A DNA stretch of 64,000 nt, from NCBI GenBank assembly GCA_013368375.1, contig JAACJP010000002.1:806001-870000 (forward strand), read 5' to 3'. The stretch comes from Tricholomella constricta. Lineage: Eukaryota; Basidiomycota; Agaricomycetes; Agaricales; Lyophyllaceae. The position numbers and the translations under genes were made by a program. The notes below the pieces were generated by a model that did no database searches, was not told the DNA's origin, and saw only the letters and a program-made list of their open reading frames with translations. Shown piece by piece: positions 1 through 64,000 of this stretch (position 1 is the stretch's first letter; each line of letters opens with the position of its first letter).

Positions 1-138
1 TACTTATAAACAACTACATAAGCTACACCTCCTAAGTAATTCTAAGTACAACGTTTATTCATCCTGTTTCCGCAGTCCGCTCAGATCCTTTGTTGTCCTG
101 TAACACCATTAGCATTGCCTCGCAGCATACGGATCGTG

Positions 139-820
139 CTATACCCACTCGACTGGAACTCCGAAAATATCAATGGCGTCTATCCGTGTTGTGTCTTCGT
201 CCCCATGGTTTGAACCTACAAAGATCTGGCCCGTTTGTGAGCCCAATTCCAACGCAACACACAAATCCTGACGCACATGAAGACTATTGACGGCTTGGAA
301 ACGGACGAATCGCAGGGCGACAGGTCGGCCCTCCATCACATCGGCCTGTGAAAGGGAAAGTATCTGTGCCACCTCAGGTTCCTTGGCATCTTCCACATCC
401 TCAAATCCAAGCGTCGGACGATTAACGGCTAGTTTGATTGCCCGAGGCGCCTGTGTTGGGTTCGATCCATGGATGACTATCGATCGCACACGCACAGATT
501 GGTTGAACTGATGTAGGATCAGTTGGTAGCTTTTTTAGTCCGAGTCCTAAAATTCGACAGACAACCCACGGGTATGTTTAATATGAGTTGCTCATCAGCA
601 TCGCTGGCGAGATAGCTAGCTGAAGTGTTTCTAGTCTTCTGAGCAAGAATGGATTTGAGAGTGTGGGCCGAATCCTCATTCAAACAGTCGAGCTGGGAGA
701 GATCGAGAAATTCGAGCAGGGAGACCTAGACGAGCATGGTCAAATCTTGTTCATAATCTTGCAAGGGCAGATACGCACGTCTCCTCGCTCTTTGGCATCT
801 GCACTCGTCGTGGTCGACAT
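139..820 (-). CDS. PITH-domain protein (thioredoxin-like C-terminal family), 4 exons
   Basis: I read four exons: 779-820, 570-725, 277-507 and 139-225. The introns are 53, 62 and 51 bp with GT..AG ends, and every exon is a multiple of three, giving about 171 residues. The start ATG (818-820) leads into a short Ser/Thr-rich tail. Then come the PITH hallmarks: a leucine-rich stretch with LDCLNED, YLASDADEQLILNIP, a VRVRSIVIHG strand, a GFEDVED stretch, and LRFVRFQAVNSL joined across the last intron to SNHGDEDTTRIDAIDIFG. PITH domains form a jelly-roll fold; in thioredoxin-like proteins the domain binds the proteasome 26S cap. Here it stands alone without a thioredoxin domain, as in many fungal homologues. 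Its start lies only about 100 bp from the end of the Skt5-like gene on the same strand. No damage is seen. The family call is strong; the cellular role is inferred from the family. Confidence 0.9.
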
Positions 821-919
821 CAGAGAGGATCGTTATAACGTAAGCATTGGGTATGGGAGTAGTAGCACTACAAGCTTTTCTACTACATAGCGCGCTATAA
901 ACAGCTACAGCAGCCATCA

Positions 920-3178
920 CTAGCAGATCACACACTCATCCTTCGCTTGCTGTCGCGTTGGGCGCGCCACATTTGCTCGTTTGTTCCCCATCCGCTTCAT
1001 CTCCGTCAAACGGTTCATCGCTCGCTTGTTTCCCTGAGCTAAACATTACTTTCATGTTAGTCGGAATCGTCATAAATCTTCCAGCTTTGACGTACCAGCC
1101 GCTCGCATGTACCATCGCTTTGCGAACTCGATGTCCTGTTTGATTCCGATTCCCACCTCGGCGTAGTACCCTACTGCATACTCAGCCTTGCTCAGCCCCT
1201 TGTTGGCCGCCCGTCGAGCCCAAAGGTACGCCTCCGAATCACTCTGCTTGAGCACCCCCTCACTTCCGGTCAGATACCATCCGCTCAGCGCTAGCTCAGC
1301 CTCCGAATCTCCCTTCTCCGCCGCCTTCGTATACCATGCAATAGACCTTCGAGGATCCACAGGGCACGTAAGGGAACCGTATTCAAAACACTGGCCCAGC
1401 TTGAATTGAGACGGTGTGTACCCCAGTTGGGCAGCCTGAGTAAAGAGGTTTCTTGCGTAGGCCGGGTCGTAAGGCACCAACGTCGAATTTGGCACCTCAT
1501 GCAGAAGTGCAAGTTCGTGCAGAGCATGAGGATTATCGACATCTGCTTGCTCCGCCGCACGCTTTAGCCAACTGATCGCTTCCCGTGGATTCTTTTGTTC
1601 CACAAGTAAACCACCCAACAAAATCATTCCGAGTTTGTACATGGCAGGTGTGTCGCCTAGCGATGCAGCTTTGCGGTAAAAGGCGGCGGCCCTTGGGAGC
1701 TCTCTTCTCGTACCAGCCCCAATTTCATTGCAAACCGCAACCCTGTAAGATGCTGCGGCATGATTCTGTTTGGCTGCTTGGAGGTAGAGGTGGTATGCTC
1801 TCTCATGGTCAACCTGAAGCCCGAGGGCGCCAGTGCCATAGCAGTTCGCCAAAAAAAACTGTGCTTCATCGTAGGCTTCTCCCTGGGTCGCCAGACGTCG
1901 AATAACCTTGAGGGATTCACCTATGAGGACCTCGCTATACTTCTTCGCTGACCGCTGATCCTTGGCCGTCGACCGAATCTGTTTCGCTGCATCGATGAGG
2001 TATTTGGCGTATAAAAAATGTGCCTCAGGGTCTGGATCGGCCTTTATTCGTTGTCGATATTGATCAATGTACTCCTTTGTGTAAGGCGGAGCAGATAGAT
2101 CCACGGCTTTGCTTTTGTGGGTTGATGGATTAACCGAAGCCGACGTTTCGGCCCTGTGGAATGAAGGTCGCGATTCAGGCTCTAGAGAATAGCCCATCGA
2201 AGGGTTTTGTGGAGTTGAGTATGAAGCAACGGAGGAGGCGTAGGGACTATGATGACCAGAGGGACCAGGAAGAGGTCCTGAGTGACTGGACGAAAGAGAC
2301 GACTGGCTATTGGCCATAGAGGGATGGTGTGGGGCGTATCCAGGCATCGGTGCGGCCTGTCGGATTGTTGAAGATGAAGAAATGCCTGGTGGGGGCCCCA
2401 TTCCCAGAACATTTGACGCTGCCGCGTAGAGGGGGTTATATTCATTTGGATTGGACTGCCATGGCTGTTGCTGGTAGCCACGATTCTGAGGAGGAAAACC
2501 AAAGCTTTCCGGAGAGGTATACCCGGCATGAGGGTCATCGTAAGAGTAAGTGCTCATGCGCTCAGCGTCGTGAAAACTGCTATGTTGGCTGTTGCGACTG
2601 CCTCCAGAATGAAGAGATGCCCCATCGCCAACAGGACTCTCGACCGAATGATAAGGGCCGTGGGTCGGAAGCGGTAAAGTTGTTGCACTTCTGGGTTGTC
2701 GTTGAGGAGGATATTGAGGGTTTTGTAACGATCGCATCGACATCGATGACCCCACTCGAGGAACAGGGTCGACGACATGGGAACCAGCGACGGGTTCATT
2801 GATTCGCAATGCTGAGAAATTGTTGAGGGATACGGTTGGATCGAAAGGTGCATTGGGATCGGATCCATCTGGATATTCTGCATATTGAGGTGGACGATCT
2901 GACGGTAAGGAGGGGGCAGAATGGTTACTATGTTGCATTAAGGTAATGGCTAAGTGAAAAAGTTGGTTGGTGAGACAGTGATTGGAAGGGAGGGGGAGGG
3001 GTCAATGCGTACAAGGTGGCGGCTTGAGCTCGGGGTCATCGTCGGGTATAGATCCCAAGCCTGGCGCCCAAGACCCTTGAGCATCGGCGTGAAAGGCCTG
3101 GCGTCGAGGGTTTGACCGCAGCGCCAGTTGGGATGGCGAAGGTCTGATATCATGACCATTGGGATTCAAGTCGGACAT
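920..3178 (-). CDS. Skt5/Chs4-like chitin synthase activator with Sel1 repeats and C-terminal CaaX box
   Basis: Three exons (3013-3178, 1096-2949, 920-1038) with introns of 63 and 57 bp give a 712-residue protein. The downstream ATG at 2938 is also open, but the upstream exon joins in frame through a clean donor and acceptor, so I prefer the start at 3178. Residues 1 to about 330 are low-complexity (Ser, Pro, Gln, Tyr). About 365-690 hold a run of Sel1 (TPR-like) repeats with the usual A-x-Y-x-L-G and W-Y-x-x-A-A pattern. The last exon restores the family's final helix (GNKRAMNRLTEMK) and ends CVIC, a CaaX prenylation signal. In yeast Skt5/Chs4 binds and activates chitin synthase III at the bud neck and is farnesylated; the same role at sites of wall growth is inferred here. 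The terminal exon is easy to miss because the second exon reads on for eight codons to a stop. Confidence 0.9.
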
Positions 3179-3401
3179 GCTGGCGATGGCCTTGCTGTAA
3201 TCGACGCTTTAATATTGTCGTGGGTATGGTCGTTGTCGTTGTCGTTCGTGAACTGGGTCGTCGTCGTCGCTGTCGGCAGAGAATTAGAATTGGACAAGTG
3301 ACAACTGCACGGCTACAGCCAACAACCACACGACAACCGTTGTTGTTTTTCCCACAGTATATGTACTACATACATACATACATACTATCCATTATTTCCA
3401 T
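3179..3401. promoter_or_regulatory. Short intergenic region between Skt5-like start and JHD1-like stop
   Basis: Only 223 bp separate the Skt5-like start from the 3' end of the JHD1-like gene, so it must hold the Skt5-like promoter and the JHD1 terminator. It contains a short GTCGTT-type microsatellite (about 3220-3265). I see no clear TATA box. Confidence 0.4.
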
Positions 3402-5625
3402 CTACTCAGTCCACTTCCATTCCTCTACCACTCGTTCAATTCGCTGTCTTTCCAGCCCGTTCGCTGTTCGGCGGACTTTTATGCAAGTGTATCGCCGACT
3501 CTCGACCTCTGCCATCTCCCCCGCGCCATCAGCAATGTTTGCATCTGTCCAATGTTCTACCCAGCTCTCGTCATCCTGCGGTCGCCGCCCTCTCTCCGAC
3601 TTGGTTTCGAGATCCGTCGACTTTTCTACGAAGCTATCCCAGAGCTTTGGCCTGAAATTCTTGAATGGACCGCTTGTTTCGTCCAACGTAGGTGAGGCGG
3701 AAGAAGTACGCTTGCGTTTCTTCGCATCAGATTTACGACTTTTGTGTCCACTATCGTCTTCGCTGGTATATCCTCCCGCAAATCTCAGGCGCCATCGTAG
3801 TTCCCTTGCCACTGCTGGAGCATCTTTGACCCTCTCAGAAGGAATTTGTTCTTTCACGTCCTTCTTGCCGTGTTCGTTGACTCCCTCCAACACGCGTGCC
3901 TCTGAAACCAGGAAGTCGGCTAATGCCGACATTGAATCACAAACTCGGCCTGGGAGGGTTGTGCCGGAAGCAGACTTGAGGTCCCGTAGGATTTTGTCTC
4001 CTACATACCAACAAAGTCTGAAAGACGGCCGTCAACAGTCCGTACAGTCTGTAGCTCATAAAATTCGTACTTGGTGAACATCGGAAATCTGAATTTCTTC
4101 GGGACCTGTGTTGCGATTTCAATATTGCGCACTCGAAGCTCTGAAGGAGGCATTGAATGTGTCAGTCAAACGTCTAAGAGGTGAATCCTCACGTGTCGGA
4201 ACATTGTAAGAATGGAGAAAATTCCCGCCAAAGACAAGCGTGTCTACGGGAGTGTACTGCATGGAAAGGTGTCAGTGTTCTGCACTTTTCAGCGCCAGTG
4301 AGACTTACGACGGCGTGTATCCATCCCGTCGGGATGATCATGGTGTTCCCTTGATTTAATTCAACTTTAAATACTTCGTCAACCATGTCCCCTAGCCAAG
4401 AATAATTCTGAAGTTCTGTCCCAGACCAGCGCTCGTAAGCTGCCAGATTGTCGGGAGTTGGCCGTATAAAGTAGAAAATCTAAGCCGGTTGTCAGATGAG
4501 CGAAAGGCGCGTGTCGTAGAATGATTGATACCTTGGATCCGCGTAGTATATGGTAGTAGACGGACGACCCGGCAAAATCAATGTGCCAATCCTTGCAAAC
4601 TTGTAAGAAACGTTTCCAATGTATGCCGATAACTCACTGTCCATGCGTCGGTAACACCCATCAAACAGTATAGTTGCACCTTGGGGTAAACGTGGCCCTT
4701 GCCTTTCCTCGTGCTCGGCCAGTAATTCTCAACCCAATCTAAATCGCGAACTATTTTCGGTGGTAGGATCATGTCGGCAAGCTTGGTACCAGATATTTCC
4801 AGGGAGATGACGTTGCATATTTTCTCCCGCGCCTCTGGTTCAAGGTTGAAATAATCGTTCCACTTCCCCAACGTCCAGCCAGGAGAAGTCGATTGGGATG
4901 CGACATCTCGGGAAATGTCAAACTAGTACACGATTCCAGTTATCACGACATACCTATTACTTCTACCGGCGTATCCTCACCAATAAGCTTAACGACGTCA
5001 TCGACAGTGAAATCGGCTGGCGGCATTTTCATTCCAAGACCGTCTGGTTGTTCTATGACGACCGGTTCCGTCATGGCAGTCTCGTCTTCCTCAAGCCAAT
5101 GTATCCCTACATCCCCGCCGTGAAGCCTCTTGAATGGGTCGTTCTTGATGGATTTCTCTTCCAATATTCGTATCCAACGCCGTGGATCCGACTGAAGACC
5201 AGCGTTCAGATTCGCGTAATCACGCTGGGTGCGCTTCCTGAACGACTTGCGCGCGGGTGCTTTGAATGTAATCGAAAGGGCAGGGTTTGTATCCAGGCAG
5301 GCTTTACAATACCTAGGGGTATTCAGGGCATGACGGCAGCAGGAAGGAATGAGGCAGACCATTTATCCACGGCATCAACATCTCCACCACTGCCTGCACA
5401 TCTCCAATGATACCAGGTCATGCAGATGTCGCATCGAATCCACTGTTCTTTGCTATAAGGATTGCGGACATCCACAGAGTCTGTTGGGCAGGCCGGACAA
5501 GTCTCGATGTCCTTTGAAGGCTCAGAGTCAAGCGGTGCCGTTGAAGGAGAACGATTGGACGGAGGGGATGGTTCAGGAGATTTCTGCACATTGGTGCGCG
5601 TAGAGCGGCGCTGCCCGCGAGCCAT
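3402..5625 (-). CDS. JHD1/KDM2-type JmjC histone demethylase with N-terminal PHD finger
   Basis: Eight exons: 5360-5625, 4954-5312, 4638-4906, 4532-4591, 4309-4479, 4193-4256, 4071-4140 and 3402-4017. The seven introns are 46-53 bp. The spliced length is 1875 bases, giving 624 residues. Residues 43-94 form a complete PHD zinc finger (C43, C46, C65, C68, H73, C76, C91, C94). The JmjC domain follows at about 240-400: iron ligands H301 and D303 lie in DWHID and the third, H373, in GWIHAV. The block [18 protein letters not shown] and the IPTGWIHAV segment are typical of JHD1. These enzymes remove methyl groups from H3K36 using Fe(II), 2-oxoglutarate and O2. The C-terminal 180 residues are basic and acidic and less conserved, so the 3' end could hide another intron. 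The gene is intact and all catalytic residues are present. Confidence 0.92.
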
Positions 5626-6054
5626 GAATGTTGTTCGAGAATATAATCCCGCTTCCTAGTCCAACTTCCAAAGATGTTCGAAACCTGACCTATCGCGGCG
5701 TTTGCCGTCTATCAAGTCGCCGCTTATGTAAGTAGTAGCCGTACTCACGACGTCACCTCACCACCATCACCACCGTCACCACCACCGCGACTCTCTCTCT
5801 GATTGACCTCGTCAGAGACTTACAACATGTATCCTTACTTGTATAACTCTAAAAATCAATTCTAAAATCACTTGCTGCCACAAATCTAATCTGAGACATC
5901 ATGGCCCACTCGGCCACTGTCCCATCTTTTGAGCTTGGTGCGGCGTACCACCCCCGTTGTTGGGAACCGCGGCAGATGGCGGATATCAGCGAGAGCTCTT
6001 CTCTCTGGCCCCTCAAGCGCACCTCTCAACGGGGGGTCAAACTTATAGTACGGG
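5626..6054. promoter_or_regulatory. JHD1-like upstream region, then unassigned sequence
   Basis: The first 150 bp upstream of the JHD1-like start probably hold its promoter. They include a CRE-like GACGTCA at about 5749 and a CACCAC-rich run (5757-5788). From about 5880 to 6054 I recognise nothing: no long frame on either strand has a family signature, and homology to LINE copies begins only near 6055. Confidence 0.35.
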
Positions 6055-6553
6055 GGTTCACTTCTTCCGGTCCTACCTAGTGGACCGCTACACTTCCTAT
6101 GCATGGAACATAGAGTCCTTTCCTAGGATGCGCACTGGTGTCAGGGTTGGCCAAGGGTATGCTCTGTCTCCAATCCTCTCAGCATTTCTGTACCTCGTGC
6201 CAGTGATGAGAATATTCCAGAAGAGAATTGAGGTGGACCTCTGTACTCTATTGTCATATGTGGACGATGGCTCCCTCATCGTCCAATCCAAATCATGGCA
6301 TGCAAATCTCATTTAACACAAAGAGGCCTATGCAGTCATCAACGAACTGGTGGATGTGATTGGTTTACTCCTTGAACAGGACTGAGGTCTTTCATTTCTC
6401 CCACAAAGCAACCAATGATAACCTATTGATTGACTTAGGCTATGCCTCCTACACAGAGGACAGCTCACTTAAGCCAAAGCGCATCTGGCGTTACTTTAGG
6501 TTCTATTTTGACAGAGGCCTTACATTCAAAGACCATGTCAAATTCTACGCTAC
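6055..6553 (+). mobile_element. LINE copy L1, left part (reverse transcriptase palm)
   Basis: This matches the reverse transcriptase of the LINE copies at 40900-41150 and 44020-44500. It has the LVDRYTSYAW, QGYALSPILSA and LSYVDDGSLIVQ motifs; YVDD is the catalytic site. A frame change near 6315-6370 (a copying slip around 'GLLLE') breaks the frame. The copy is 5' truncated and continues after the gypsy-2 insertion at 20052. The 5-bp target GCTAC is present once on each side of gypsy-2 (6549-6553 and 20047-20051). Confidence 0.85.
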
Positions 6554-6581
6554 TGTCAGGGGAACTCTTGTTGGTGCCCTC
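6554..6581 (+). repeat. 5' LTR of gypsy-2, first 28 bp (left of gypsy-1)
   Basis: These 28 bases match the start of the 3' LTR at 19542. The last five (CCCTC, 6577-6581) are the target site duplicated by gypsy-1. Confidence 0.93.
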
Positions 6582-6727
6582 TGTTACGGTCAAGGTTGAG
6601 ACAATAGACTTAGGGCGAGGGACGAAGCGTAGCAGCTATGAATGTGTTGATTGAACTAAGGAAAAAGTGTATCGTAAAATAACGCGTAAGTAAGTAGGTG
6701 AGACATAACGTAGTAGTGACCGTGACA
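6582..6727 (-). repeat. gypsy-1 3' LTR (146 bp)
   Basis: It is identical to 11590-11735 and has TG..CA termini. In element orientation this is the 3' LTR, directly after the polypurine tract. Confidence 0.95.
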
Positions 6728-9700
6728 TTATCCCCCTTTTAATGGTGGATCGAGGCGATTGGGAGGCCGAGAGACGCGACCTGTGTGAGTAGTAGTAGTA
6801 GGCGGAGGTACGTAAACAGAACGAGGATTTTCATGTATAGTAGGAGGAGAAACGGGACGAGGATGAGGAAACGACGACGAACCGTGAGCCGAACTCTGTT
6901 CACGACCGTCTACCGAGGTTGACACGGCTCCTGGCGTAACACCGGTTACGTCGAAGTGCGACACGGGAGACTCGGACGTAGAGAGGGGAAGTTCGGTCGA
7001 TGGAACATCTTGGGCGTCGTGAGTGGAACTAGTAGGTAAATTGTCAGTAATAAGAGAAAAGTGTTGTTGTAACGTAATAGGATGAGGCCTCGGGGCTCGG
7101 GGATGACGACGGTGGAAACGATCGATAAGTTCGTTGGCGGTAGTAGGGATGTCGGAGAGGGCGATCCAGGAATTTTCTGAGTCGGGAAGGGAGTGCCAGT
7201 GGACGAAGTATTCATAACGATGACCGATTTTACGAGAGTCGAGAATGTTGGAAATGGATGGGGTAGAGTCGGCGAGTTGGAAGGGTTGAGGAGAGGAGTG
7301 GGGATGGAATTCCGAAGGGTCTTGATAGGGTTCTAATAGGGAGGTGTGGAACACGGGATGGAGTCGAGAGAGATAGGATGGGAGGCGTAGCTGATACGTC
7401 TGCAAGCCGATACGACGAACGACTGGGAAAGGGCCGAGGCGTCGATGATCCAATTTGAGCGACGGCCTAGTCGTTCGAATGTTACGGCGAAGTAGCCATA
7501 CCAGTTGGTCGGGAGAATAGGATGGAGAGGGTAAGACCTTGGTGTCGAATATTCTCTTTTGACGATCTTGAGAATACTGAAGTTCGGCGCGTAGTTCGGA
7601 ATGGATTTGATCTAAACGTAGAGCTAAATCGTCAGCAGCAGGGACGGTAGAGACTTCAGAAAGTTTAGGAGTGAAGGTAGGATGGAAACCATAGTTGGCG
7701 TAGAATGGCGAATGTTTTGTTGACGAGTTTTCGGAGTTGTTGAAAACGAATTCTGCCAGGGGAAGGTAATCAACCCAATTGTCCTGCTGGTACGAGCAGT
7801 ACGCGCGCAGATAGCCCTCGAGAGTCTGATTAGTACGCTCTGTGAGGCCATCCGTGCGTGGGTGATAGGCTGTGGAGAAACGAGCGTCGATGTCGAGACG
7901 CGAAGTAAGTTCTTTCCAAAAGTTAGAAACGAAAAGGGTGCCACGATCCGAGATGATGGAATCTGGGAGACCGTGGTAGCGAAATATGCGATCTCTACGA
8001 ATAACCACGCGAGATCCGACGCGGTCATCGACTCTGTACAGGGAATGAAGTGCGCTGCATGCGTTAGACGATCACAAACGACGAGAATTGAATTGTAAGA
8101 ATGAGAATTAGGAAGCTTAACAATAAAATCCATAGAAATTGATTTCCATGGGCGTTCAGGGATGTCGAGCGGTTGTAGAAGACCATAGGGCTTGTGGCGA
8201 GGGATCTTGATACGATTACACGTATCGCACGCTGAGACGTAGCGGTGGACATACGTATAGATTCCCGGCCAAGAGTAGTCGCGTAGAATATTCTTGACGG
8301 TCAGAGTACGTCCAGGATGACCACCAAGTACACAATCATGGCGAGTATAGAGTATCTCGGCACGAAGGGACTTTGGTACGAAGACGCGACCGTTGTGGAA
8401 TACCATGTCATCTTGGGCCGTGAATTCCGTAGATCCATGAAGAAGTGCTTCTCGCCACTCGGAGTCTTCTTGGAACGCTGTTCGAAAACGCTTGAGGAGT
8501 TCAGAATTGTCGATGGCGAGTGTTGTAAAGGCAGAAATTGAAGACGAAGTAGACGAATCTGTTTCGGAAGAAGGAAAAATGCGTTTAGTGTGCGACGAAG
8601 TAAGAATTGTCTTTCGTTGAGCCTCCAGGACGTCATCCCCTTTTTGAGGTAGGAAATCGGGGCGCCTAGATGGCGAGTCGGCGACGTTCTGAGTACCTGG
8701 GGCCCAATCGAGACAGAAATCGAACTCGGAAAGAAACATAGACCACCGAGCTTGGCGGCGATTAAATAAACGAGAAGACATAAAATACTCAAGATTTTTG
8801 TGGTCGCAAACCACCGAAATGGGGACGGAGGTACCCATCAGCCAAGGACGCATATCGCGAAATGAATCGACGATAGCAAGGAGTTCCTTGTCGTGGATGT
8901 CGTAATTAATTTCGGCGGGCGAGAGTTTTCGAGAGTAGTAGGCGACGGGGTGAAGTCGATTACTCTCGTCGGGTTGCTGGAGAATACCTGAAAGAGCGAA
9001 ATCTGAAGCGTCAGTAGCAAGAGTAGAGGGTTTGGAGGGGTCGAAATGGCGCAAAACAGGGTACGAAGTAAAAGCGCGCTTAAGTTGTTCGAAAGACGAA
9101 CGCGCGGAATCTGTGAAGTCGAAAGGAATATTTTTGTGAGTTAACTTGTTCAAAGGAAGGGCAATTTTGGCGTAGTGATCCACGAAACGTCTGTAAAAAT
9201 TAGTAAAACCAAGGAAAGATTGAATATCACGACGGTTTCGAGGAGTAGGCCATTCGGCAATGGTAGCGAGCTTTTTGGGATTCATCTTGATACCGTCAGC
9301 TCCGATGAGGAAGCCTAGGTATTCGACCTCGGTCTTGTCAAACTCGCACTTCTTCGCGTTAGCAAAAAGACGAGCTTGTCGAAGTCGATCCAAAACCAAT
9401 TTGACTTGATGATCGTGTTCTTCTTGGTTTCGAGAGAATATCAGAATATCGTCGAGATAAACGACGCAGAAGACGCCGATATAGTCCCGGAGAGTGTCCT
9501 GAATAAAAGCCTGAAAAGTCGCTGGAGCGTTAGTCAAACCAAATGGCATAACCAAATATTCATAGAGTCCTAGTGGTGTCCGAAAAGCGGTTTTCCATTC
9601 ATCTCCTTCTCGAATGCGAACTAGATTGAATGCGTTCTTCAGGTCAATGACCGTGAAGAGTTTACATCCTTGCGTCCGATCCAAGAGATCATCGACGTGG

Positions 9701-11010
9701 GGGAGAGGATACCGGTTCTTCTTCGTAATCGCGTTAAGACCACGATAGTCCACGCAAAGACGTAAATCGCCGGTTTTTCGTCGAATAAAGAGGATTGGCG
9801 AGGCGGCAGAGGAAGTCGAGCGCCTAATAAACCCTTTCTTGAGATAATCATCGAGGTATTCGGAAAGGTACTTTTGCTCTTCCTGATTCAGTCGATAAAT
9901 CGAGCCGAACGGAGGCGTTTTCCCTTCATCGAGTTCGATAGATATATCGTAGGGTCGATGGGGCGGAAGGTGATTGACTTCTGTGGGAGAAAAGACAGTG
10001 TCAGCCCACGACATATACTTGGATGGTACGTGTTGGTATTGGTCGTTGGGTGGTGGCGCAGTCGGAACTTGGTCGTCAACTTCGTTTGAAGAGTCAGACG
10101 ACGTAGCCGCGACATAAACGGGTGAACCTGTAGGGTGAAAACGGAAAAGTGAAACGGGAGCGTGTTTAGCGTATTTGAGAAAACGCTGTGGCGTGGTGAC
10201 CGAAATGTTCGGCTTGGGCGTAGGCAAAGGATTATCTGTAGAGGAGCGACCGTAGCCGGTCCATTTAGCCAGAAAATTGAGATACGGTGGTGCCGAAGGC
10301 GTCTTGGGACGTGGTGGCAGCGTAAGTGTTGGCGTAGAAGACATAGGGGCGCTAGCGAGACCGAAGCCTAGGCCAGCCGTGGTGATGGGACAAGCTTGGA
10401 TGGATGTAGACATAGAACTTGGAGGCTTAAGACCGAAGCCTTTAGCTGGAACCGTAATTGGATACGTGGGTGTGAGATTGCAACAGTCGAGCGAAAGGTC
10501 AGGATTCGACCAATCAATTCGAGGGTTGTGGCGACGAAGCCAATCGAGACCTAGAATTACAGGGAATGGGACAGCGACAACACCTAATGCGATGCACTCG
10601 GAGTGTTTATCCACGGTTAGTTGCGTGACAACATCAGAAGAAACGAGTCCAGAGGCGATAGGACGATTGTCCACCGCTATTATCGGTACAGGTATGTCTT
10701 TAACGCGTCGCGGCAAGGAATGTCGCTTCGCAAAGACGTCCGAAATACATGATGCCGAAGCACCAGAGTCAACGAGAGCGAAAGTCTTGACAGACTTATG
10801 GTTCGGAAAATGAAGAGAAACAGAAATAAAGAAATGGTCGGGCGAAGAAATGTTCGTATCAGGAGGAAAATTATACCGAGGAGCATGGAATGACGAAACA
10901 CGTGTCCATTTCCCGTTATCGAGCCGAGAAGAGTGGACGACGGGCTCCGGAGTGGTCAGATGGGTCCTAGCATCATTATCCGGTAGCCCTTGGACCTCGT
11001 GAGGGGAACC
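6728..11010 (-). pseudogene. pol: gypsy-1 pol (PR-RT-RNase H-IN-chromodomain), one frameshift
   Basis: In order: aspartic protease (ALVDSGASASC, near 10770), reverse transcriptase with the VVYLDDILIFS active site, RNase H (ALSGILQQ, HDKELLAIV), and an integrase whose HHCC zinc site (HDCVLGGHPG...CDTCNR) leads into the DDE core (SMDFIVKLP, SDRGTLF). A C-terminal chromodomain reads YEYFVHWHSLPDSENSWIAL. The reading frame runs unbroken from just downstream of gag to about 8005 and then shifts by one base; the rest continues to a stop at 6728. The pol frame overlaps the end of gag in the -1 frame, so a programmed -1 shift is likely. Whether the integrase slip is real or an assembly error cannot be told here. 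The enzyme copies element RNA and inserts the DNA; chromodomains in this group steer integration to chromatin marks. Confidence 0.9.
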
Positions 11011-11012
11011 GG

Positions 11013-11558
11013 TTAGGCTTTTCCCGACTTGGGATCAGCCTTGGACGCAGACTTCGCTTGTCTGGCCCTCATGTCGCGTTTGGCGCGCTCGGACATATTT
11101 GGACAGTCATTAATAGAGTGCGCACCTTGACCACAATAAAAGCAGAGGTTATTAGCGCGACGGCGCTCACGTTCAGTGGGGTTAACCTTTCCACGACGCA
11201 AACTGTCGACTTCCATTGGTACGACGTCCGAAGACGACGAAGACGACGAAGCGTGCGGAGCCTGGTGAGGAGGTGCCGGAGGATCGCGTGGCTGAGTCAA
11301 AGTTGTCGAACTGGATGATTTGCCACGATGTTCCTTGAGTTCCGTTTGACGACGATGAATCCTATTGTCGATAGAGATGATAGTCTTCACGTAATCGTCG
11401 AAAGTCTTGGGACGAGGGAGGATGACCATGGCGTCCTTGACCGATTCTTTGAGTCCAGGATAGAAGTTGTCGATCTTGGAATCTTCGTCGAAGTTGAGAT
11501 CGGCGATGATTTCGCGGTAGCGAGACGCATAGTTGGCAGCAGATCCAGGTTCAGACAT
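11013..11558 (-). CDS. gag: gypsy-1 gag, N-terminally truncated
   Basis: The 181-residue ORF begins inside what is normally the middle of the capsid region (AANYASRYREI, FYPGLKESVKDAM) and ends with a CCHC zinc knuckle, CFYCGQGAHSINDC, followed by a basic tail. Fungal chromovirus Gag is usually about 300-400 residues, so roughly half is absent. A start codon is present and the LTR-to-gag leader is about 30 bp, so the deletion seems to have produced a neat short ORF. It could be a non-autonomous form that relies on Gag from full copies. Confidence 0.8.
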   Translation of the reverse strand: MSEPGSAANYASRYREIIADLNFDEDSKIDNFYPGLKESVKDAMVILPRPKTFDDYVKTIISIDNRIHRRQTELKEHRGKSSSSTTLTQPRDPPAPPHQAPHASSSSSSSDVVPMEVDSLRRGKVNPTERERRRANNLCFYCGQGAHSINDCPNMSERAKRDMRARQAKSASKADPKSGKA

Positions 11559-11575
11559 AGATGCGTAGTTTTAGG

Positions 11576-11587
11576 TAGTTCAATCAA
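11576..11587 (-). promoter_or_regulatory. gypsy-1 self-primer binding site
   Basis: Read on the minus strand the site is TTGATTGAACTA, two bases inside the 5' LTR. It is perfectly complementary (12 of 12) to TAGTTCAATCAA within the same LTR (11655-11666). This is the arrangement of Tf1/sushi-type elements, where the RNA 5' end folds back to prime reverse transcription. Confidence 0.75.
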
Positions 11588-11589
11588 AC

Positions 11590-11735
11590 TGTTACGGTCA
11601 AGGTTGAGACAATAGACTTAGGGCGAGGGACGAAGCGTAGCAGCTATGAATGTGTTGATTGAACTAAGGAAAAAGTGTATCGTAAAATAACGCGTAAGTA
11701 AGTAGGTGAGACATAACGTAGTAGTGACCGTGACA
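11590..11735 (-). repeat. gypsy-1 5' LTR (146 bp)
   Basis: It is identical to 6582-6727. The predicted RNA start (TAGTTCAATC...) lies at 11666, reading leftward. Upstream of it is an AT-rich TTATTTTACG stretch that may serve as a weak TATA. Confidence 0.95.
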
Positions 11736-11740
11736 CCCTC

Positions 11741-12217
11741 CGACACTCACCGATCGTTCCCCAACTCACGCGATCGTCCCCGACTGACCGATCACGATCC
11801 CGACCCCGACGCTCCGACCCAAGCGTCGGTGTACATACTTACTTACTTCCTGTCGTTTCCCCTCCCTCCCTGCGCGCGCCCGACGCGGATCCCGACGACC
11901 CGACACCCCGACGTCGGCTGTCCCGCCTCGTGCCCATACCCTGAGCCACGAGGATCGGACAGCGTCGGGAACGTGTCCATACACGCGCCGCACACCATTC
12001 GTTATTATTACATGTACAGTACACTCTGGGGGACCGGCCCTCACGTCCTACACTCGTATATAGTCGGCCCTCTGGCATCGGGGAATCCTTTACACTATTC
12101 TCTTCAGATTCCCCTTTGCCAGGTAAGCCTTACCTACATTTGTTACTGTACATCAATATAACTTCGGATTCCCCTTTGCCAGTGTGACCCAGCTCCGCTC
12201 CGAAGGTCGCCCTAACA
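11741..12217 (+). repeat. 5' LTR of gypsy-2, remaining 477 bp
   Basis: It continues the LTR after gypsy-1 and ends CCCTAACA. It contains a TATATA box (12057-12062), the predicted RNA start TTTACACTATTCT (12089) and an intron-like module (12123-12182). Confidence 0.93.
12123..12182 (+). other. Intron-like 60-nt module in gypsy-2 U5
   Basis: The donor is CCAG|GTAAGC and the acceptor TTTGCCAG|. The 21 bases ending at the donor exon are repeated almost exactly (one mismatch) at the end of the module. The same layout, again 60 nt, is in LTR-B (14067-14126), and it is present in the 3' LTR, the solo LTR at 13163 and the reverse-strand LTR at 21882. Confidence 0.6.
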
Positions 12218-12219
12218 GC

Positions 12220-12232
12220 AGAATAGTGTAAA
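12220..12232 (+). promoter_or_regulatory. gypsy-2 (variant A) self-primer binding site
   Basis: AGAATAGTGTAAA begins two bases after the LTR. It is complementary over 13 bases to TTTACACTATTCT at 12089-12101, which lies 32 bp downstream of the TATA box start and so probably at the RNA 5' end. Confidence 0.8.
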
Positions 12233-12343
12233 GCTGAGACCCGACGAAGCCGACCGATCAGCCTCCGCGCCGAAACACATGTCTGCTACACGCAACCCGT
12301 CCAGCACGCGCCCGCTCCGATTGTCGCCCAGTCCCGTCTCGAG

Positions 12344-13719
12344 ATGTCTGACTTTGGTGAATTCGACACGCCTCCGTCTCCTGCTGCGCTCACGCCAGAG
12401 GAACGGCTGGCGAGCCTTGAAACTGCAATGTCGGCTCTCTCCCAATCCAACACCACCAACTCGGCCACCATGGACTGCATCGCCGCTCTTTTAGATACCA
12501 TCAGTTTGGGGAACCCCTCCGCTGCCTCCCCAGCAGCACCTATGACCCCCGACGCCGGCGCAGCCCCTGCCGACGTCCCCTCCCCCTCTGCGATCAGGAT
12601 CGCACATTCGGCCGTCGCCCCCTCCCGTTTACGATGGCACTCGATCGGGCGGCCGCGCCTTCTGGAACGCGTGCCAGCTCTACTTCTCCCTGAGCGTCGG
12701 ACAGTTCACCGACGACCATGCCCGAATCAGCTGGGTGTTGTCGTACATGCAACACGGTCGCGCTGCCAACTTCGTCGGTCGGGTCTTTCAGTATGGATCG
12801 GTAAAGCGCGCATTCCCGACCTGGAAAGACTTCGCGTCGAACTTCGAGAAGAAGTTCTTCCTGTTCGACGAGGTCGCCAATGCTGCGCTCACCCTTGAGT
12901 CAACAGCGTACTTCCAGAATGGGCACACCATCGACGAGTACATCGACTCGTTCAAGGCCCTGTGGATCAAGGCCGATTATCCAGACGGCCGCCGTCTGGT
13001 CCTCAAATTCCGTCGGGGCATGGACCCGAAGCTCTCAAGGAGGCTTGGGAGCATCACCACGGGTCGGCCCGATGACTCCAACATCGAGGACTGGCTAGCG
13101 ATCGCCCGCTCCCAGGACTTCATCATGAGGACCGAGGAGGACTTCCACCGTCGGTCGGCCCCTGTTAGGGGAACACCCGTTCGCGCCCTCCTACGCTCAT
13201 CGACCGTCCCTCGACACGTGCGATCGCTCCTCCCTGATTGCGATCCTGACCCTGATGCCCTGACTCCTGTCGTTTCCCTCCCTTCCCTGTTCAGGCCTGA
13301 CTCTGTTTCCCGATCACCCGACATCCCGACAACGGTTACCATCAGACAGCATCCGGAACCGCTCGTTATTATCACATGTACAGTACACTCGTATATAGCC
13401 GGCCCCCTGGCATCTGGGAATCCTTTACACTATTCTCTTTGGATTCCCCTTTGCCAGGTAAGCCTTACTTACCTTCGTTTGCTGTACATCAATATAACTT
13501 TGGATTCCCCTTTGCCAGCACGACTAAGCTCTGCTCTAAGGTCGCCCTAACAGCCTCGATAGTCCCGACTGCGAGTCACCTGACTGCCCCCATCCCGACG
13601 CCTGTGGTCGCGCCCATGCTCCAATGGTGACCCACTGCCCCACTGACCGCTCCCGCTCGTGTGTCGGCACCGGCGCCCTTTCTCAACACGCCCATGACGC
13701 CGTCTCTTCCCCCAGGTGT
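12344..13719 (+). pseudogene. gag: gypsy-2 gag, variant A, broken and interrupted
   Basis: The start matches gag variant B (MSDFGEFDTPPSPAALTPEERL versus MSEFGEF...). A frameshift near 12600 moves the reading into the frame carrying YMQHGRAANFVGRVFQYGSVKRAFPTWKDF and EYIDSFKALWIKADYPDGRR, a retrotransposon Gag capsid signature. At 13163 a solo LTR interrupts it. The remaining Pro-rich linker runs from 13553 to 13719, where LTR-B cuts in. No zinc knuckle remains in this copy. Confidence 0.85.
13163..13552 (+). repeat. Solo LTR (gypsy-2 family) inside gag A
   Basis: It starts TGTTAGGGG and ends CCCTAACA, like the other LTRs, but is about 390 bp because of internal deletions. The flanks GCCCC (13158-13162) and GCCTC (13553-13557) fit a 5-bp target duplication with one change. 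Confidence 0.8.
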
Positions 13720-14161
13720 TGTTAGGGGAACTCCCTTTCGCACCCTCCGACGCTCATGCGATCGTTCCCGACTGTTCACGATCCCGACCCCCGATGCTCC
13801 GACCCAAGCATCGGTGTATACACTTACACACTTCCTGTCTTTTCCCATCTCTCCCTGCGCGCGCCCAACGCCGATCCTGACCACCTGACATCCCGACGTC
13901 GGCACTCGTGCCCGTACCCTGAGCCACGAGGATCGGACAGCATTGGGAACGTGTCCATACACGTGCCACAGACCATTCCTTGATTATTATGTACAGTACT
14001 CGTATATAGTCAGCCTACTGGCATTGGGGATCCTTAGTCTATTCTCTTCGGATTCCCGTCTGCCAGGTAAGCCCCTCTTTACATTCCTTACTGTACTTAA
14101 TATAACTTCGGATTCCCCTCTGCCAGTACGACTCAGCTCTGCTCGTGAGATCGCCCTAACA
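13720..14161 (+). repeat. LTR-B (442 bp) of a diverged gypsy-2 family member
   Basis: The same termini (TGTTAGGGG...CCCTAACA), a TATATA box (14003-14008), the predicted RNA start TTAGTCTATTCT (14034) and the 60-nt intron-like module (14067-14126) are all present. It is clearly more diverged from the outer LTRs than they are from each other. It is inserted in the gag A linker after GGTGT. No matching downstream LTR-B was found, so its right half has been lost or exchanged. Confidence 0.88.
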
Positions 14162-14163
14162 GC

Positions 14164-14175
14164 AGAATAGACTAA
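14164..14175 (+). promoter_or_regulatory. gypsy-2 (variant B) self-primer binding site
   Basis: AGAATAGACTAA, two bases after LTR-B, pairs over 12 bases with TTAGTCTATTCT at 14034-14045. It differs from the variant A site exactly where the LTR-B primer differs. Confidence 0.8.
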
Positions 14176-14289
14176 ACCTGAGACCCGACAAGGCTGACCG
14201 ATCAAGCCCCCGCGTCGAAACACGTGTCTGCTACACGCAATCTGTCCAACGCGCGCCCGCTCCAATCGTCGCCTGAGTCCCGTCTCGAG

Positions 14290-15515
14290 ATGTCCGAATT
14301 CGGTGAATTTGACACGCCTCCATCTCCTGCTGCGCTCACGCCAGAGGAACGATTGGCAAGCCTTGAAACCGCGATGTCGGCTCTCTCCCAATCCAACACC
14401 ACCAACTCGGCCACCATGGACCGCCTCGCCGCTCTTTTAGATACCCTCATCTTGGGGAACCCCTCTGCTGCCTCCCCAGCAGCACCTACAACCCCCGCGA
14501 CGCCGGCGCAACCTTCGCCGACGTCCCCTCCCCCTCTGCGATTGGGATTGGGATTGCACATTCGGCCGTCGCCTCCTCCCATCTACGATGGCGCGCGATC
14601 AGGCGGACGCGCCTTCTGGAATGCGTGTCAACTGTACTTCTCGTTGACTACCGGGCAGTTTTTCGATGACCACGCTCGGATCAGCTGGGTGCTGTCGTTC
14701 ATGCAACATGGTCGCGCTGCCGACTTCGGCGGTCGCGTCTTTCAGTACGGATCGGTGAAGCGCGCATTCCGACCTGGAACGACTTTGCATCGAACTTCGA
14801 GAAGGAGTTCTTCCTGTTTGACGAGGTCGCTGACGCCGCACTCACACTCGAGTTGACGGCGTATTTCCAGAACGGGCGCACCATCGACGAGTACATAGAC
14901 TCGTTCAAGGCCCTGTGGGTCAAGGCCAACTACCCGGATAGTCGCCACCTGGTCCTCAAGTTCCGTCGGGGCATGGACCCGAAGCTTTCGAAGCAACTCA
15001 GAAGCATCACCACGGGTCAGCCCGACGACTCCAAGATCGAGGACTGGCTAGCGATTGCTCGCTCCCAGGACTTCATCATGAGGACAGAGGAGGACTACCA
15101 CCGTCGCGCGCCTCCGGCAATCCCAACAAGTAGTCGCCCGACCGCCCCCATTCCAACGCCCACAGTCGCGCCCGCTCTCCACTGGCGACCCTCTGCGCCA
15201 CCAGCCACTCCTGCCCGCGTGTCGGCTCCGACGCATGTTGCGCATGCCCCCCGGGCACCGGCTCTCTCCCCCGGTGTCCCTATGGACATTGATCGATTCA
15301 CCGGTCGCCCTGTTCGTGACGACAAATGCCGTCGGTGCAAACAACCAGGGCACTTCTGGCATGACTGTCCATTGCGCTTCGATGTGCGCCACATCATGCC
15401 GGAGGAACTGAATGAGCTGATCATGCAGCTACTGGCGCGCAAGGATGCGATCCCGGCTGACTTGACTCCCAAGTCGGCCGACCCGACCGCCTTGGCCACG
15501 GAAGAGGATTTTTAG
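14290..15515 (+). pseudogene. gag: gypsy-2 gag, variant B, one frameshift
   Basis: Gag begins MSEFGEFDTPPSP and has an N-terminal helix rich in SxxE, a Pro-rich linker, and the capsid core (GGRAFWNACQLYFSL, FMQHGRAADFGGRVFQYG). One missing base near 14767, in a CCC run of the variant A copy, shifts the frame. The continuation (LTAYFQNGRTIDEYIDSFKALW) is open from about 14850 to the stop at 15513-15515. A CCHC zinc knuckle CRRCKQPGHFWHDC lies near the C-terminus, preceded by a PMDIDRFTGR motif. About 408 codons in all, a normal Gag length. A single indel inactivates it. Confidence 0.88.
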
Positions 15516-15751
15516 TTGCACAACGGGTGAAAAGTACGCCCCCGTTGTCTAGTCGTAATCGGTTCGCCCCCCTATCTGTAGAGTACCCCAATATACTTAA
15601 TATTGCTGCTACTTCTACAGGTGAACCAATCGACGAAGACGTACAATCCTCCCCTGACCAATCGCCCTCTCCTTCGGTCGCTCCGACCAAGCCGACCACA
15701 CCGTCGCGTCGCAGACTACCCCGCTGAGAAAAACAACTACCCCGTCGCTTC

Positions 15752-18700
15752 GTGATCGCCACCTCCCCCGACTCCTTATCCCTGTCAGTCAAGGTCGAGC
15801 TCGAGACCACCGACACCCAGGAGACGCACTCGCTCACTGCCCTTGTCGACAGCGGAGCCACTGGATGCTTCATTAACACCGCCTTTGTTGAGAAGCACAA
15901 GCTGAAGACCCGACAATTAAACCGCCCGACACTAGCCTATAATGTTGATGGAACACCTAACCAAGCGGGCGCATCAGATATGTTGTAGACGCGGTTCTAC
16001 GCTACGACGGTCACTCCGAACGGGTGCTGTTCGCGGTCGCAGGCATCGGAAAGCAGGATCTCATCCTTGGATTCACCTGGCTTCGAGACTACAACCCCGA
16101 CATTGATTGGGCGACGAAGAAGGTGAAGATGAGTCGGGCGCCGACGTGTTGCGACACCTGCAAGGTCGAGGCCAAGGAGGAGTGGCGCTCGCGCACCAAA
16201 CTGCGAGCCGCCATTCGGGCCTGTCGAGCAAAAGGGATCCCGTCCACTGAACCCGAGCTGAGGGCCCCGACCAATCCCTACGTCGAGGACGACTCTGACG
16301 CCAACGAGTTCCTCCCTTACACCCCAATCATGGAGGAACCCGATCCAGAGTCGGACGACTTCCTTGTGGAGACCTTCCTGAATGGCGATCGCATCTTTGC
16401 GACTGCGATCCACCCCCCTCCGACCGTAACACACATCCGCGCTAGTCAAACGACATGGCAGCGACTCGCTGAAGCGCACACTGCGAACTCTGTGCCCAAG
16501 TCGTTCCGCGATGCCGTTCCAGCCCACTCCACGACTTTGAGGACGTCTTCTCCAAGGTCGCGTTCGATGAGCTTCCCGATCACAAGCAGTGGGATCACGC
16601 GATCGAACTGGAGCCAGGCGCGTCGCCGTCTGGCACCAAGGTCTACCCACTGTCGCCGGCGGAACAAGTTGAACTCGACGCGTTCCTCAAGGAGAACCTC
16701 GAGTCAGGTCGGATCCAACCGTCAAAGTCGCCTATGGCATCGCCGGTGTTCTTCATCAAGAAGAAGGACGGAACACTCCGACTGGTGCAGGACTATCGGA
16801 CGCTCAATGCGCTCACAGTGAAGAATCGGTACCCGCTGCCCCTCATTAGCGAACTGGTGAACAACCTTTGCAGCGCGCGGTACTTCACCAAGCTGGACGT
16901 CCGATGGGGGTACAACAATGTTTGGATCAAGGAGGGCAACGAGTGGAAGGCAGCGTTTCGGACGAACCGCGGTCTCTTCGAGCCGCTCGTCATGTTCTTC
17001 GGCCTCACAAACAGCCCCGCCACATTCCAGACCATGATGATTGACATCTTCCGCGATCTGATTGCGGAGGGTGTTGTTTGCGTGTACCTCGACGACATCT
17101 TGATTTACACCAAGACTCTCGAAGAACATCGTCGGGTCGCGCGACTCGTGCTGGACCGACTCCGCGAGCATAAGCTGTTCTTAAAGCCCGAGAAATGCGA
17201 GTTCGAGCAGACCAAGATCGAGTATCTTGGGCTGATCATTTCGCAAGGGCAAGCAGAGATGGACCCGGTTAAAGTCGCAGGAGTGTTGGAATGGCCGGCG
17301 CCGAAGAACAAGAAGGAAGTGCAAGCGTTCCTGGGCTTCACCAATTTCTATCGATGGTTCATCCAGGACTTCTCGCATCACGCCCGACCCCTGTTCGATC
17401 TGACGGGCAAGGACGTTGCCTGGCGGTGGGGAGAGTCGGAGCAGTCGGCCTTTGACCTCCTGAAGTCTGCAATCACATCGCGACCGGTGCTCAGGTTCCC
17501 CGACAATGACCGACCGTACCGCATCAAAGCTGACTCGTCCGACTTCGCGACGGGCGTGGTCCTGTCGCAAGAGTCGCCGTCCAATGGCAAGTGGCACCCG
17601 TTTGTGTTCTACTCGAAGAGCTTGAACGCAGTTGAGCGGAACTACGAGATCCATGACAAGGAGATGCTGGTGATCATCCGGTCTCTGGAGGAATGGCGAC
17701 ACTTCGTCAAGGGCGCAAAGCACAAGGTGGAGATCTGGACCAACCACAAGAACCTTGAGTACTTCCTCACCACGAAGAAACTCAATCGGCGGCAAGCCCG
17801 ATGGTTGCTCTACCTTGCCAACTTCGAATTTGCCCTCCACCACCATCCTGGACGCAGCATGGGCAAGCCCGACGCGCTGATCATGGCAACGGAAGCGGCG
17901 ACAATGCCGGCCGACATCGTACTCCTCAAGCCCGAGTTCTTCGCGATTCGCACGACCGAGGGTCTTGTACTGGTCGGAGAGGAGGACGATGTGGTAAAGG
18001 CGATTCGCAAGGGCAATCACAACGGCCCACAAGAAGATGCAGTCGCTAAGGCGGCTCAACTGGTCAAGGCTTCCAAGGTCGCCGGCCGCTCCCTATGCTT
18101 CGGCGAGTGGGGGGAGGAAGGCGGTCTGCTCACGTTCCGGGGACGGATCTATGTCCCGAACGTTCCTGACCTTCGCCGACGCATTGTGGAGCAGCATCAC
18201 GACTCCAAGGTCGCCGGTCACCCGGGTCACTGGAAAACGTTAGAGCTGGTGTCGCGTAACTACTGGTGGCCCCAGATGTTGCGCTTCATCGGTTCATACA
18301 CCAGCACCTGCGACATGTGCTTGTGCACAAAACCCCGCTGCCAACTCCCCGTCGGACAGCTGCAGCCGCTCCCAATTCCCGAAGGCCGATGGAATGTCGT
18401 GTCGGTGGACTTCATCATCGAACTCCCCGAGTCCAACGGCCACGACGCGATCATGAATGTCGTGGATTCAGTCAGAAAGCGCGCACACTTCATCGCATCG
18501 CATACGACCTGTTCAGCTTTGGGAGCTGCCAACCTCTACCGTCGCCACGTCTGGAAGCTGCACGGTCTCCCCGACGCATTCGTCTCCGATCGAGGTCCAC
18601 AGTTTGTCACCGAGTTCACGCGTGAACTGTACAGACTCCTGGGTATCAAACTGTCGGCTTCGATGGCGTACCACCCACAGACCGACGGACAGACTGAGCA

Positions 18701-19514
18701 TGTCAACCAGGAGCTGGAACAGTTCTTGCAGGTCTTCTGCAACGAGCGCCAGAACGACTGGGAGGACCTCTTGCCTGACGCCGAATTCAGTTACAACAAC
18801 CATGTACATTCGGCGACGCAGCAGGCCCCCTTCCTGCTCGACACTGGTCGGCATCCGCGTATGGGCTTTGAGCCGCGTTGGGGCGCTTCCAAGAATGAGT
18901 CGGCTGACGAGTTCGTGGAGCGCATGAAGGAAGCACAGGAGGAAGCCAAGGCAGCACTTTCAAAGGCAAAAGACGACATGGAGCGATATTACAACCAGCG
19001 ACATGCTCTAGCACCCGACTACCAGCCTGGTGACAAGGTGTACTTGGACGCGACCGACATTTCCACGACCCGACCATCTAAGAAATTGTCGCATCGCTAC
19101 CTTGGCCCTTTCGTCGTGCAAAGACGAGTCGGCCCGCTCGCATATTGCCTCCTGTTGCCTCAGTCCATGAAGCGCATCCACCCAGTCTTCCACGTCGTGA
19201 AGCTCATCCCCGCCGTCGCTGACCCGATTGAAGGTCGGCAGTCCGCTCCACCGCCGCCGCCAGACATCATCGACGACGAGCCCCATTACGAAGTCCACAA
19301 AATTCTCGACAGTCACATCTTCCGCAAGAAACTCCAGTACAAAATCTTGTGGAAAAGCTACGGTTACAAAGAAGCTTCATGGGAACCTCGCAAAAATGTC
19401 GCTGCCCCTGACCTAGTACGCAAGTTCCACCGCGACAACCCTGACGCCGCCCGCCACATTCGTGGCATATTCACGCTATCCCCCGCCGTCTTCGCCACTG
19501 TCACTCTGCACTGA
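15752..19514 (+). pseudogene. pol: gypsy-2 pol (PR-RT-RNase H-IN-chromodomain) with two frameshifts
   Basis: The protease starts at about 15752 with ALVDSGATGCFIN (catalytic DSGA). A slip near 15970 moves it into the frame starting at 16024 (GIGKQDLILGFTWLRDYNPDIDW). A second slip near 16535 leads into the long frame that includes 16734-19514. This frame carries reverse transcriptase (FFGLTNSPATFQ, VYLDDILIYT), RNase H (ATGVVLSQ, HDKEMLVII), the integrase HHCC site (HHDSKVAGHPGHW...CDMCLC), the DDE core (SVDFIIELPE, VSDRGPQFV, HPQTDGQTEHVNQELE) and a chromodomain (YKILWKSYGYKEASWEP). The 926-codon block from RT to chromodomain is uninterrupted, so damage is confined to the protease and linker. 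Confidence 0.9.
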
Positions 19515-19541
19515 GCTGTTGCAATTCAAAGGGGGGGGTGA

Positions 19542-20046
19542 TGTCAGGGGAACTCTTGTTGGTGCCCTCCAATGCTCACCGATTGTTCCCCGACTCACGC
19601 GATCGTCCCCGACTGACCGATCGTGATCCCGACCCCGACGCTCCGACCCAAGCGTCGGTGTACATACTTACTTACTTCCTGTCATTTCCCCTCCCTCCCT
19701 GCGCGCGCCCGATGCCGATCCCGACGACCCGACACCCCGACGTCGGCTGTCCCGCCTCGTGCCCATACCCTGAGCCACGAGGATCGGACAGCGTCGGGAA
19801 CGTGTCCATACACGCACCGCACACCATTCGTTATTATTACATGTACAGTACACTCTGGGGGACCGGCCCTCACGTCCTACACTCGTATATAGTCGGCCCT
19901 CTGGCATCGGGGAATCCTTTACACTATTCTCTTCAGATTCCCCTTTGCCAGGTAAGCCTTACCTACATTTGTTACTGTACATCAATATAACTTCGGATTC
20001 CCCTTTGCCAGTGCAACCCAGCTTCGCTCCGAAGGTCGCCCTAACA
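19542..20046 (+). repeat. gypsy-2 3' LTR (505 bp)
   Basis: It pairs with the split 5' LTR (6554-6581 plus 11741-12217). The primer region is variant A (TTTACACTATTCT at 19918), not variant B. It is followed by the target repeat GCTAC. Confidence 0.94.
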
Positions 20047-20051
20047 GCTAC

Positions 20052-20805
20052 CAAGTCACTCACCATGGTGAAAGCCGTGGTAATGTTTGGCAACTCGTCA
20101 CGAAGGATCACCCCCTACAAAAATGTCTCCTCTACCGTGCATGCGTGTTGCCCCTAGCCATGTACAGGTGCAGGTTATGGACATATAAAGGTGCTTGTAA
20201 CAAGATAGTTATGAAGTCACTTGCACAGATGCAACACAAGATGGTGCTCTGGATATTTGGTGCATTTCGCACATCTCCTGGTGGAGAGGTGGAGACCCTT
20301 GCAGGCCTCCCACCCGTCCATCTGCACATCAAGGAACTGGTTGACTGCTCATTTGCCCAGACTTGTACACTTCTGAACACCTATCCAACACACTCTCTCA
20401 TAAGTGCTTGGCATGGTCTATTTAGAGGGGAGGAATTCCACTCCTGTGCCATATCAAGTATGGCACTCTCATTGCAGAAGCAAGTCAAATCTTCTGTAAT
20501 AGATGCAGAGGCAAATGTCTCTGTTGTCACCGAGCCCAAGAACTCCCAAGAACTCCCTCCACGAGGAGGCCACACCAGGGCAACGACCTTGACATTCCTG
20601 GGATAAAGAGGCCCTAGCTGACTGCAACCATTTGGATGTGCTTTGTACTGAGGGAGGCCTGGATCCATGAATCATTATGGTTGCAGCAGACACCTCAGTC
20701 CCTACGGACAATTGACTCCAGGCAATTATTTCCTGTAGCTGGCAAAGCTACCTTGGAAAATGTTGAACTCGCAGCCATTTCAATGGATGTAGACAAAGCA
20801 GTAAG
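20052..20805 (+). mobile_element. LINE copy L1, right part (RT thumb to start of RNase H)
   Basis: The LINE continues after gypsy-2 with the KSLTMVKAVVMFGNSS and LAMYRCRLWTYKG segments. It keeps a 20-base stretch (about 20281-20300) that copies L2 and L3 lack, giving GAFRTSPGGEVETLAGLPPVHL in one frame. Later parts decay, with deletions in the linker and a degenerate RNase H start (20700-20800). No poly-A tail is present. Confidence 0.82.
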
Positions 20806-21029
20806 GTAGAGGCCATCCATCGCCAACTAACGTCATGTGACATTGTGTGACACTCACAAAAATGGTCGTCTCGAGACAGATTCATCCGTAGAACTCGAGA
20901 ATCATGGGTTTCAAATATTCTGCCTCCATAGGATCATTGTAATGTATATCTGGTATCTATATGTCACGACGATTAAATTATAAGTAAGATATGAGCCCAA
21001 AATTTACAAAATAATGGTGTGGTGCATCT
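20806..21029. other. Unassigned AT-rich interval
   Basis: It lies between LINE L1 and the next LINE fragment. I see no open frame with a family signature and no inverted repeats. Confidence 0.3.
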
Positions 21030-21881
21030 CATTGAATGAGGTAGGTTCTTTTGTCTTGTAGTATTCCTTGCCAGGTGCTTTTCATGAGGGAGGGGCGGAG
21101 CACCCTTCTTCCATATTTGTGTCTATTGGTCATGAGGCAGTCGAACTTGAGCTTTTTGTTTATTGCTTGGATCTACTTGTTTTGGACTGTGTCAACTTTT
21201 GGGATCTCCTTCTCTTATGATTTTCCAATTGCACCTCAGCTTCTATATAAGGTGGGTTGATTCGGATATCACGATTGTGTAGAGTCTAGTAAGCCCAGTA
21301 TCTACTTTATTCTGTTGGTTCATGAGGTTTGTCGCCCTGCACCTGAAGATTGCTCCAAAGCTTGGGTTAGTGTGCGGTATTTCCTTTTTTTCAAAGAGTT
21401 TCCCTACTAGTTTCCAGATCACTGATTGGCCTGTGTTGCAGCACTGGGTGAAGATGTGTTCCATTAATTATTCTAGGTCACACTCCTGGCAGGATTCCCT
21501 AATTTCAGAATTTGGGATGTTATTTCAGTAGCTACCTACCTTGTAGGCATTATGCATCGATTTCCATAGGTATGCACTAATTATTCTTGGATATATTTTT
21601 ATTTCTAAGGGATTTTTATATGTTCGTGTCAGTGGGCATGGACCCTGTGATATCAGAAACAGTGTGGTGTGTCATATCAAGGTTTATTGTGGTACCTCGT
21701 TACGGCTTTGGGTGTCGTTTTTTGAGTAAGCCTTTGTACAGGATAGCTTGTGCGATACTAGTGAGTTTTGCTCTGGAGACGTCATAGGGTTTGGGTATTG
21801 CTAAACCAATCTCATCTGTATGGTCCTTGTTGGCGCCTAGGCTGGCTAAAGTGTCAGCCCCATCATTCCCTACATCCCCGC
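21030..21881 (-). mobile_element. LINE fragment of a second family (RNase H end and C-terminal zinc region), L9
   Basis: Reading leftward from 21881 the frame shows the end of an RNase H domain (GNDGADTLASLGANKD, the last catalytic Asp being in GADTLA). A linker follows, then a Cys/His segment (SCQECD...MEHIFTQCC) and WKLVGKLF...ESTHLIWKLRC, the usual C-terminal region of RNase H-bearing fungal non-LTR elements. Several in-frame stops are present. The reverse-strand gypsy-2 copy cut it at 21882. Confidence 0.7.
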
Positions 21882-22382
21882 TGTTAGGGCGACCTTACGA
21901 GCGGAGCTGCGTCACACTGGCAAAGGGGAATCCGAAGTTATATTGATGTACAGTAAACAAAGGTAAGTAAGGCTTACCTGGCAAAGGGGAATCTGAAGAG
22001 AATAGTGTAAAGGATTCCCAGATGCCAGGGGGCCAACTGTATTTGAGTGTAATGTGTGAGGGCTAGCTCTCCATAATGTACTGTACATGTAATAATAACG
22101 AGTGGTCTGCGGTGCGTGTATGGACATGTTCCCAACGCTGTCCGATCCTTGTGGCTCAGGGTACAGGCACGAGGCAGGACAGCCGAGTCGGGATGTCGGG
22201 TTGTCAGGATCAGCGTCGGGCGTGCACAGGGAGGGAAGGGAAATGACAGGAAGTAAGTAAGTATGTACACCAACACTTGGGTTGGAGTGTCGGGGTCGCG
22301 AACGTGATTGGGTGGGAGCAATCGCATGAGTCGGGGGACAATTGGTGAGCATTGGAGGGCGTGAAAGGGAGTTCCCCTAACA
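21882..22382 (-). repeat. gypsy-2c 3' LTR (501 bp)
   Basis: It has the same termini and internal landmarks as the 19542 LTR, including the variant A primer sequence and the intron-like module. It is inserted in the RNase H of LINE L9. Confidence 0.9.
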
Positions 22383-22399
22383 TCAACCCCCCCTTTGAA

Positions 22400-24747
22400 C
22401 CACAATGGCTCAGTGCAGGGTGACAGTGGCAAAAACAGCAGGGGATAGAGTGAAGATGCCACGGATGTGGCGTGCTGCGTCAGGATTGTCGCGGTGAAAC
22501 TTGCGAACCAGGTCGGGGGTGGTGACGTTCTCCGCGGGCTCCCACAAAGCTTCTTCGTAGCCGTAGCCTTTCCACAAGATTTTGTACTAAAGTTTCTTGC
22601 GGAAGATGTGACTGTCGAGGATTTTGTATGCTGACCAGTGTCGAGCAGGAAGGGGGTCTGCTGCATTGCTGAATGTACATGGTTATTGTAGAAATGCGGC
22701 CTGGAGGTCCTCCCAATCGTTCTGGCGCTCATTGCAGAAGACCCGCAAGAACTGTTCCAGCTCCTGGTTGACGCGCTCAGTCTGTCTGTCGGTCTGTGGG
22801 TGGTACGCCATCGAAGCCGACAGCTTGATACCCAGGAGTCTGTACAGTTCGTGCGTGAACTCGGTGACAAACTGTGGACCTCCATCGGAGATAAATGTGT
22901 CAGGGAGACCATGCAGCTTCCAAATGTGGTGATGGTAGAGGTTTGCAGCTCCCAAAGCTGAGCAAGTTGTGTGTGATGCAATGAAGTGCGCATGCTTTCC
23001 GACTGAATCCATGACATTCATGATTGTGTCGTGGCCGTTGGACTCTGGGAGTTCGGTGATGAAGTTGACCGACACAACATTCCAGCGGCCTTCAGGGATT
23101 GGAAGCAGCTGCAGCTGTCCGACAGGGAGTTGGCGATGAGGTTTCGTGCATAGACACATGTCACAGGTGCTGGTGTACGAACCGATGAAGCGTGACATCT
23201 GGGGCCACCAGTAGTTGCGCAACACCAGCTCTAGCGTCTTCCAGCAACCAGGGTGACCAGCAACCTTGGAGTCGTGCACTCACCGAAGTGTATGGAGCGG
23301 CTGGCGACCTTGGAAGCCTTGACCAGTTGTGCCGCCTTGGCGACCACATCCTCCTGTACACCATCGCAATTGCCCTTGCAAATTGCTTTCAGCACACCGT
23401 CCTCCTCTCTGACCAGTGCAAGACCTTCGGTCGCTCAAATGGCGAAGAATTTGGGCTTGAGCAGATGTCAGCGTTGTTGGCACTTCTGTCACCATGGTTG
23501 GAGCGACGCGATAATGTGTCAGGTTTGCCCATGCTGTGTCTAGGACGGTGGTGGAGGGCGAAGTCAAAGTTGGCGAGGTAGAGCGACCATCAGGCTTGCC
23601 GCTGATTGAGTTTCTTCGCAGTGAGGAAGTACTCGAGGTTCTTATGGTCAGTCCAGATCTCCACCTTGTGCTTTGCGCCTTCTACAAAGTGTCGCCATTC
23701 CTCCAGAGACCAGATGATCGCCAGCATCTCCTTGTCGTGGATCTCGTAGTTCCGCTCAACCTCATTCAGGCTCTTCGAGTAGAACATGACTGAGTGCCAC
23801 TTTTTGTCGGTCGGCGACTCTTGTGACAGGACCCGTTGCGAAGTCAGAGGAATCAGCTTCAAGGCGGTACGGTCGGTCATCGTCGGGAAACATGAGCACT
23901 GGTCGCGATGTGATTGCAGACTTCAGGAGGCCAAAGGCCAACTGCTCCGACTCTCCCCACCGCCAGGTGACATCCTTGCCCGTCAGATCGAACAGGGGTC
24001 GGGCGTGGTGTGAGAAGTCCTGGATCAACCATTGATAGAAATTGGTGAAGCCCAGGAACACTACTCAATCTTGGTCTGCTCAAACTCGCACTTTTCGGGC
24101 TTTAGGAACAACTGATGTTCGTGGAGTCGGTCCAATACCAGTCGCCGCCTTCCACTCGTCACCTTCCTTGATGCAAACATTGTTGTACCCCCATCGGACA
24201 TCCAGCTTGGTGAAGTACTGCGCGCCGTGAAGGTTGTTCACCAGTTTGCTAATGAGGGGCAGCAGGTATCAATTCTTCACTGTAATCGCGTTGAGCGTCC
24301 GATAGTCCTGCACCAGTCGGAGCGACCTGTCCTTCTCCTTGATGAAGAACACTGGTGATGCCATAGGTGACTTTGATGGTCGGATCTGTCCTGACTCGAG
24401 GTTCTCCTTGAGGGATGCGTCAAGTTCGACCTGCTCAGCGGGCGACAAGGGGTATACCTTCGTACTGGTTGGTGACACGCCTGGCTCCAGTTTGATAGCG
24501 TGATCCCATTGCTTACACTCAGGGAGCTTGTCAAACGCGACCTTGGAGAAAACATCCTCGAAGTCATAGAGGTGAGTCGGGATGGCAGTTGGGCACGGAG
24601 TTCGTAGTATGAGCTTCAGCGAGTCGCTGCGATGTCGTCTGACTGGTGCGGATGTGCACTTCGGTTGGGGGGGGTGGATCGCAGTCGCAAAGATGTGATC
24701 GCTGTTCAGGAAGGTCTCCGTAAGGAAGTTGTCCGACTCTGGATCGG
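22400..24747 (-). pseudogene. pol: gypsy-2c pol remnant (integrase, RNase H, RT)
   Basis: The longest surviving frames are integrase (22683-23279: HDSKVAGHPGCW, SVNFITELPE, ISDGGPQFV with the DRG site changed to DGG) and RNase H (23590-23880: YSKSLNEVERNYEIHDKEMLAII). RT is broken near 24060, where the stretch between the thumb and the YLDD site has been deleted. The chromodomain (22480-22620) is fragmentary. Confidence 0.85.
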
Positions 24748-25213
24748 TGTCAGGAGATGAACTTTTTTGGTATCTAATCTTTCTTTATCTAATCAGGAAA
24801 CCAATCGGACATCTTATCTAAGTAGATAGTTGTATGTAAAGGATAACAGTCAGCATGACTGCGACGCAGCATGGCTTACTCATGGCTTACTCATGGCTGA
24901 CTCATTGCTTACTCAGAGCACAGTCCAACATGCTGCATCCACATGTTATTAACCAATAGCCGTATTCCCTCATGGACACATGTATACGGCACCATTCTAG
25001 CATGTATCTTGTAAAGTAGTATATATAGGACAATAAACCATCCAGAGTCCTCATTCGAGTTCTCTTAGGATTTCCACTACTCTTAGTGTGAACGCTTGAG
25101 ATTACTAGAATAACCAACATCGTTCCTATTCTCATTCTCTCTCTCTCGCTCTAAACCTTACTAGTAGAGTATTCTTGTGGGAGCCCGCTATCATTAGTAG
25201 TGTTGCCCTAACA
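24748..25213 (+). mobile_element. Solo LTR of another family (466 bp) with TSD ATCGG
   Basis: It starts TGTCAGGAGATG and ends CCCTAACA. ATCGG flanks both ends (24743-24747 and 25214-25218); removing the LTR and one repeat restores the gypsy-2 linker. The body is AT-rich and unlike the gypsy-2 LTR. It has ACTCATGGCT short repeats (24875-24910), a TATATATAGG box near 25020 and AATAAA near 25032, which set its orientation. A full element was lost by LTR-LTR recombination. Confidence 0.85.
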
Positions 25214-27047
25214 ATCGGGTTCCTCCAGGATTGGGGTGTAGGGGAGGAATTTGTCAGTGTCGGAGTCGTCCTCGACATAGGGACTGGTCGGGACTCGCAG
25301 GTCAGGCTCAACCGTCAGGATTCCTTCTGCCCGACAGGTGCGAATGGCGGCTTGCAATTTGGTGCATGAACGAAGCTCCTCCTTGACTTCAACTTTGCAG
25401 GTGTCGCAACGTGTTGGTGCCTGACTCATTTTCACCTTTCCCGTTGCCCAATAAATGTTGGGGTTGTGGTCTCGGAGCCAGGTGAATCCGAGAATGAGAA
25501 CCTGTTCCCAATACCCGTGACTGCAAACAGAACTCGCTCGGAGTGACCGTCATAGCGTAAGACTGCATCCACGACATATTCAATGGTGCCCGCTTTGTTA
25601 GGGGTTCCATCAACATTGTAGGCGCGTGTCGGGCGGTTCGGCCATCGCGTCTTCAGCTTGTGCTTTTCAATGAAGGCAGTGTTGATGAAACAGGCCAAAG
25701 CCCCGCTGTCAAAGAGGGCAGCAAGTGAATGTTTCTCTTGGGTGCCGGTGGTCTCCAGCTCAACCTTGAGCGACAGGGAGAGGGAGTCGGGGGAGGCAGC
25801 GATCACGAGGCGACGGGGAAGTCGCTTTTTCCAGCGTGGTGGACCACGACATGACGGGGTCGGCTCAGTCAGAGTGACCAAAGGGGGAGATGGTTGGTTG
25901 GAGGGGGATTGTACATCTTTGTCAATCGGTTCACCCATAGAAGTAGCAGCAATATTAAGTTTATTGGGGTACTCTACAGGAAGAGGGGCGAACCAATTAC
26001 GACTGGACAATGGGGGCGTACTTTTCACCTGTTGTGCGACTAAAAATCCTCCTCCGTGTCCAAGACGGTCAGGTTGGCCGACTCTGGCATTGGGTGAGCT
26101 GGGATCGTGTCCTTGCGTGCCAACAGCTGCATGATCAGCTCATCCAGCTCTTCTGGCAGGACATGGCGCAGGTCGAAGCGCTTTGGGCAGTCACGCCAGA
26201 AGTGCCCCGGCTGCTTGCACCGATGACAGGTGTCATCCTGAACAGGACGTCCGAGGAGCTGATCGATGTTCATAGGGACACCTGGGGGAAGGGATGGCAT
26301 CACGGGTCTGTTGAGAAAGTGCACCGGTGCCGACACATGAACAGGAGCAGTTGGTGGGGCAGTGTGTCGCCATCGGAGCATGGGCGTGACCACAGGCATC
26401 GGGATGGGGGCAGTCGGGCGACTCGCAGTCGGGACTGTTGGGGCCGACCGACGGTGGGGAGCGGGCGACCGCTAGCCAGTCCTCGATCTTGCAGTCATCG
26501 GGCTGACCCGTGGTGATGCTCCCAAGTCTCCTCGGGAGGTTCAGGTCCATGCCCCGACAGAATTTGAGGACCAGATGGCGGCCATCTGGGTAGTCGGCTT
26601 GATCCAGAGGGCCTTGAACAAGTCAATATACTCGTCGATGGTACATCCATTCTGGAAGTATGCTGTTGACTCGAGGATGAGTGCAGCATCAGCAACCTCG
26701 TTGAACAGGAAGAACTCCTTCTCGAAGTTCGATGTGAAGTCCTTCCAGGTTGGGAATGCACGCTTTACTGACCCATACTGAAAGACCCGACCGACAAAGT
26801 CAGTTGTGCGACCATGTTGCATGTACAACAACACCCAGCTGATTCGGGTGTGGTCATCACTGCTGCTGGGGAGGCAGCGGGAGGGTTCCCAAAAACGAGG
26901 GAGAGAGGAAATGCAGTCCAGGGTGGCCAAATTGGAGGTTTGGGTGTGGGAGAGAGCCGAAATCGTGGTTTCAAGCCTCGCCAGTTGCTCCTCTGGCGTG
27001 AGCGCAGCAGGAGATGGCGGCATGTCAAATTCACCGAAATCGGACAT
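25214..27047 (-). pseudogene. gag: gypsy-2c gag and protease remnant
   Basis: The gag start (MSDFGEFDMPPSP) is at 27047. The capsid core (YMQHGRTTDFVGRVFQYGSVKRAFPTWKDF) is open to about 26541. The zinc knuckle CHRCKQPGHFWRDC lies in 26040-26399, and the protease block (25432-26028) reads LAALFDSGALACFIN, where the usual DSGAT is DSGAL. Frame changes separate the blocks. Confidence 0.85.
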
Positions 27048-27143
27048 CTCGAGACAGAACTGGGTGACGATTGGAGCGGGCACACGTTGGACGGGTTGCA
27101 TGTAGCAGCACGTGTTTCAGGGGGGAAGCTGATTGGTTGGCTT

Positions 27144-27934
27144 CGTCCACATACAGGCACTACAATGTAGCATGTCCCACTGTCCAGCGGGGCCATATAT
27201 GTAGCCGTAGTTGACAGCACCAGTGGGGCCACTACATGTAGCTGTGTGGCACGGCGCCAGCGGGGCTTCTACATGTAGTCATCTGGCACAGTTCCAGCCA
27301 CCCCGCTGGTGCTACAGCGGGCCAATATGGTGCTGTCAGGGGTGACAGGGTGGGGGCTTGCGGGGCATAACCCACCTCCGCGGACAAATACATGTCCGCT
27401 GGTCGTTGTCTGGGGGCACCCCCAGCACTGCAGCAGGCCTGGGCAGGCTATTACTCACGTCCACGGATAAATACATGTCCACGAGTTGTTGTCTTTGGGG
27501 GCACCCCCAGCACTGCAGCGGGCCTGGGCAGGCTATTACCCACGTCCGCGGATGAATACGTGTCCGCGGGTCATTGTCTGCAGGGCATACTACACTAGCG
27601 TGTCCAACATGCAAGCGGGACCTCTACATGTAGCCATCTGGCGTGGTACCAGTGGGCCCATATGGTGCTGTCTGGGGCAGTGGACGCTTACTTCACACAT
27701 CCTGGGGCAGCAGTTACCCATATTCACCATCCAATATGTAAGTCCATGGACCACAATGCATGTTCACTGCTAGGCAAAATATAGCAATGTCACCCGCTAT
27801 GATCAGCCATACATCTCTAATACCAGCATACACTTTCTACTTATACATGTCCGTGGCCGCCGCGGAGTCACACTGGAAAAATACAATCAAAACAAATAAT
27901 GTGTATTTACATCAAGGCAAATGTTGTACAAATC
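27144..27934. repeat. Non-coding repeat-rich interval
   Basis: It holds three copies of the 10-base palindrome CTACATGTAG (near 27232, 27268 and 27622), several CAGCGGGG motifs and a tandem array (27369-27590). I see no gene in it. Confidence 0.5.
27369..27590. repeat. Tandem repeat, about 84-bp unit, 2.6 copies
   Basis: Units begin near 27371, 27454 and 27539, each with the CACgTCCrCGGAT / ATACATGTCC core followed by GGGGGCACCCCCAGCACTGC and GGCCTGGGCAGGC. Confidence 0.8.
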
Positions 27935-30390
27935 TTTTTTTTTTTTTTTTCTTTTTGAAATCTATATTTATACCCCAGTGCCTGGTCGCAGTCCGGCTGG
28001 TGTGTAGTACATGATATATCTACAGTGACAGTAATGGTGTTGCATGTAACGTGTGCATCTCGATATGCAGGCCGCTTGGAAGAGTCCCGCGTGGGGGCAG
28101 AATCTGCCAAATAGCGAGGGTGTGGTCGCTGAGAGGTTCCAAGTTGCAGAAGGACCCCTCCGCCTTGGCGGTGGGGCTAGCTTAGCCCTCCCGAGGGAAG
28201 GTACCACAGGAATGACCCCGAGGCCCCCTTCTGACGGTTAGGTACCAATCAGTCGAGTAGCCCGGCGCCTTGTTGCTGGTCGGCAAACACCAGTCCAGCA
28301 GCAATTGCTTCGTCTCGCCGTAGCAAGCAGAATAGTTCAGGTACCCAGATGAGATCTTCTGGGCATGCTGGTTGGTCGTGCAGGCCCTCGTCAGGCTGCA
28401 TGCGGTGTGCTAATCTGCGGCGATTCACCTGATCAGGTGGTTTCTGCTTTGGTCTGGCCTTGGGAAAGGGTGGAGGTGGATTTTCGCTTGGGAAAGCGAA
28501 GGTCCGTGGGTTGACCTCGAGGAATTCGAGGTAATTCTTATGTTCGAGGTGTGCCGGGGCCCGGCGCTTCCTCGTGTATCTGGGACATTGGTCCAGGATG
28601 TGGGCTCTGGTTTCGAGCCCTCCGTTGTGACAGGAGCAGTTCACCTCCTCAGAAAGGTTAAACCGCCTCCGGTACTCGCCAGTAGGGGCGTGATTGAGGA
28701 TGCTACGAGACATCCGAGCGGTATGGGCATTTGACTTGCCCATTACTTTAAGCCATGGGCTACCATCAAGGTGTGATGGTGCTATTGGCTTGGCTTTCCT
28801 TTTTGTTTGAAGGAACGATCTGCCACTGTATTCAGGCTGCTGGAATAGACGAGTCCATTCCTTCAGCATCTGTTCAACAGTGCGTTTGTGTGCATAATCT
28901 AGTGATGTGCGCGAGCGAGGTCCTTGTGGCACTTTCAGCTGCGTAGCAGCCTCATGTGACGAGAAGTGAATATCCCACCGCAAACGGCTTGGGACGTGGA
29001 TGAATTGCACATGGCGGTCTGGATGGTCAGACAACCAAGTACGAAGTTTGGAGCAGATTGCAATCGAATGCATCTGACCTGAATGTAGACTGGCATCCAA
29101 AGCCCACTTAATGGCCTTGGTTGAGTCCGAGAAGACCAGAATTCTGTTTGAGTCTGGTCGTTGAAGTGCTTTGCCAACAGCCATTGCGATGGCTACGAGT
29201 TCAGCATCGTCTGAGGTAGCTTTGCCGGCCACCTGCCGGGATACACTGGGACCTACGTCCCCGTAGATGAGGGTGCAAGCAATAATTGCCTGGAATCGAT
29301 TGTCAGTGGGGACCGAGACGTCCGCTGCAACCATGACGGTTCGCGGATCCAGGCCTCCCTCAGTGCGAAGCGCATCCAAGTGGTTGCGTCGATCAGCTAG
29401 GGCCTCTTTATCCCGGGGGATGTCAAGGTCATAGGTAATTTGGGCTCCAAACAAATCGGAAACCCGTTGCCCTGGTGTGGCCTCCTCGTGGAGGGGGTTC
29501 ATGGGCTCAGTGACAACAGAGGTGTTTGCCTCCGCGTCCATCACAGAAGATTTAACTCGCTTCTGTAATGAGGGTGCCATACTTGATATGGTGCAGGGGT
29601 GGAATTCCTCCCCTCTGAACAGACCATGCCGCGTACTCATGAGAGAGAGTGTTGGATGGGTGCTCAGGAGTGTACGAGTCCGGGCGAAAGAGCGATCGAC
29701 CAGTTTCTTGATGTGCAGATGGACAGGTGGTAAGCCTGCCAGGAGATGTGCGAAATGCACCAAGTATCCAGAGCGCCGCCTTGCGTTGCATCTGGGTGAG
29801 TGACTTCATAACCATTTTGTTACGGCCTTTATATGTCCATAACCTGCACCCGTACGTGGCCAAGGGCAGCACACAGGCGCGGTAAAGGAGACGTTTTTGA
29901 GAGGGGGTGATCCCCCGCGATGAGTTGCCAAGCATCACCATGGCTTTCACCGTCGTGAGTGACTTGGTAGCGTAGTATTTGACATAGTCTTTGAATGTAA
30001 GACCTCTGTCAAAATAGAACCCAAGGTAGCGCCAGATGCGCTTTGGCTTGAGTGGGGTGTCCTCTGTGTAAGGGGCATAGCCTAGATCAATCGATGGGTT
30101 ATCATCGGTTGCTTTGCGGGAGAAATGAAAGACTTCAGGTTTGTCGTGTTCAAGGAGTAAACCAATTGCATCCACCAGTTCATTGATGACTGCGTAGGCT
30201 TCCTTAAGTTTAATGAGATTTGTATCCCATGTTTTAGATTGGACAATGAGGGAGCCATCATCCACGTATGACATTAGAGTACAGAGGTCTACCTCGATTC
30301 TCTTCTGGAAAATTCTCGTCACTGGCACAAGGTACAGTGCAGAGAGGATTGGAGACAGAGCGGACCCTTGGCCAACCTCGACATCAGCCA
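27935..30390 (-). mobile_element. LINE copy L2 (RT end, RNase H, 3' UTR, poly-A)
   Basis: The poly-A tail appears as T-run 27935-27956. The 3' UTR follows, then RNase H and C-terminal region in frame at 28249-29763, and the RT part at 29552-30390 in another frame. RT shows LMSYVDDGSLIVQ. The two frames are separated by the 20-base deletion discussed in the findings. The 5' end is cut at about 30390 and abuts element X1. L2 keeps Trp and Gln codons where L3, L7 and L8 have stops, so it is the least damaged RNase H of the set. Confidence 0.9.
28249..29763 (-). pseudogene. LINE L2 RNase H plus C-terminal zinc-like region
   Basis: The 504-codon frame has an RNase H domain (VAADVSVPTDNRF, ATSDDAELVAIAMAV, LVFSDSTKAIKWALD). 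It is followed by a long C-terminal region with a Cys/His cluster (CSCHNGGLETRAHILDQCPRY) like the tail of fungal RNase H LINEs, and ends AGLLD. The first codons (VHFAHLLAGLPP) are out of frame with RT. In the L1 copy the two are fused, so this is a split ORF, not a natural start. Confidence 0.85.
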
Positions 30391-30835
30391 GTACTTTACA
30401 CTCCCTCACCCATTCCGATCGGACTCCGAGGACTCTGATCAGAATCCTAGGAGTATCCTAGGACCATCCTAGGACTCTGATCAGACTACTGCAAATTATC
30501 AACTCATGTAGGTTTGTCTACAAAACGAGCTTATGAAGTCCGATCAGACTCTGTAAGACTCTGATAGGACTATAGATTGTAATTTGTGTAGTTTTGTCTA
30601 TAAGCTAACCTTGTGAAGTCCGATCGGACTCCGTAAGACTCTGGCAGGACATCCTAAGATTCTGATCAGACTAGATACAAAATTCTGATTGGACTACATT
30701 GAAAATGATTTTAATTGTTGTAATACAAGTGTAAAAATGTTATATGTATGTCCTACACCCACACCCGCACCTGCACCCAGACTCACATCTGCACCCGCAC
30801 CTGTCCTGCAATTGGCACCCTGACCCTAACCCCTC

Positions 30836-31960
30836 GCATTCGTGGTGGTGGTGGTGGTGGCGGTGGTGGCCGTTGTCGTCGTCGTTGTCGTGACGTCGCG
30901 TGGGGTGGTGGTGGCCGTCGGGTGCTGTGGATCGCGTGGCCGTGGTGGTGTGGTGGCCGTCGTCGTAGTGCTGTGGTAGTTTGGGTGGTATGGTGGTGGG
31001 TGGTGGTGGTGGCCGTTGCCGCTGTCGTGGAGTGGTAGTGTGACCGTTGGTCGTCATTGTGGCAGTGGTGGTGTGCCCGCCATCGTGTCCGTCGCGTGGT
31101 GGTGGTGGTCGTTGTGTCGAGTGATGCTGGTAGTGGTGGTGTTGTCACGGCTGTCGCCGCCATCTGCTGGTGGCCGTCGTCGCGGGGTGTTGGTGGTGGT
31201 GTAGTCGTCGTCGTCGTGGTTGTGTGGTGGTGGCCGTCATCGTGTGCTGCTGGTGGTGTCGTTGTCGTAGTGCCATCGTTGTGGTGGTGTCGTGGTAGTG
31301 TTGTCGTCGTCGTCATTGTCGTGTCGTCAGGGTTGTGCTGTCATCGTCGTGTCGTTGTGGTGGTGGTGGTGTCGTCGCGTCATGGCCGCCATCTGTTGTT
31401 GCGTGGTGGTGTCATGGTGGTAGTGGTGTGGTGGTGGTGGTGGTGGTGTCATCGTCGTCATCGTTGTTGTGCTGTCGTTGTGATGGTGTCATGGTGGTGT
31501 CGTCGTCGTCGTTGTTGTGCCGTCGTCGTGGTGTCGTCGTCGTCGTTGTGTCGTTGTTGTTGTGCCGTCGTCGTGTCATTGTTGTGCCATCGTCGTGGGT
31601 GTCGTTGTGGTGGTGGTCTGGTGGCGGTGGTGGTGTCGTCTTCATTGTGCCATTGCCGTCGTCATGGTGTCGTTGTGGTGGTGGTGTGGTGGTGGTGTGC
31701 TGGTGGTGTAGTACTGGTGCTGGTGGTGGCCGTTGTTGTCATGGTGGCCATCGCCATCGTCGTCCTGATGGGGTGATTGACGTGTGCTGTGGGTGATGGT
31801 GGTGGCTGTCATCGTTGTTGTGGTGTGGTGGTGGTGATGGTGGTGGTGTGGCCGTCATCATAGTGTCGTGGTGGTGCTCGGACTGCAGCACTTGACAGCA
31901 GCGTGTGGTAGCGCTGGTGGTGGTCACCGTCATCGGTGGGCTGCTGCAGTTAGTGGTGGT
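30836..31960. repeat. GGT/GTC trinucleotide-rich core of X1
   Basis: Long purine/pyrimidine-biased runs of GGTGGT and GTCGTC, imperfect throughout. Long frames here (for example 30783-31316) are poly-Thr/His or poly-Val/Ser artefacts. Confidence 0.85.
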
Positions 31961-32224
31961 GGCGGTCGTCAGCAACTGCAGTGGCGGGCGCAGTGGCACA
32001 CGCACCATATGGCTCTCCTCCAACTGGGGTCTGCCCTTGTTTGTATCCCCGTCTTCCCCTCGTCGTCGTGTCGAGTGGTGTGGCGGTGGTCGTGGTCGCC
32101 GTTGCCGTCCTAGCCACAGCAGCTGATGGTGGTGGTCGTGTTGCAGTTGTGCCAGCGTGAGCCAAGACGATGGTGCCTCAAGCACGTGCATCATCTGACA
32201 ACATGGGGCACACCATGGACGTAT

Positions 32225-32320
32225 GGATAATAGGCTCAATGGCCTAATGGTTAACCTCGCTATGTTCCAACATTACATGTTGCAAAGCAAGAGTTCAATT
32301 CTCGCTGCTGCAATTATTTT
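32225..32320 (+). ncRNA. tRNA-like Pol III promoter in X1
   Basis: An A-box match TGGCCTAATGG (32240-32250) and a B-box-like GAGTTCAATTC (32291-32301) are 40 bp apart, as in tRNA genes and tRNA-derived SINEs. The acceptor and T stems do not pair well, so it is not a functional tRNA. Confidence 0.5.
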
Positions 32321-32593
32321 TCACAAAAAATGTCGGGTTACCGGACTGTCCTAGGATGTCCGAGGATTCCGTCAGACTATTCCGCATCAGAATCCTATCG
32401 GAGTCCGAGTCCGATCTGACAGTCCGACAGATTCTGATCGGACTAGATAGGACTCAGACTGGTCCAAATGAGTGAATTCTTTTAATAAAGTCCTATGCAA
32501 CTGGTCTGATCGGAGTCCTAGGATGGTCCTAGGAATTCCTAGGAGTCCGATAGGATTCCGATCAGAATAGGTGGAGGAGTGTAAAGACCTCCC

Positions 32594-35255
32594 TGTTCCA
32601 CACCATTCAGTAGGTGTGCACTGTAGAAACTTGAAAGTGGTTCATACACACCTTGGATACAGAGGCCATCTGACGTACAAGTTTTTGGACAAGTGATATT
32701 TAGAGAGCTGTGAACAATACTTGGCATAGTTCTTTGGATGAGTGAGTGTGAGTTGATTCATGGTTGTCCCATAAGTGTTCTTGAGGGAATCTCAGAACCA
32801 GAAAGTTCCCTTTCTGAGCTCCACCACACGACGATAAGAACCCCATACAAAGTTACTCTCATCATCAAGAACCTGTTTCAATAAATTAGATTAGGATTCA
32901 ATAAGCTCAGATAATTGACTGTCATTCACCTTTGCTGATCGCAGCATAACCCAACCACACGATGCAGACCTGTCGTTATCAATATGCCCCTGCTGCAGCA
33001 TATGCGAAGGTTCCAAATGCTGATGTATATGGAAAGTCTAAAATGTTCTTGAGACCAGAAGCTTCCTCTGAGGTGGCCTGACAAACATTATTAAGAAAGA
33101 CTTAATTCAATCAATAAAGCAATTTCATCTGACCTTCTCTTTTTCTGCAAATATTGGCAGAAATCCTGCCAAGAAACGATGGTGTTTTGCAGTCATCACT
33201 GGTAATAGTTTTGATGAGATTTGAATCAAGGAAATAGTTCAATTATGTACTAACCAAAATTAGTGGCTTGCATTCTGACGCGTAAATTGTGTATCTCTTT
33301 TCCTTTCTGTCGTGTAGCAGGCCGAGGATTCTTGGAAGTTTTCTTTCGAGGTTTGACCTTGTATAACATGGTGAGTAATGCTTTAATACTGAAGAATATG
33401 GCTTACAGAAATGGTATGAGATTGTCCATACACTGAATGACGACTGGGTGCTTTAACCATTACACCTCCACTGGCAAGGCGTTTATGTGGGATATTTGCT
33501 GAAAAACTAATAACAGAAATGTTTGCATCTGTTAAAAAAAAGAATATCACAATACAACTCACTTGACACTTTCTTGACAGCTCTAATCGTGTCTGCGATT
33601 TTCCTGTTGTCGCTGGCAAATGTCTTGTCCAAAGTTTCTATGTTGTAAACCACACCACCAAACTAGTTATGCAGTATATGTCAATTACCCAAATCTGTAT
33701 AGATATAAAAAAACGTAAGTTACCACTTTCTCCCAAGAAGGGTTGTTATCATTTGCATCATCCTTTGTCCATAGAATAATCGAAGTCATCTTGGTTTGAT
33801 CTGTGGGGGCACAAATTCGGTGGAATTTGTCGACTTTGATATACCCATTGGGCTTTAGCGTCTCATGATGAAGCCCAAGTCGAATTTGATGGTTATTTTC
33901 CACAAAATGCTTTTTGGAATTCATCTCTGCTTCAGCAGAGACACTGAGCAAAAATGTTTGATGAATAATTTGACAAAAGCAAAGATAAACCACATACCGT
34001 TCAACACCAATCCAATGGGCAGCTTTACGACAAGTTTTGCCAGATATAAAAGCTGATTTGATATCTTCACGATTAGCACCAGCTTCCTTGAAGCAGGAGA
34101 GGAGAAATGGTGATAGATCTGGATCTCCTCGCTTTTTCTCCTTCTGAATAGCCTCCACACGCTGGATGAACATTGAGAGAAGTTTATTCTCTCGTTCAAC
34201 ATGATGTTCTCCCTAAAATAGCTTATCAGCTGCAATAATATAATAAAAATTGATAGTCATACCAGCATAGATTTGAAAAGTGCTTTTGATGCAGGAACCA
34301 TTTTATCGTTCTATAAAAGATTTCATTAAATTAGAAGTTAAGATATATTGAGATTTTGAACTTACAGGATCATGTAGATTCATGTCCTTGGCCACTCGTG
34401 CACTCAACCGGGAGCTTACAAAGGTCTGCATGAAAGCATGCCCAGTTACCAAGCCAAGTGTGAAGTGGGAGCGATTCTGTACAGTTTCTTGCTCCCAAGA
34501 AGAAATTATGTCATCCAAAAGGCTATGAACAATTTTAACCTCTGCTCTCGCAAGTAGTGTTTGAGAAACAGCTGGAAAAGCTATATTCTAGGTTAGTATA
34601 CAATAAGTTGACAGATTAAGAAAAGTAAATACTTTCTGGCTCAGGCCCTGAGAGTGTATCCTTGGTCTCTCCAGGTAAAAGAAAATCTTCATCTCCTTTA
34701 CGGGTCCAAGCAGTAGGGGAAGAGTCCCCAGAATCCTCAGACAGTATATCAGAGCCAAGATCAAAGATATCAGTCAGAGGACTGTCAGAGTCACTGGAGC
34801 TGTCATCGTGACCATCAGGGTAGATCCCTGAATGGACCTCATCAACTGCCAGATGGAGAGGAGCAACTTTAGAGTGTTTAGCAGCAGGATTGTCCATGAT
34901 GGTTGTGTCAGATTAAGACGATCTCCTTGTTATACATTTCAGGCAAAGTTTGGCGGGTGAATAGATTAGGTAAGCAGTTTCAATAATTTTGACTTTGCGC
35001 ATTTGGAGGTTCTCTCAACACACACTTGACCTTTGAAATGTCGTTGCAGCCTTATAAAGGTGTATGCGCTACTTAAAGATGCATGAACTGCTGCAGTCCA
35101 ATATGGGTGAATGAGTCTGCAGTATGTCTGTGTGTTCACAGCTCTCTAAATATCACTTGTCTAAAAACTTGTACGTCAGATGGCCTCTGTATCCAAGGTG
35201 TGTATGAACCACTTTCAAGTTTCTACAGTGCACACCTACTGAATGGTGTGGAACA
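32594..35255. mobile_element. Y: unit with 122-bp inverted ends around an unknown gene
   Basis: 32594-32715 and 35133-35255 are inverted copies with about one mismatch. They begin TGTTCCACACC on both sides and end sharply at the same base. They enclose a minus-strand multi-exon gene. I find no target duplication (outer flanks CTCCC and AGTGC). A DNA transposon with a non-standard enzyme is possible; so is a host gene caught between two copies of a small repeat. Confidence 0.55.
32950..34897 (-). CDS. Unrecognised multi-exon gene inside Y
   Basis: The first block (34633-34897) starts MDNPAAKHSK and is acidic, Ser/Asp-rich. Later blocks lie at about 34366-34581 (helical, SLLDDIISSWEQETVQNR), 34200-34320, 33760-34210 (VEAIQKEKKRGDPDLSPFLLSC, then HQIRLGLHHETLKPNGYIKVD) and 33400-33690 (NIETLDKTFASDNRKIADTIRAVKKVS, IPHKRLASGGVMVKAPS). 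A basic block lies at about 33250-33370 (KPRKKTSKNPRPATRQKGK). The tail, about 32990-33180, ends SAFGTFAYAAAGAY and a stop. Most gaps look like 45-60 bp introns with GT..AG ends, and I see no in-frame stop within blocks. The first junction does not keep phase in my model, so boundaries are approximate. I recognise no domain. The Lys/Arg-rich block could bind DNA or be a nuclear signal. Confidence 0.5.
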
Positions 35256-35389
35256 AGTGCCTATCCCAAGACCTCACTGCTGCCAGCAGTCTGTTGATGG
35301 TTTGCTCTGCTGCTGCTGCAGCCCAGCATGCACTTTGAGTGTGCCTGTGCCAGAGTCAGGCCTCCCTGCCCCCAGCACCCCATTGTGAT

Positions 35390-36180
35390 GTCTCCCCTGG
35401 CCACTCCAGCACTCCCAGGACACACACTGGGTGTGCCCTTACCAATCTGGGCTTTGTTCATTGTGCTTGCCATTGTTGAGCACCGGGCCTCCTCCTCCTA
35501 CCTCAAACCTCCTCCAGCATCTCCACACCATCCCCAGCGTGCCATCGACACCTCCCCTGGCTCCTCCACTACCCCCAGGATGCTCGCTAAGTGCGTCCTC
35601 GCCAATGTTGAGCCTGGTCATCGTGCTCGACGATGTCGAGCCCCAGGCCGCCTCCTCCCACCTTCAAACTCCACCAGCACCTCCCCACCACCCCCAGCGT
35701 GCCATCGACACCTCCCCTGGCTCCTCCAGCACCCCCAGGACGCACGCTAAGTGCGCCCTTGCCAACGCTGGGCCTCGTTCATCGTGCTCGCTGACGTCGA
35801 GCCCCAGGCCCCCTCCTCCCACCTCCACCACCTCCACAACATCCTCACCACCCCCAGTGTGCCATCGACACCTCCCCTGGCTCCTCCAGCACCCCCAGGA
35901 TGCACGCTAAGTGTGCTCTTGCCAATACTGGCCCTTGGTCATCGTGCTCAACGATGTCGAGCCCTAGGCCCCCTCCTCCCACCTCCACCACCTCCACAAC
36001 GTCCCCATTACCCCCAGCGTGCCATCAACACCTCTCCTGGCTCCTCCCGCACCCCGAGGATGCACGCTAAGTGCGTCTTCACCAACATTGGGCCTGGACA
36101 TTGTGCTCGATGATGTCAAGCCCTGAGCCCCCTTTTCCTACCTCCACTACCCTCACAACCTCCCCACTGCCCCCCAGCAC
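35390..36180. repeat. Minisatellite, about 160-bp unit, 5 copies
   Basis: The core (T/C)ATYGTGCTCgacGATGTcGAGCCC recurs near 35456, 35617, 35776, 35938 and 36097, each followed by CCTCCTCCCACCT and GTGCCATCGACACCTCC. Pro/Ser-rich frames across it are by-products. Confidence 0.85.
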
Positions 36181-36315
36181 CCCTTGCTCTCTCTCAATCC
36201 ATTCACATATCTAGGTTACTTTACTTGTAATCCTCGTAGCCACTCCAATACAAATTCACTGTCTCTGTGTGACTGTGACAAATTTTTGGTTGCTTCTTAT
36301 CGTCCACCATCTGAC

Positions 36316-37478
36316 ATGCAAACTCCATTCCCTGCTGAACTTCTGAACCACTTTGCCAATGATCTGGCTGAAATTGACTGCCAACAAGGGTTGCTTAACA
36401 TGGCCCTCTCCTCCAAGGCTATGAGAGACATTGCTCTGGGTCTACTTTGGAGCCAGCAACAGAGCTTTATCCCCCTACTACGCCTCTTGCCTGAACACTC
36501 CTGGGAACTTCAACAAGATCGATTTGGAACAAAGACTCTTGTATGTTTCACCTTCTCATTTAACTTCTCCATGCCCATAATATTGTCAGGTATCCACAGG
36601 ACCTTTACAAACCAACACTATTGAACGGATTCAATATTATGGATCTGCTATGGACACTCTGCAACTAGGCACACCATCATGGAGATTATGGAGGCGTCCC
36701 ACTCGCACTAAAGTTTACCTGGATGGGAAGCTTCTATCCCGCATCATGGATGCTTTAGCCAAACCTGGCCAGCTGCACAACTTCACCTATCTTGAGGAGT
36801 CAGATATCTTGTCTGGAATGCTTGGAGACCAATCCGTGCAGTTGATATATCCCAACGACATTCCTAGCCCACTCTGGAAATATCTTGGAGTCATCCATCA
36901 TTGAACAATCTCGTGATACAGTTTGGGCACAACGACAATATCCACCTTCCTGCGCTTCCACCATTCTACTTTCCACCATCTCTGGAAAAGGCTTTTTTGA
37001 CAGGCTATATGCATGACTTTGTAGCGATAATCCAATGCCTGAAGGTCTCACACCTGAAGGATCTTACGCTGCATTTTACGGATGTGATACAGGACGATGA
37101 AGAACTGGAGGAAATCTTTGAAGAGTTTTCTGATGACCTGGAGGAGGCTGATGAAGAGGAATCTGGTGATTTGGAGGGGATTTATTTGGATGAGGTGGAG
37201 CAGGTTGAGGCCAAATCCACCATTATCCCTCTTTCGATTCAGCATTTCACTGCTCTTCAGACTCTCATACTGGATGCATGGGAAATGGACGGGCCTGGTG
37301 ATATGTATCTAGATTCTGCTATTCCCTCTATCCTCCAACTCATCCGCCACTGTACTCAGCTACAGATCTTACAGCTCAATCCACGATTATTCAAACCCTT
37401 CATAATCCCTCCAACTCTGTCATTTTCAACTCTTTGGCCTAATTTGACTCACCTTGCACTACTTCCAATCCATCGTAT
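36316..37478 (+). pseudogene. F-box-like protein gene, 3' truncated by LINE
   Basis: Exon 1 (36316-36540) starts MQTPFPAELLNHFANDL and continues GLLNMALSSKAMRDIALGLLW, the pattern of fungal F-box domains. A 49-bp intron (36541-36589) joins in frame to exon 2 (VSTGPLQTNTIERIQYYG...). At about 36895-36910 the frame changes; sequence with leucine-rich character (FTALQTLILDAWEM, LIRHCTQLQILQLNP) continues to 37478, where a LINE fragment begins. F-box proteins of this type are substrate adaptors of SCF ubiquitin ligases. Truncation and the frame change suggest it is dead. Confidence 0.6.
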
Positions 37479-38244
37479 TACAGGGCGCTTCGTTGTAGCA
37501 AATTGCCTCGTATGTTGGGAGGTTGCGTTGCTTGGTCCAGTTCATCAGGTCCCAAGGTCGCTTGTTCTTGGTAGCAATGGTTTCGATGCGTTCATCGAAA
37601 AATTGCCGTTTAGCCGCCTTTGTGGCGCGCCTAAGAGCCCCATAGTCTGCAGGGGACCGGGACTGTCTGTACTGCCTCATCGCAGTGGCGCAGTCAGCAT
37701 TCCACCAGGCTTTTGACCGGGTGTTCACTTTGACTGTTTTGGCATTTGAGTTCCATGCATCGTTGCAAGCTCTTGCAAGGCCTGCAATCAGGTCTTCGAG
37801 AGCGTCGCGTGTGTCAATATTGGAGATGTCCATTGACTTAATGTAGGTGAGCAGTGCTTGTAGAAACAATGATTCCTCTTTGCTTCCTTTGGGCATTGCC
37901 AGCCTTTCTGAAGCTACTTCTGTAGCACGGATAGGGAGGGTTACACAGAGTGGTGCATGGTCCGAAGGGCCAATCCAGTCTGTGCGCACCTCGTGTGTAA
38001 GTCCTACCAGGCGGTCTTGTGGTAGGAACATAAGGTCGATTACCGAGGGCACAAGGCCCCTGGCGTGGGGGAAGTGCGTGGGCGTCCTAACAGGTTGCAC
38101 ACTTACTTCCACCCCGAGGTCAGACGCAGCGTCAATCAGTGACGTTGCGACATGATTGTTGCCTTCGTGTCGGGGGTCCCAGACAGATGAATGGCAGTTG
38201 AAGTCGCCTGCCATGCACTGAAGCTGTGGCAGGCGTTCTATGAA
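37473..38244 (-). mobile_element. LINE fragment L3a (endonuclease region)
   Basis: It matches the endonuclease part of L3 (41800-42300) and keeps about 260 bp that L3 has lost. Endonuclease signatures: CMAGDFNCHSSVWDPRHEG and IDLMFLPQDRL...IGPSDHAPLCV (catalytic D and H of the APE-type fold). It joins the F-box pseudogene on the left and the transposase on the right without an obvious tail. Confidence 0.85.
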
Positions 38245-39179
38245 GCTGTGGCAAAGGAAGCTGACTTCCTCGAACACCATGTACAAACATGTCAAATCCA
38301 AACATGTCTGCAGGCGAGCGATTGGGTTCTGCTCGAATCTGCATCCGATGCTGGTTCCAGCTCTCAACAAAGGAGGTGAGCTGAGCATTAATGCTATCAA
38401 GAAATAGCAAGTGCATATGAACACTCCTAAAGATAATTATAAGCTTGATATATGTACTTGAAGAGTCTGACTTACCTCCCCCATATATAAGATCCACGCT
38501 GTTCTCCTTGATTAGTTTCCATCCATGCTGCAACGAACAAGTTTTCCATCCCATGATCTCCTCGAAGGCGAGACGGAACTCCATAAAGTTGGCAAGCAAA
38601 AAGAAATAGATCAAGCACTGTTTGTGCTGCATTATTGTTGTGCTCGCAAAGCAGTAATGAGGCGAGAATAACCGTCGATGAATCCATGGATTACAATTCC
38701 CCAGCGAATAAGCCCTGTATTGATATTTTAGAATCTCTAATAAGTTCAATAATCAGCAAAATCAACAAACCATGCTGTCCATCATGGTGCCAAAGTGAGT
38801 TGGGACCTGGTACATTGTATACACGCCGACAAATCTTAATACACTGAAAAATTCTTTGCACAGGGTCTATGCGATGCAGAGATTGTCGAATGCGTTCACG
38901 TTGAAGACGATGGCCTTGGCTCCGAAGTGAACCATCAATCATGGTAATTCCTGCCTGAGGATGTGTTTGACGGATAGCTAGGATAAGATGATCCAGTTCA
39001 TCATCTGTCATGGTCGAGAGAAGCCCAGTATAAGAGGAAATTCGAGGAGGATTATTAGAACCATCAGGATTTTCATCCCACCAGTCTTCAGGAGAAGTGA
39101 CATTGTCAGATGAATACTCCATAGATAATGTCCAAGGCTGTTCTTGAGGCTGCGCAATTCCATGCTCAAGAAGTTGAGA
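38245..39179 (-). pseudogene. Integrase-like (DDE) transposase remnant, multi-exon
   Basis: Reading leftward: an N-terminal block (SYTGLLSTMTDDELDHLILAI, RRVYNVPGPNSLWHHDGQHG) with the first Asp in HHDGQ; then about 38472-38690 (CQLYGVPSRLRGDHGMENLFVAAWM, YIWGR); then a C-terminal block (FVESWNQHRMQIRAEPNRSPADMFGFDMFVHGVRG). This is a retroviral-integrase-like transposase family that I recall as common in basidiomycetes. Intron-like gaps separate the blocks. LINE fragments cut both ends, and no terminal repeats remain. Confidence 0.7.
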
Positions 39180-42100
39180 AGGTCCGTGGGTTGACCTCGA
39201 GGAATTCGAGGTAGTTCTTATGTTCGAGGCGCGCCGGGGCACCGCGCTTCCTCGTGTATTTGGGACATTGGTCCAGGATGTGGGCTCTGGTTTCGAGCCC
39301 TCCGTTGTGACAGGAGCAGTTCACCTCCTCAGAAAGGTTAAACCGCCTCCGGTACTCGCCAATAGGGGCGTGATTGAGGATGCTACGAGACATTTGAGCG
39401 GTATGGGCATTTGACTTGCCCATTACTTTAAGCCATGGGCTACCATCAAGGTGTGATGGTGCTATTGGCTTGGCTTTCCTTTTTGTTCAAAGGAACGATC
39501 TGCTACTGTATTCAGGCTGCTGGAATAGACGAGTCCATTCCTTCAGCATCTGTTCAACAGTGCATTTGTGTGCATAATCTAGTGATGTGCGCGAGCGAGG
39601 TCCTTGTGGCACTTTCAGCTGTGTAGCAGCCTCATGCGACGAGAAGTGAATATCCCACCGCAAACGGCTTGGGACATGGATGAATTGCACATGGCGGTCT
39701 GGATGGTCAGACAACCAAGTACGAAGTTTGGAGCAGATGGCAATCGAATGCATCTGACCTGAATGTAGACTGGCATCCAAGGTTCACTTAATGGCCTTGG
39801 TTGAGTCCGAGAAGACCAGAATTCTGTCCGAGTCTGGTCGTTGAAGTGCTTTGCCTACAGCCATTGCGATGGCTGCGAGTTCAGCATCGTCTGAGGTAGC
39901 TTTGCCGGCCACCTGCCGGGATACACTGGGACCTACGTCCCCGTAGATGAGGGTGCAGGCAATAATTGCCTGGAATTGATTGTCAGTGGGGACCGAGGTG
40001 TCCGCTGCAACCATGACAGTTTGCGGATCCAGGCCTCGCTCAGTGCGAAGCGCATCCAAGTGGTTGCGTCGATCAGCTAGGGCCTCTTTATCCCGGGGGA
40101 TGTCAAGGTCATAGGTGATTTGGGCTCCAAACAAGTCGGAAACCCGTTGCCCTGGTGTGGCCTCCTCGTGGAGGGGGTTCATGGGCTCATTGACAACAGA
40201 GGCGTTAGCCTCCGCGTCCATCACAGAAGATTTAACTCGCTTCTGTAATGAGGGTGCCATACTTGATATGGCGCAGGGGTGGAATTCCTCCCCTCTGAAC
40301 AGACCATGCCGCGTACTCATGAGAGAGAGTGTTGGATGGGTGCTCAGGAGTGTACGAGTCCGGGCGAAAGAGCGATCGACCAGTTTCTTGATGTGCAGAT
40401 GGACAGGTGGTAAGCCTGCCAGGAGATGTGCGAAATGCACCAAGTATCCAGAGCGCCGCCTTGCGTTGCATCTGGGTGAGTGACTTCATAACCATTCTGT
40501 TACGGCCTTTATATGTCCATAACCTGCACCCGTACGTGGCCAAGGGCAGCACACAGGCGCGGTAAAGGAGACGTTTTTGAGAGGGGGTGATCCCCCGCGA
40601 TGAGTTGCCAAGCATCACCATGGCTTTCACCGTGGTGAGTGACTTGGTAGTGTAGTATTTGACATGGTCTTTGAATGTAAGACCTCTGTCAAAATAGAAC
40701 CCAAGGTAGCGCCAGACGCGCTTTGGCTTGAGTGGGGTGTCCTCTGTGTAGGGGGCATAGCCTAAGTCAATCGATGGGTTATCATCGGTTGCTTTGCGGG
40801 AGAAATGAAAGACTTCAGTTTTGTCGTGTTCAAGGAGTAAACCAATCACATCCACCAGTTCATTGATGACTGCGTAGGCTTCCTTGAGTTTAATGAGATT
40901 TGTATCCCATGTTTTAGATTGGACAATGAGGGAGCCATCGTCCACGTATGACATTAGAGTGCAGAGGTCCACCTCGATCTTCTGGAAAATTCTCATCACT
41001 GGCACAAGGTACAGTGCAGAGAGGATTGGAGACAGAGCGGACCCTTGGCCAACCCCGACATCAGCGCGCATCCTGGGCGAGGACTCTGTGTTCCACGCAT
41101 AGGAAGTATAACGATCCACTAGGTAGGATCGAAAGAAGTTAACAACAGCCGGGGAGAAGCCTAGCCGCTCCAGCGTTGCGATGAGAACCTCATGGTTCAA
41201 GGAGGGAAAGAATTGTGCCAGGTCAAAGGCAACAACGCTTGTTTTCAATCCACGGGCCCAGCCCGTCTTGACGATGTGGGTAAGGTACACCCCAGCATCT
41301 TCAGTGGAATGCTGACGCACTCCTCCGAACTGGTTGGGATGGAAGATACCATGCTTTGCTGCTTCAAACTGCATACGGTTTGCAAGCATTTTCTCAAACA
41401 GCTTCCCGAGCATGTTCAATAGCACAATAGGCCTGAATGCTTTGGGAGCGGAATACTCATTGAGGGCTTGTTCGGTTTTGGGAGAATGACCGAGCGAGAC
41501 TCTTTAAAGTGAGATGGCCAGTAACCCACGCGGAGGCAGGCACTGGCAATCTTGGTGAACTTGTCAGCAACATCGTTGTCGATGACAAGTTTTTTGAGCT
41601 GGTACCAGGTCAAATGATCTGGTCCCGGCGCAGACGTGTTTGAACACTTTGCCAATTCTTCCCGGAGTTCTGCAGTGCTGAAGTCCACCCACTCGCGCGG
41701 GGGTTCTTGCTCCACTTCCTCCAGTACTTCCACTTTGACTGGTCGATCTGACGCAGCATTATATGTGGCGTGAAGGGCCTGCCAAAGGTCATCCATCATA
41801 TTACAGGGCGCTTCGTTGTAGCAAATTGCCTCGTATGTTGGGAGGTTGCGTTGCTTGGTCCAGTTCATCAGGTCCCAAGGTCGCTTGTTCTTGGTGGCAA
41901 TGGTTTCGATGCGTTCATCGAAAAATTGCCGTTTAGCCGCCTTTGTGGCGCGCCTAAGAGCCCCATAGGCAGGGGACCGGGACTGTCTGTACTGCCTCAT
42001 CGCAGTGGCGCAGTCAGCATTCCACCAGGCTTTTGACCGGGTGTTCACTTTGACTGTTTTGGCATTTGAGTTCCATGCGTCGTTGCAAGCTCTTGCAAGG

Positions 42101-42656
42101 CCTGCAATCAGGTCTTCTAGAGCCCTGGCGTGGGGGAAGTGCGTGGGCGTCCTAACAGGTTGCACACTTACTTCCACCCCGAGGTCAGACGCAGCGTCAA
42201 TCAGTGACGTTGCGACATGATTGTTGCCTTCGTGTCGGGGGTCCCAGACAGATGAATGGCAGTTGAAGTCACCTGCCATGCACTGAAGCTGTGGCAGGCG
42301 TTCTACGTGCTGTGGAGTTTTGGTCTGAATAGACATTGATATAGTGTAGAGGAGTGTTGTCTTCACCCCACAACGTGAGCACCAGGATGTCCCTGTGATC
42401 TGCAAGGTCTGTGCGAAACGCGGGTCGCATTGCTGCTAGCCGTTTGTTCACATAGGTCATGACTCGTGGTCTATCGTCCTCGCCTTTCGGGCGCCGGAAG
42501 ATGACCATCCAGTCTGGATGAATTGGTGGACCGACCACTGCCCCTTCCGGGTTGGTAGCTGAGACGGTGCGCCGTATGAAGTTCCATGGAGGTTCTTGAA
42601 TCAATAAAAGGTCGAATGACGACTTGTGTTCTTCCAGAATGTTTGAAACCAACTCA
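39180..42656 (-). mobile_element. LINE copy L3 (EN-RT-RNase H, 3' truncated)
   Basis: From right to left: endonuclease (QEPPWNFIRRTVSA, 42652 down to about 42130, then an internal deletion), RT (41425-40232: FDLAQFFPSLNHEV, QGSALSPILSALY, LMSYVDDGSLIVQ) and RNase H (40443-39487). It carries the 20-base deletion, a TGA in place of Trp after STKAIK, and a TGA after RSFL. The 3' UTR and tail are missing; it stops inside the C-terminal region at 39180. Confidence 0.9.
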
Positions 42657-44628
42657 CGTACTGGCTACACAATCCACCCCCACAGCCGAGGACCTGCCCG
42701 TTGTTATCGACGCGGCGCGCTCTTGGTTCCCAGCAAACACAAAGGTCACGGCGGAAATCCCAGTGTCGCGCTCCTATTTGAAGATCGTCAACGTCCCCTT
42801 CTTCCAGAAGGTGGGCGGAGCACCTATCACGCAGGATCTTGTCGAATCGCGCATTTGTCAAGATCCTGTCACCAAGGACTTCCACCTTGCATCCAAGCCC
42901 CGGGTTTTGAGGAACTCGCCGGCGTCGGATTCCTGCACGGTGTGGTTCAACATCTGGGACACCCAGTCTGGGGCCAACCTCAAGCAGCTCGTCAACAAAC
43001 GCTTGTCGTTTGGTGGCCAGATCTGCATGATCCGACCTGCTGAGAAGCGTCCTGGTACGCCTCAGTGTCAACGTTGCTGGAAATGGGGCCACATCGACAC
43101 TCGATGCTCCTTGAACCAATATATTTGCGCGCACTGTGGGGGCCCCCACGGTTTGCAATACCACCGGGTGTTGGGCAGCTGCTGCAAAGCGAAGCCCAAA
43201 GCAAACCCTCCTGTTGAAGCGACGCACCCCGACGAGGATTGCCCGCATCCCCCCAAGTGCGTGAACTGCGGCGGTGAGCATCTTGCAAATGCAAAGACCT
43301 GCCCGTATTTCCGACACCGATTTGAGCCCGAGTGGATCAAAGGCAGATACGAACGAGACACAGTAAGCAAACGCCTACAGCACTCTCGATCCCCCACTGA
43401 TGCAATTTCTAGGCGCAATTGTCCTAATAGCAGAACGTAAATCGAAACTATGAGTTGGTTTCAAACATTCTGGAAGAACGCAAGTCGTCATTCGACCTCT
43501 TAATGATTCAAGAACCTCCATGGAACTTCATACGGCGCACCGTCTCAGCTACCAACCCAGAAGGGGAGGCAGTGGTCGGTTCACCAATTCATCCAGACTG
43601 GATGGTCATCTTCCGGCGCCCGAAAGGCGAGGGCGATAGACCACGAGTCATGACCTATGTGAACAAACGGCTGGCAGCAATGCGACCCGCATTTCGCACA
43701 GACCTTGCAGATCACAGGGACATCCTGGTGCTCACGTTGTGGGGTGAAGACAACACTCCTCTACACTATATCAATGTCTATTCAGACCAAAACTCCACAG
43801 CTACACGCGATGCTCTTCAAACACGTCTGCACCGGGACCAGATCATTTGACCTGGTACCAGCTCAAAAAACTTGTCAGCAACATCTTCAAGACGGGCTGG
43901 GCCCGTGGATTGAAAACAAGCGTTGTTGCCTTTGACCTGGCACAATTCTTTCCCTCCTTGAACCATGAGGTTCTCATCGCAACGCTGGAGCGGCTAGGCT
44001 TCTCCCCGGCTGTTGTTAACTTCTTTCGATCCTACCTAGTGGATCGTTATACTTCCTATGCGTGGAACACAGAGTCCTCGCCCAGGATGCGCGCTGATGT
44101 CGGGGTTGGCCAAGGGTCCGCTCTGTCTCCAATCCTCTCTGCACTGTACCTTGTGCCAGTGATGAGAATTTTCCAGAAGATCGAGGTGGACCTCTGCACT
44201 CTAATGTCATACGTGGACGATGGCTCCCTCATTGTCCAATCTAAAACATGGGATACAAATCTCATTAAACTCAAGGAAGCCTACGCAGTCATCAATGAAC
44301 TGGTGGATGCGATTGGTTTACTCCTTGAACACGACAAAACTGAAGTCTTTCATTTCTCCGCAAAGCAACCGATGATAACCCATCGATTGATCTAGGCTAT
44401 GCCCCTTACACAGAGGACACCCCACTCAAGCCAAAGCGCATCTGGCGCTACCTTGGGTTCTATTTTGACAGAGGTCTTACATTCAAAGACCATGTCAAAT
44501 ACTACACTACCAAGTCACTCACCACGGTGAAAGCCATGGTGATGCTTGGCAACTCATCGCGGGGGATCACCCCCTCTCAAAAACGTCTCCTTTACCGCGC
44601 CTGTGTGCTTCCCATGACCAACCAGCAC
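42657..44628 (+). mobile_element. LINE copy L4 (ORF1, EN, RT) head to head with L3
   Basis: The only copy here with ORF1. The endonuclease starts at about 43449, loses about 650 bp at 43800, then RT resumes (43847-44600) with a second small deletion and a frameshift at 44385. It ends in a jump to the last codons of ORF2 (PEDLIWVPELFRL-like, 44625-44678). Confidence 0.85.
42660..43440 (+). CDS. LINE ORF1 (Gag-like) with three CCHC/CCHH-type zinc knuckles
   Basis: The frame runs from the junction with L3 to a stop at 43438-43440. It has an RNA-binding-like fold region (VSRSYLKIVNVPFF, TVWFNIWDTQSGANLKQLV), then CQRCWKWGHIDTRC, CAHCGGPHGLQYH and CVNCGGEHLANAKTCPYF, and a basic, Arg/Ser-rich tail. 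ORF1 proteins of this class bind element RNA and help target-primed reverse transcription. The N-terminus is lost at the L3 junction, so the true start is missing; the rest is open. The endonuclease starts only about 10 bases after the ORF1 stop. Confidence 0.8.
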
Positions 44629-44678
44629 ACCCAGAAGATCTCATCTGGGTACCTGAATTATTCCGCTTGCTACGGCGA

Positions 44679-45829
44679 GTTTGACCTGGTACCAGCTCAA
44701 AAAGCTTGTCATTGACAACGATGTTGCCGACAAGTTCACCAAGGTTGCCAGTGCCTGCCTCGTGGGTTACTCAGTAGGCCATCTCACTTTAAAGAGTCTC
44801 GCTCGGTTATTTCTCCCAAAACCGAACAAGCCCTCATATTCCACTCCCAAAGCATTCAGGCCTATTGTGCTATTGAACATGCTAGGGAAGCTGTTTGAGA
44901 AAATGCTTGCAAACCATATGCGATTTGAAGCAGCAAAGCATGGTATTTTCTATCCAAACCAGTTCCGAGGGGTGCATCAGCATTTCACTGAAGATGCTGG
45001 GGTGTACCTTACCCACATCGTCAAGACAGGCTGGGCCCATGGATTGAAAACAAGTATTGTTGCCTTTGATCTGGCACAATTCTTCCCCTCCTTGAACCAT
45101 GAGGTTCTTATCGCAACGCTGGAGAGGCTAGGCTTCTCCCTGGCTGTTGTTAACTTCTTCGGTCCTACTTAGTAGATTGCTACACTTTCTATGGGAACAC
45201 AGAGTCCTCGCCCAGGATGCGCGCTGATGTCGGGGTTGGCCGAGAGTCTGCTCTGTCTCCAATCCTTTCAGCACTGTACCTTGTGCCAGTGATGAGAATT
45301 TTTCAGAAGAAAATTGAGGTACACCTCTGTACTCCAATGTCATACATGGATAATGGTTCCCTCATCATCCAATATAAAACATGGGATACAAATCTCACTA
45401 AACTCAAGGAGTATGCAGTCATCAAACTGGTGGATGAAATTGGTTTACTCCTTGAACACGACAAAACTGAAGCCTTTCATTTCTCCCGCAAAGCAACTGA
45501 TGATGACCCATCGATTGATTTAGGCTATGCCCCTTACACAGAAGACACCCCACTCAAGCCAAAGTGTGTCTGGCGCTACCTTGGGTTCTATTTCGATAGA
45601 GGTCTTACATTCAAAGACCATGTCAAATTCCATGCTACCAAGTCACTCACCATGGTGAAAGCCATGGTGATGCTTGGCAACTCGTTGCGAGGGATTACCC
45701 CCTCGCAAAAACGACTCTTGCAGCGGACGCCTTGGTCCCCATTGATAATCAACTCCAGGCAATTATTGCCTGCACCCTCATCCATGAGGACATAGGTCCC
45801 AGTGTACCCCGGCAGGTGCTAAGGTAGAC
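44679..45829 (+). mobile_element. LINE copy L5 (RT, decayed)
   Basis: It begins in the FDLVPAQK/TWYQLKKLV segment upstream of RT and runs through FDLAQFFPSLNHEV, LSPILSALY and the catalytic box, which here reads SYMDNGSLI instead of SYVDDGSLI, so the active Asp pair is lost. It ends inside the RNase H start. Several small deletions are present. Confidence 0.82.
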
Positions 45830-46560
45830 GACACTCATATCCTGCTAACGTCACGTGCAGGATGTGACATGTCCATATGCGTCAAGTGCCCATCAATCGC
45901 GAGTTTGAATGTGACGAGAATGCGCACGAAACACGCATTGCAGGTGCCCCAACAACTCTTGACAAAATCAGCTGCCAACAGTAAATTTGAAATGGACTCA
46001 GGGCATTGTAGAAATCTTTAGATCAAAAATATATTGTGGTGTGAAAGTACAATATCCAAGGCAATGATTGCAGGGATCTCCCCCCTCTCAAGCCCTTGAG
46101 AACACACTCCTTCCTCTGTCACAAAAAATGGGTCGCAAACACAAATATGGACATTGTGGATCAGGCAAACGAAGCGATGGATATTCTCACCAAGATCCAC
46201 CCCGACTTTGAGCACATTTTCATCTATGACAATGCCACCAATCACCTCAAGCACCCTGAGGGTTCCCTGTCTGCCCGTAAGATGCCCAAAAACCCATTGA
46301 GGCCAGGAAAAAATTGGTTAGTGGAAAATACAAAACACGATGCAGCTGGAAAACCTGAGTATCATCCCGATGGATCTCTGATGAAGACGAAAATTCAAAT
46401 GCGCAACACGGAGCTCCATGATAAGACCCCACAGCCACTCCACTTCTCTACCGACCATCCGACACACGTGGGACTTTTCAAGGGGATGGCACAGATCTTG
46501 GTAGGATGCCGCGGTTCATGCAGGCACCAAAGCTCTTGCTTGAGTGCCCCAAGTTTAAGT
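45830..46560 (+). pseudogene. DDE (Tc1/mariner-like) transposase remnant, first part
   Basis: Frame 46096-46560 carries VANTNMDIVDQANEAMDIL, IYDNATNHLKHPEGSLSARKMPK and FSTDHPTHVGLFKGMAQIL. The Asp in IYDNATNH is probably the second catalytic Asp. The stretch before 46096 is decayed. LINE L6 interrupts the gene; it resumes at 46995. Confidence 0.6.
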
Positions 46561-46994
46561 GTGCAAGAAGATCTCATCTGGGTACCTGAATTATTCCGCT
46601 TGCTAAGGCGAGACGAAGCAATTGCTGCTGGACTGGTATTTGCCGACCAGCAACAAGGCGCCGGGTTACTCGACTGATTGGTACCTAACCGTCAGAAGGG
46701 GGCCTCGGGGTCATACCTGCGGTACCTTCCCTCGGGAGGGCTAAACTAGCCCCACTGCCAAGGCGGAGGGGTCCTTCTACGACTTGGAACCTCTCAGCGA
46801 GGACACCCTCGCTATTTGGCAGATTCTGCCTCCACGCGGGACTCTTCCGAGCGGCCTGCATATCGAGATGCACACGTTACATGCAACACCACTACTGTCA
46901 CTGTAGATATATCACATGTACTACACACCAGCCGGACTGCGACCGGGCGCCGGGGTATAAATATGGATTTCAAAAAAAAAAAAAAAAAAAAAAA
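46561..46994 (+). mobile_element. LINE copy L6 (3' end with 23-base poly-A)
   Basis: It begins at the last 40 codons of ORF2 (EDLIWVPELFRLLRRDE...AGLLD), followed by the 3' UTR (GGTATAAATATGGATTTC) and poly-A 46972-46994. It is inserted in the transposase: TGTGC on the left and GCACC on the right restore the frame K-C-A-P-P. Confidence 0.88.
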
Positions 46995-47151
46995 GCACCT
47001 CCTGCATTGGATTGCTGCTGCCGTCGGCTTCTGTTTAATCAACCGGACTTCAAGAATGTTGAGTCCATCCTGGAATCTACCTGCAACGCACGAGCCTTTC
47101 GCGTGATCTTCTTACTGAACACACTGTGAGCTCAACTTCATTGAGCAGTGC
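46995..47151 (+). pseudogene. DDE transposase remnant, second part
   Basis: It continues with APPALDCCCRRLLFNQPDF, VESILESTCNARAF and ELNFIEQC in slipped frames; the Glu in LNFIEQ fits the third catalytic residue. The 5' LTR of element C cuts it at 47152. Confidence 0.6.
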
Positions 47152-47733
47152 TGTGACGATAAATGCGCCACCAAGGAGCGTGCACGACCAGCCCGGCACG
47201 CTGTAAATATAATATGACTACATCTACTGTACATACATACAAACACTGTATATACCACGTGAGTCCCTTATGGACTCGCAATCTAATACCATATCAACTA
47301 CCTTGCCTCGCTTGCCCGACTTCCTCAGTAAGTCCCCTCAGTGAATGAGGCTCCTTGCCACCTCCTAGGCTTAGGACCCCAAGCTGGGTCAACGCTCACC
47401 TTCTCAGGTCTACAGAGCCCTGAGGCGGGATAAACCTCCCCTTTGCTAAGGATTACAAAGCTCGGGAATAACCGAGGAATGCCTCTCACGAGCGCCGTGA
47501 CCCAACTTTTCCCCCTCTCTCTCTTATCTCTTCCTTCACGACGATCAGGGAATGCCTCCTCTGGAGTGCAGTGACCCGATTGTCCTAGGAGCTCTTGGGA
47601 ATGCCTCAGATGGAGCGCAGTGACCTGAGCTCCCTATTCACTCTCTGGACTGGAGAACACCTCTCACGAGCGCTGTGACCCGGGCTGCTCGCAGGACTTC
47701 TCCTCACGAGAAGAATCTGGACTCGCTATCACA
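47152..47733 (+). repeat. 5' LTR of element C (582 bp)
   Basis: It matches 59977-60558 over the full 582 bases. It starts TGTGA and ends TATCACA. It contains four spaced GGAATGCCTC / GTGACC modules in its right half. The flank on the left is AGTGC. Confidence 0.88.
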
Positions 47734-47739
47734 ATCACT

Positions 47740-47859
47740 GCGGGCATAAGCCCATATAAGCGTCGGATATATTTTGAAATTTTGGGAATTTATTTGATAT
47801 TGGACCCATTATTAAAATATATTCAAAATAAAATCTCCGATGTTTTGGGCTTCCCCCGC
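47740..47859. repeat. 120-bp imperfect hairpin just inside element C's 5' LTR
   Basis: GCGGG..AAGCCCA...TCGGA on the left is inverted as TCCGA...TGGGCTT.CCCCGC on the right, with an AT-rich centre that is itself partly self-complementary. It could be a small MITE or a structured leader. Confidence 0.5.
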
Positions 47860-48143
47860 GGTGAATGGTGGGGGCACCGTGGACTTCAATCAAGTGAAGT
47901 GAAGTCCTGCCCAAAAAAACCACAAAGACGATCTATTGTACGGTACGAACGATCTACTTACCCGTTGTCGGCTGACCGATCTCTTTCCTTTGCAAATTCG
48001 AATTCAGTCTGCACATCTCCCCTATTTGCCCTAACTCTTGGCCAGCTGTAAGAAACTTCGAGAGAAATCTTATGTGTTTCAGATCTCGCTGCCCCTAGGA
48101 CCAATATCACGAGAACTTAAGCTACCTTAAAAGGGAGAAGACG

Positions 48144-49296
48144 ATGAACAATTTGAGTGACAATAGCGATATGCCCAAACATTCCTTAGGCACTTTGTCC
48201 ACCAGAGGAGCAGCCGTTCCAACTGGAACTAAGCGCGCATCGCCTCGACTAGCTTCGGGAACTACCCCAATGACCTTGCCCACTAAGAGCTCTCAAACAG
48301 TGAGAAAACCGAGAAGGATCAAGTCCCTTGAGGCCACCGTGATCGCTCTCCCTCGATTGAGGAAGTGCCTGATTCAGAGCTACAAGCCAAAGGACCCTTC
48401 CTCCCCGAAGGGAAAGGACTCCTACTCGAACTGGAGGCTACATTCAGTGGTGGCAACGATGTGGAAATCCATGACCCTCCTCCTCACCTTCCGGGAAACT
48501 TCTCGGCTGGAACAGTCAGTTCTGCTAACTTCAGGTCTGAAGACGAACACTCCGTATTGACCGTGCCGTCTCTGGGATACCTACAAAACCCTGCTCCATC
48601 GCCCACCCCATCGGATGCGACCGAGAATCCCTCCGACGCTGATTCCAATGCCACGAACCACCGAAGAAACTGACAGGGTACGATTTGCATCCTCTCATCT
48701 TCAATGGCCTACCTGCCGTTCAAGATCTGGTCATCTGAGATGAACCCATCTTGTGCTCAAACTACCGTTATCATCCAGATTTTGATCCCTCCGTGGATTA
48801 CAATCCCATAACTCAATTCGAAGGAGTGGATGGACTACTCCTGAGGTGCAACAGAGTGGAATCGGACATAGTTCGGGAGTTGATCATAGGCTGGACTGCC
48901 CTGCATAACGACTTATTGTGGATGAACCTCAGTTCTGCCATCCAAGACTTTCAGAAGCTGAAGCTATCCGTAGATGAGCTAGTACAATACAGAGACAGAG
49001 CCGCTCGAATATACTCTCTCAACAAACCGAGGCTCAAAGAGATCACCCAACTACTTCTCACAGTACACCAGATCCTTCACGCCTTTTCTGAATTTCTATG
49101 TCTAGGATTAAAAAACAGATTTAAACTTGACCCAGACTTCAAGTTGCTACGGTCGCTGGGATGGAATGCCCACCAAAAGGACGTACTGTTGACGGTGACC
49201 CTTTTTCAGAGGAGAACCAAGACTGCGGCCATACACATCCAGAACTTCTTCAAGAGTTTGGATTGTATATTGAATCGCCCAGAAAACATGGACTCC
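48144..49296 (+). pseudogene. gag: Element C gag, N-terminal part
   Basis: It starts MNNLSDNSDMPKHSLGTLS, rich in Ser/Thr/Pro. A frame change near 48370 leads to GPFLPEGKGLLLELEATF and LQNPAPSPTPSDATENPSD; another leads to 48751-49296 (FEGVDGLLLRCNRVESDIV, helical, ending near LNRPENMDS). I do not recognise a named domain; position after the LTR supports gag. LINE L7 interrupts it at 49297. Confidence 0.6.
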
Positions 49297-50402
49297 TTTT
49301 TTTTTTTTTTTTTTTTTTGAAATCCATATTTATACCCCGGCGCCCGGTCGCAGTCCAACTGGTGTGTAGTACATGGTATATCTACAGTGACAGTAATGAT
49401 GTTGCATGTAATGTGTGCATCTCGATATGCAGGCCGCTCGGAAGAGTCCCGCGTGGAGGCAGAATCTGCCAAATAGCGAGGGTGTGGTCGCTGAGAGGTT
49501 CCAAGTTGCAGAAGGACCCCTCCGCCTTGGCGGTGGGGCTAGCTTAGCCCTCCCGAGGGAAGGTACCACAGGAATGACCCCGAGGCCCCCTTCTGACGGT
49601 TAGGTACCAATCAGTCGAGTAGCCCGGCGCCTTGTTGCTGGTCGGCAAACACCAGTCCAGCAGCAATTGCTTTGTCTCGCCGTAGCAAGCAGAATAGTTC
49701 AGGTACCCAGATGAGATCTTCTGGGCATGCTGGTTGGTCGTGCAGGCCCTCGTCAGGCTGCATGCGGTGTGCTAATCTGCGGCGATTCACCTGATCAGGT
49801 GGTTTCTGCTTTGGTCTGGCCTTGGGAAAGGGTGGAGGTGGATTTTCGCTTGGGAAAGCGAAGGTCCATGGGTTGACCTCGAGGAATTCGAGGTAATTCT
49901 TATGTTCGAGGCGCGCCGGGGCCCGGCGCTTCCTCGTGTATCTGGGACATTGGTCCAGGATGTGGGCTCTGGTTTCGAGCCCTCCGTTGTGACAGGAGCA
50001 GTTCACCTCCTCAGAAAGGTTAAACCGCCTCCGGTACTCGCCAATAGGGGCGTGATTGAGGATGCTACGAGACATTTGAGCGGTATGGGCATTTGACTTG
50101 CCCATTACTTTAAGCCATGGGCTACCATCAAGGTGTGATGGTGCTATTGGCTTGGCTTTCCTTTTTGTTCAAAGGAACGATCTGCTACTGTATTCAGGCT
50201 GCTGGAATAGACGAGTCCATTCCTTCAGCATCTGTTCAACAGTGCATTTGCGTGCATAATCTAGTGATGTGCGCGAGCGAGGTCCTTGTGGCACTTTCAG
50301 CTGCGTAGCAGCCTCATGCGACGAGAAGTGTATGTCCCACCGCAAACGGCTTGGGACATGGATGAATTGCACATGGCAGTCTGGATGGGTCGGACAACCA
50401 AG
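49297..50402 (-). mobile_element. LINE copy L7 (3' end, T-run 49297-49318)
   Basis: RNase H end, C-terminal Cys/His region and 3' UTR. The 164-codon final block is identical at protein level to L8. It carries the stop after RSFL. The 5' end is cut near 50402. Confidence 0.9.
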
Positions 50403-50527
50403 TACAGACCGTCAGATCTGAGAATCCTTCATTCCCTACCATCTCGATGGCTCAGAATCTACGTTTCGAGCTGCCCATCCATATCAAACATAGCGAAGAA
50501 ACATACCGTCCACTGCGGGCGCCCTTA

Positions 50528-50952
50528 AGTGTTTCCTTGGGAAACATGCAATAAAAACATGTCTTTCCTGTTCTGAGAAAACAGGCATTAGAAATATATA
50601 ACCTGTATTTTCTGGAGAAATGATATATTTTCTCCACATGTTTCTATCACAAAATTCCTTTCATGTTTCTCGCAAAAAATACAATGTGTTTCCCAAACCT
50701 TGCATAAGAAGAAGAAATCACTTTTTGGGAAACATGTGTGGATTCGTTTGTTCTTGAATGATGTTTTCAGCCTTTTACTGTAGAAACACTTGAAGTGTAC
50801 CCTGCATGTTTCCACAGAAATAAATATAGTGAATTTCTCTAGAAACATTTGATCTGTTTCCTTACTATTTCCCAAAGAACTTAAATGTATCTAGTAGTGT
50901 TCCTTAAGAAGCCAGAAACCATCTTTCTATTGAGTGTTTCTCAGCAAACACT
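50528..50952. mobile_element. AT-rich 425-bp unit with short inverted ends (MITE candidate)
   Basis: It starts AGTGTTTCCTTGGGAAAC and ends GTTTCTCAGCAAACACT. The interior is AT-rich and carries more than ten GTTTC/GAAAC words in both orientations. No target duplication is clear. Confidence 0.5.
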
Positions 50953-50966
50953 GATGGCCGCCTGCA

Positions 50967-51897
50967 GTGGTCTCTTCTTTGCCCAGAGTAGGAACTCTTT
51001 CCTCCTTCGAGAGAATGGGATCCATCACCACAGTAGCATCGAACAATCCTTATGCTGGGAATGGGGGGCCATTGACGATACCTCCCGACTCTCAGGCTAA
51101 ATCCACGAACTACTCCGTCCAGCCCGCGTTGATACCCCCACCTACTGCTTGGACCAGTCACTCCTACAGGAATGCTCCTTACAATCCACCCGGTTCTCTA
51201 CTCGACTTGCTGGGAATCGGCCCAGGAAATGGAGATCGCGATAAGAAAAGAGGCAGTGGAGGTGGTTCACCCGGCCCCCCACCAGGTGGCGTAAATCCTA
51301 ACAGAGGTAACCCTGGACACCGAGGTGGTCCTGGGGGACCCCCCGGAGGCGGAAATCCTGGAAACCCGCCTAACGGAGGCGGCAGTGGCGGAGATTCTAA
51401 CCCAGACAGCTCGAACGGGAATGGAATCCCCTCTGAAGACCCTAATTGGGATATCAAGGAGTGGCAACTCAACAACAAGTTGAACTCTACTATTATACCC
51501 TCGTGGGATGGCATGGGGGAGACTGTGTTGAGCTATATCAGTTCTATGGCCAAACTAGCAGATCTGAGTAACATGCGAGTGGGCCTAGCTAAACTAGGTC
51601 CGTCTAATTGGACTGGACGTGTTCTCGACTGATGGGATGCCCTTCCTCAGAATATTCGCGTTGAACTGTCCCGCGACTGGACCGTCATGCTACTAGCCCT
51701 CCACTATCAATTCCTCAATGATAATTGGGTACACACCCGCACATTCGAGTTCAAAGAAATGAGATTCCGACAAACGAACCACGAGCAAGAAATGCATGCC
51801 TATCAATTACTTGCAAAGACACATTCAATATCACTCTTCCTTACACTCCGAAAACCAGGATGGGCCTATCATAGTCACGCGAGTTCTCCATACTAAA
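50967..51897 (+). pseudogene. gag: Element C gag, capsid part, with in-frame stop
   Basis: A Gly/Pro/Asn-rich linker (about 51250-51420) is followed by WDIKEWQLNNKLNSTIIPSW, and then GLAKLGPSNWTGRVLD, a TGA (51630-51632), and in the same frame WDALPQNIRVELSRDWTVML and FLNDNWVHTRTFEFKEMRF. This is a retrotransposon Gag capsid pattern. The TGA stands where many relatives would have Trp, so it is a point nonsense mutation. Confidence 0.75.
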
Positions 51898-52217
51898 CCC
51901 ACCGAATAGGATATCCTAAACGAGAACTTGTGCCCATCAATTTTGGTCTTAATGGCTACGGCTACACGCATGGCCGAAAGCCTAGTCGGAGCTGGGAGCT
52001 TGGTGGAGAAGATCTGTAATCCTTGCTCCTTCTTTAGGAACTCCTCACAGTGAAATGCTAACATCGCAGAAACGGAGGCAGACAACGTGCAGGAGGAGAC
52101 TCCCAAACTGTCTATGCCTGATGAAGAAGCCAAGGATGCAACGCAGCAGATCAAAGGTTTGCAAATAGGAACCAGTCATCGAATACTAAGAAACCTCCAT
52201 GGCCCGAAGGGAAGACC

Positions 52218-53156
52218 GTGAAGGGATACACTTCCACTAGAGATGATAGTGTCTCTAGTGACAGACACCCTAATGGATCCTGCTACATTTGTACGAGCCC
52301 AATGCACTTTGCTAGAGATTGTCCACATTATGGGCATTGGGATGTTATGCGCTCCGCAAACCTCATAATAGTGGAAGTGGACCTGTCAGTAATAAACGAC
52401 AGTGATAGAGAATACATTATGCTAGCTGAATCCAATGCTGCTTCCTCTGTTTACTCCGAGTCTGAAGAAAAGTCTTCTGTAACAGAAGCTCCTTGCGTTC
52501 ATCTCTCGGACACCTTTCCCAGTGCATTTTACAGTGAAAACCAGAATCACAGGAGAAGAGTGATGTTCGCTGAACGAAAGGCTGCTAAGAATTCTCTGCG
52601 AGAGGTACCGACTAGTAATGCAAACACATCGGAATTGATAGACCTCGATCCTCCCCCGTCCTACATAGAGATTGTCACTGCGCGAAAGGCTCGATCCCTG
52701 CCTGACGGCCTCAGGTCCTTAGGATCTAGAGCGCTACATATCAGAGCTCGCGTAGGCTCAACAGAGTCTGAACCTGTCCAAGGTCGACTTGACTCAGGAG
52801 CTGATATAACACTCATTTCGGAAGAGTTCTGGAAGACGATCCCAGGAATCGCTGACCCTAAGGACGGTTTGAGAATCAAGCTATATCATCCAATTGGACA
52901 AGCAAAGGTTCTAGGTTACATTAAAATGAAACTCTTTGCAGAGACGGCAGACCACAGAGTAGTGAGCTTTGACCTTGAAGCTTACATCGTCCGAGACATG
53001 AAAGTGCCGATACTCTTAGGCGAAGACTTTCAGACCACTTACGAGCTAGGTTTAACCCGGCATGTAACTGGACATTGTGAAGAGTTAGTAGGCAATACGG
53101 ACTTGGTCATACCCACCTCCTCAGCGCAGATGGTCGACCTAGGGTTCAAAATCTGA
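52218..53156 (+). pseudogene. Element C zinc knuckle and aspartic protease
   Basis: A CCHC knuckle CYICTSPMHFARDC (about residue 22) is followed by an acidic linker and a retropepsin domain: GRLDSGADITLISEEFW (catalytic Asp), then VPILLGEDFQTTYEL. A stop at 53154 splits it from the next block. Confidence 0.82.
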
Positions 53157-53195
53157 AAGGCTTTTAAAGTACAATCCTTTGTCTGAGCAAAAGCA

Positions 53196-54260
53196 GTGCG
53201 ACGAGGTCGAGGACATGACTGGGAGTTCAGTCTAACCGATCCTCCTGTCCTCGCAGCAGAAGACAAGCTCATAAGTGCTGGATTGGTTCATAATATTCCA
53301 GTGACTGCAGAATTCGGAGACATGAACGACTGGATAGTCGAGAAGGTGGTTATTGGCAGCCCCGACGTCAATGTCATGGCCACGCCTTCAACCTGGATCA
53401 ATCGCCATCATGCCTACCTTCCAATTGCCAATCCTTCCTCCACTCCGTGGTACATTCATAAAGGCGACATAGTTGGATATTTAAAGGATCTGGCGGTGTA
53501 CGCAGACAAACCTTCTACTCCTGAACAATGGGGGAAGTATGCTGCATCAGCAGAAACTTTAAAAATGGTCATCGAAGGATCCTTGAGAGCCCAAGATCTT
53601 GCCAACACCAGCCCGACAGAGACTGCGATGGAAGGCGATTATCTAGCAGCTGACAATGACTGGGGCCCTAAAACCACTGCTCTGCCAAATGAGCCTGCGC
53701 TCAGAGACATTGCGGGTTTGGTGAACTTGGGTCCTGACATCCCTGAAGATGTAAAATCCCGGCTATTGGAAGTACTGCAATGGAACCGCAATGCCTTTGG
53801 ATTGGACGGTCAGCTCAGCAAAGTGGATGCTTGCGTCGATGTACCTCTGCAACCAGGCACTCAGCCTATTTCAATTCCCATGTATGGGGCATCACCTGCC
53901 AAATGGGAAGTTATCGATAAACAGATCACTGCTTGGTTTGAGGTGGATGTTATTGAGTCCTCTCGGAGCCCTTGGGTTCCATCGTGGTAGTTTACCACAA
54001 CAGGAAGCCTCGACTGGTCGTGGATTACACAAAGTTGAACGCCAAAACCATTCCGGATGAATTCCCTATCCTGAGACAATCCAAAATTATTAAAATCTTG
54101 TCGGGGTCACAAGTGCTATCCTCCTTTGATGTGTTAGCTGGATTCACTTAGCTGGAAATGGCGGACGATGCGAAGGAATGCACGGCATTTTGCTGTCATT
54201 TGGGATTGTTTCAATTCAAATGAATGCCGTTCGGTCTCCGGAACGGACCCTCTATTTTCC
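53196..54260 (+). pseudogene. pol: Element C pol, linker and start of reverse transcriptase
   Basis: Frame 53196-53990 holds a 5'-pol linker (WINRHHAYLPIANPS, AFGLDGQLSKVDACVD) and PISIPMYGASPAKWEVIDKQI. After a slip at about 53985, VVYHNRKPRLVVDYTKLNAKTIPDEFPI and SFDVLAGFT...EMADDAKECTAF follow, then MPFGLRNGPSIF. The LINE cuts in just before the YxDD box, so no catalytic site remains. Confidence 0.82.
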
Positions 54261-55997
54261 CTCATACACTCCTGAACACCCATCCAACACTCTCTCTCAT
54301 GAGTACACGGCATGGTCTGTTCAGAGGGGAGGAATTCCACCCCTGCACCATATCAAGTATGGCACCCTCATTACAGAAGCGAGTTAAATCTTCTGTGATG
54401 GACACGGAGGCAAACACCTCTGTTGTCACTGAGCCCATGAACCCCCTCCACGAGGAGGCCACACCAGGGCAACGGGTTTCCGATTTGTTTGGAGCCCAAA
54501 TTACCTATGACCTTGACATCTCCCGGGATAAAGAGGCCCTAGCTGATCGACGCAACCACTTGGATGCGCTTCGCACTGAGGGAGGCCTGGATCCGCAAAC
54601 TGTCATGGTTGCAGCGGACACCTCGGTCCCCACTGACAATCAATTCCAGGCAATTATTGCCTGCACCCTCATCTACGGGGACGTAGGTCCCAGTGTATCC
54701 CGGCAGGTGGCCGGCAAAGCTACCTCAGACGATGCTGAACTCGCAGCCATCGCAATGGCTGTAGGCAAAGCACTTCAACGACCAGACTCGGACAGAATTC
54801 TGGTCTTCTCGGACTCAACCAAGGCCATTAAGTGAACCTTGGATGCCAGTCTACATTTAGGTCAGATGCATTCGATTGCCATCTGCTCCAAACTTCGTAC
54901 TTGGTTGTCTGACCATCCAGACCGCCATGTGCAATTCATCCATGTCCCAAGCCGTTTGCGGTGGGATATTCACTTCTCGTCGCATGAGGCTGCTACACAG
55001 CTGAAAGTGCCACAAGGACCTCGCTCGCGCACATCACTAGATTATGCACGCAAATGCACTGTTGAACAGATGCTGAAGGAATGGACTCGTCTATTCCAGC
55101 AGCCTGAATACAGTAGCAGATCGTTCCTTTGAACAAAAAGGAAAGCCAAGCCAATAGCACCATCACACCTTGATGGTAGCCCATGGCTTAAAGTAATGGG
55201 CAAGTCAAATGCCCATACCGCTCAAATGTCTCGTAGCATCCTCAATCACGCCCCTATTGGCGAGTACCGGAGGCGGTTTAACCTTTCTGAGGAGGTGAAC
55301 TGCTCCTGTCACAACGGAGGGCTCGAAACCAGAGCCCACATCCTGGACCAATGTCCCAGATACACGAGGAAGCGCCGGGCCCCGGCGCGCCTCGAACATA
55401 AGAATTACCTCGAATTCCTCGAGGTCAACCCATGGACCTTCGCTTTCCCAAGCGAAAATCCACCTCCACCCTTTCCCAAGGCCAGACCAAAGCAGAAACC
55501 ACCTGATCAGGTGAATCGCCGCAGATTAGCACACCGCATGCAGCCTGACGAGGGCCTGCACGACCAACCAGCATGCCCAGAAGATCTCATCTGGGTACCT
55601 GAACTATTCTGCTTGCTACGGCGAGACAAAGCAATTGCTGCTGGACTGGTGTTTGCCGACCAGCAACAAGGCGCCGGGCTACTCGACTGATTGGTACCTA
55701 ACCGTCAGAAGGGGGCCTCGGGGTCATTCCTGTGGTACCTTCCCTCGGGAGGGCTAAGCTAGCCCCACCGCCAAGGCGGAGGGGTCCTTCTGCAACTTGG
55801 AACCTCTCAGCGACCACACCCTCGCTATTTGGCAGATTCTGCCTCCACGCGGGACTCTTCCGAGCGGCCTGCATATCGAGATGCACACATTACATGCAAC
55901 ACCATTACTGTCACTGTAGATATACCATGTACTACACACCAGCCGGACTGCGACCGGGCGCCGGGGTATAAATATGGATTTCAAAAAAAAAAAAAAA
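54261..55997 (+). mobile_element. LINE copy L8 (RNase H, 3' UTR, poly-A 55983-55997)
   Basis: It starts in the RT/RNase H linker (TLLNTHPTLSLMSTRHG), runs through RNase H with TGA after STKAIK and TGA after RSFL, and ends with the full C-terminal region, 3' UTR and poly-A. It forms an inverted pair with L7. Confidence 0.92.
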
Positions 55998-58511
55998 GCT
56001 CTGGACAACAACATCGAAGTGTACGTCAAAATGGAGAATTCGTGCCCGAATTTCTGGGCCTCTCGACCCTGCCTTCCTCTACAAGCCGAAATCAATGCTC
56101 TCTCCCACCTGACCACCTGGGATGAAGTCGTTGATGTAACAGTCAACGTCCAGCGTGGAATGAAGAATAAGGCAGTGTGGGTAGCCTTTGCCTCATGACT
56201 CATGAAGAATGGGTGGACGGAACCCATAGACAGAGTCCGAAGTGAGAATATTCCCATCACCAATGATGACTTCATAGGGGCGTGGATTAACGGGAGCCGG
56301 GAGCACGAATCCCTCTGGCTCCTCAGCCAGAATATACCGTGTTTCATCGTGCACAAGCTCGACGACAAGAAACAATGGGCTACCCAGTTCTCGAAGGATT
56401 ACAAGGAGAACTGGACGGACGGCATGGGTGTACATAACCTTCAAGAGAAGATCAACCCCTTCGATGTTGTCGCCATCCACAACGGAAGCCAACAGAGCCT
56501 CTACCAAGCCCTGAACGTCTTCTGTCCTGAGCCCAAGGTATGGGAGAGCATCGTGACTGGTCTTCTGTGATAAATCAAGGATGGACGGGAGACAGCACCG
56601 GAATCTGGAGGCGTTCCATCCGAGTACTCCACGACCAGAATCCCCTAGGGCAGAGTCTATCAGCAACGCAACTGCGGATGAGCCCGAAGCCCCAGCATCA
56701 CTCGCCATGCCCCCCTTGGATCTTCAAAACCTTTTTGAGGATTGTGTTGCCTGGATTGAACCTCTGCTGGTACGGGGCGTGCGAGGAATCCCCGAGAAAT
56801 GGATCAAGCTGGAGGAAGTGAGTGAGGGAGTCTTCATGCAGATTGGGAGTAAGAGGCAGCCCAAAACGGAGTTCAGTTACTATGATCGCGAATACTAACG
56901 AGAGCTGTTCACTGACTATGAACTTCAGATACCCGTTGGATTGACAATGAACGTCCAGGTATTCAGTCTGCCTGCTCCTCCAGGTTCCTACGCTGGCGTC
57001 GGCGGGAAAGGAAAACTCTCCACTTCAAAATGGGTTTACCTGAAATGACATCCAGAGTCCTCCAAAGTTCGGAAAGGTTGCAGACCCTCCGCTCGCCGAA
57101 GCCTTGCCCAAGCGGGTTGTCAGCCTGCTGCTGCCCGCTCGGACCTTCCTACACTGGACCTCTTGCTCATGGAAGCTTCACCGAAGCAAGTCGGTAGTCC
57201 AGCTGCTGCCTGCGTGGACCTTACGATGCCTGCTCATGCCTCTACCCCTCCTCCTTTGCCAATGTCTGCTGCCTTGCTGACATCAAGTGTTTGCGGAGTA
57301 TTGCCTCGGTTAGTGGCTGCAATCCATGACTTCATCTCGAGTGTAAGCGCTCAACACCGAGAGGAAGATGAAGAGTCCTTGATCTCCCTTGGTACTGGAA
57401 CATCCCGTGCCCTTTCCCCTGAGACTCCCGCATGTCTGCCGGAGGATACCTCCCTTGTTCCTATGGAGGTCGACAAAGGTGCCGCTGAAATGGACCCCAC
57501 CTTTGCAATGGCAGTTGACGGACCCCCTGTTGGGACTACGATGGTCCGCTCTCCTCTCAGAGCCCCGTTCCTGCGCCTTTCCCCTTGTTGACGCCCCTGG
57601 CATTGGTGGAAGAGGCTGTGAGAGTAGCGGCACGAGACATGCCAGAAGTCGAGATAGTGCGCTTATTGCGAACGATGACCACTTTCCGGCGGACATTGTG
57701 GATAGCAGTAGCGACTCCAGAAGGTGTGTTGGTCTTGAAGGAGACCTACCCGCTAGCTAGCACTCCCAACCTAGCGCAAATGGAACTTCTGTGTGCTTCG
57801 GAGGAAGACTTCGCGCAAGCTTGTATAATAGCGCCGGTCTCTTTGGCAACGGGTGCTAATCAAGAGCCTGCCTCGTCCTCGGGGTCTCAACACCGTTACC
57901 CAGACCCTACAAGCACTGAGAAGCTCAGACGGTGGTCGCCTACTCCGTACGCACAGGGAGACTCCGCCCATGAATTGAGGAGGCGTGAGCAGTCTCCGAT
58001 TCGACCGCAGGTACAACGGGGATGCATATACGTGGGCGATCCTCGTCGCTGCACCGCTCTCCTTCACCTCCGTGAAAAATCGCTCAGGTACGAGATACGA
58101 GGAGCCTGCCCCATTATAGTTGGGAAGACAAAGAGAAACAGCATCAAGCCGCTCCCATTCCGACTCGGGTCCCGTCTCCCCCGCCTACCGCAACTGGCAA
58201 AGGGAAACAGCGTCAAGTGTTCCCTCCACCTGACCTCTCCGTGATCGCGATGCCAGCGCTTCTGCCCGCTTTGGACCCCGTTCAGTTGGCTCAGCTCACG
58301 AGTCAAGCAGTGATGGAGGTGCTCTTGCGTATGGGCTATACAGCAGCTGTGCCACTGTCAGCTGCACCATCGACGACGTCTGTCCCGGCGCCCATGTCTC
58401 CACTCCCGATCCCTCCAGCCAGGCCTCCGGCGCATTCTCTGGGCGCACGGTTAACCTCCGTCCCCCCTTTGGACACTCCGGTAGCCGGCTCCTCTTCCCT
58501 GCCTCTGAGGA
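55998..58511 (+). pseudogene. Unrecognised ORF chain (ATTWDEV/WINGSRE-type protein)
   Basis: First block (56010-56570): LTTWDEVVDVTVNVQRGMKNKAVWVAF, TGA, GWTEPIDRVRSENIPIT, IGAWINGSREHESLWLLSQNIPCFIVHKLDD. A second block (56581-56898) reads LFEDCVAWIEPLL and RGIPEKWIKLEEVSEG. The third, 57163-57591, and fourth, 57585-58244, are Pro/Ser-rich. A last block (58217-58511) is Pro/Ala-rich and is cut by X2. I recall similar proteins among basidiomycete hypotheticals, often beside retroelements, but can name no function. Several stops and frame changes are present. It may be a host gene piece or a 5' ORF of another retroelement. Confidence 0.45.
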
Positions 58512-58784
58512 CTTTACACTCCCCCTGGTGCTTCCGTATATAATCCATGGAGTCCTTGTGGAGTCCGCGGATTCCATGGAATCCATGAGGAGTCCATGTG
58601 GACAATGTTTGGGTGAGACACCACTCAAATCCAAGAGTCCAGTCCAGGTCAGTCCATGTGGAGTCCTTGCAAATTCTGTGTGGAAAACCCGGAATCCTGG
58701 AATCCGCGCGGATTAAAGTGCTCATGGAATCCACACGGACAGCATGGAATGAAAGGACTCCGGGCTCACCTGCAATTTTTGATT

Positions 58785-58880
58785 TTGCAGCAGCAAGAAT
58801 TGAACCCTTGCTCTGCCACCTCGAACGTCTGAACTGGTCACACTTAACCAATAGGCCACCGGACCAGTTAAAATGTTACA
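58785..58880 (-). ncRNA. tRNA-like Pol III promoter in X2
   Basis: On the minus strand the A box is TGGCCTATTGG (58848-58858) and the B box GGGTTCAATTC (58797-58807). The B box fits the GGTTCRANNC consensus better than the X1 copy. Confidence 0.5.
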
Positions 58881-58959
58881 AAGGGCGGGCTACATATTGG
58901 CAGAACGATGATGCACGCGCATGTGACACGTGAACGGCTCACGCTGCACCACCAGCCTT

Positions 58960-59976
58960 CTCCACCACCACCATCATGCCACGACGACCACGATGACCGC
59001 GACCACGACGACAACGACAACGACGACAACGACAACGAGGAACAATTGAAAAAGGGGAACAGACAAGGGCAGACCCCAGTTGGGGGAGAGCCGCATGGTG
59101 CGTGTGTCACTGCCTCTCGACACCACGCTGATGACCACCACCACCACTAACTGCAGCAGCCCCAACGATGACGGTGACCACCACCACCACGACATGACGG
59201 CGACGACAATGGCACCACGACATGACGACGACGACAATGGCACGACAACGACAATGACAACGGCACAACGACGACGACGGCACAACGGCCACGATGACAG
59301 CACAATGGCCACGACGACGGCACAACGGCCACGACGACGGCGATGAACCCACCACCGCCACACCACCACCACGATGGTGACGACCCCACCACACCACCAT
59401 CATGACGACGACGGCGACGACCTCACCACAACCACACCACCACCACCACGACGGCCACGACGGCTACGACAAGCTCATCACCACACCACCATGACCACGA
59501 CGGCCACGACCACCACCGCACTACCACGACCACCACCTGACCACAACCACGACCACCACCACCACCACGACGGCCACAACGGCTACGACGACCTCACCAC
59601 CACACCACCATGACCAGTGATGACGACGATGGCACAACGACGACAACGGCACAACGACGACAACGGCACGACGACAACGGCATGACGACGACAACGGCAC
59701 CACCACCACCAAACCACCACCACACCACCACAACGACGGCCACCACACCACCATAACAACAACACCACGATGACGACGGCAACGGCAATGGCATGATGAT
59801 GGCGATGGCACAACGGCCACGACAGTGGCGACGACCCCACCACCACACCACCACCACCGTAATGACCACGACCACGACAACAACCTCACCACCACCAGCA
59901 CGGCCACGATGATGACAACGATTCCACCACCACCACACCACCGCCACCGCGACGACCACCACGACGACAACAGATC
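58960..59976. repeat. CAC/GAC trinucleotide-rich core of X2
   Basis: Imperfect CACCAC, CGACGA and ACGGCC runs, the complement of the X1 core. Frames inside are poly-Thr/His or poly-Val artefacts. Confidence 0.85.
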
Positions 59977-60558
59977 TGTGATGACAGATCTGCCATCAAG
60001 GAGCATGCATGACCAGCCCAGCACCCTGTAAATATAATACGACTACATCTACTGTACATACATACAAACACTGTATATACCACGCGAGTCCCTTATGGAC
60101 TCGCAATCTAATACCATATCAACTACCTTGCCTCGCTTGCCCGACTTCCTCAGTAAGTCCCCTCAGTGAATGAGGCTCCTTGCCACCTCCTAGGCTTGAG
60201 ACCCCAAGCTGGGTCAACACTCACCTTCTCAGGTCTACAGAGCCCTGAGGCGAAATAAACCTCCCCTTTGCTAAGGATTACAAAGCTCGGGAATAACCGA
60301 GGAATGCCTCTCACGAGCGCCGTGACCCAACTCTTCCCCCTCTCTCTCTTATCTCTTCCTTCACGACGATCAGGGAATGCCTCCTCTGGAGTGCAGTGAC
60401 CCAATCATCCTAGGAGCTCTTGGGAATGCCTCAGATGGAGCGCAGTGACCTGAGCTCCCTATTCACTCTCTAGCCCGGAGAACGCCTCTCACGAGTGCTG
60501 TGACCCAGGCTGCTTGCAGGACTTCTCCTCACGAGAAAAATCTGGATGCGGTATCACA
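59977..60558 (+). repeat. 3' LTR of element C (582 bp)
   Basis: Same length and layout as 47152-47733, with scattered C/T and G/A differences. It directly abuts the X2 core; no polypurine tract is seen before it. Confidence 0.88.
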
Positions 60559-61173
60559 CCCACTAGTCTCCCACGCCTCAGGGCATCTTGTGCTGACATA
60601 GCAAAGGGTAGAGCATGGCTCCACTTATCTAACAAAGGCCTTGGTCTCTAAATTACAACATTAGTGTAGCGCATAGGCATAAATGTTTCCTGCTATACCA
60701 CGAGGATCTTTATGCTGGGCTCCCCAACCGACGCCGAGTTGTGCTCAGACACCTACGTGATGATGGTGAGCAAAAAGAATCACATGTGGGTCAGGAGTAT
60801 GGTCTTACATCACCTTGAGCCCCTCGCCTTTTAGACCTAGCTTCAATCACATTCAAAATTGAAATATATCCCTCAAGGTAACTGAGAATAGGTGCTCATG
60901 ATCAGTGACTACGGAGAACAATTACTGTACTATTACGACCAATTCTTCAATCGATGTTACGCGTTACGGAAAAAGTTGATCTCTTCAACTCTTCGAATCC
61001 AGATTTTCGGCGTTACGAAGAGCAAAACTCTTCATGCCCATTAGCAATTCCGACAAGCTCTCATTGACGTTGAGTTCATCAATTTATGTAAAATTAGGAT
61101 GTCTGTACGTACAGTGGGCAAAAAAAAATAGCATTTTCCTCCTACGACACCGGGAAAAACGCTGTCTACTGCA
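60559..61173. other. Unassigned interval before the C48-like gene
   Basis: No long frame. Short readable stretches such as CFLLYHEDLYAGLPNRRRVV (about 60685-60745, with nearby stops) suggest decayed coding sequence, perhaps upstream of the protease gene. I cannot name it. Confidence 0.3.
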
Positions 61174-62283
61174 ATGGACCCCTTCACAATCCCTGCCTAC
61201 TTTCAGCTACAGCTATTTCCAGATCCCTCATGCTCTGTCCATGAATTGGTTAATTTTGATTTTCCTGGCCAGGAACGGTCAAGTGGCTTGTCCGACGCTG
61301 GACGCTTTTGGTCGTCCAGCACACCAATGATCACTGTTGATGCCAATAAGCTAAAGTCACTCGCTATACCAGCTAGGTCATCGTTAAAGTCTATCAAGGA
61401 TGAGGTTCATCAGCATCATGTCATCGGCGAGGCGGCATCCATTCAGTATCAACACTTACCTCACGGGAATCAGCACGGTCACTTCCCTTTGTGGCTAGTT
61501 ACCTATTGGATCGAAGTGTCGCGTCTTCACGAGTTTGTGAGGGATCCATGGGCTCGCGCAGAGCTATGGTTGACAAAAAAGTCGGACAATCCAGAGAGGG
61601 AACAGATATGCAAGGAGGCACGAGATGTGCTACACAGCATTTGGGCCGGGAACATACACGGGTTCACTGAGCAGGAGCCATTGACACGAGTGGCGGAGTA
61701 TTTGTCAGATAGCTGGCTCTCGACTGTTCACATCAATCAGTAGCTCGACCTCATTCGACGGGATCTGCTCCAAAGTGCACCATCTATGAAATGCAAGGTT
61801 GTAAATGCGGCATTCTTCCAAAAAATGCTGATGCTATACCGTCATCGCAAAACGGTGCCATACAATTCGCAGCTAAGAGGTGCATGTCATATTTGGGCAA
61901 TTGGCGAGGAACTTTCGGCAGGCCTGCACACTCGCCTCTGTGGTATCGTCAACATCGAGGAGTCACACTGGGTGGCAGTGGCCGTTGAGACAGATCCAGA
62001 CTTGAGGATATGGTGTGGCGACTCACTTTGCAGCACACACACCGAGGTTCAGGTGGTCTTGGAGTGGTGGCTAAAGGAGCATTTTGTGAGTGACGTTCAC
62101 ATTGAAGAGCTGCCTATCTCGAAGCAAACTAATATGCACTCGTGTTCGGTCTTGGCTCTGAATTCCCTGGAGCATTTCTGCCGTCCTGACATGGTTGGCC
62201 TTCTCAGCCCAAGTGATGCCGCTGATGCATGCATCGCCTCCTTCATACAGGTAGCCAAGCATGACCTGGATTCTGTAAGCTGA
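61174..62283 (+). pseudogene. Ulp1/C48-like cysteine protease gene with in-frame stop
   Basis: The first block (MDPFTIPAYFQLQLF..., 189 codons) has a helical region (FPLWLVTYWIEVSRLHEF) and ends SWLSTVHINQ at TAG 61741-61743. The same frame continues LDLIRRDLL and then the protease domain: His in EESHWVAVAV, Asp in WCGDSLC, Gln in PISKQTNMHSCS and Cys in HSCSVLALN. This is the His-Asp-Gln-Cys arrangement of Ulp1 SUMO proteases. C48-like proteases of this kind are often carried by eukaryotic DNA transposons; a host SUMO protease would look different at the N-terminus. The TAG replaces a residue just where the protease fold begins. The catalytic residues themselves are kept. Confidence 0.7.
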
Positions 62284-62358
62284 GCCGCCTGTTCTACAGA
62301 GGATATACTGACCGTGATGATGTAGAGGCCTTCCGTTGAACACCTTCCCTTCGATCAA

Positions 62359-62740
62359 ATGCTCAGCTTCATCAGCGTACAAGACGGGCAGCGCTTCTGC
62401 TTCCAGCCGACACCACTGTCCCTCAACGACTCAGTGCCGGGCAAGGGCCATGTTATATTCGATATGAACAAGGCTCCTGATTCGGTAGCCCCACCAATGG
62501 CTCTTAAACGACTGTGATCAGGAAGTGGTAACCCCAGGCCGAAGAAAATCACTGACTTTTTTAGAGCTGCATCGGAGGAAAAAGCAGCTGAAGATCGAGC
62601 TCGGGCGTGTGAAGAATGGCAAGAGAATTGTGTCCGGAACAGCACACGTGAGAAGGCATGCACATCAGGAAAAAGTCCCCAAGCCATAGCTCTGCGCCAT
62701 GGGTCGGTAGTCGGATGTACATTCTGTCGGCCTGGGTAGT
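62359..62740 (+). pseudogene. Short ORF with PIP-box-like motif
   Basis: It starts MLSFISVQDGQRFCFQP, meets TGA at 62515-62517, and continues in frame with PRPKKITDFFRAASEEKAAEDRARA. KKITDFF (62542-62562) resembles a PCNA-interacting (PIP) box (I-x-x-F-F). It could be a last exon of the C48-like gene, since the gap at 62284-62358 has GT and AG candidates, or a separate small gene. Confidence 0.4.
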
Positions 62741-63160
62741 GATGGCTGTGTGCTACATGGTGATGTGTCATTTTCATAGGCATCGTAGCTTCCGCAGGAG
62801 AGATTGTAGCCCTTGTAGTTTAGACTTTGAGCTAAGTAGCATCTGGTACACAATATATCTCTATAGTTCTATAAGTGATATAGTAGCTATAGTAGCAGGG
62901 CTGGAGCAGGTCAGCTTAATTGATGACGTGTCGTTCAAACATGGACCCATACATGCACACACAATGGGATGTGTTTCGTCTCCATCCACAATGTGTCAAC
63001 ACACCCACACATCACTGGTCTGTTGATTGACACATTACTCTCTGCCACTGTAGGTGCATCTCCTCATCTTCCTCTTTTAGCTGACCATTAGCGTCCTGGT
63101 AATTCAAGCACACAGTCGATGGTTCTCATCCTTTGCCAAATTTTCAACACAACATTGCTC
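62741..63160. other. Unassigned interval
   Basis: AT-rich in the first half, with a short TAGTAGCTATAGTAGC stretch near 62880. No credible gene seen. Confidence 0.3.
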
Positions 63161-63164
63161 AATT

Positions 63165-63540
63165 TTCCGCTGCCAGCCCAGCATCACTCTGGGTCGCCCC
63201 TGCTCGTTGCTCCCGCACAGCCTTGTGCACACCACCCCTCCTTAGTACCATGGTCGCCATCCCCTAACCACCGGCTTCCCTATAACCACCAGCTTGGTCC
63301 CTCCGTGCCCACACACCGTCACCACTGTGCCCATAGTTGCCAGCTCAGCATCACTCCGGGTCACCCCTGCCGGTTTGTCCCTCAGCTCCCGTGCCGCCCC
63401 GTGCACACCACTGCTCTTTAGCACTGTGGCAGCCATCCCCGGGTGCCAGCTTGCCCTCCGTGTCCATACGCTGTCGCCAACCCCCCTGCCCGAACGTGCC
63501 CATAGTCGGCCCCCTCCTGACCACCAGTTCCTCATCATTA
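63165..63540. repeat. Tandem duplication, about 170-bp unit, 2 copies
   Basis: CCAGCyCAGCATCACTCyGGGTC and GTGCACACCACTsCTCyTTAG recur near 63173 and 63342, each followed by a GCCATCCCC segment. Pro/Ser-rich frames here are not genes. Confidence 0.7.
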
Positions 63541-64000
63541 CCAGTTCGTCCTGCCTGGCCAATTTATCTCCAGTAGCTCAATGCTTGCCTACGCCTCCTC
63601 TGTCATTAGTGGAAGCTTGATACTACAAACATATCGGGACTTATGTGGGGATCCAGCCAGAAACTCCCCGCTTCATCCAAGACGTTATCGGTTGTCCATC
63701 GAGGATCAATCTCTCGCCCGCATCTTCCCATGAGGTGGCACGACCGTGCTATTCGATCCACTGAGATGATCTCGGCATTGGGCCGATGGTTGCGTGTTGA
63801 TCGTCAAATGCAGTACATGCCTGTCATTGGGTCAGGAGTTCCCAGCGGCGTGAACCATTCAATGTATGCAAGGGGTTCTGGGCGCTCTCCAAACTGTTCT
63901 GGTAGTCGAAATAGGATTCGGACCTGAGCAACGCGGAGGCCTGCAGGACAAATGTGAGTTTTGTCTGTCTCTTTGTTCAAGAACGTTTGCTTACCCTTGA
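63541..64000. other. Unassigned right edge
   Basis: A 94-codon frame (63643-63927) reads WHDRAIRSTEMISALGRWLRV and ends SGSRNRIRT. It has no family I recognise. It could be an exon of a gene running past the window edge or chance. Confidence 0.25.

Follow-up and report, generated by a model that had tools for sequence, protein, structure and literature searches.

Two variants of an LTR retrotransposon, here termed A and B, lie in a 64,000-nt stretch of the Tricholomella constricta genome (contig JAACJP010000002.1, positions 806001-870000; hereafter the window), and in each of them a short LTR sequence is complementary to sequence just inside that LTR. This raises the question of whether the 5′ end of the element's own RNA serves as primer for reverse transcription and whether the copied primer then rewrites its binding site. 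The answer favored here, with a probability of roughly 0.85 on the basis of sequence comparison, is that these elements form a family of chromodomain-bearing Ty3/gypsy LTR retrotransposons in which reverse transcription would start by Tf1/sushi-type self-priming, the copied primer rewriting the site.

Family LTRs in the window begin with TGTTAGGG or TGTCAGGG and end with CCCTAACA, and the site starts 2 nt (GC) past the LTR (Table 1). A is a single element spanning 6554-20046, because 5-bp GCTAC duplications flank it, before 6554 and after 20046. A second element, E2 (TSD GAGGG), interrupts its 5′ LTR, and within its gag lie a solo-like LTR and B, present there as a 5′ fragment. The 3′ LTR at 19542 was considered as belonging to B and rejected, as the GCTAC duplication assigns 19542-20046 to A; judging from the arrangement of the sequence, B's own 3′ LTR was probably lost by recombination with the gag-pol region of A. 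In the interval 13163-20046, the B fragment within A's gag is followed by a single pol and then by A's 3′ LTR, an arrangement that recombination between B and A with deletion of the 3′ part of B would produce.

Several further features were observed. Intron-like GTAAG...CAG stretches of 60-61 nt lie in U5 between primer and site (12123-12182, 13458-13518, 14067-14126, and 19952-20011), their final 20 nt matching the preceding 20 nt at 19 or 20 of 20 positions, and in three C-lineage copies (L086/L007, L092, and L140) the U5 stretch is 61 nt shorter (67 vs. 128 nt), a loss for which splicing and repeat deletion would give an identical product. At 27942-29678, 39178-40358, 49304-50388, and 54261-55997 lie long repeats, in one or the other orientation, that are 97-99% alike; one of these holds a 504-aa ORF (28249-29763) without a Pfam match, and an RNase H-like label assigned to it by eye was consequently dropped. 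Five tandem 160-nt units, of which the later four are 60-76% alike to the first, are found at 35392-36191.

Table 1. Retrotransposon features in the 6549-22382 interval of the window; primers, binding sites and RNA starts are putative.
Feature	Position	Strand	Remark
A 5′ LTR, first 28 nt	6554..6581	+	severed by E2 insertion; TSD GCTAC 6549-6553
E2, second chromodomain element inside A's LTR	6582..11735	-	TSD GAGGG; pol in two overlapping frames
E2 putative primer-binding site TTGATTGAACT	11577..11587	-	2 nt (GT) past its LTR
E2 putative self-primer AGTTCAATCAA, 11 nt	11655..11665	-	
A 5′ LTR, remainder	11736..12217	+	ends CCCTAACA
A TATA box, 5′ LTR	12057..12062	+	35 bp upstream of putative RNA start
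A putative 10-nt self-primer ACACTATTCT	12092..12101	+	RNA +1 would be A at 12092; 13-mer of the sequence-only reading starts at 12089
Intron-like GTAAG...CAG stretch, 60 nt, U5 of A	12123..12182	+	last 20 nt match preceding 20 nt at 19/20
A putative primer-binding site AGAATAGTGT	12220..12229	+	2 nt (GC) past LTR end 12217
A junction base 11	12230	+	first leader base beyond putative primer
Solo-like LTR, A-type primer, within A's gag	13163..13552	+	
B 5′ LTR	13720..14161	+	TGTTAGGG...CCCTAACA
B TATA box	14003..14008	+	33 bp upstream of putative RNA start
B putative 10-nt self-primer AGTCTATTCT	14036..14045	+	
B putative primer-binding site AGAATAGACT	14164..14173	+	
B junction base 11	14174	+	most parsimony steps of any lineage B column
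B gag-like ORF	14224..14856	+	without Pfam match
pol ORF	16734..19514	+	RT, RNase H, integrase zinc finger, SH3_Tf2-1, chromodomain
A 3′ LTR	19542..20046	+	A-type primer at 19921-19930; TSD GCTAC 20047-20051
LTR of related element, A-type primer	21882..22382	-	

The sequence-only reading had paired TTTACACTATTCT at 12089 in the LTR of A with AGAATAGTGTAAA at 12220, and TTAGTCTATTCT at 14034 in the LTR of B with AGAATAGACTAA at 14164, each preceded at 31-32 bp by TATATA; both pairs were located in the sequence at these places, as were the TATATA boxes (12057, 32 bp, in A; 14003, 31 bp, in B), and the A-type 13-mer recurs at 13424, at 19918, and, on the minus strand, at 21999, each time in another LTR of the window. 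The block common to A and B had been given as the six bases AGAATA and proved to be AGAATAG (7 nt) plus a T at base 10, while the remaining differences, said to match each element's own LTR, are real and comprise only bases 8-9 within a 10-nt primer (see below) and one T outside it. The longest leader/LTR complementarity is 14 nt in A and 12 nt in B, whereas 5000 first-order Markov resamplings of each yielded at most 12 nt (once) for A and at most 11 nt (three times) for B. Priming by a tRNA, which is common among Ty3/gypsy elements and would make the LTR match incidental, is very improbable here: complementarity of 12-14 nt is rare by chance and has been kept through three primer types, and TGG, the complement of a tRNA 3′ end, was sought in the first 30 nt past the A and B LTRs and found past neither, a result that excludes a canonical tRNA 3′ end as primer.

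Assignment to the Tf1/sushi type draws on the pol ORF as well as on the pairing. A chromodomain (Pfam Chromo, 1.4e-12, residues 852-900) lies at the integrase C-terminus, as it does in E2, and the start of R in the LTR is complementary to a site just past the 5′ LTR; the integrase core scored below its curated Pfam cut-off (25.4 vs. 32.6). Tf1 and Tf2 of Schizosaccharomyces likewise combine a chromodomain pol with complementarity between the RNA 5′ end and a site just past the 5′ LTR, and the SH3_Tf2-1 match in the present pol extends the likeness, the Tf1/sushi placement resting on Pfam and on Tf2-like names. The best named relatives of the pol protein are Tf2-like polyproteins of Lyophyllum shimeji (76% identity over 99% of the query), a likeness at the protein level that points to an agaric-like fungus as the probable host. 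Unlike in Tf1/Tf2, the primer here would be 10 nt long (11 in E2). E2 repeats the same layout, its putative primer being AGTTCAATCAA and the site, TTGATTGAACT, again beginning 2 nt past the LTR; both are unchanged in all 14 copies (13 collected copies and that in the window). According to the accessible parts of published accounts, self-priming has been demonstrated in Tf1 and is elsewhere deduced from primer/site matches.

It is proposed that transcription starts at an A approximately 33-35 bp past the LTR TATA box, and that the initial 10 nt of the transcript, which are complementary to the site 2 nt past the 5′ LTR, would fold back onto it. Cleavage past the tenth base, as in Tf1, would then free an RNA 3′ end to act as primer. 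If this primer stays on the minus strand it would be copied during plus-strand synthesis, giving a new site that matches its own LTR over exactly 10 nt; a change in the LTR primer would thereby be carried into the site, and lineages could drift with pairing intact. The predicted probability of primer:site pairs is 0.89-1.0 in A, with or without the intron-like stretch, and 0.89-1.0 in E2 except for one end pair at 0.61. In B it is 0.52-0.63 (0.37-0.45 without the intron-like stretch). The Tf1/Tf2 RNA is described, in the available text, as a three-duplex ‘pretzel’ fold (PMC10085805); here, the primer duplex is predicted for A and E2, and is absent from the best predicted fold of B.

Copies of the family are numerous in this genome. 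They were collected from the assembly (44.1 Mb, 118 contigs) by similarity searches, in which 40 of 641 and 40 of 634 candidates were scored, and by site-pattern searches giving 106, 129, and 108 matches, of which about the first 100 of each were listed; the last of these, with only site base 6 fixed, compares with 106 for the fuller pattern. The resulting 180 loci contained 182 site-bearing places, which became 149 distinct copies after merging of identical 480-base stretches, with 25 listed places outside the set. Three copies with no recognisable primer were dropped, two bearing LTR changes that break pairing (L060 and L066) and one without the primer stretch (L065), leaving 146 of the 149 scored.

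Covariation of LTR primer and leader site beyond that of neighboring bases, which the sequence-only reading had predicted, was borne out. Primers are of three types, ACAC (66 copies), ACTC (41), and AGTC (39), and site bases 8-10 are complementary to the copy's own primer in 144/146 (TGT with ACAC, 64/66; AGT with ACTC, 41/41; ACT with AGTC, 39/39), although the copies are related, so that such counts are not independent events, and only three primer types exist. The site has thus drifted while pairing was kept, as had been claimed. The two exceptions, L070 and L076, each carry a single change at base 8, and L081 has a change at base 2. No copy among the 146 scored combines a primer of one type with the site of another. 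Of the 108 columns scored across U5 tail, site, and leader, column 8 of the site is the best predictor of primer type (coefficient 0.64) and column 9 the second best (0.54), ahead of each of the 106 others (0.49 at most).

The matching has a sharp limit past base 10, at the same base in every lineage scored. Mismatches at bases 1-10 number 0, 1, 0, 0, 0, 0, 0, 2, 0, and 0 in 146 copies (3/1460), the invariance of bases 1-7 being partly by construction since the copy search relied on them (with no more than one mismatch tolerated on either side), while bases 8-13 were free; at bases 11, 12, 13, and 14 they number 34, 32, 97, and 145 of 146. The 12-13 nt primer of the sequence-only reading is accordingly not upheld, as bases 11-13 do not track the LTR; one T outside the 10 nt has been lost from the LTR of B, yet site base 13 is still A in 32/32. 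Since matching ends after base 10, the RNA start would be the A that follows TTT in TTTACAC or CTT in CTTAGTC, 33-35 bp after the TATA box, and the primer 10 nt long; both the TATA spacing and the base-10 limit fit, as far as sequence goes, an RNA 5′ end that coincides with the primer 5′ end. A T directly precedes this putative +1 A in 146/146 LTRs (TTT 113, CTT 32, and TCT 1), and A is therefore the templated base at position 11. Self-priming elements in which selection alone maintains pairing through slow compensatory mutation, the primer leaving its site unwritten, would also covary, as would any system with a pairing requirement, and the one-sided changes in L070, L076, and L081 accord with such a process; a limit at the same base across all scored lineages and the lack of cross-type copies in 146 speak against it, and it is considered unlikely.

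Two recombinant forms carry the argument further. In lineage D (18 copies), 16 of 23 diagnostic R/5′U5 columns are A-like, 4 C-like, and 3 neither, and the site is A-type, whereas the U5 tail is C-like at 7/9 and the leader at 8/11 (1 A-like, 2 neither). The nearest diagnostic bases to the left of the site, at -16 and -12, are C-like in 17/18 and 16/18 copies, respectively, with none between -12 and the site. The single copy L074 is C-like at 28/29 R/5′U5 columns and has a C-type site, whereas its U5 tail is B2-like at 9/13 (3 C-like, 1 neither) and its leader at 33/34; on its left flank the last B2-like base is at -17, and the nearest diagnostic base, at -12, is C-like. Both D and L074 have a site that matches their own primer although the flanks belong mostly to another lineage, the outcome predicted for a copied primer that rewrites the site, and this arrangement counts likewise against compensatory mutation alone. 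Ordinary recombination or gene conversion could have moved primer region and site jointly or as two short tracts; the elements are mosaic throughout, and a recombined tract of ~20-25 nt around the site would suffice for, and is possible in, both L074 and D. In each case, however, this would require one additional crossover separating R from the U5 tail and a further one near base 10/11, which makes this account quite unlikely, and rewriting by the copied primer is the simpler one. It is from the mosaics together with the sharp limit that site rewriting is deduced, and covariation and mosaics together support the Tf1/sushi-type self-priming, with rewriting of the site, that the sequence-only reading had put forward.

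The first leader base beyond the primer, base 11, varies repeatedly. In lineage B it requires 7 parsimony steps, the highest of 611 columns (32 copies; next 5), and in a wider alignment 6 steps, the highest of 1333 columns (29 copies), where seven others reach 5. Among the 117 majority-A columns of the 611-column analysis, 13 show C and no T; base 11 takes 7 steps and none of the rest more than 2. Departures from A in the 146 copies are to C in 30 (A 2, B 6, B2 4, C 1, and D 17), to G in 4 (A 1, B 1, and C 2), and to T in none. The 17 C residues of D were rejected as substitutions, since comparison of its leader CTCTTAG with the AACTCTAG of lineage C reads better as one inherited 2-nt deletion at the junction. 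Single-base insertions or losses of A also occur there (L006, L067, L078, and L094), the A-run slipping easily. In trees of A, B, C, and D, homoplasy at base 11 is clear only in B, with 2 steps each in A and C and 0 in D. The corresponding base of the E2 leader, next after its 11-nt site, has changed from A to G in 1/14 copies (L190) and the next ten bases are unchanged in 14/14; another copy, L192, has two changes farther into the leader.

MMLV-type enzymes are described, in the accessible text of one report, as adding C first almost always on capped RNA (+CAA, then +CCA and +CC), and mostly A, C, or G on uncapped RNA (PMC6885630). The resemblance of the base-11 spectrum to these additions is suggestive, the comparison being with another enzyme and noticed after the fact. 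A tentative reading, held at somewhat less than even odds, is that base 11 is a mutation hotspot recording run-off copying of the RNA 5′ end, where reverse transcriptase may add an untemplated or cap-directed base, chiefly C, that becomes fixed in the new site.

Related proposals exist for other fungal and plant elements. For Tosmo1-3, Tcry1, and Tj1 of fission yeasts, site-primer pairing was likewise deduced from sequence, and the Tosmo elements show mosaic diversity among them; unlike here, the available text describes neither copy-by-copy covariation nor a limit at the primer 5′ end (PMC10085805, PMC4600332). Self-priming has been proposed, in the parts of the reports consulted, for Tcn1 of Cryptococcus, a basidiomycete chromovirus, and for the plant Tcn1 clade (PMC7175516, PMC6317226), a likeness taken from published descriptions rather than sequence comparison, whereas for SM-Tcn1 the accessible text reports that neither tRNA nor self-priming was found (PMC2864245). 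Within the accessible parts of the open PMC literature on self-priming, a scope outside which most subscription papers fall, neither copy-level covariation nor a junction hotspot is described. The kind of mechanism is already known; what is new is the copy-by-copy evidence and the finding that a base marking the 5′ end of the primer varies repeatedly.

The three types of primer and the two recombinant forms present in a single genome provide natural evidence for rewriting of the site by the copied primer, and from the point where matching stops the RNA start is predicted to the base. Should the hotspot be real, retrotransposon RNA starts could be mapped from genomes, which would also allow the behavior of reverse transcriptase at a capped end to be probed, and if the reading offered for it is true, the genome would hold a fossil record of each retrotransposon's capped mRNA start.
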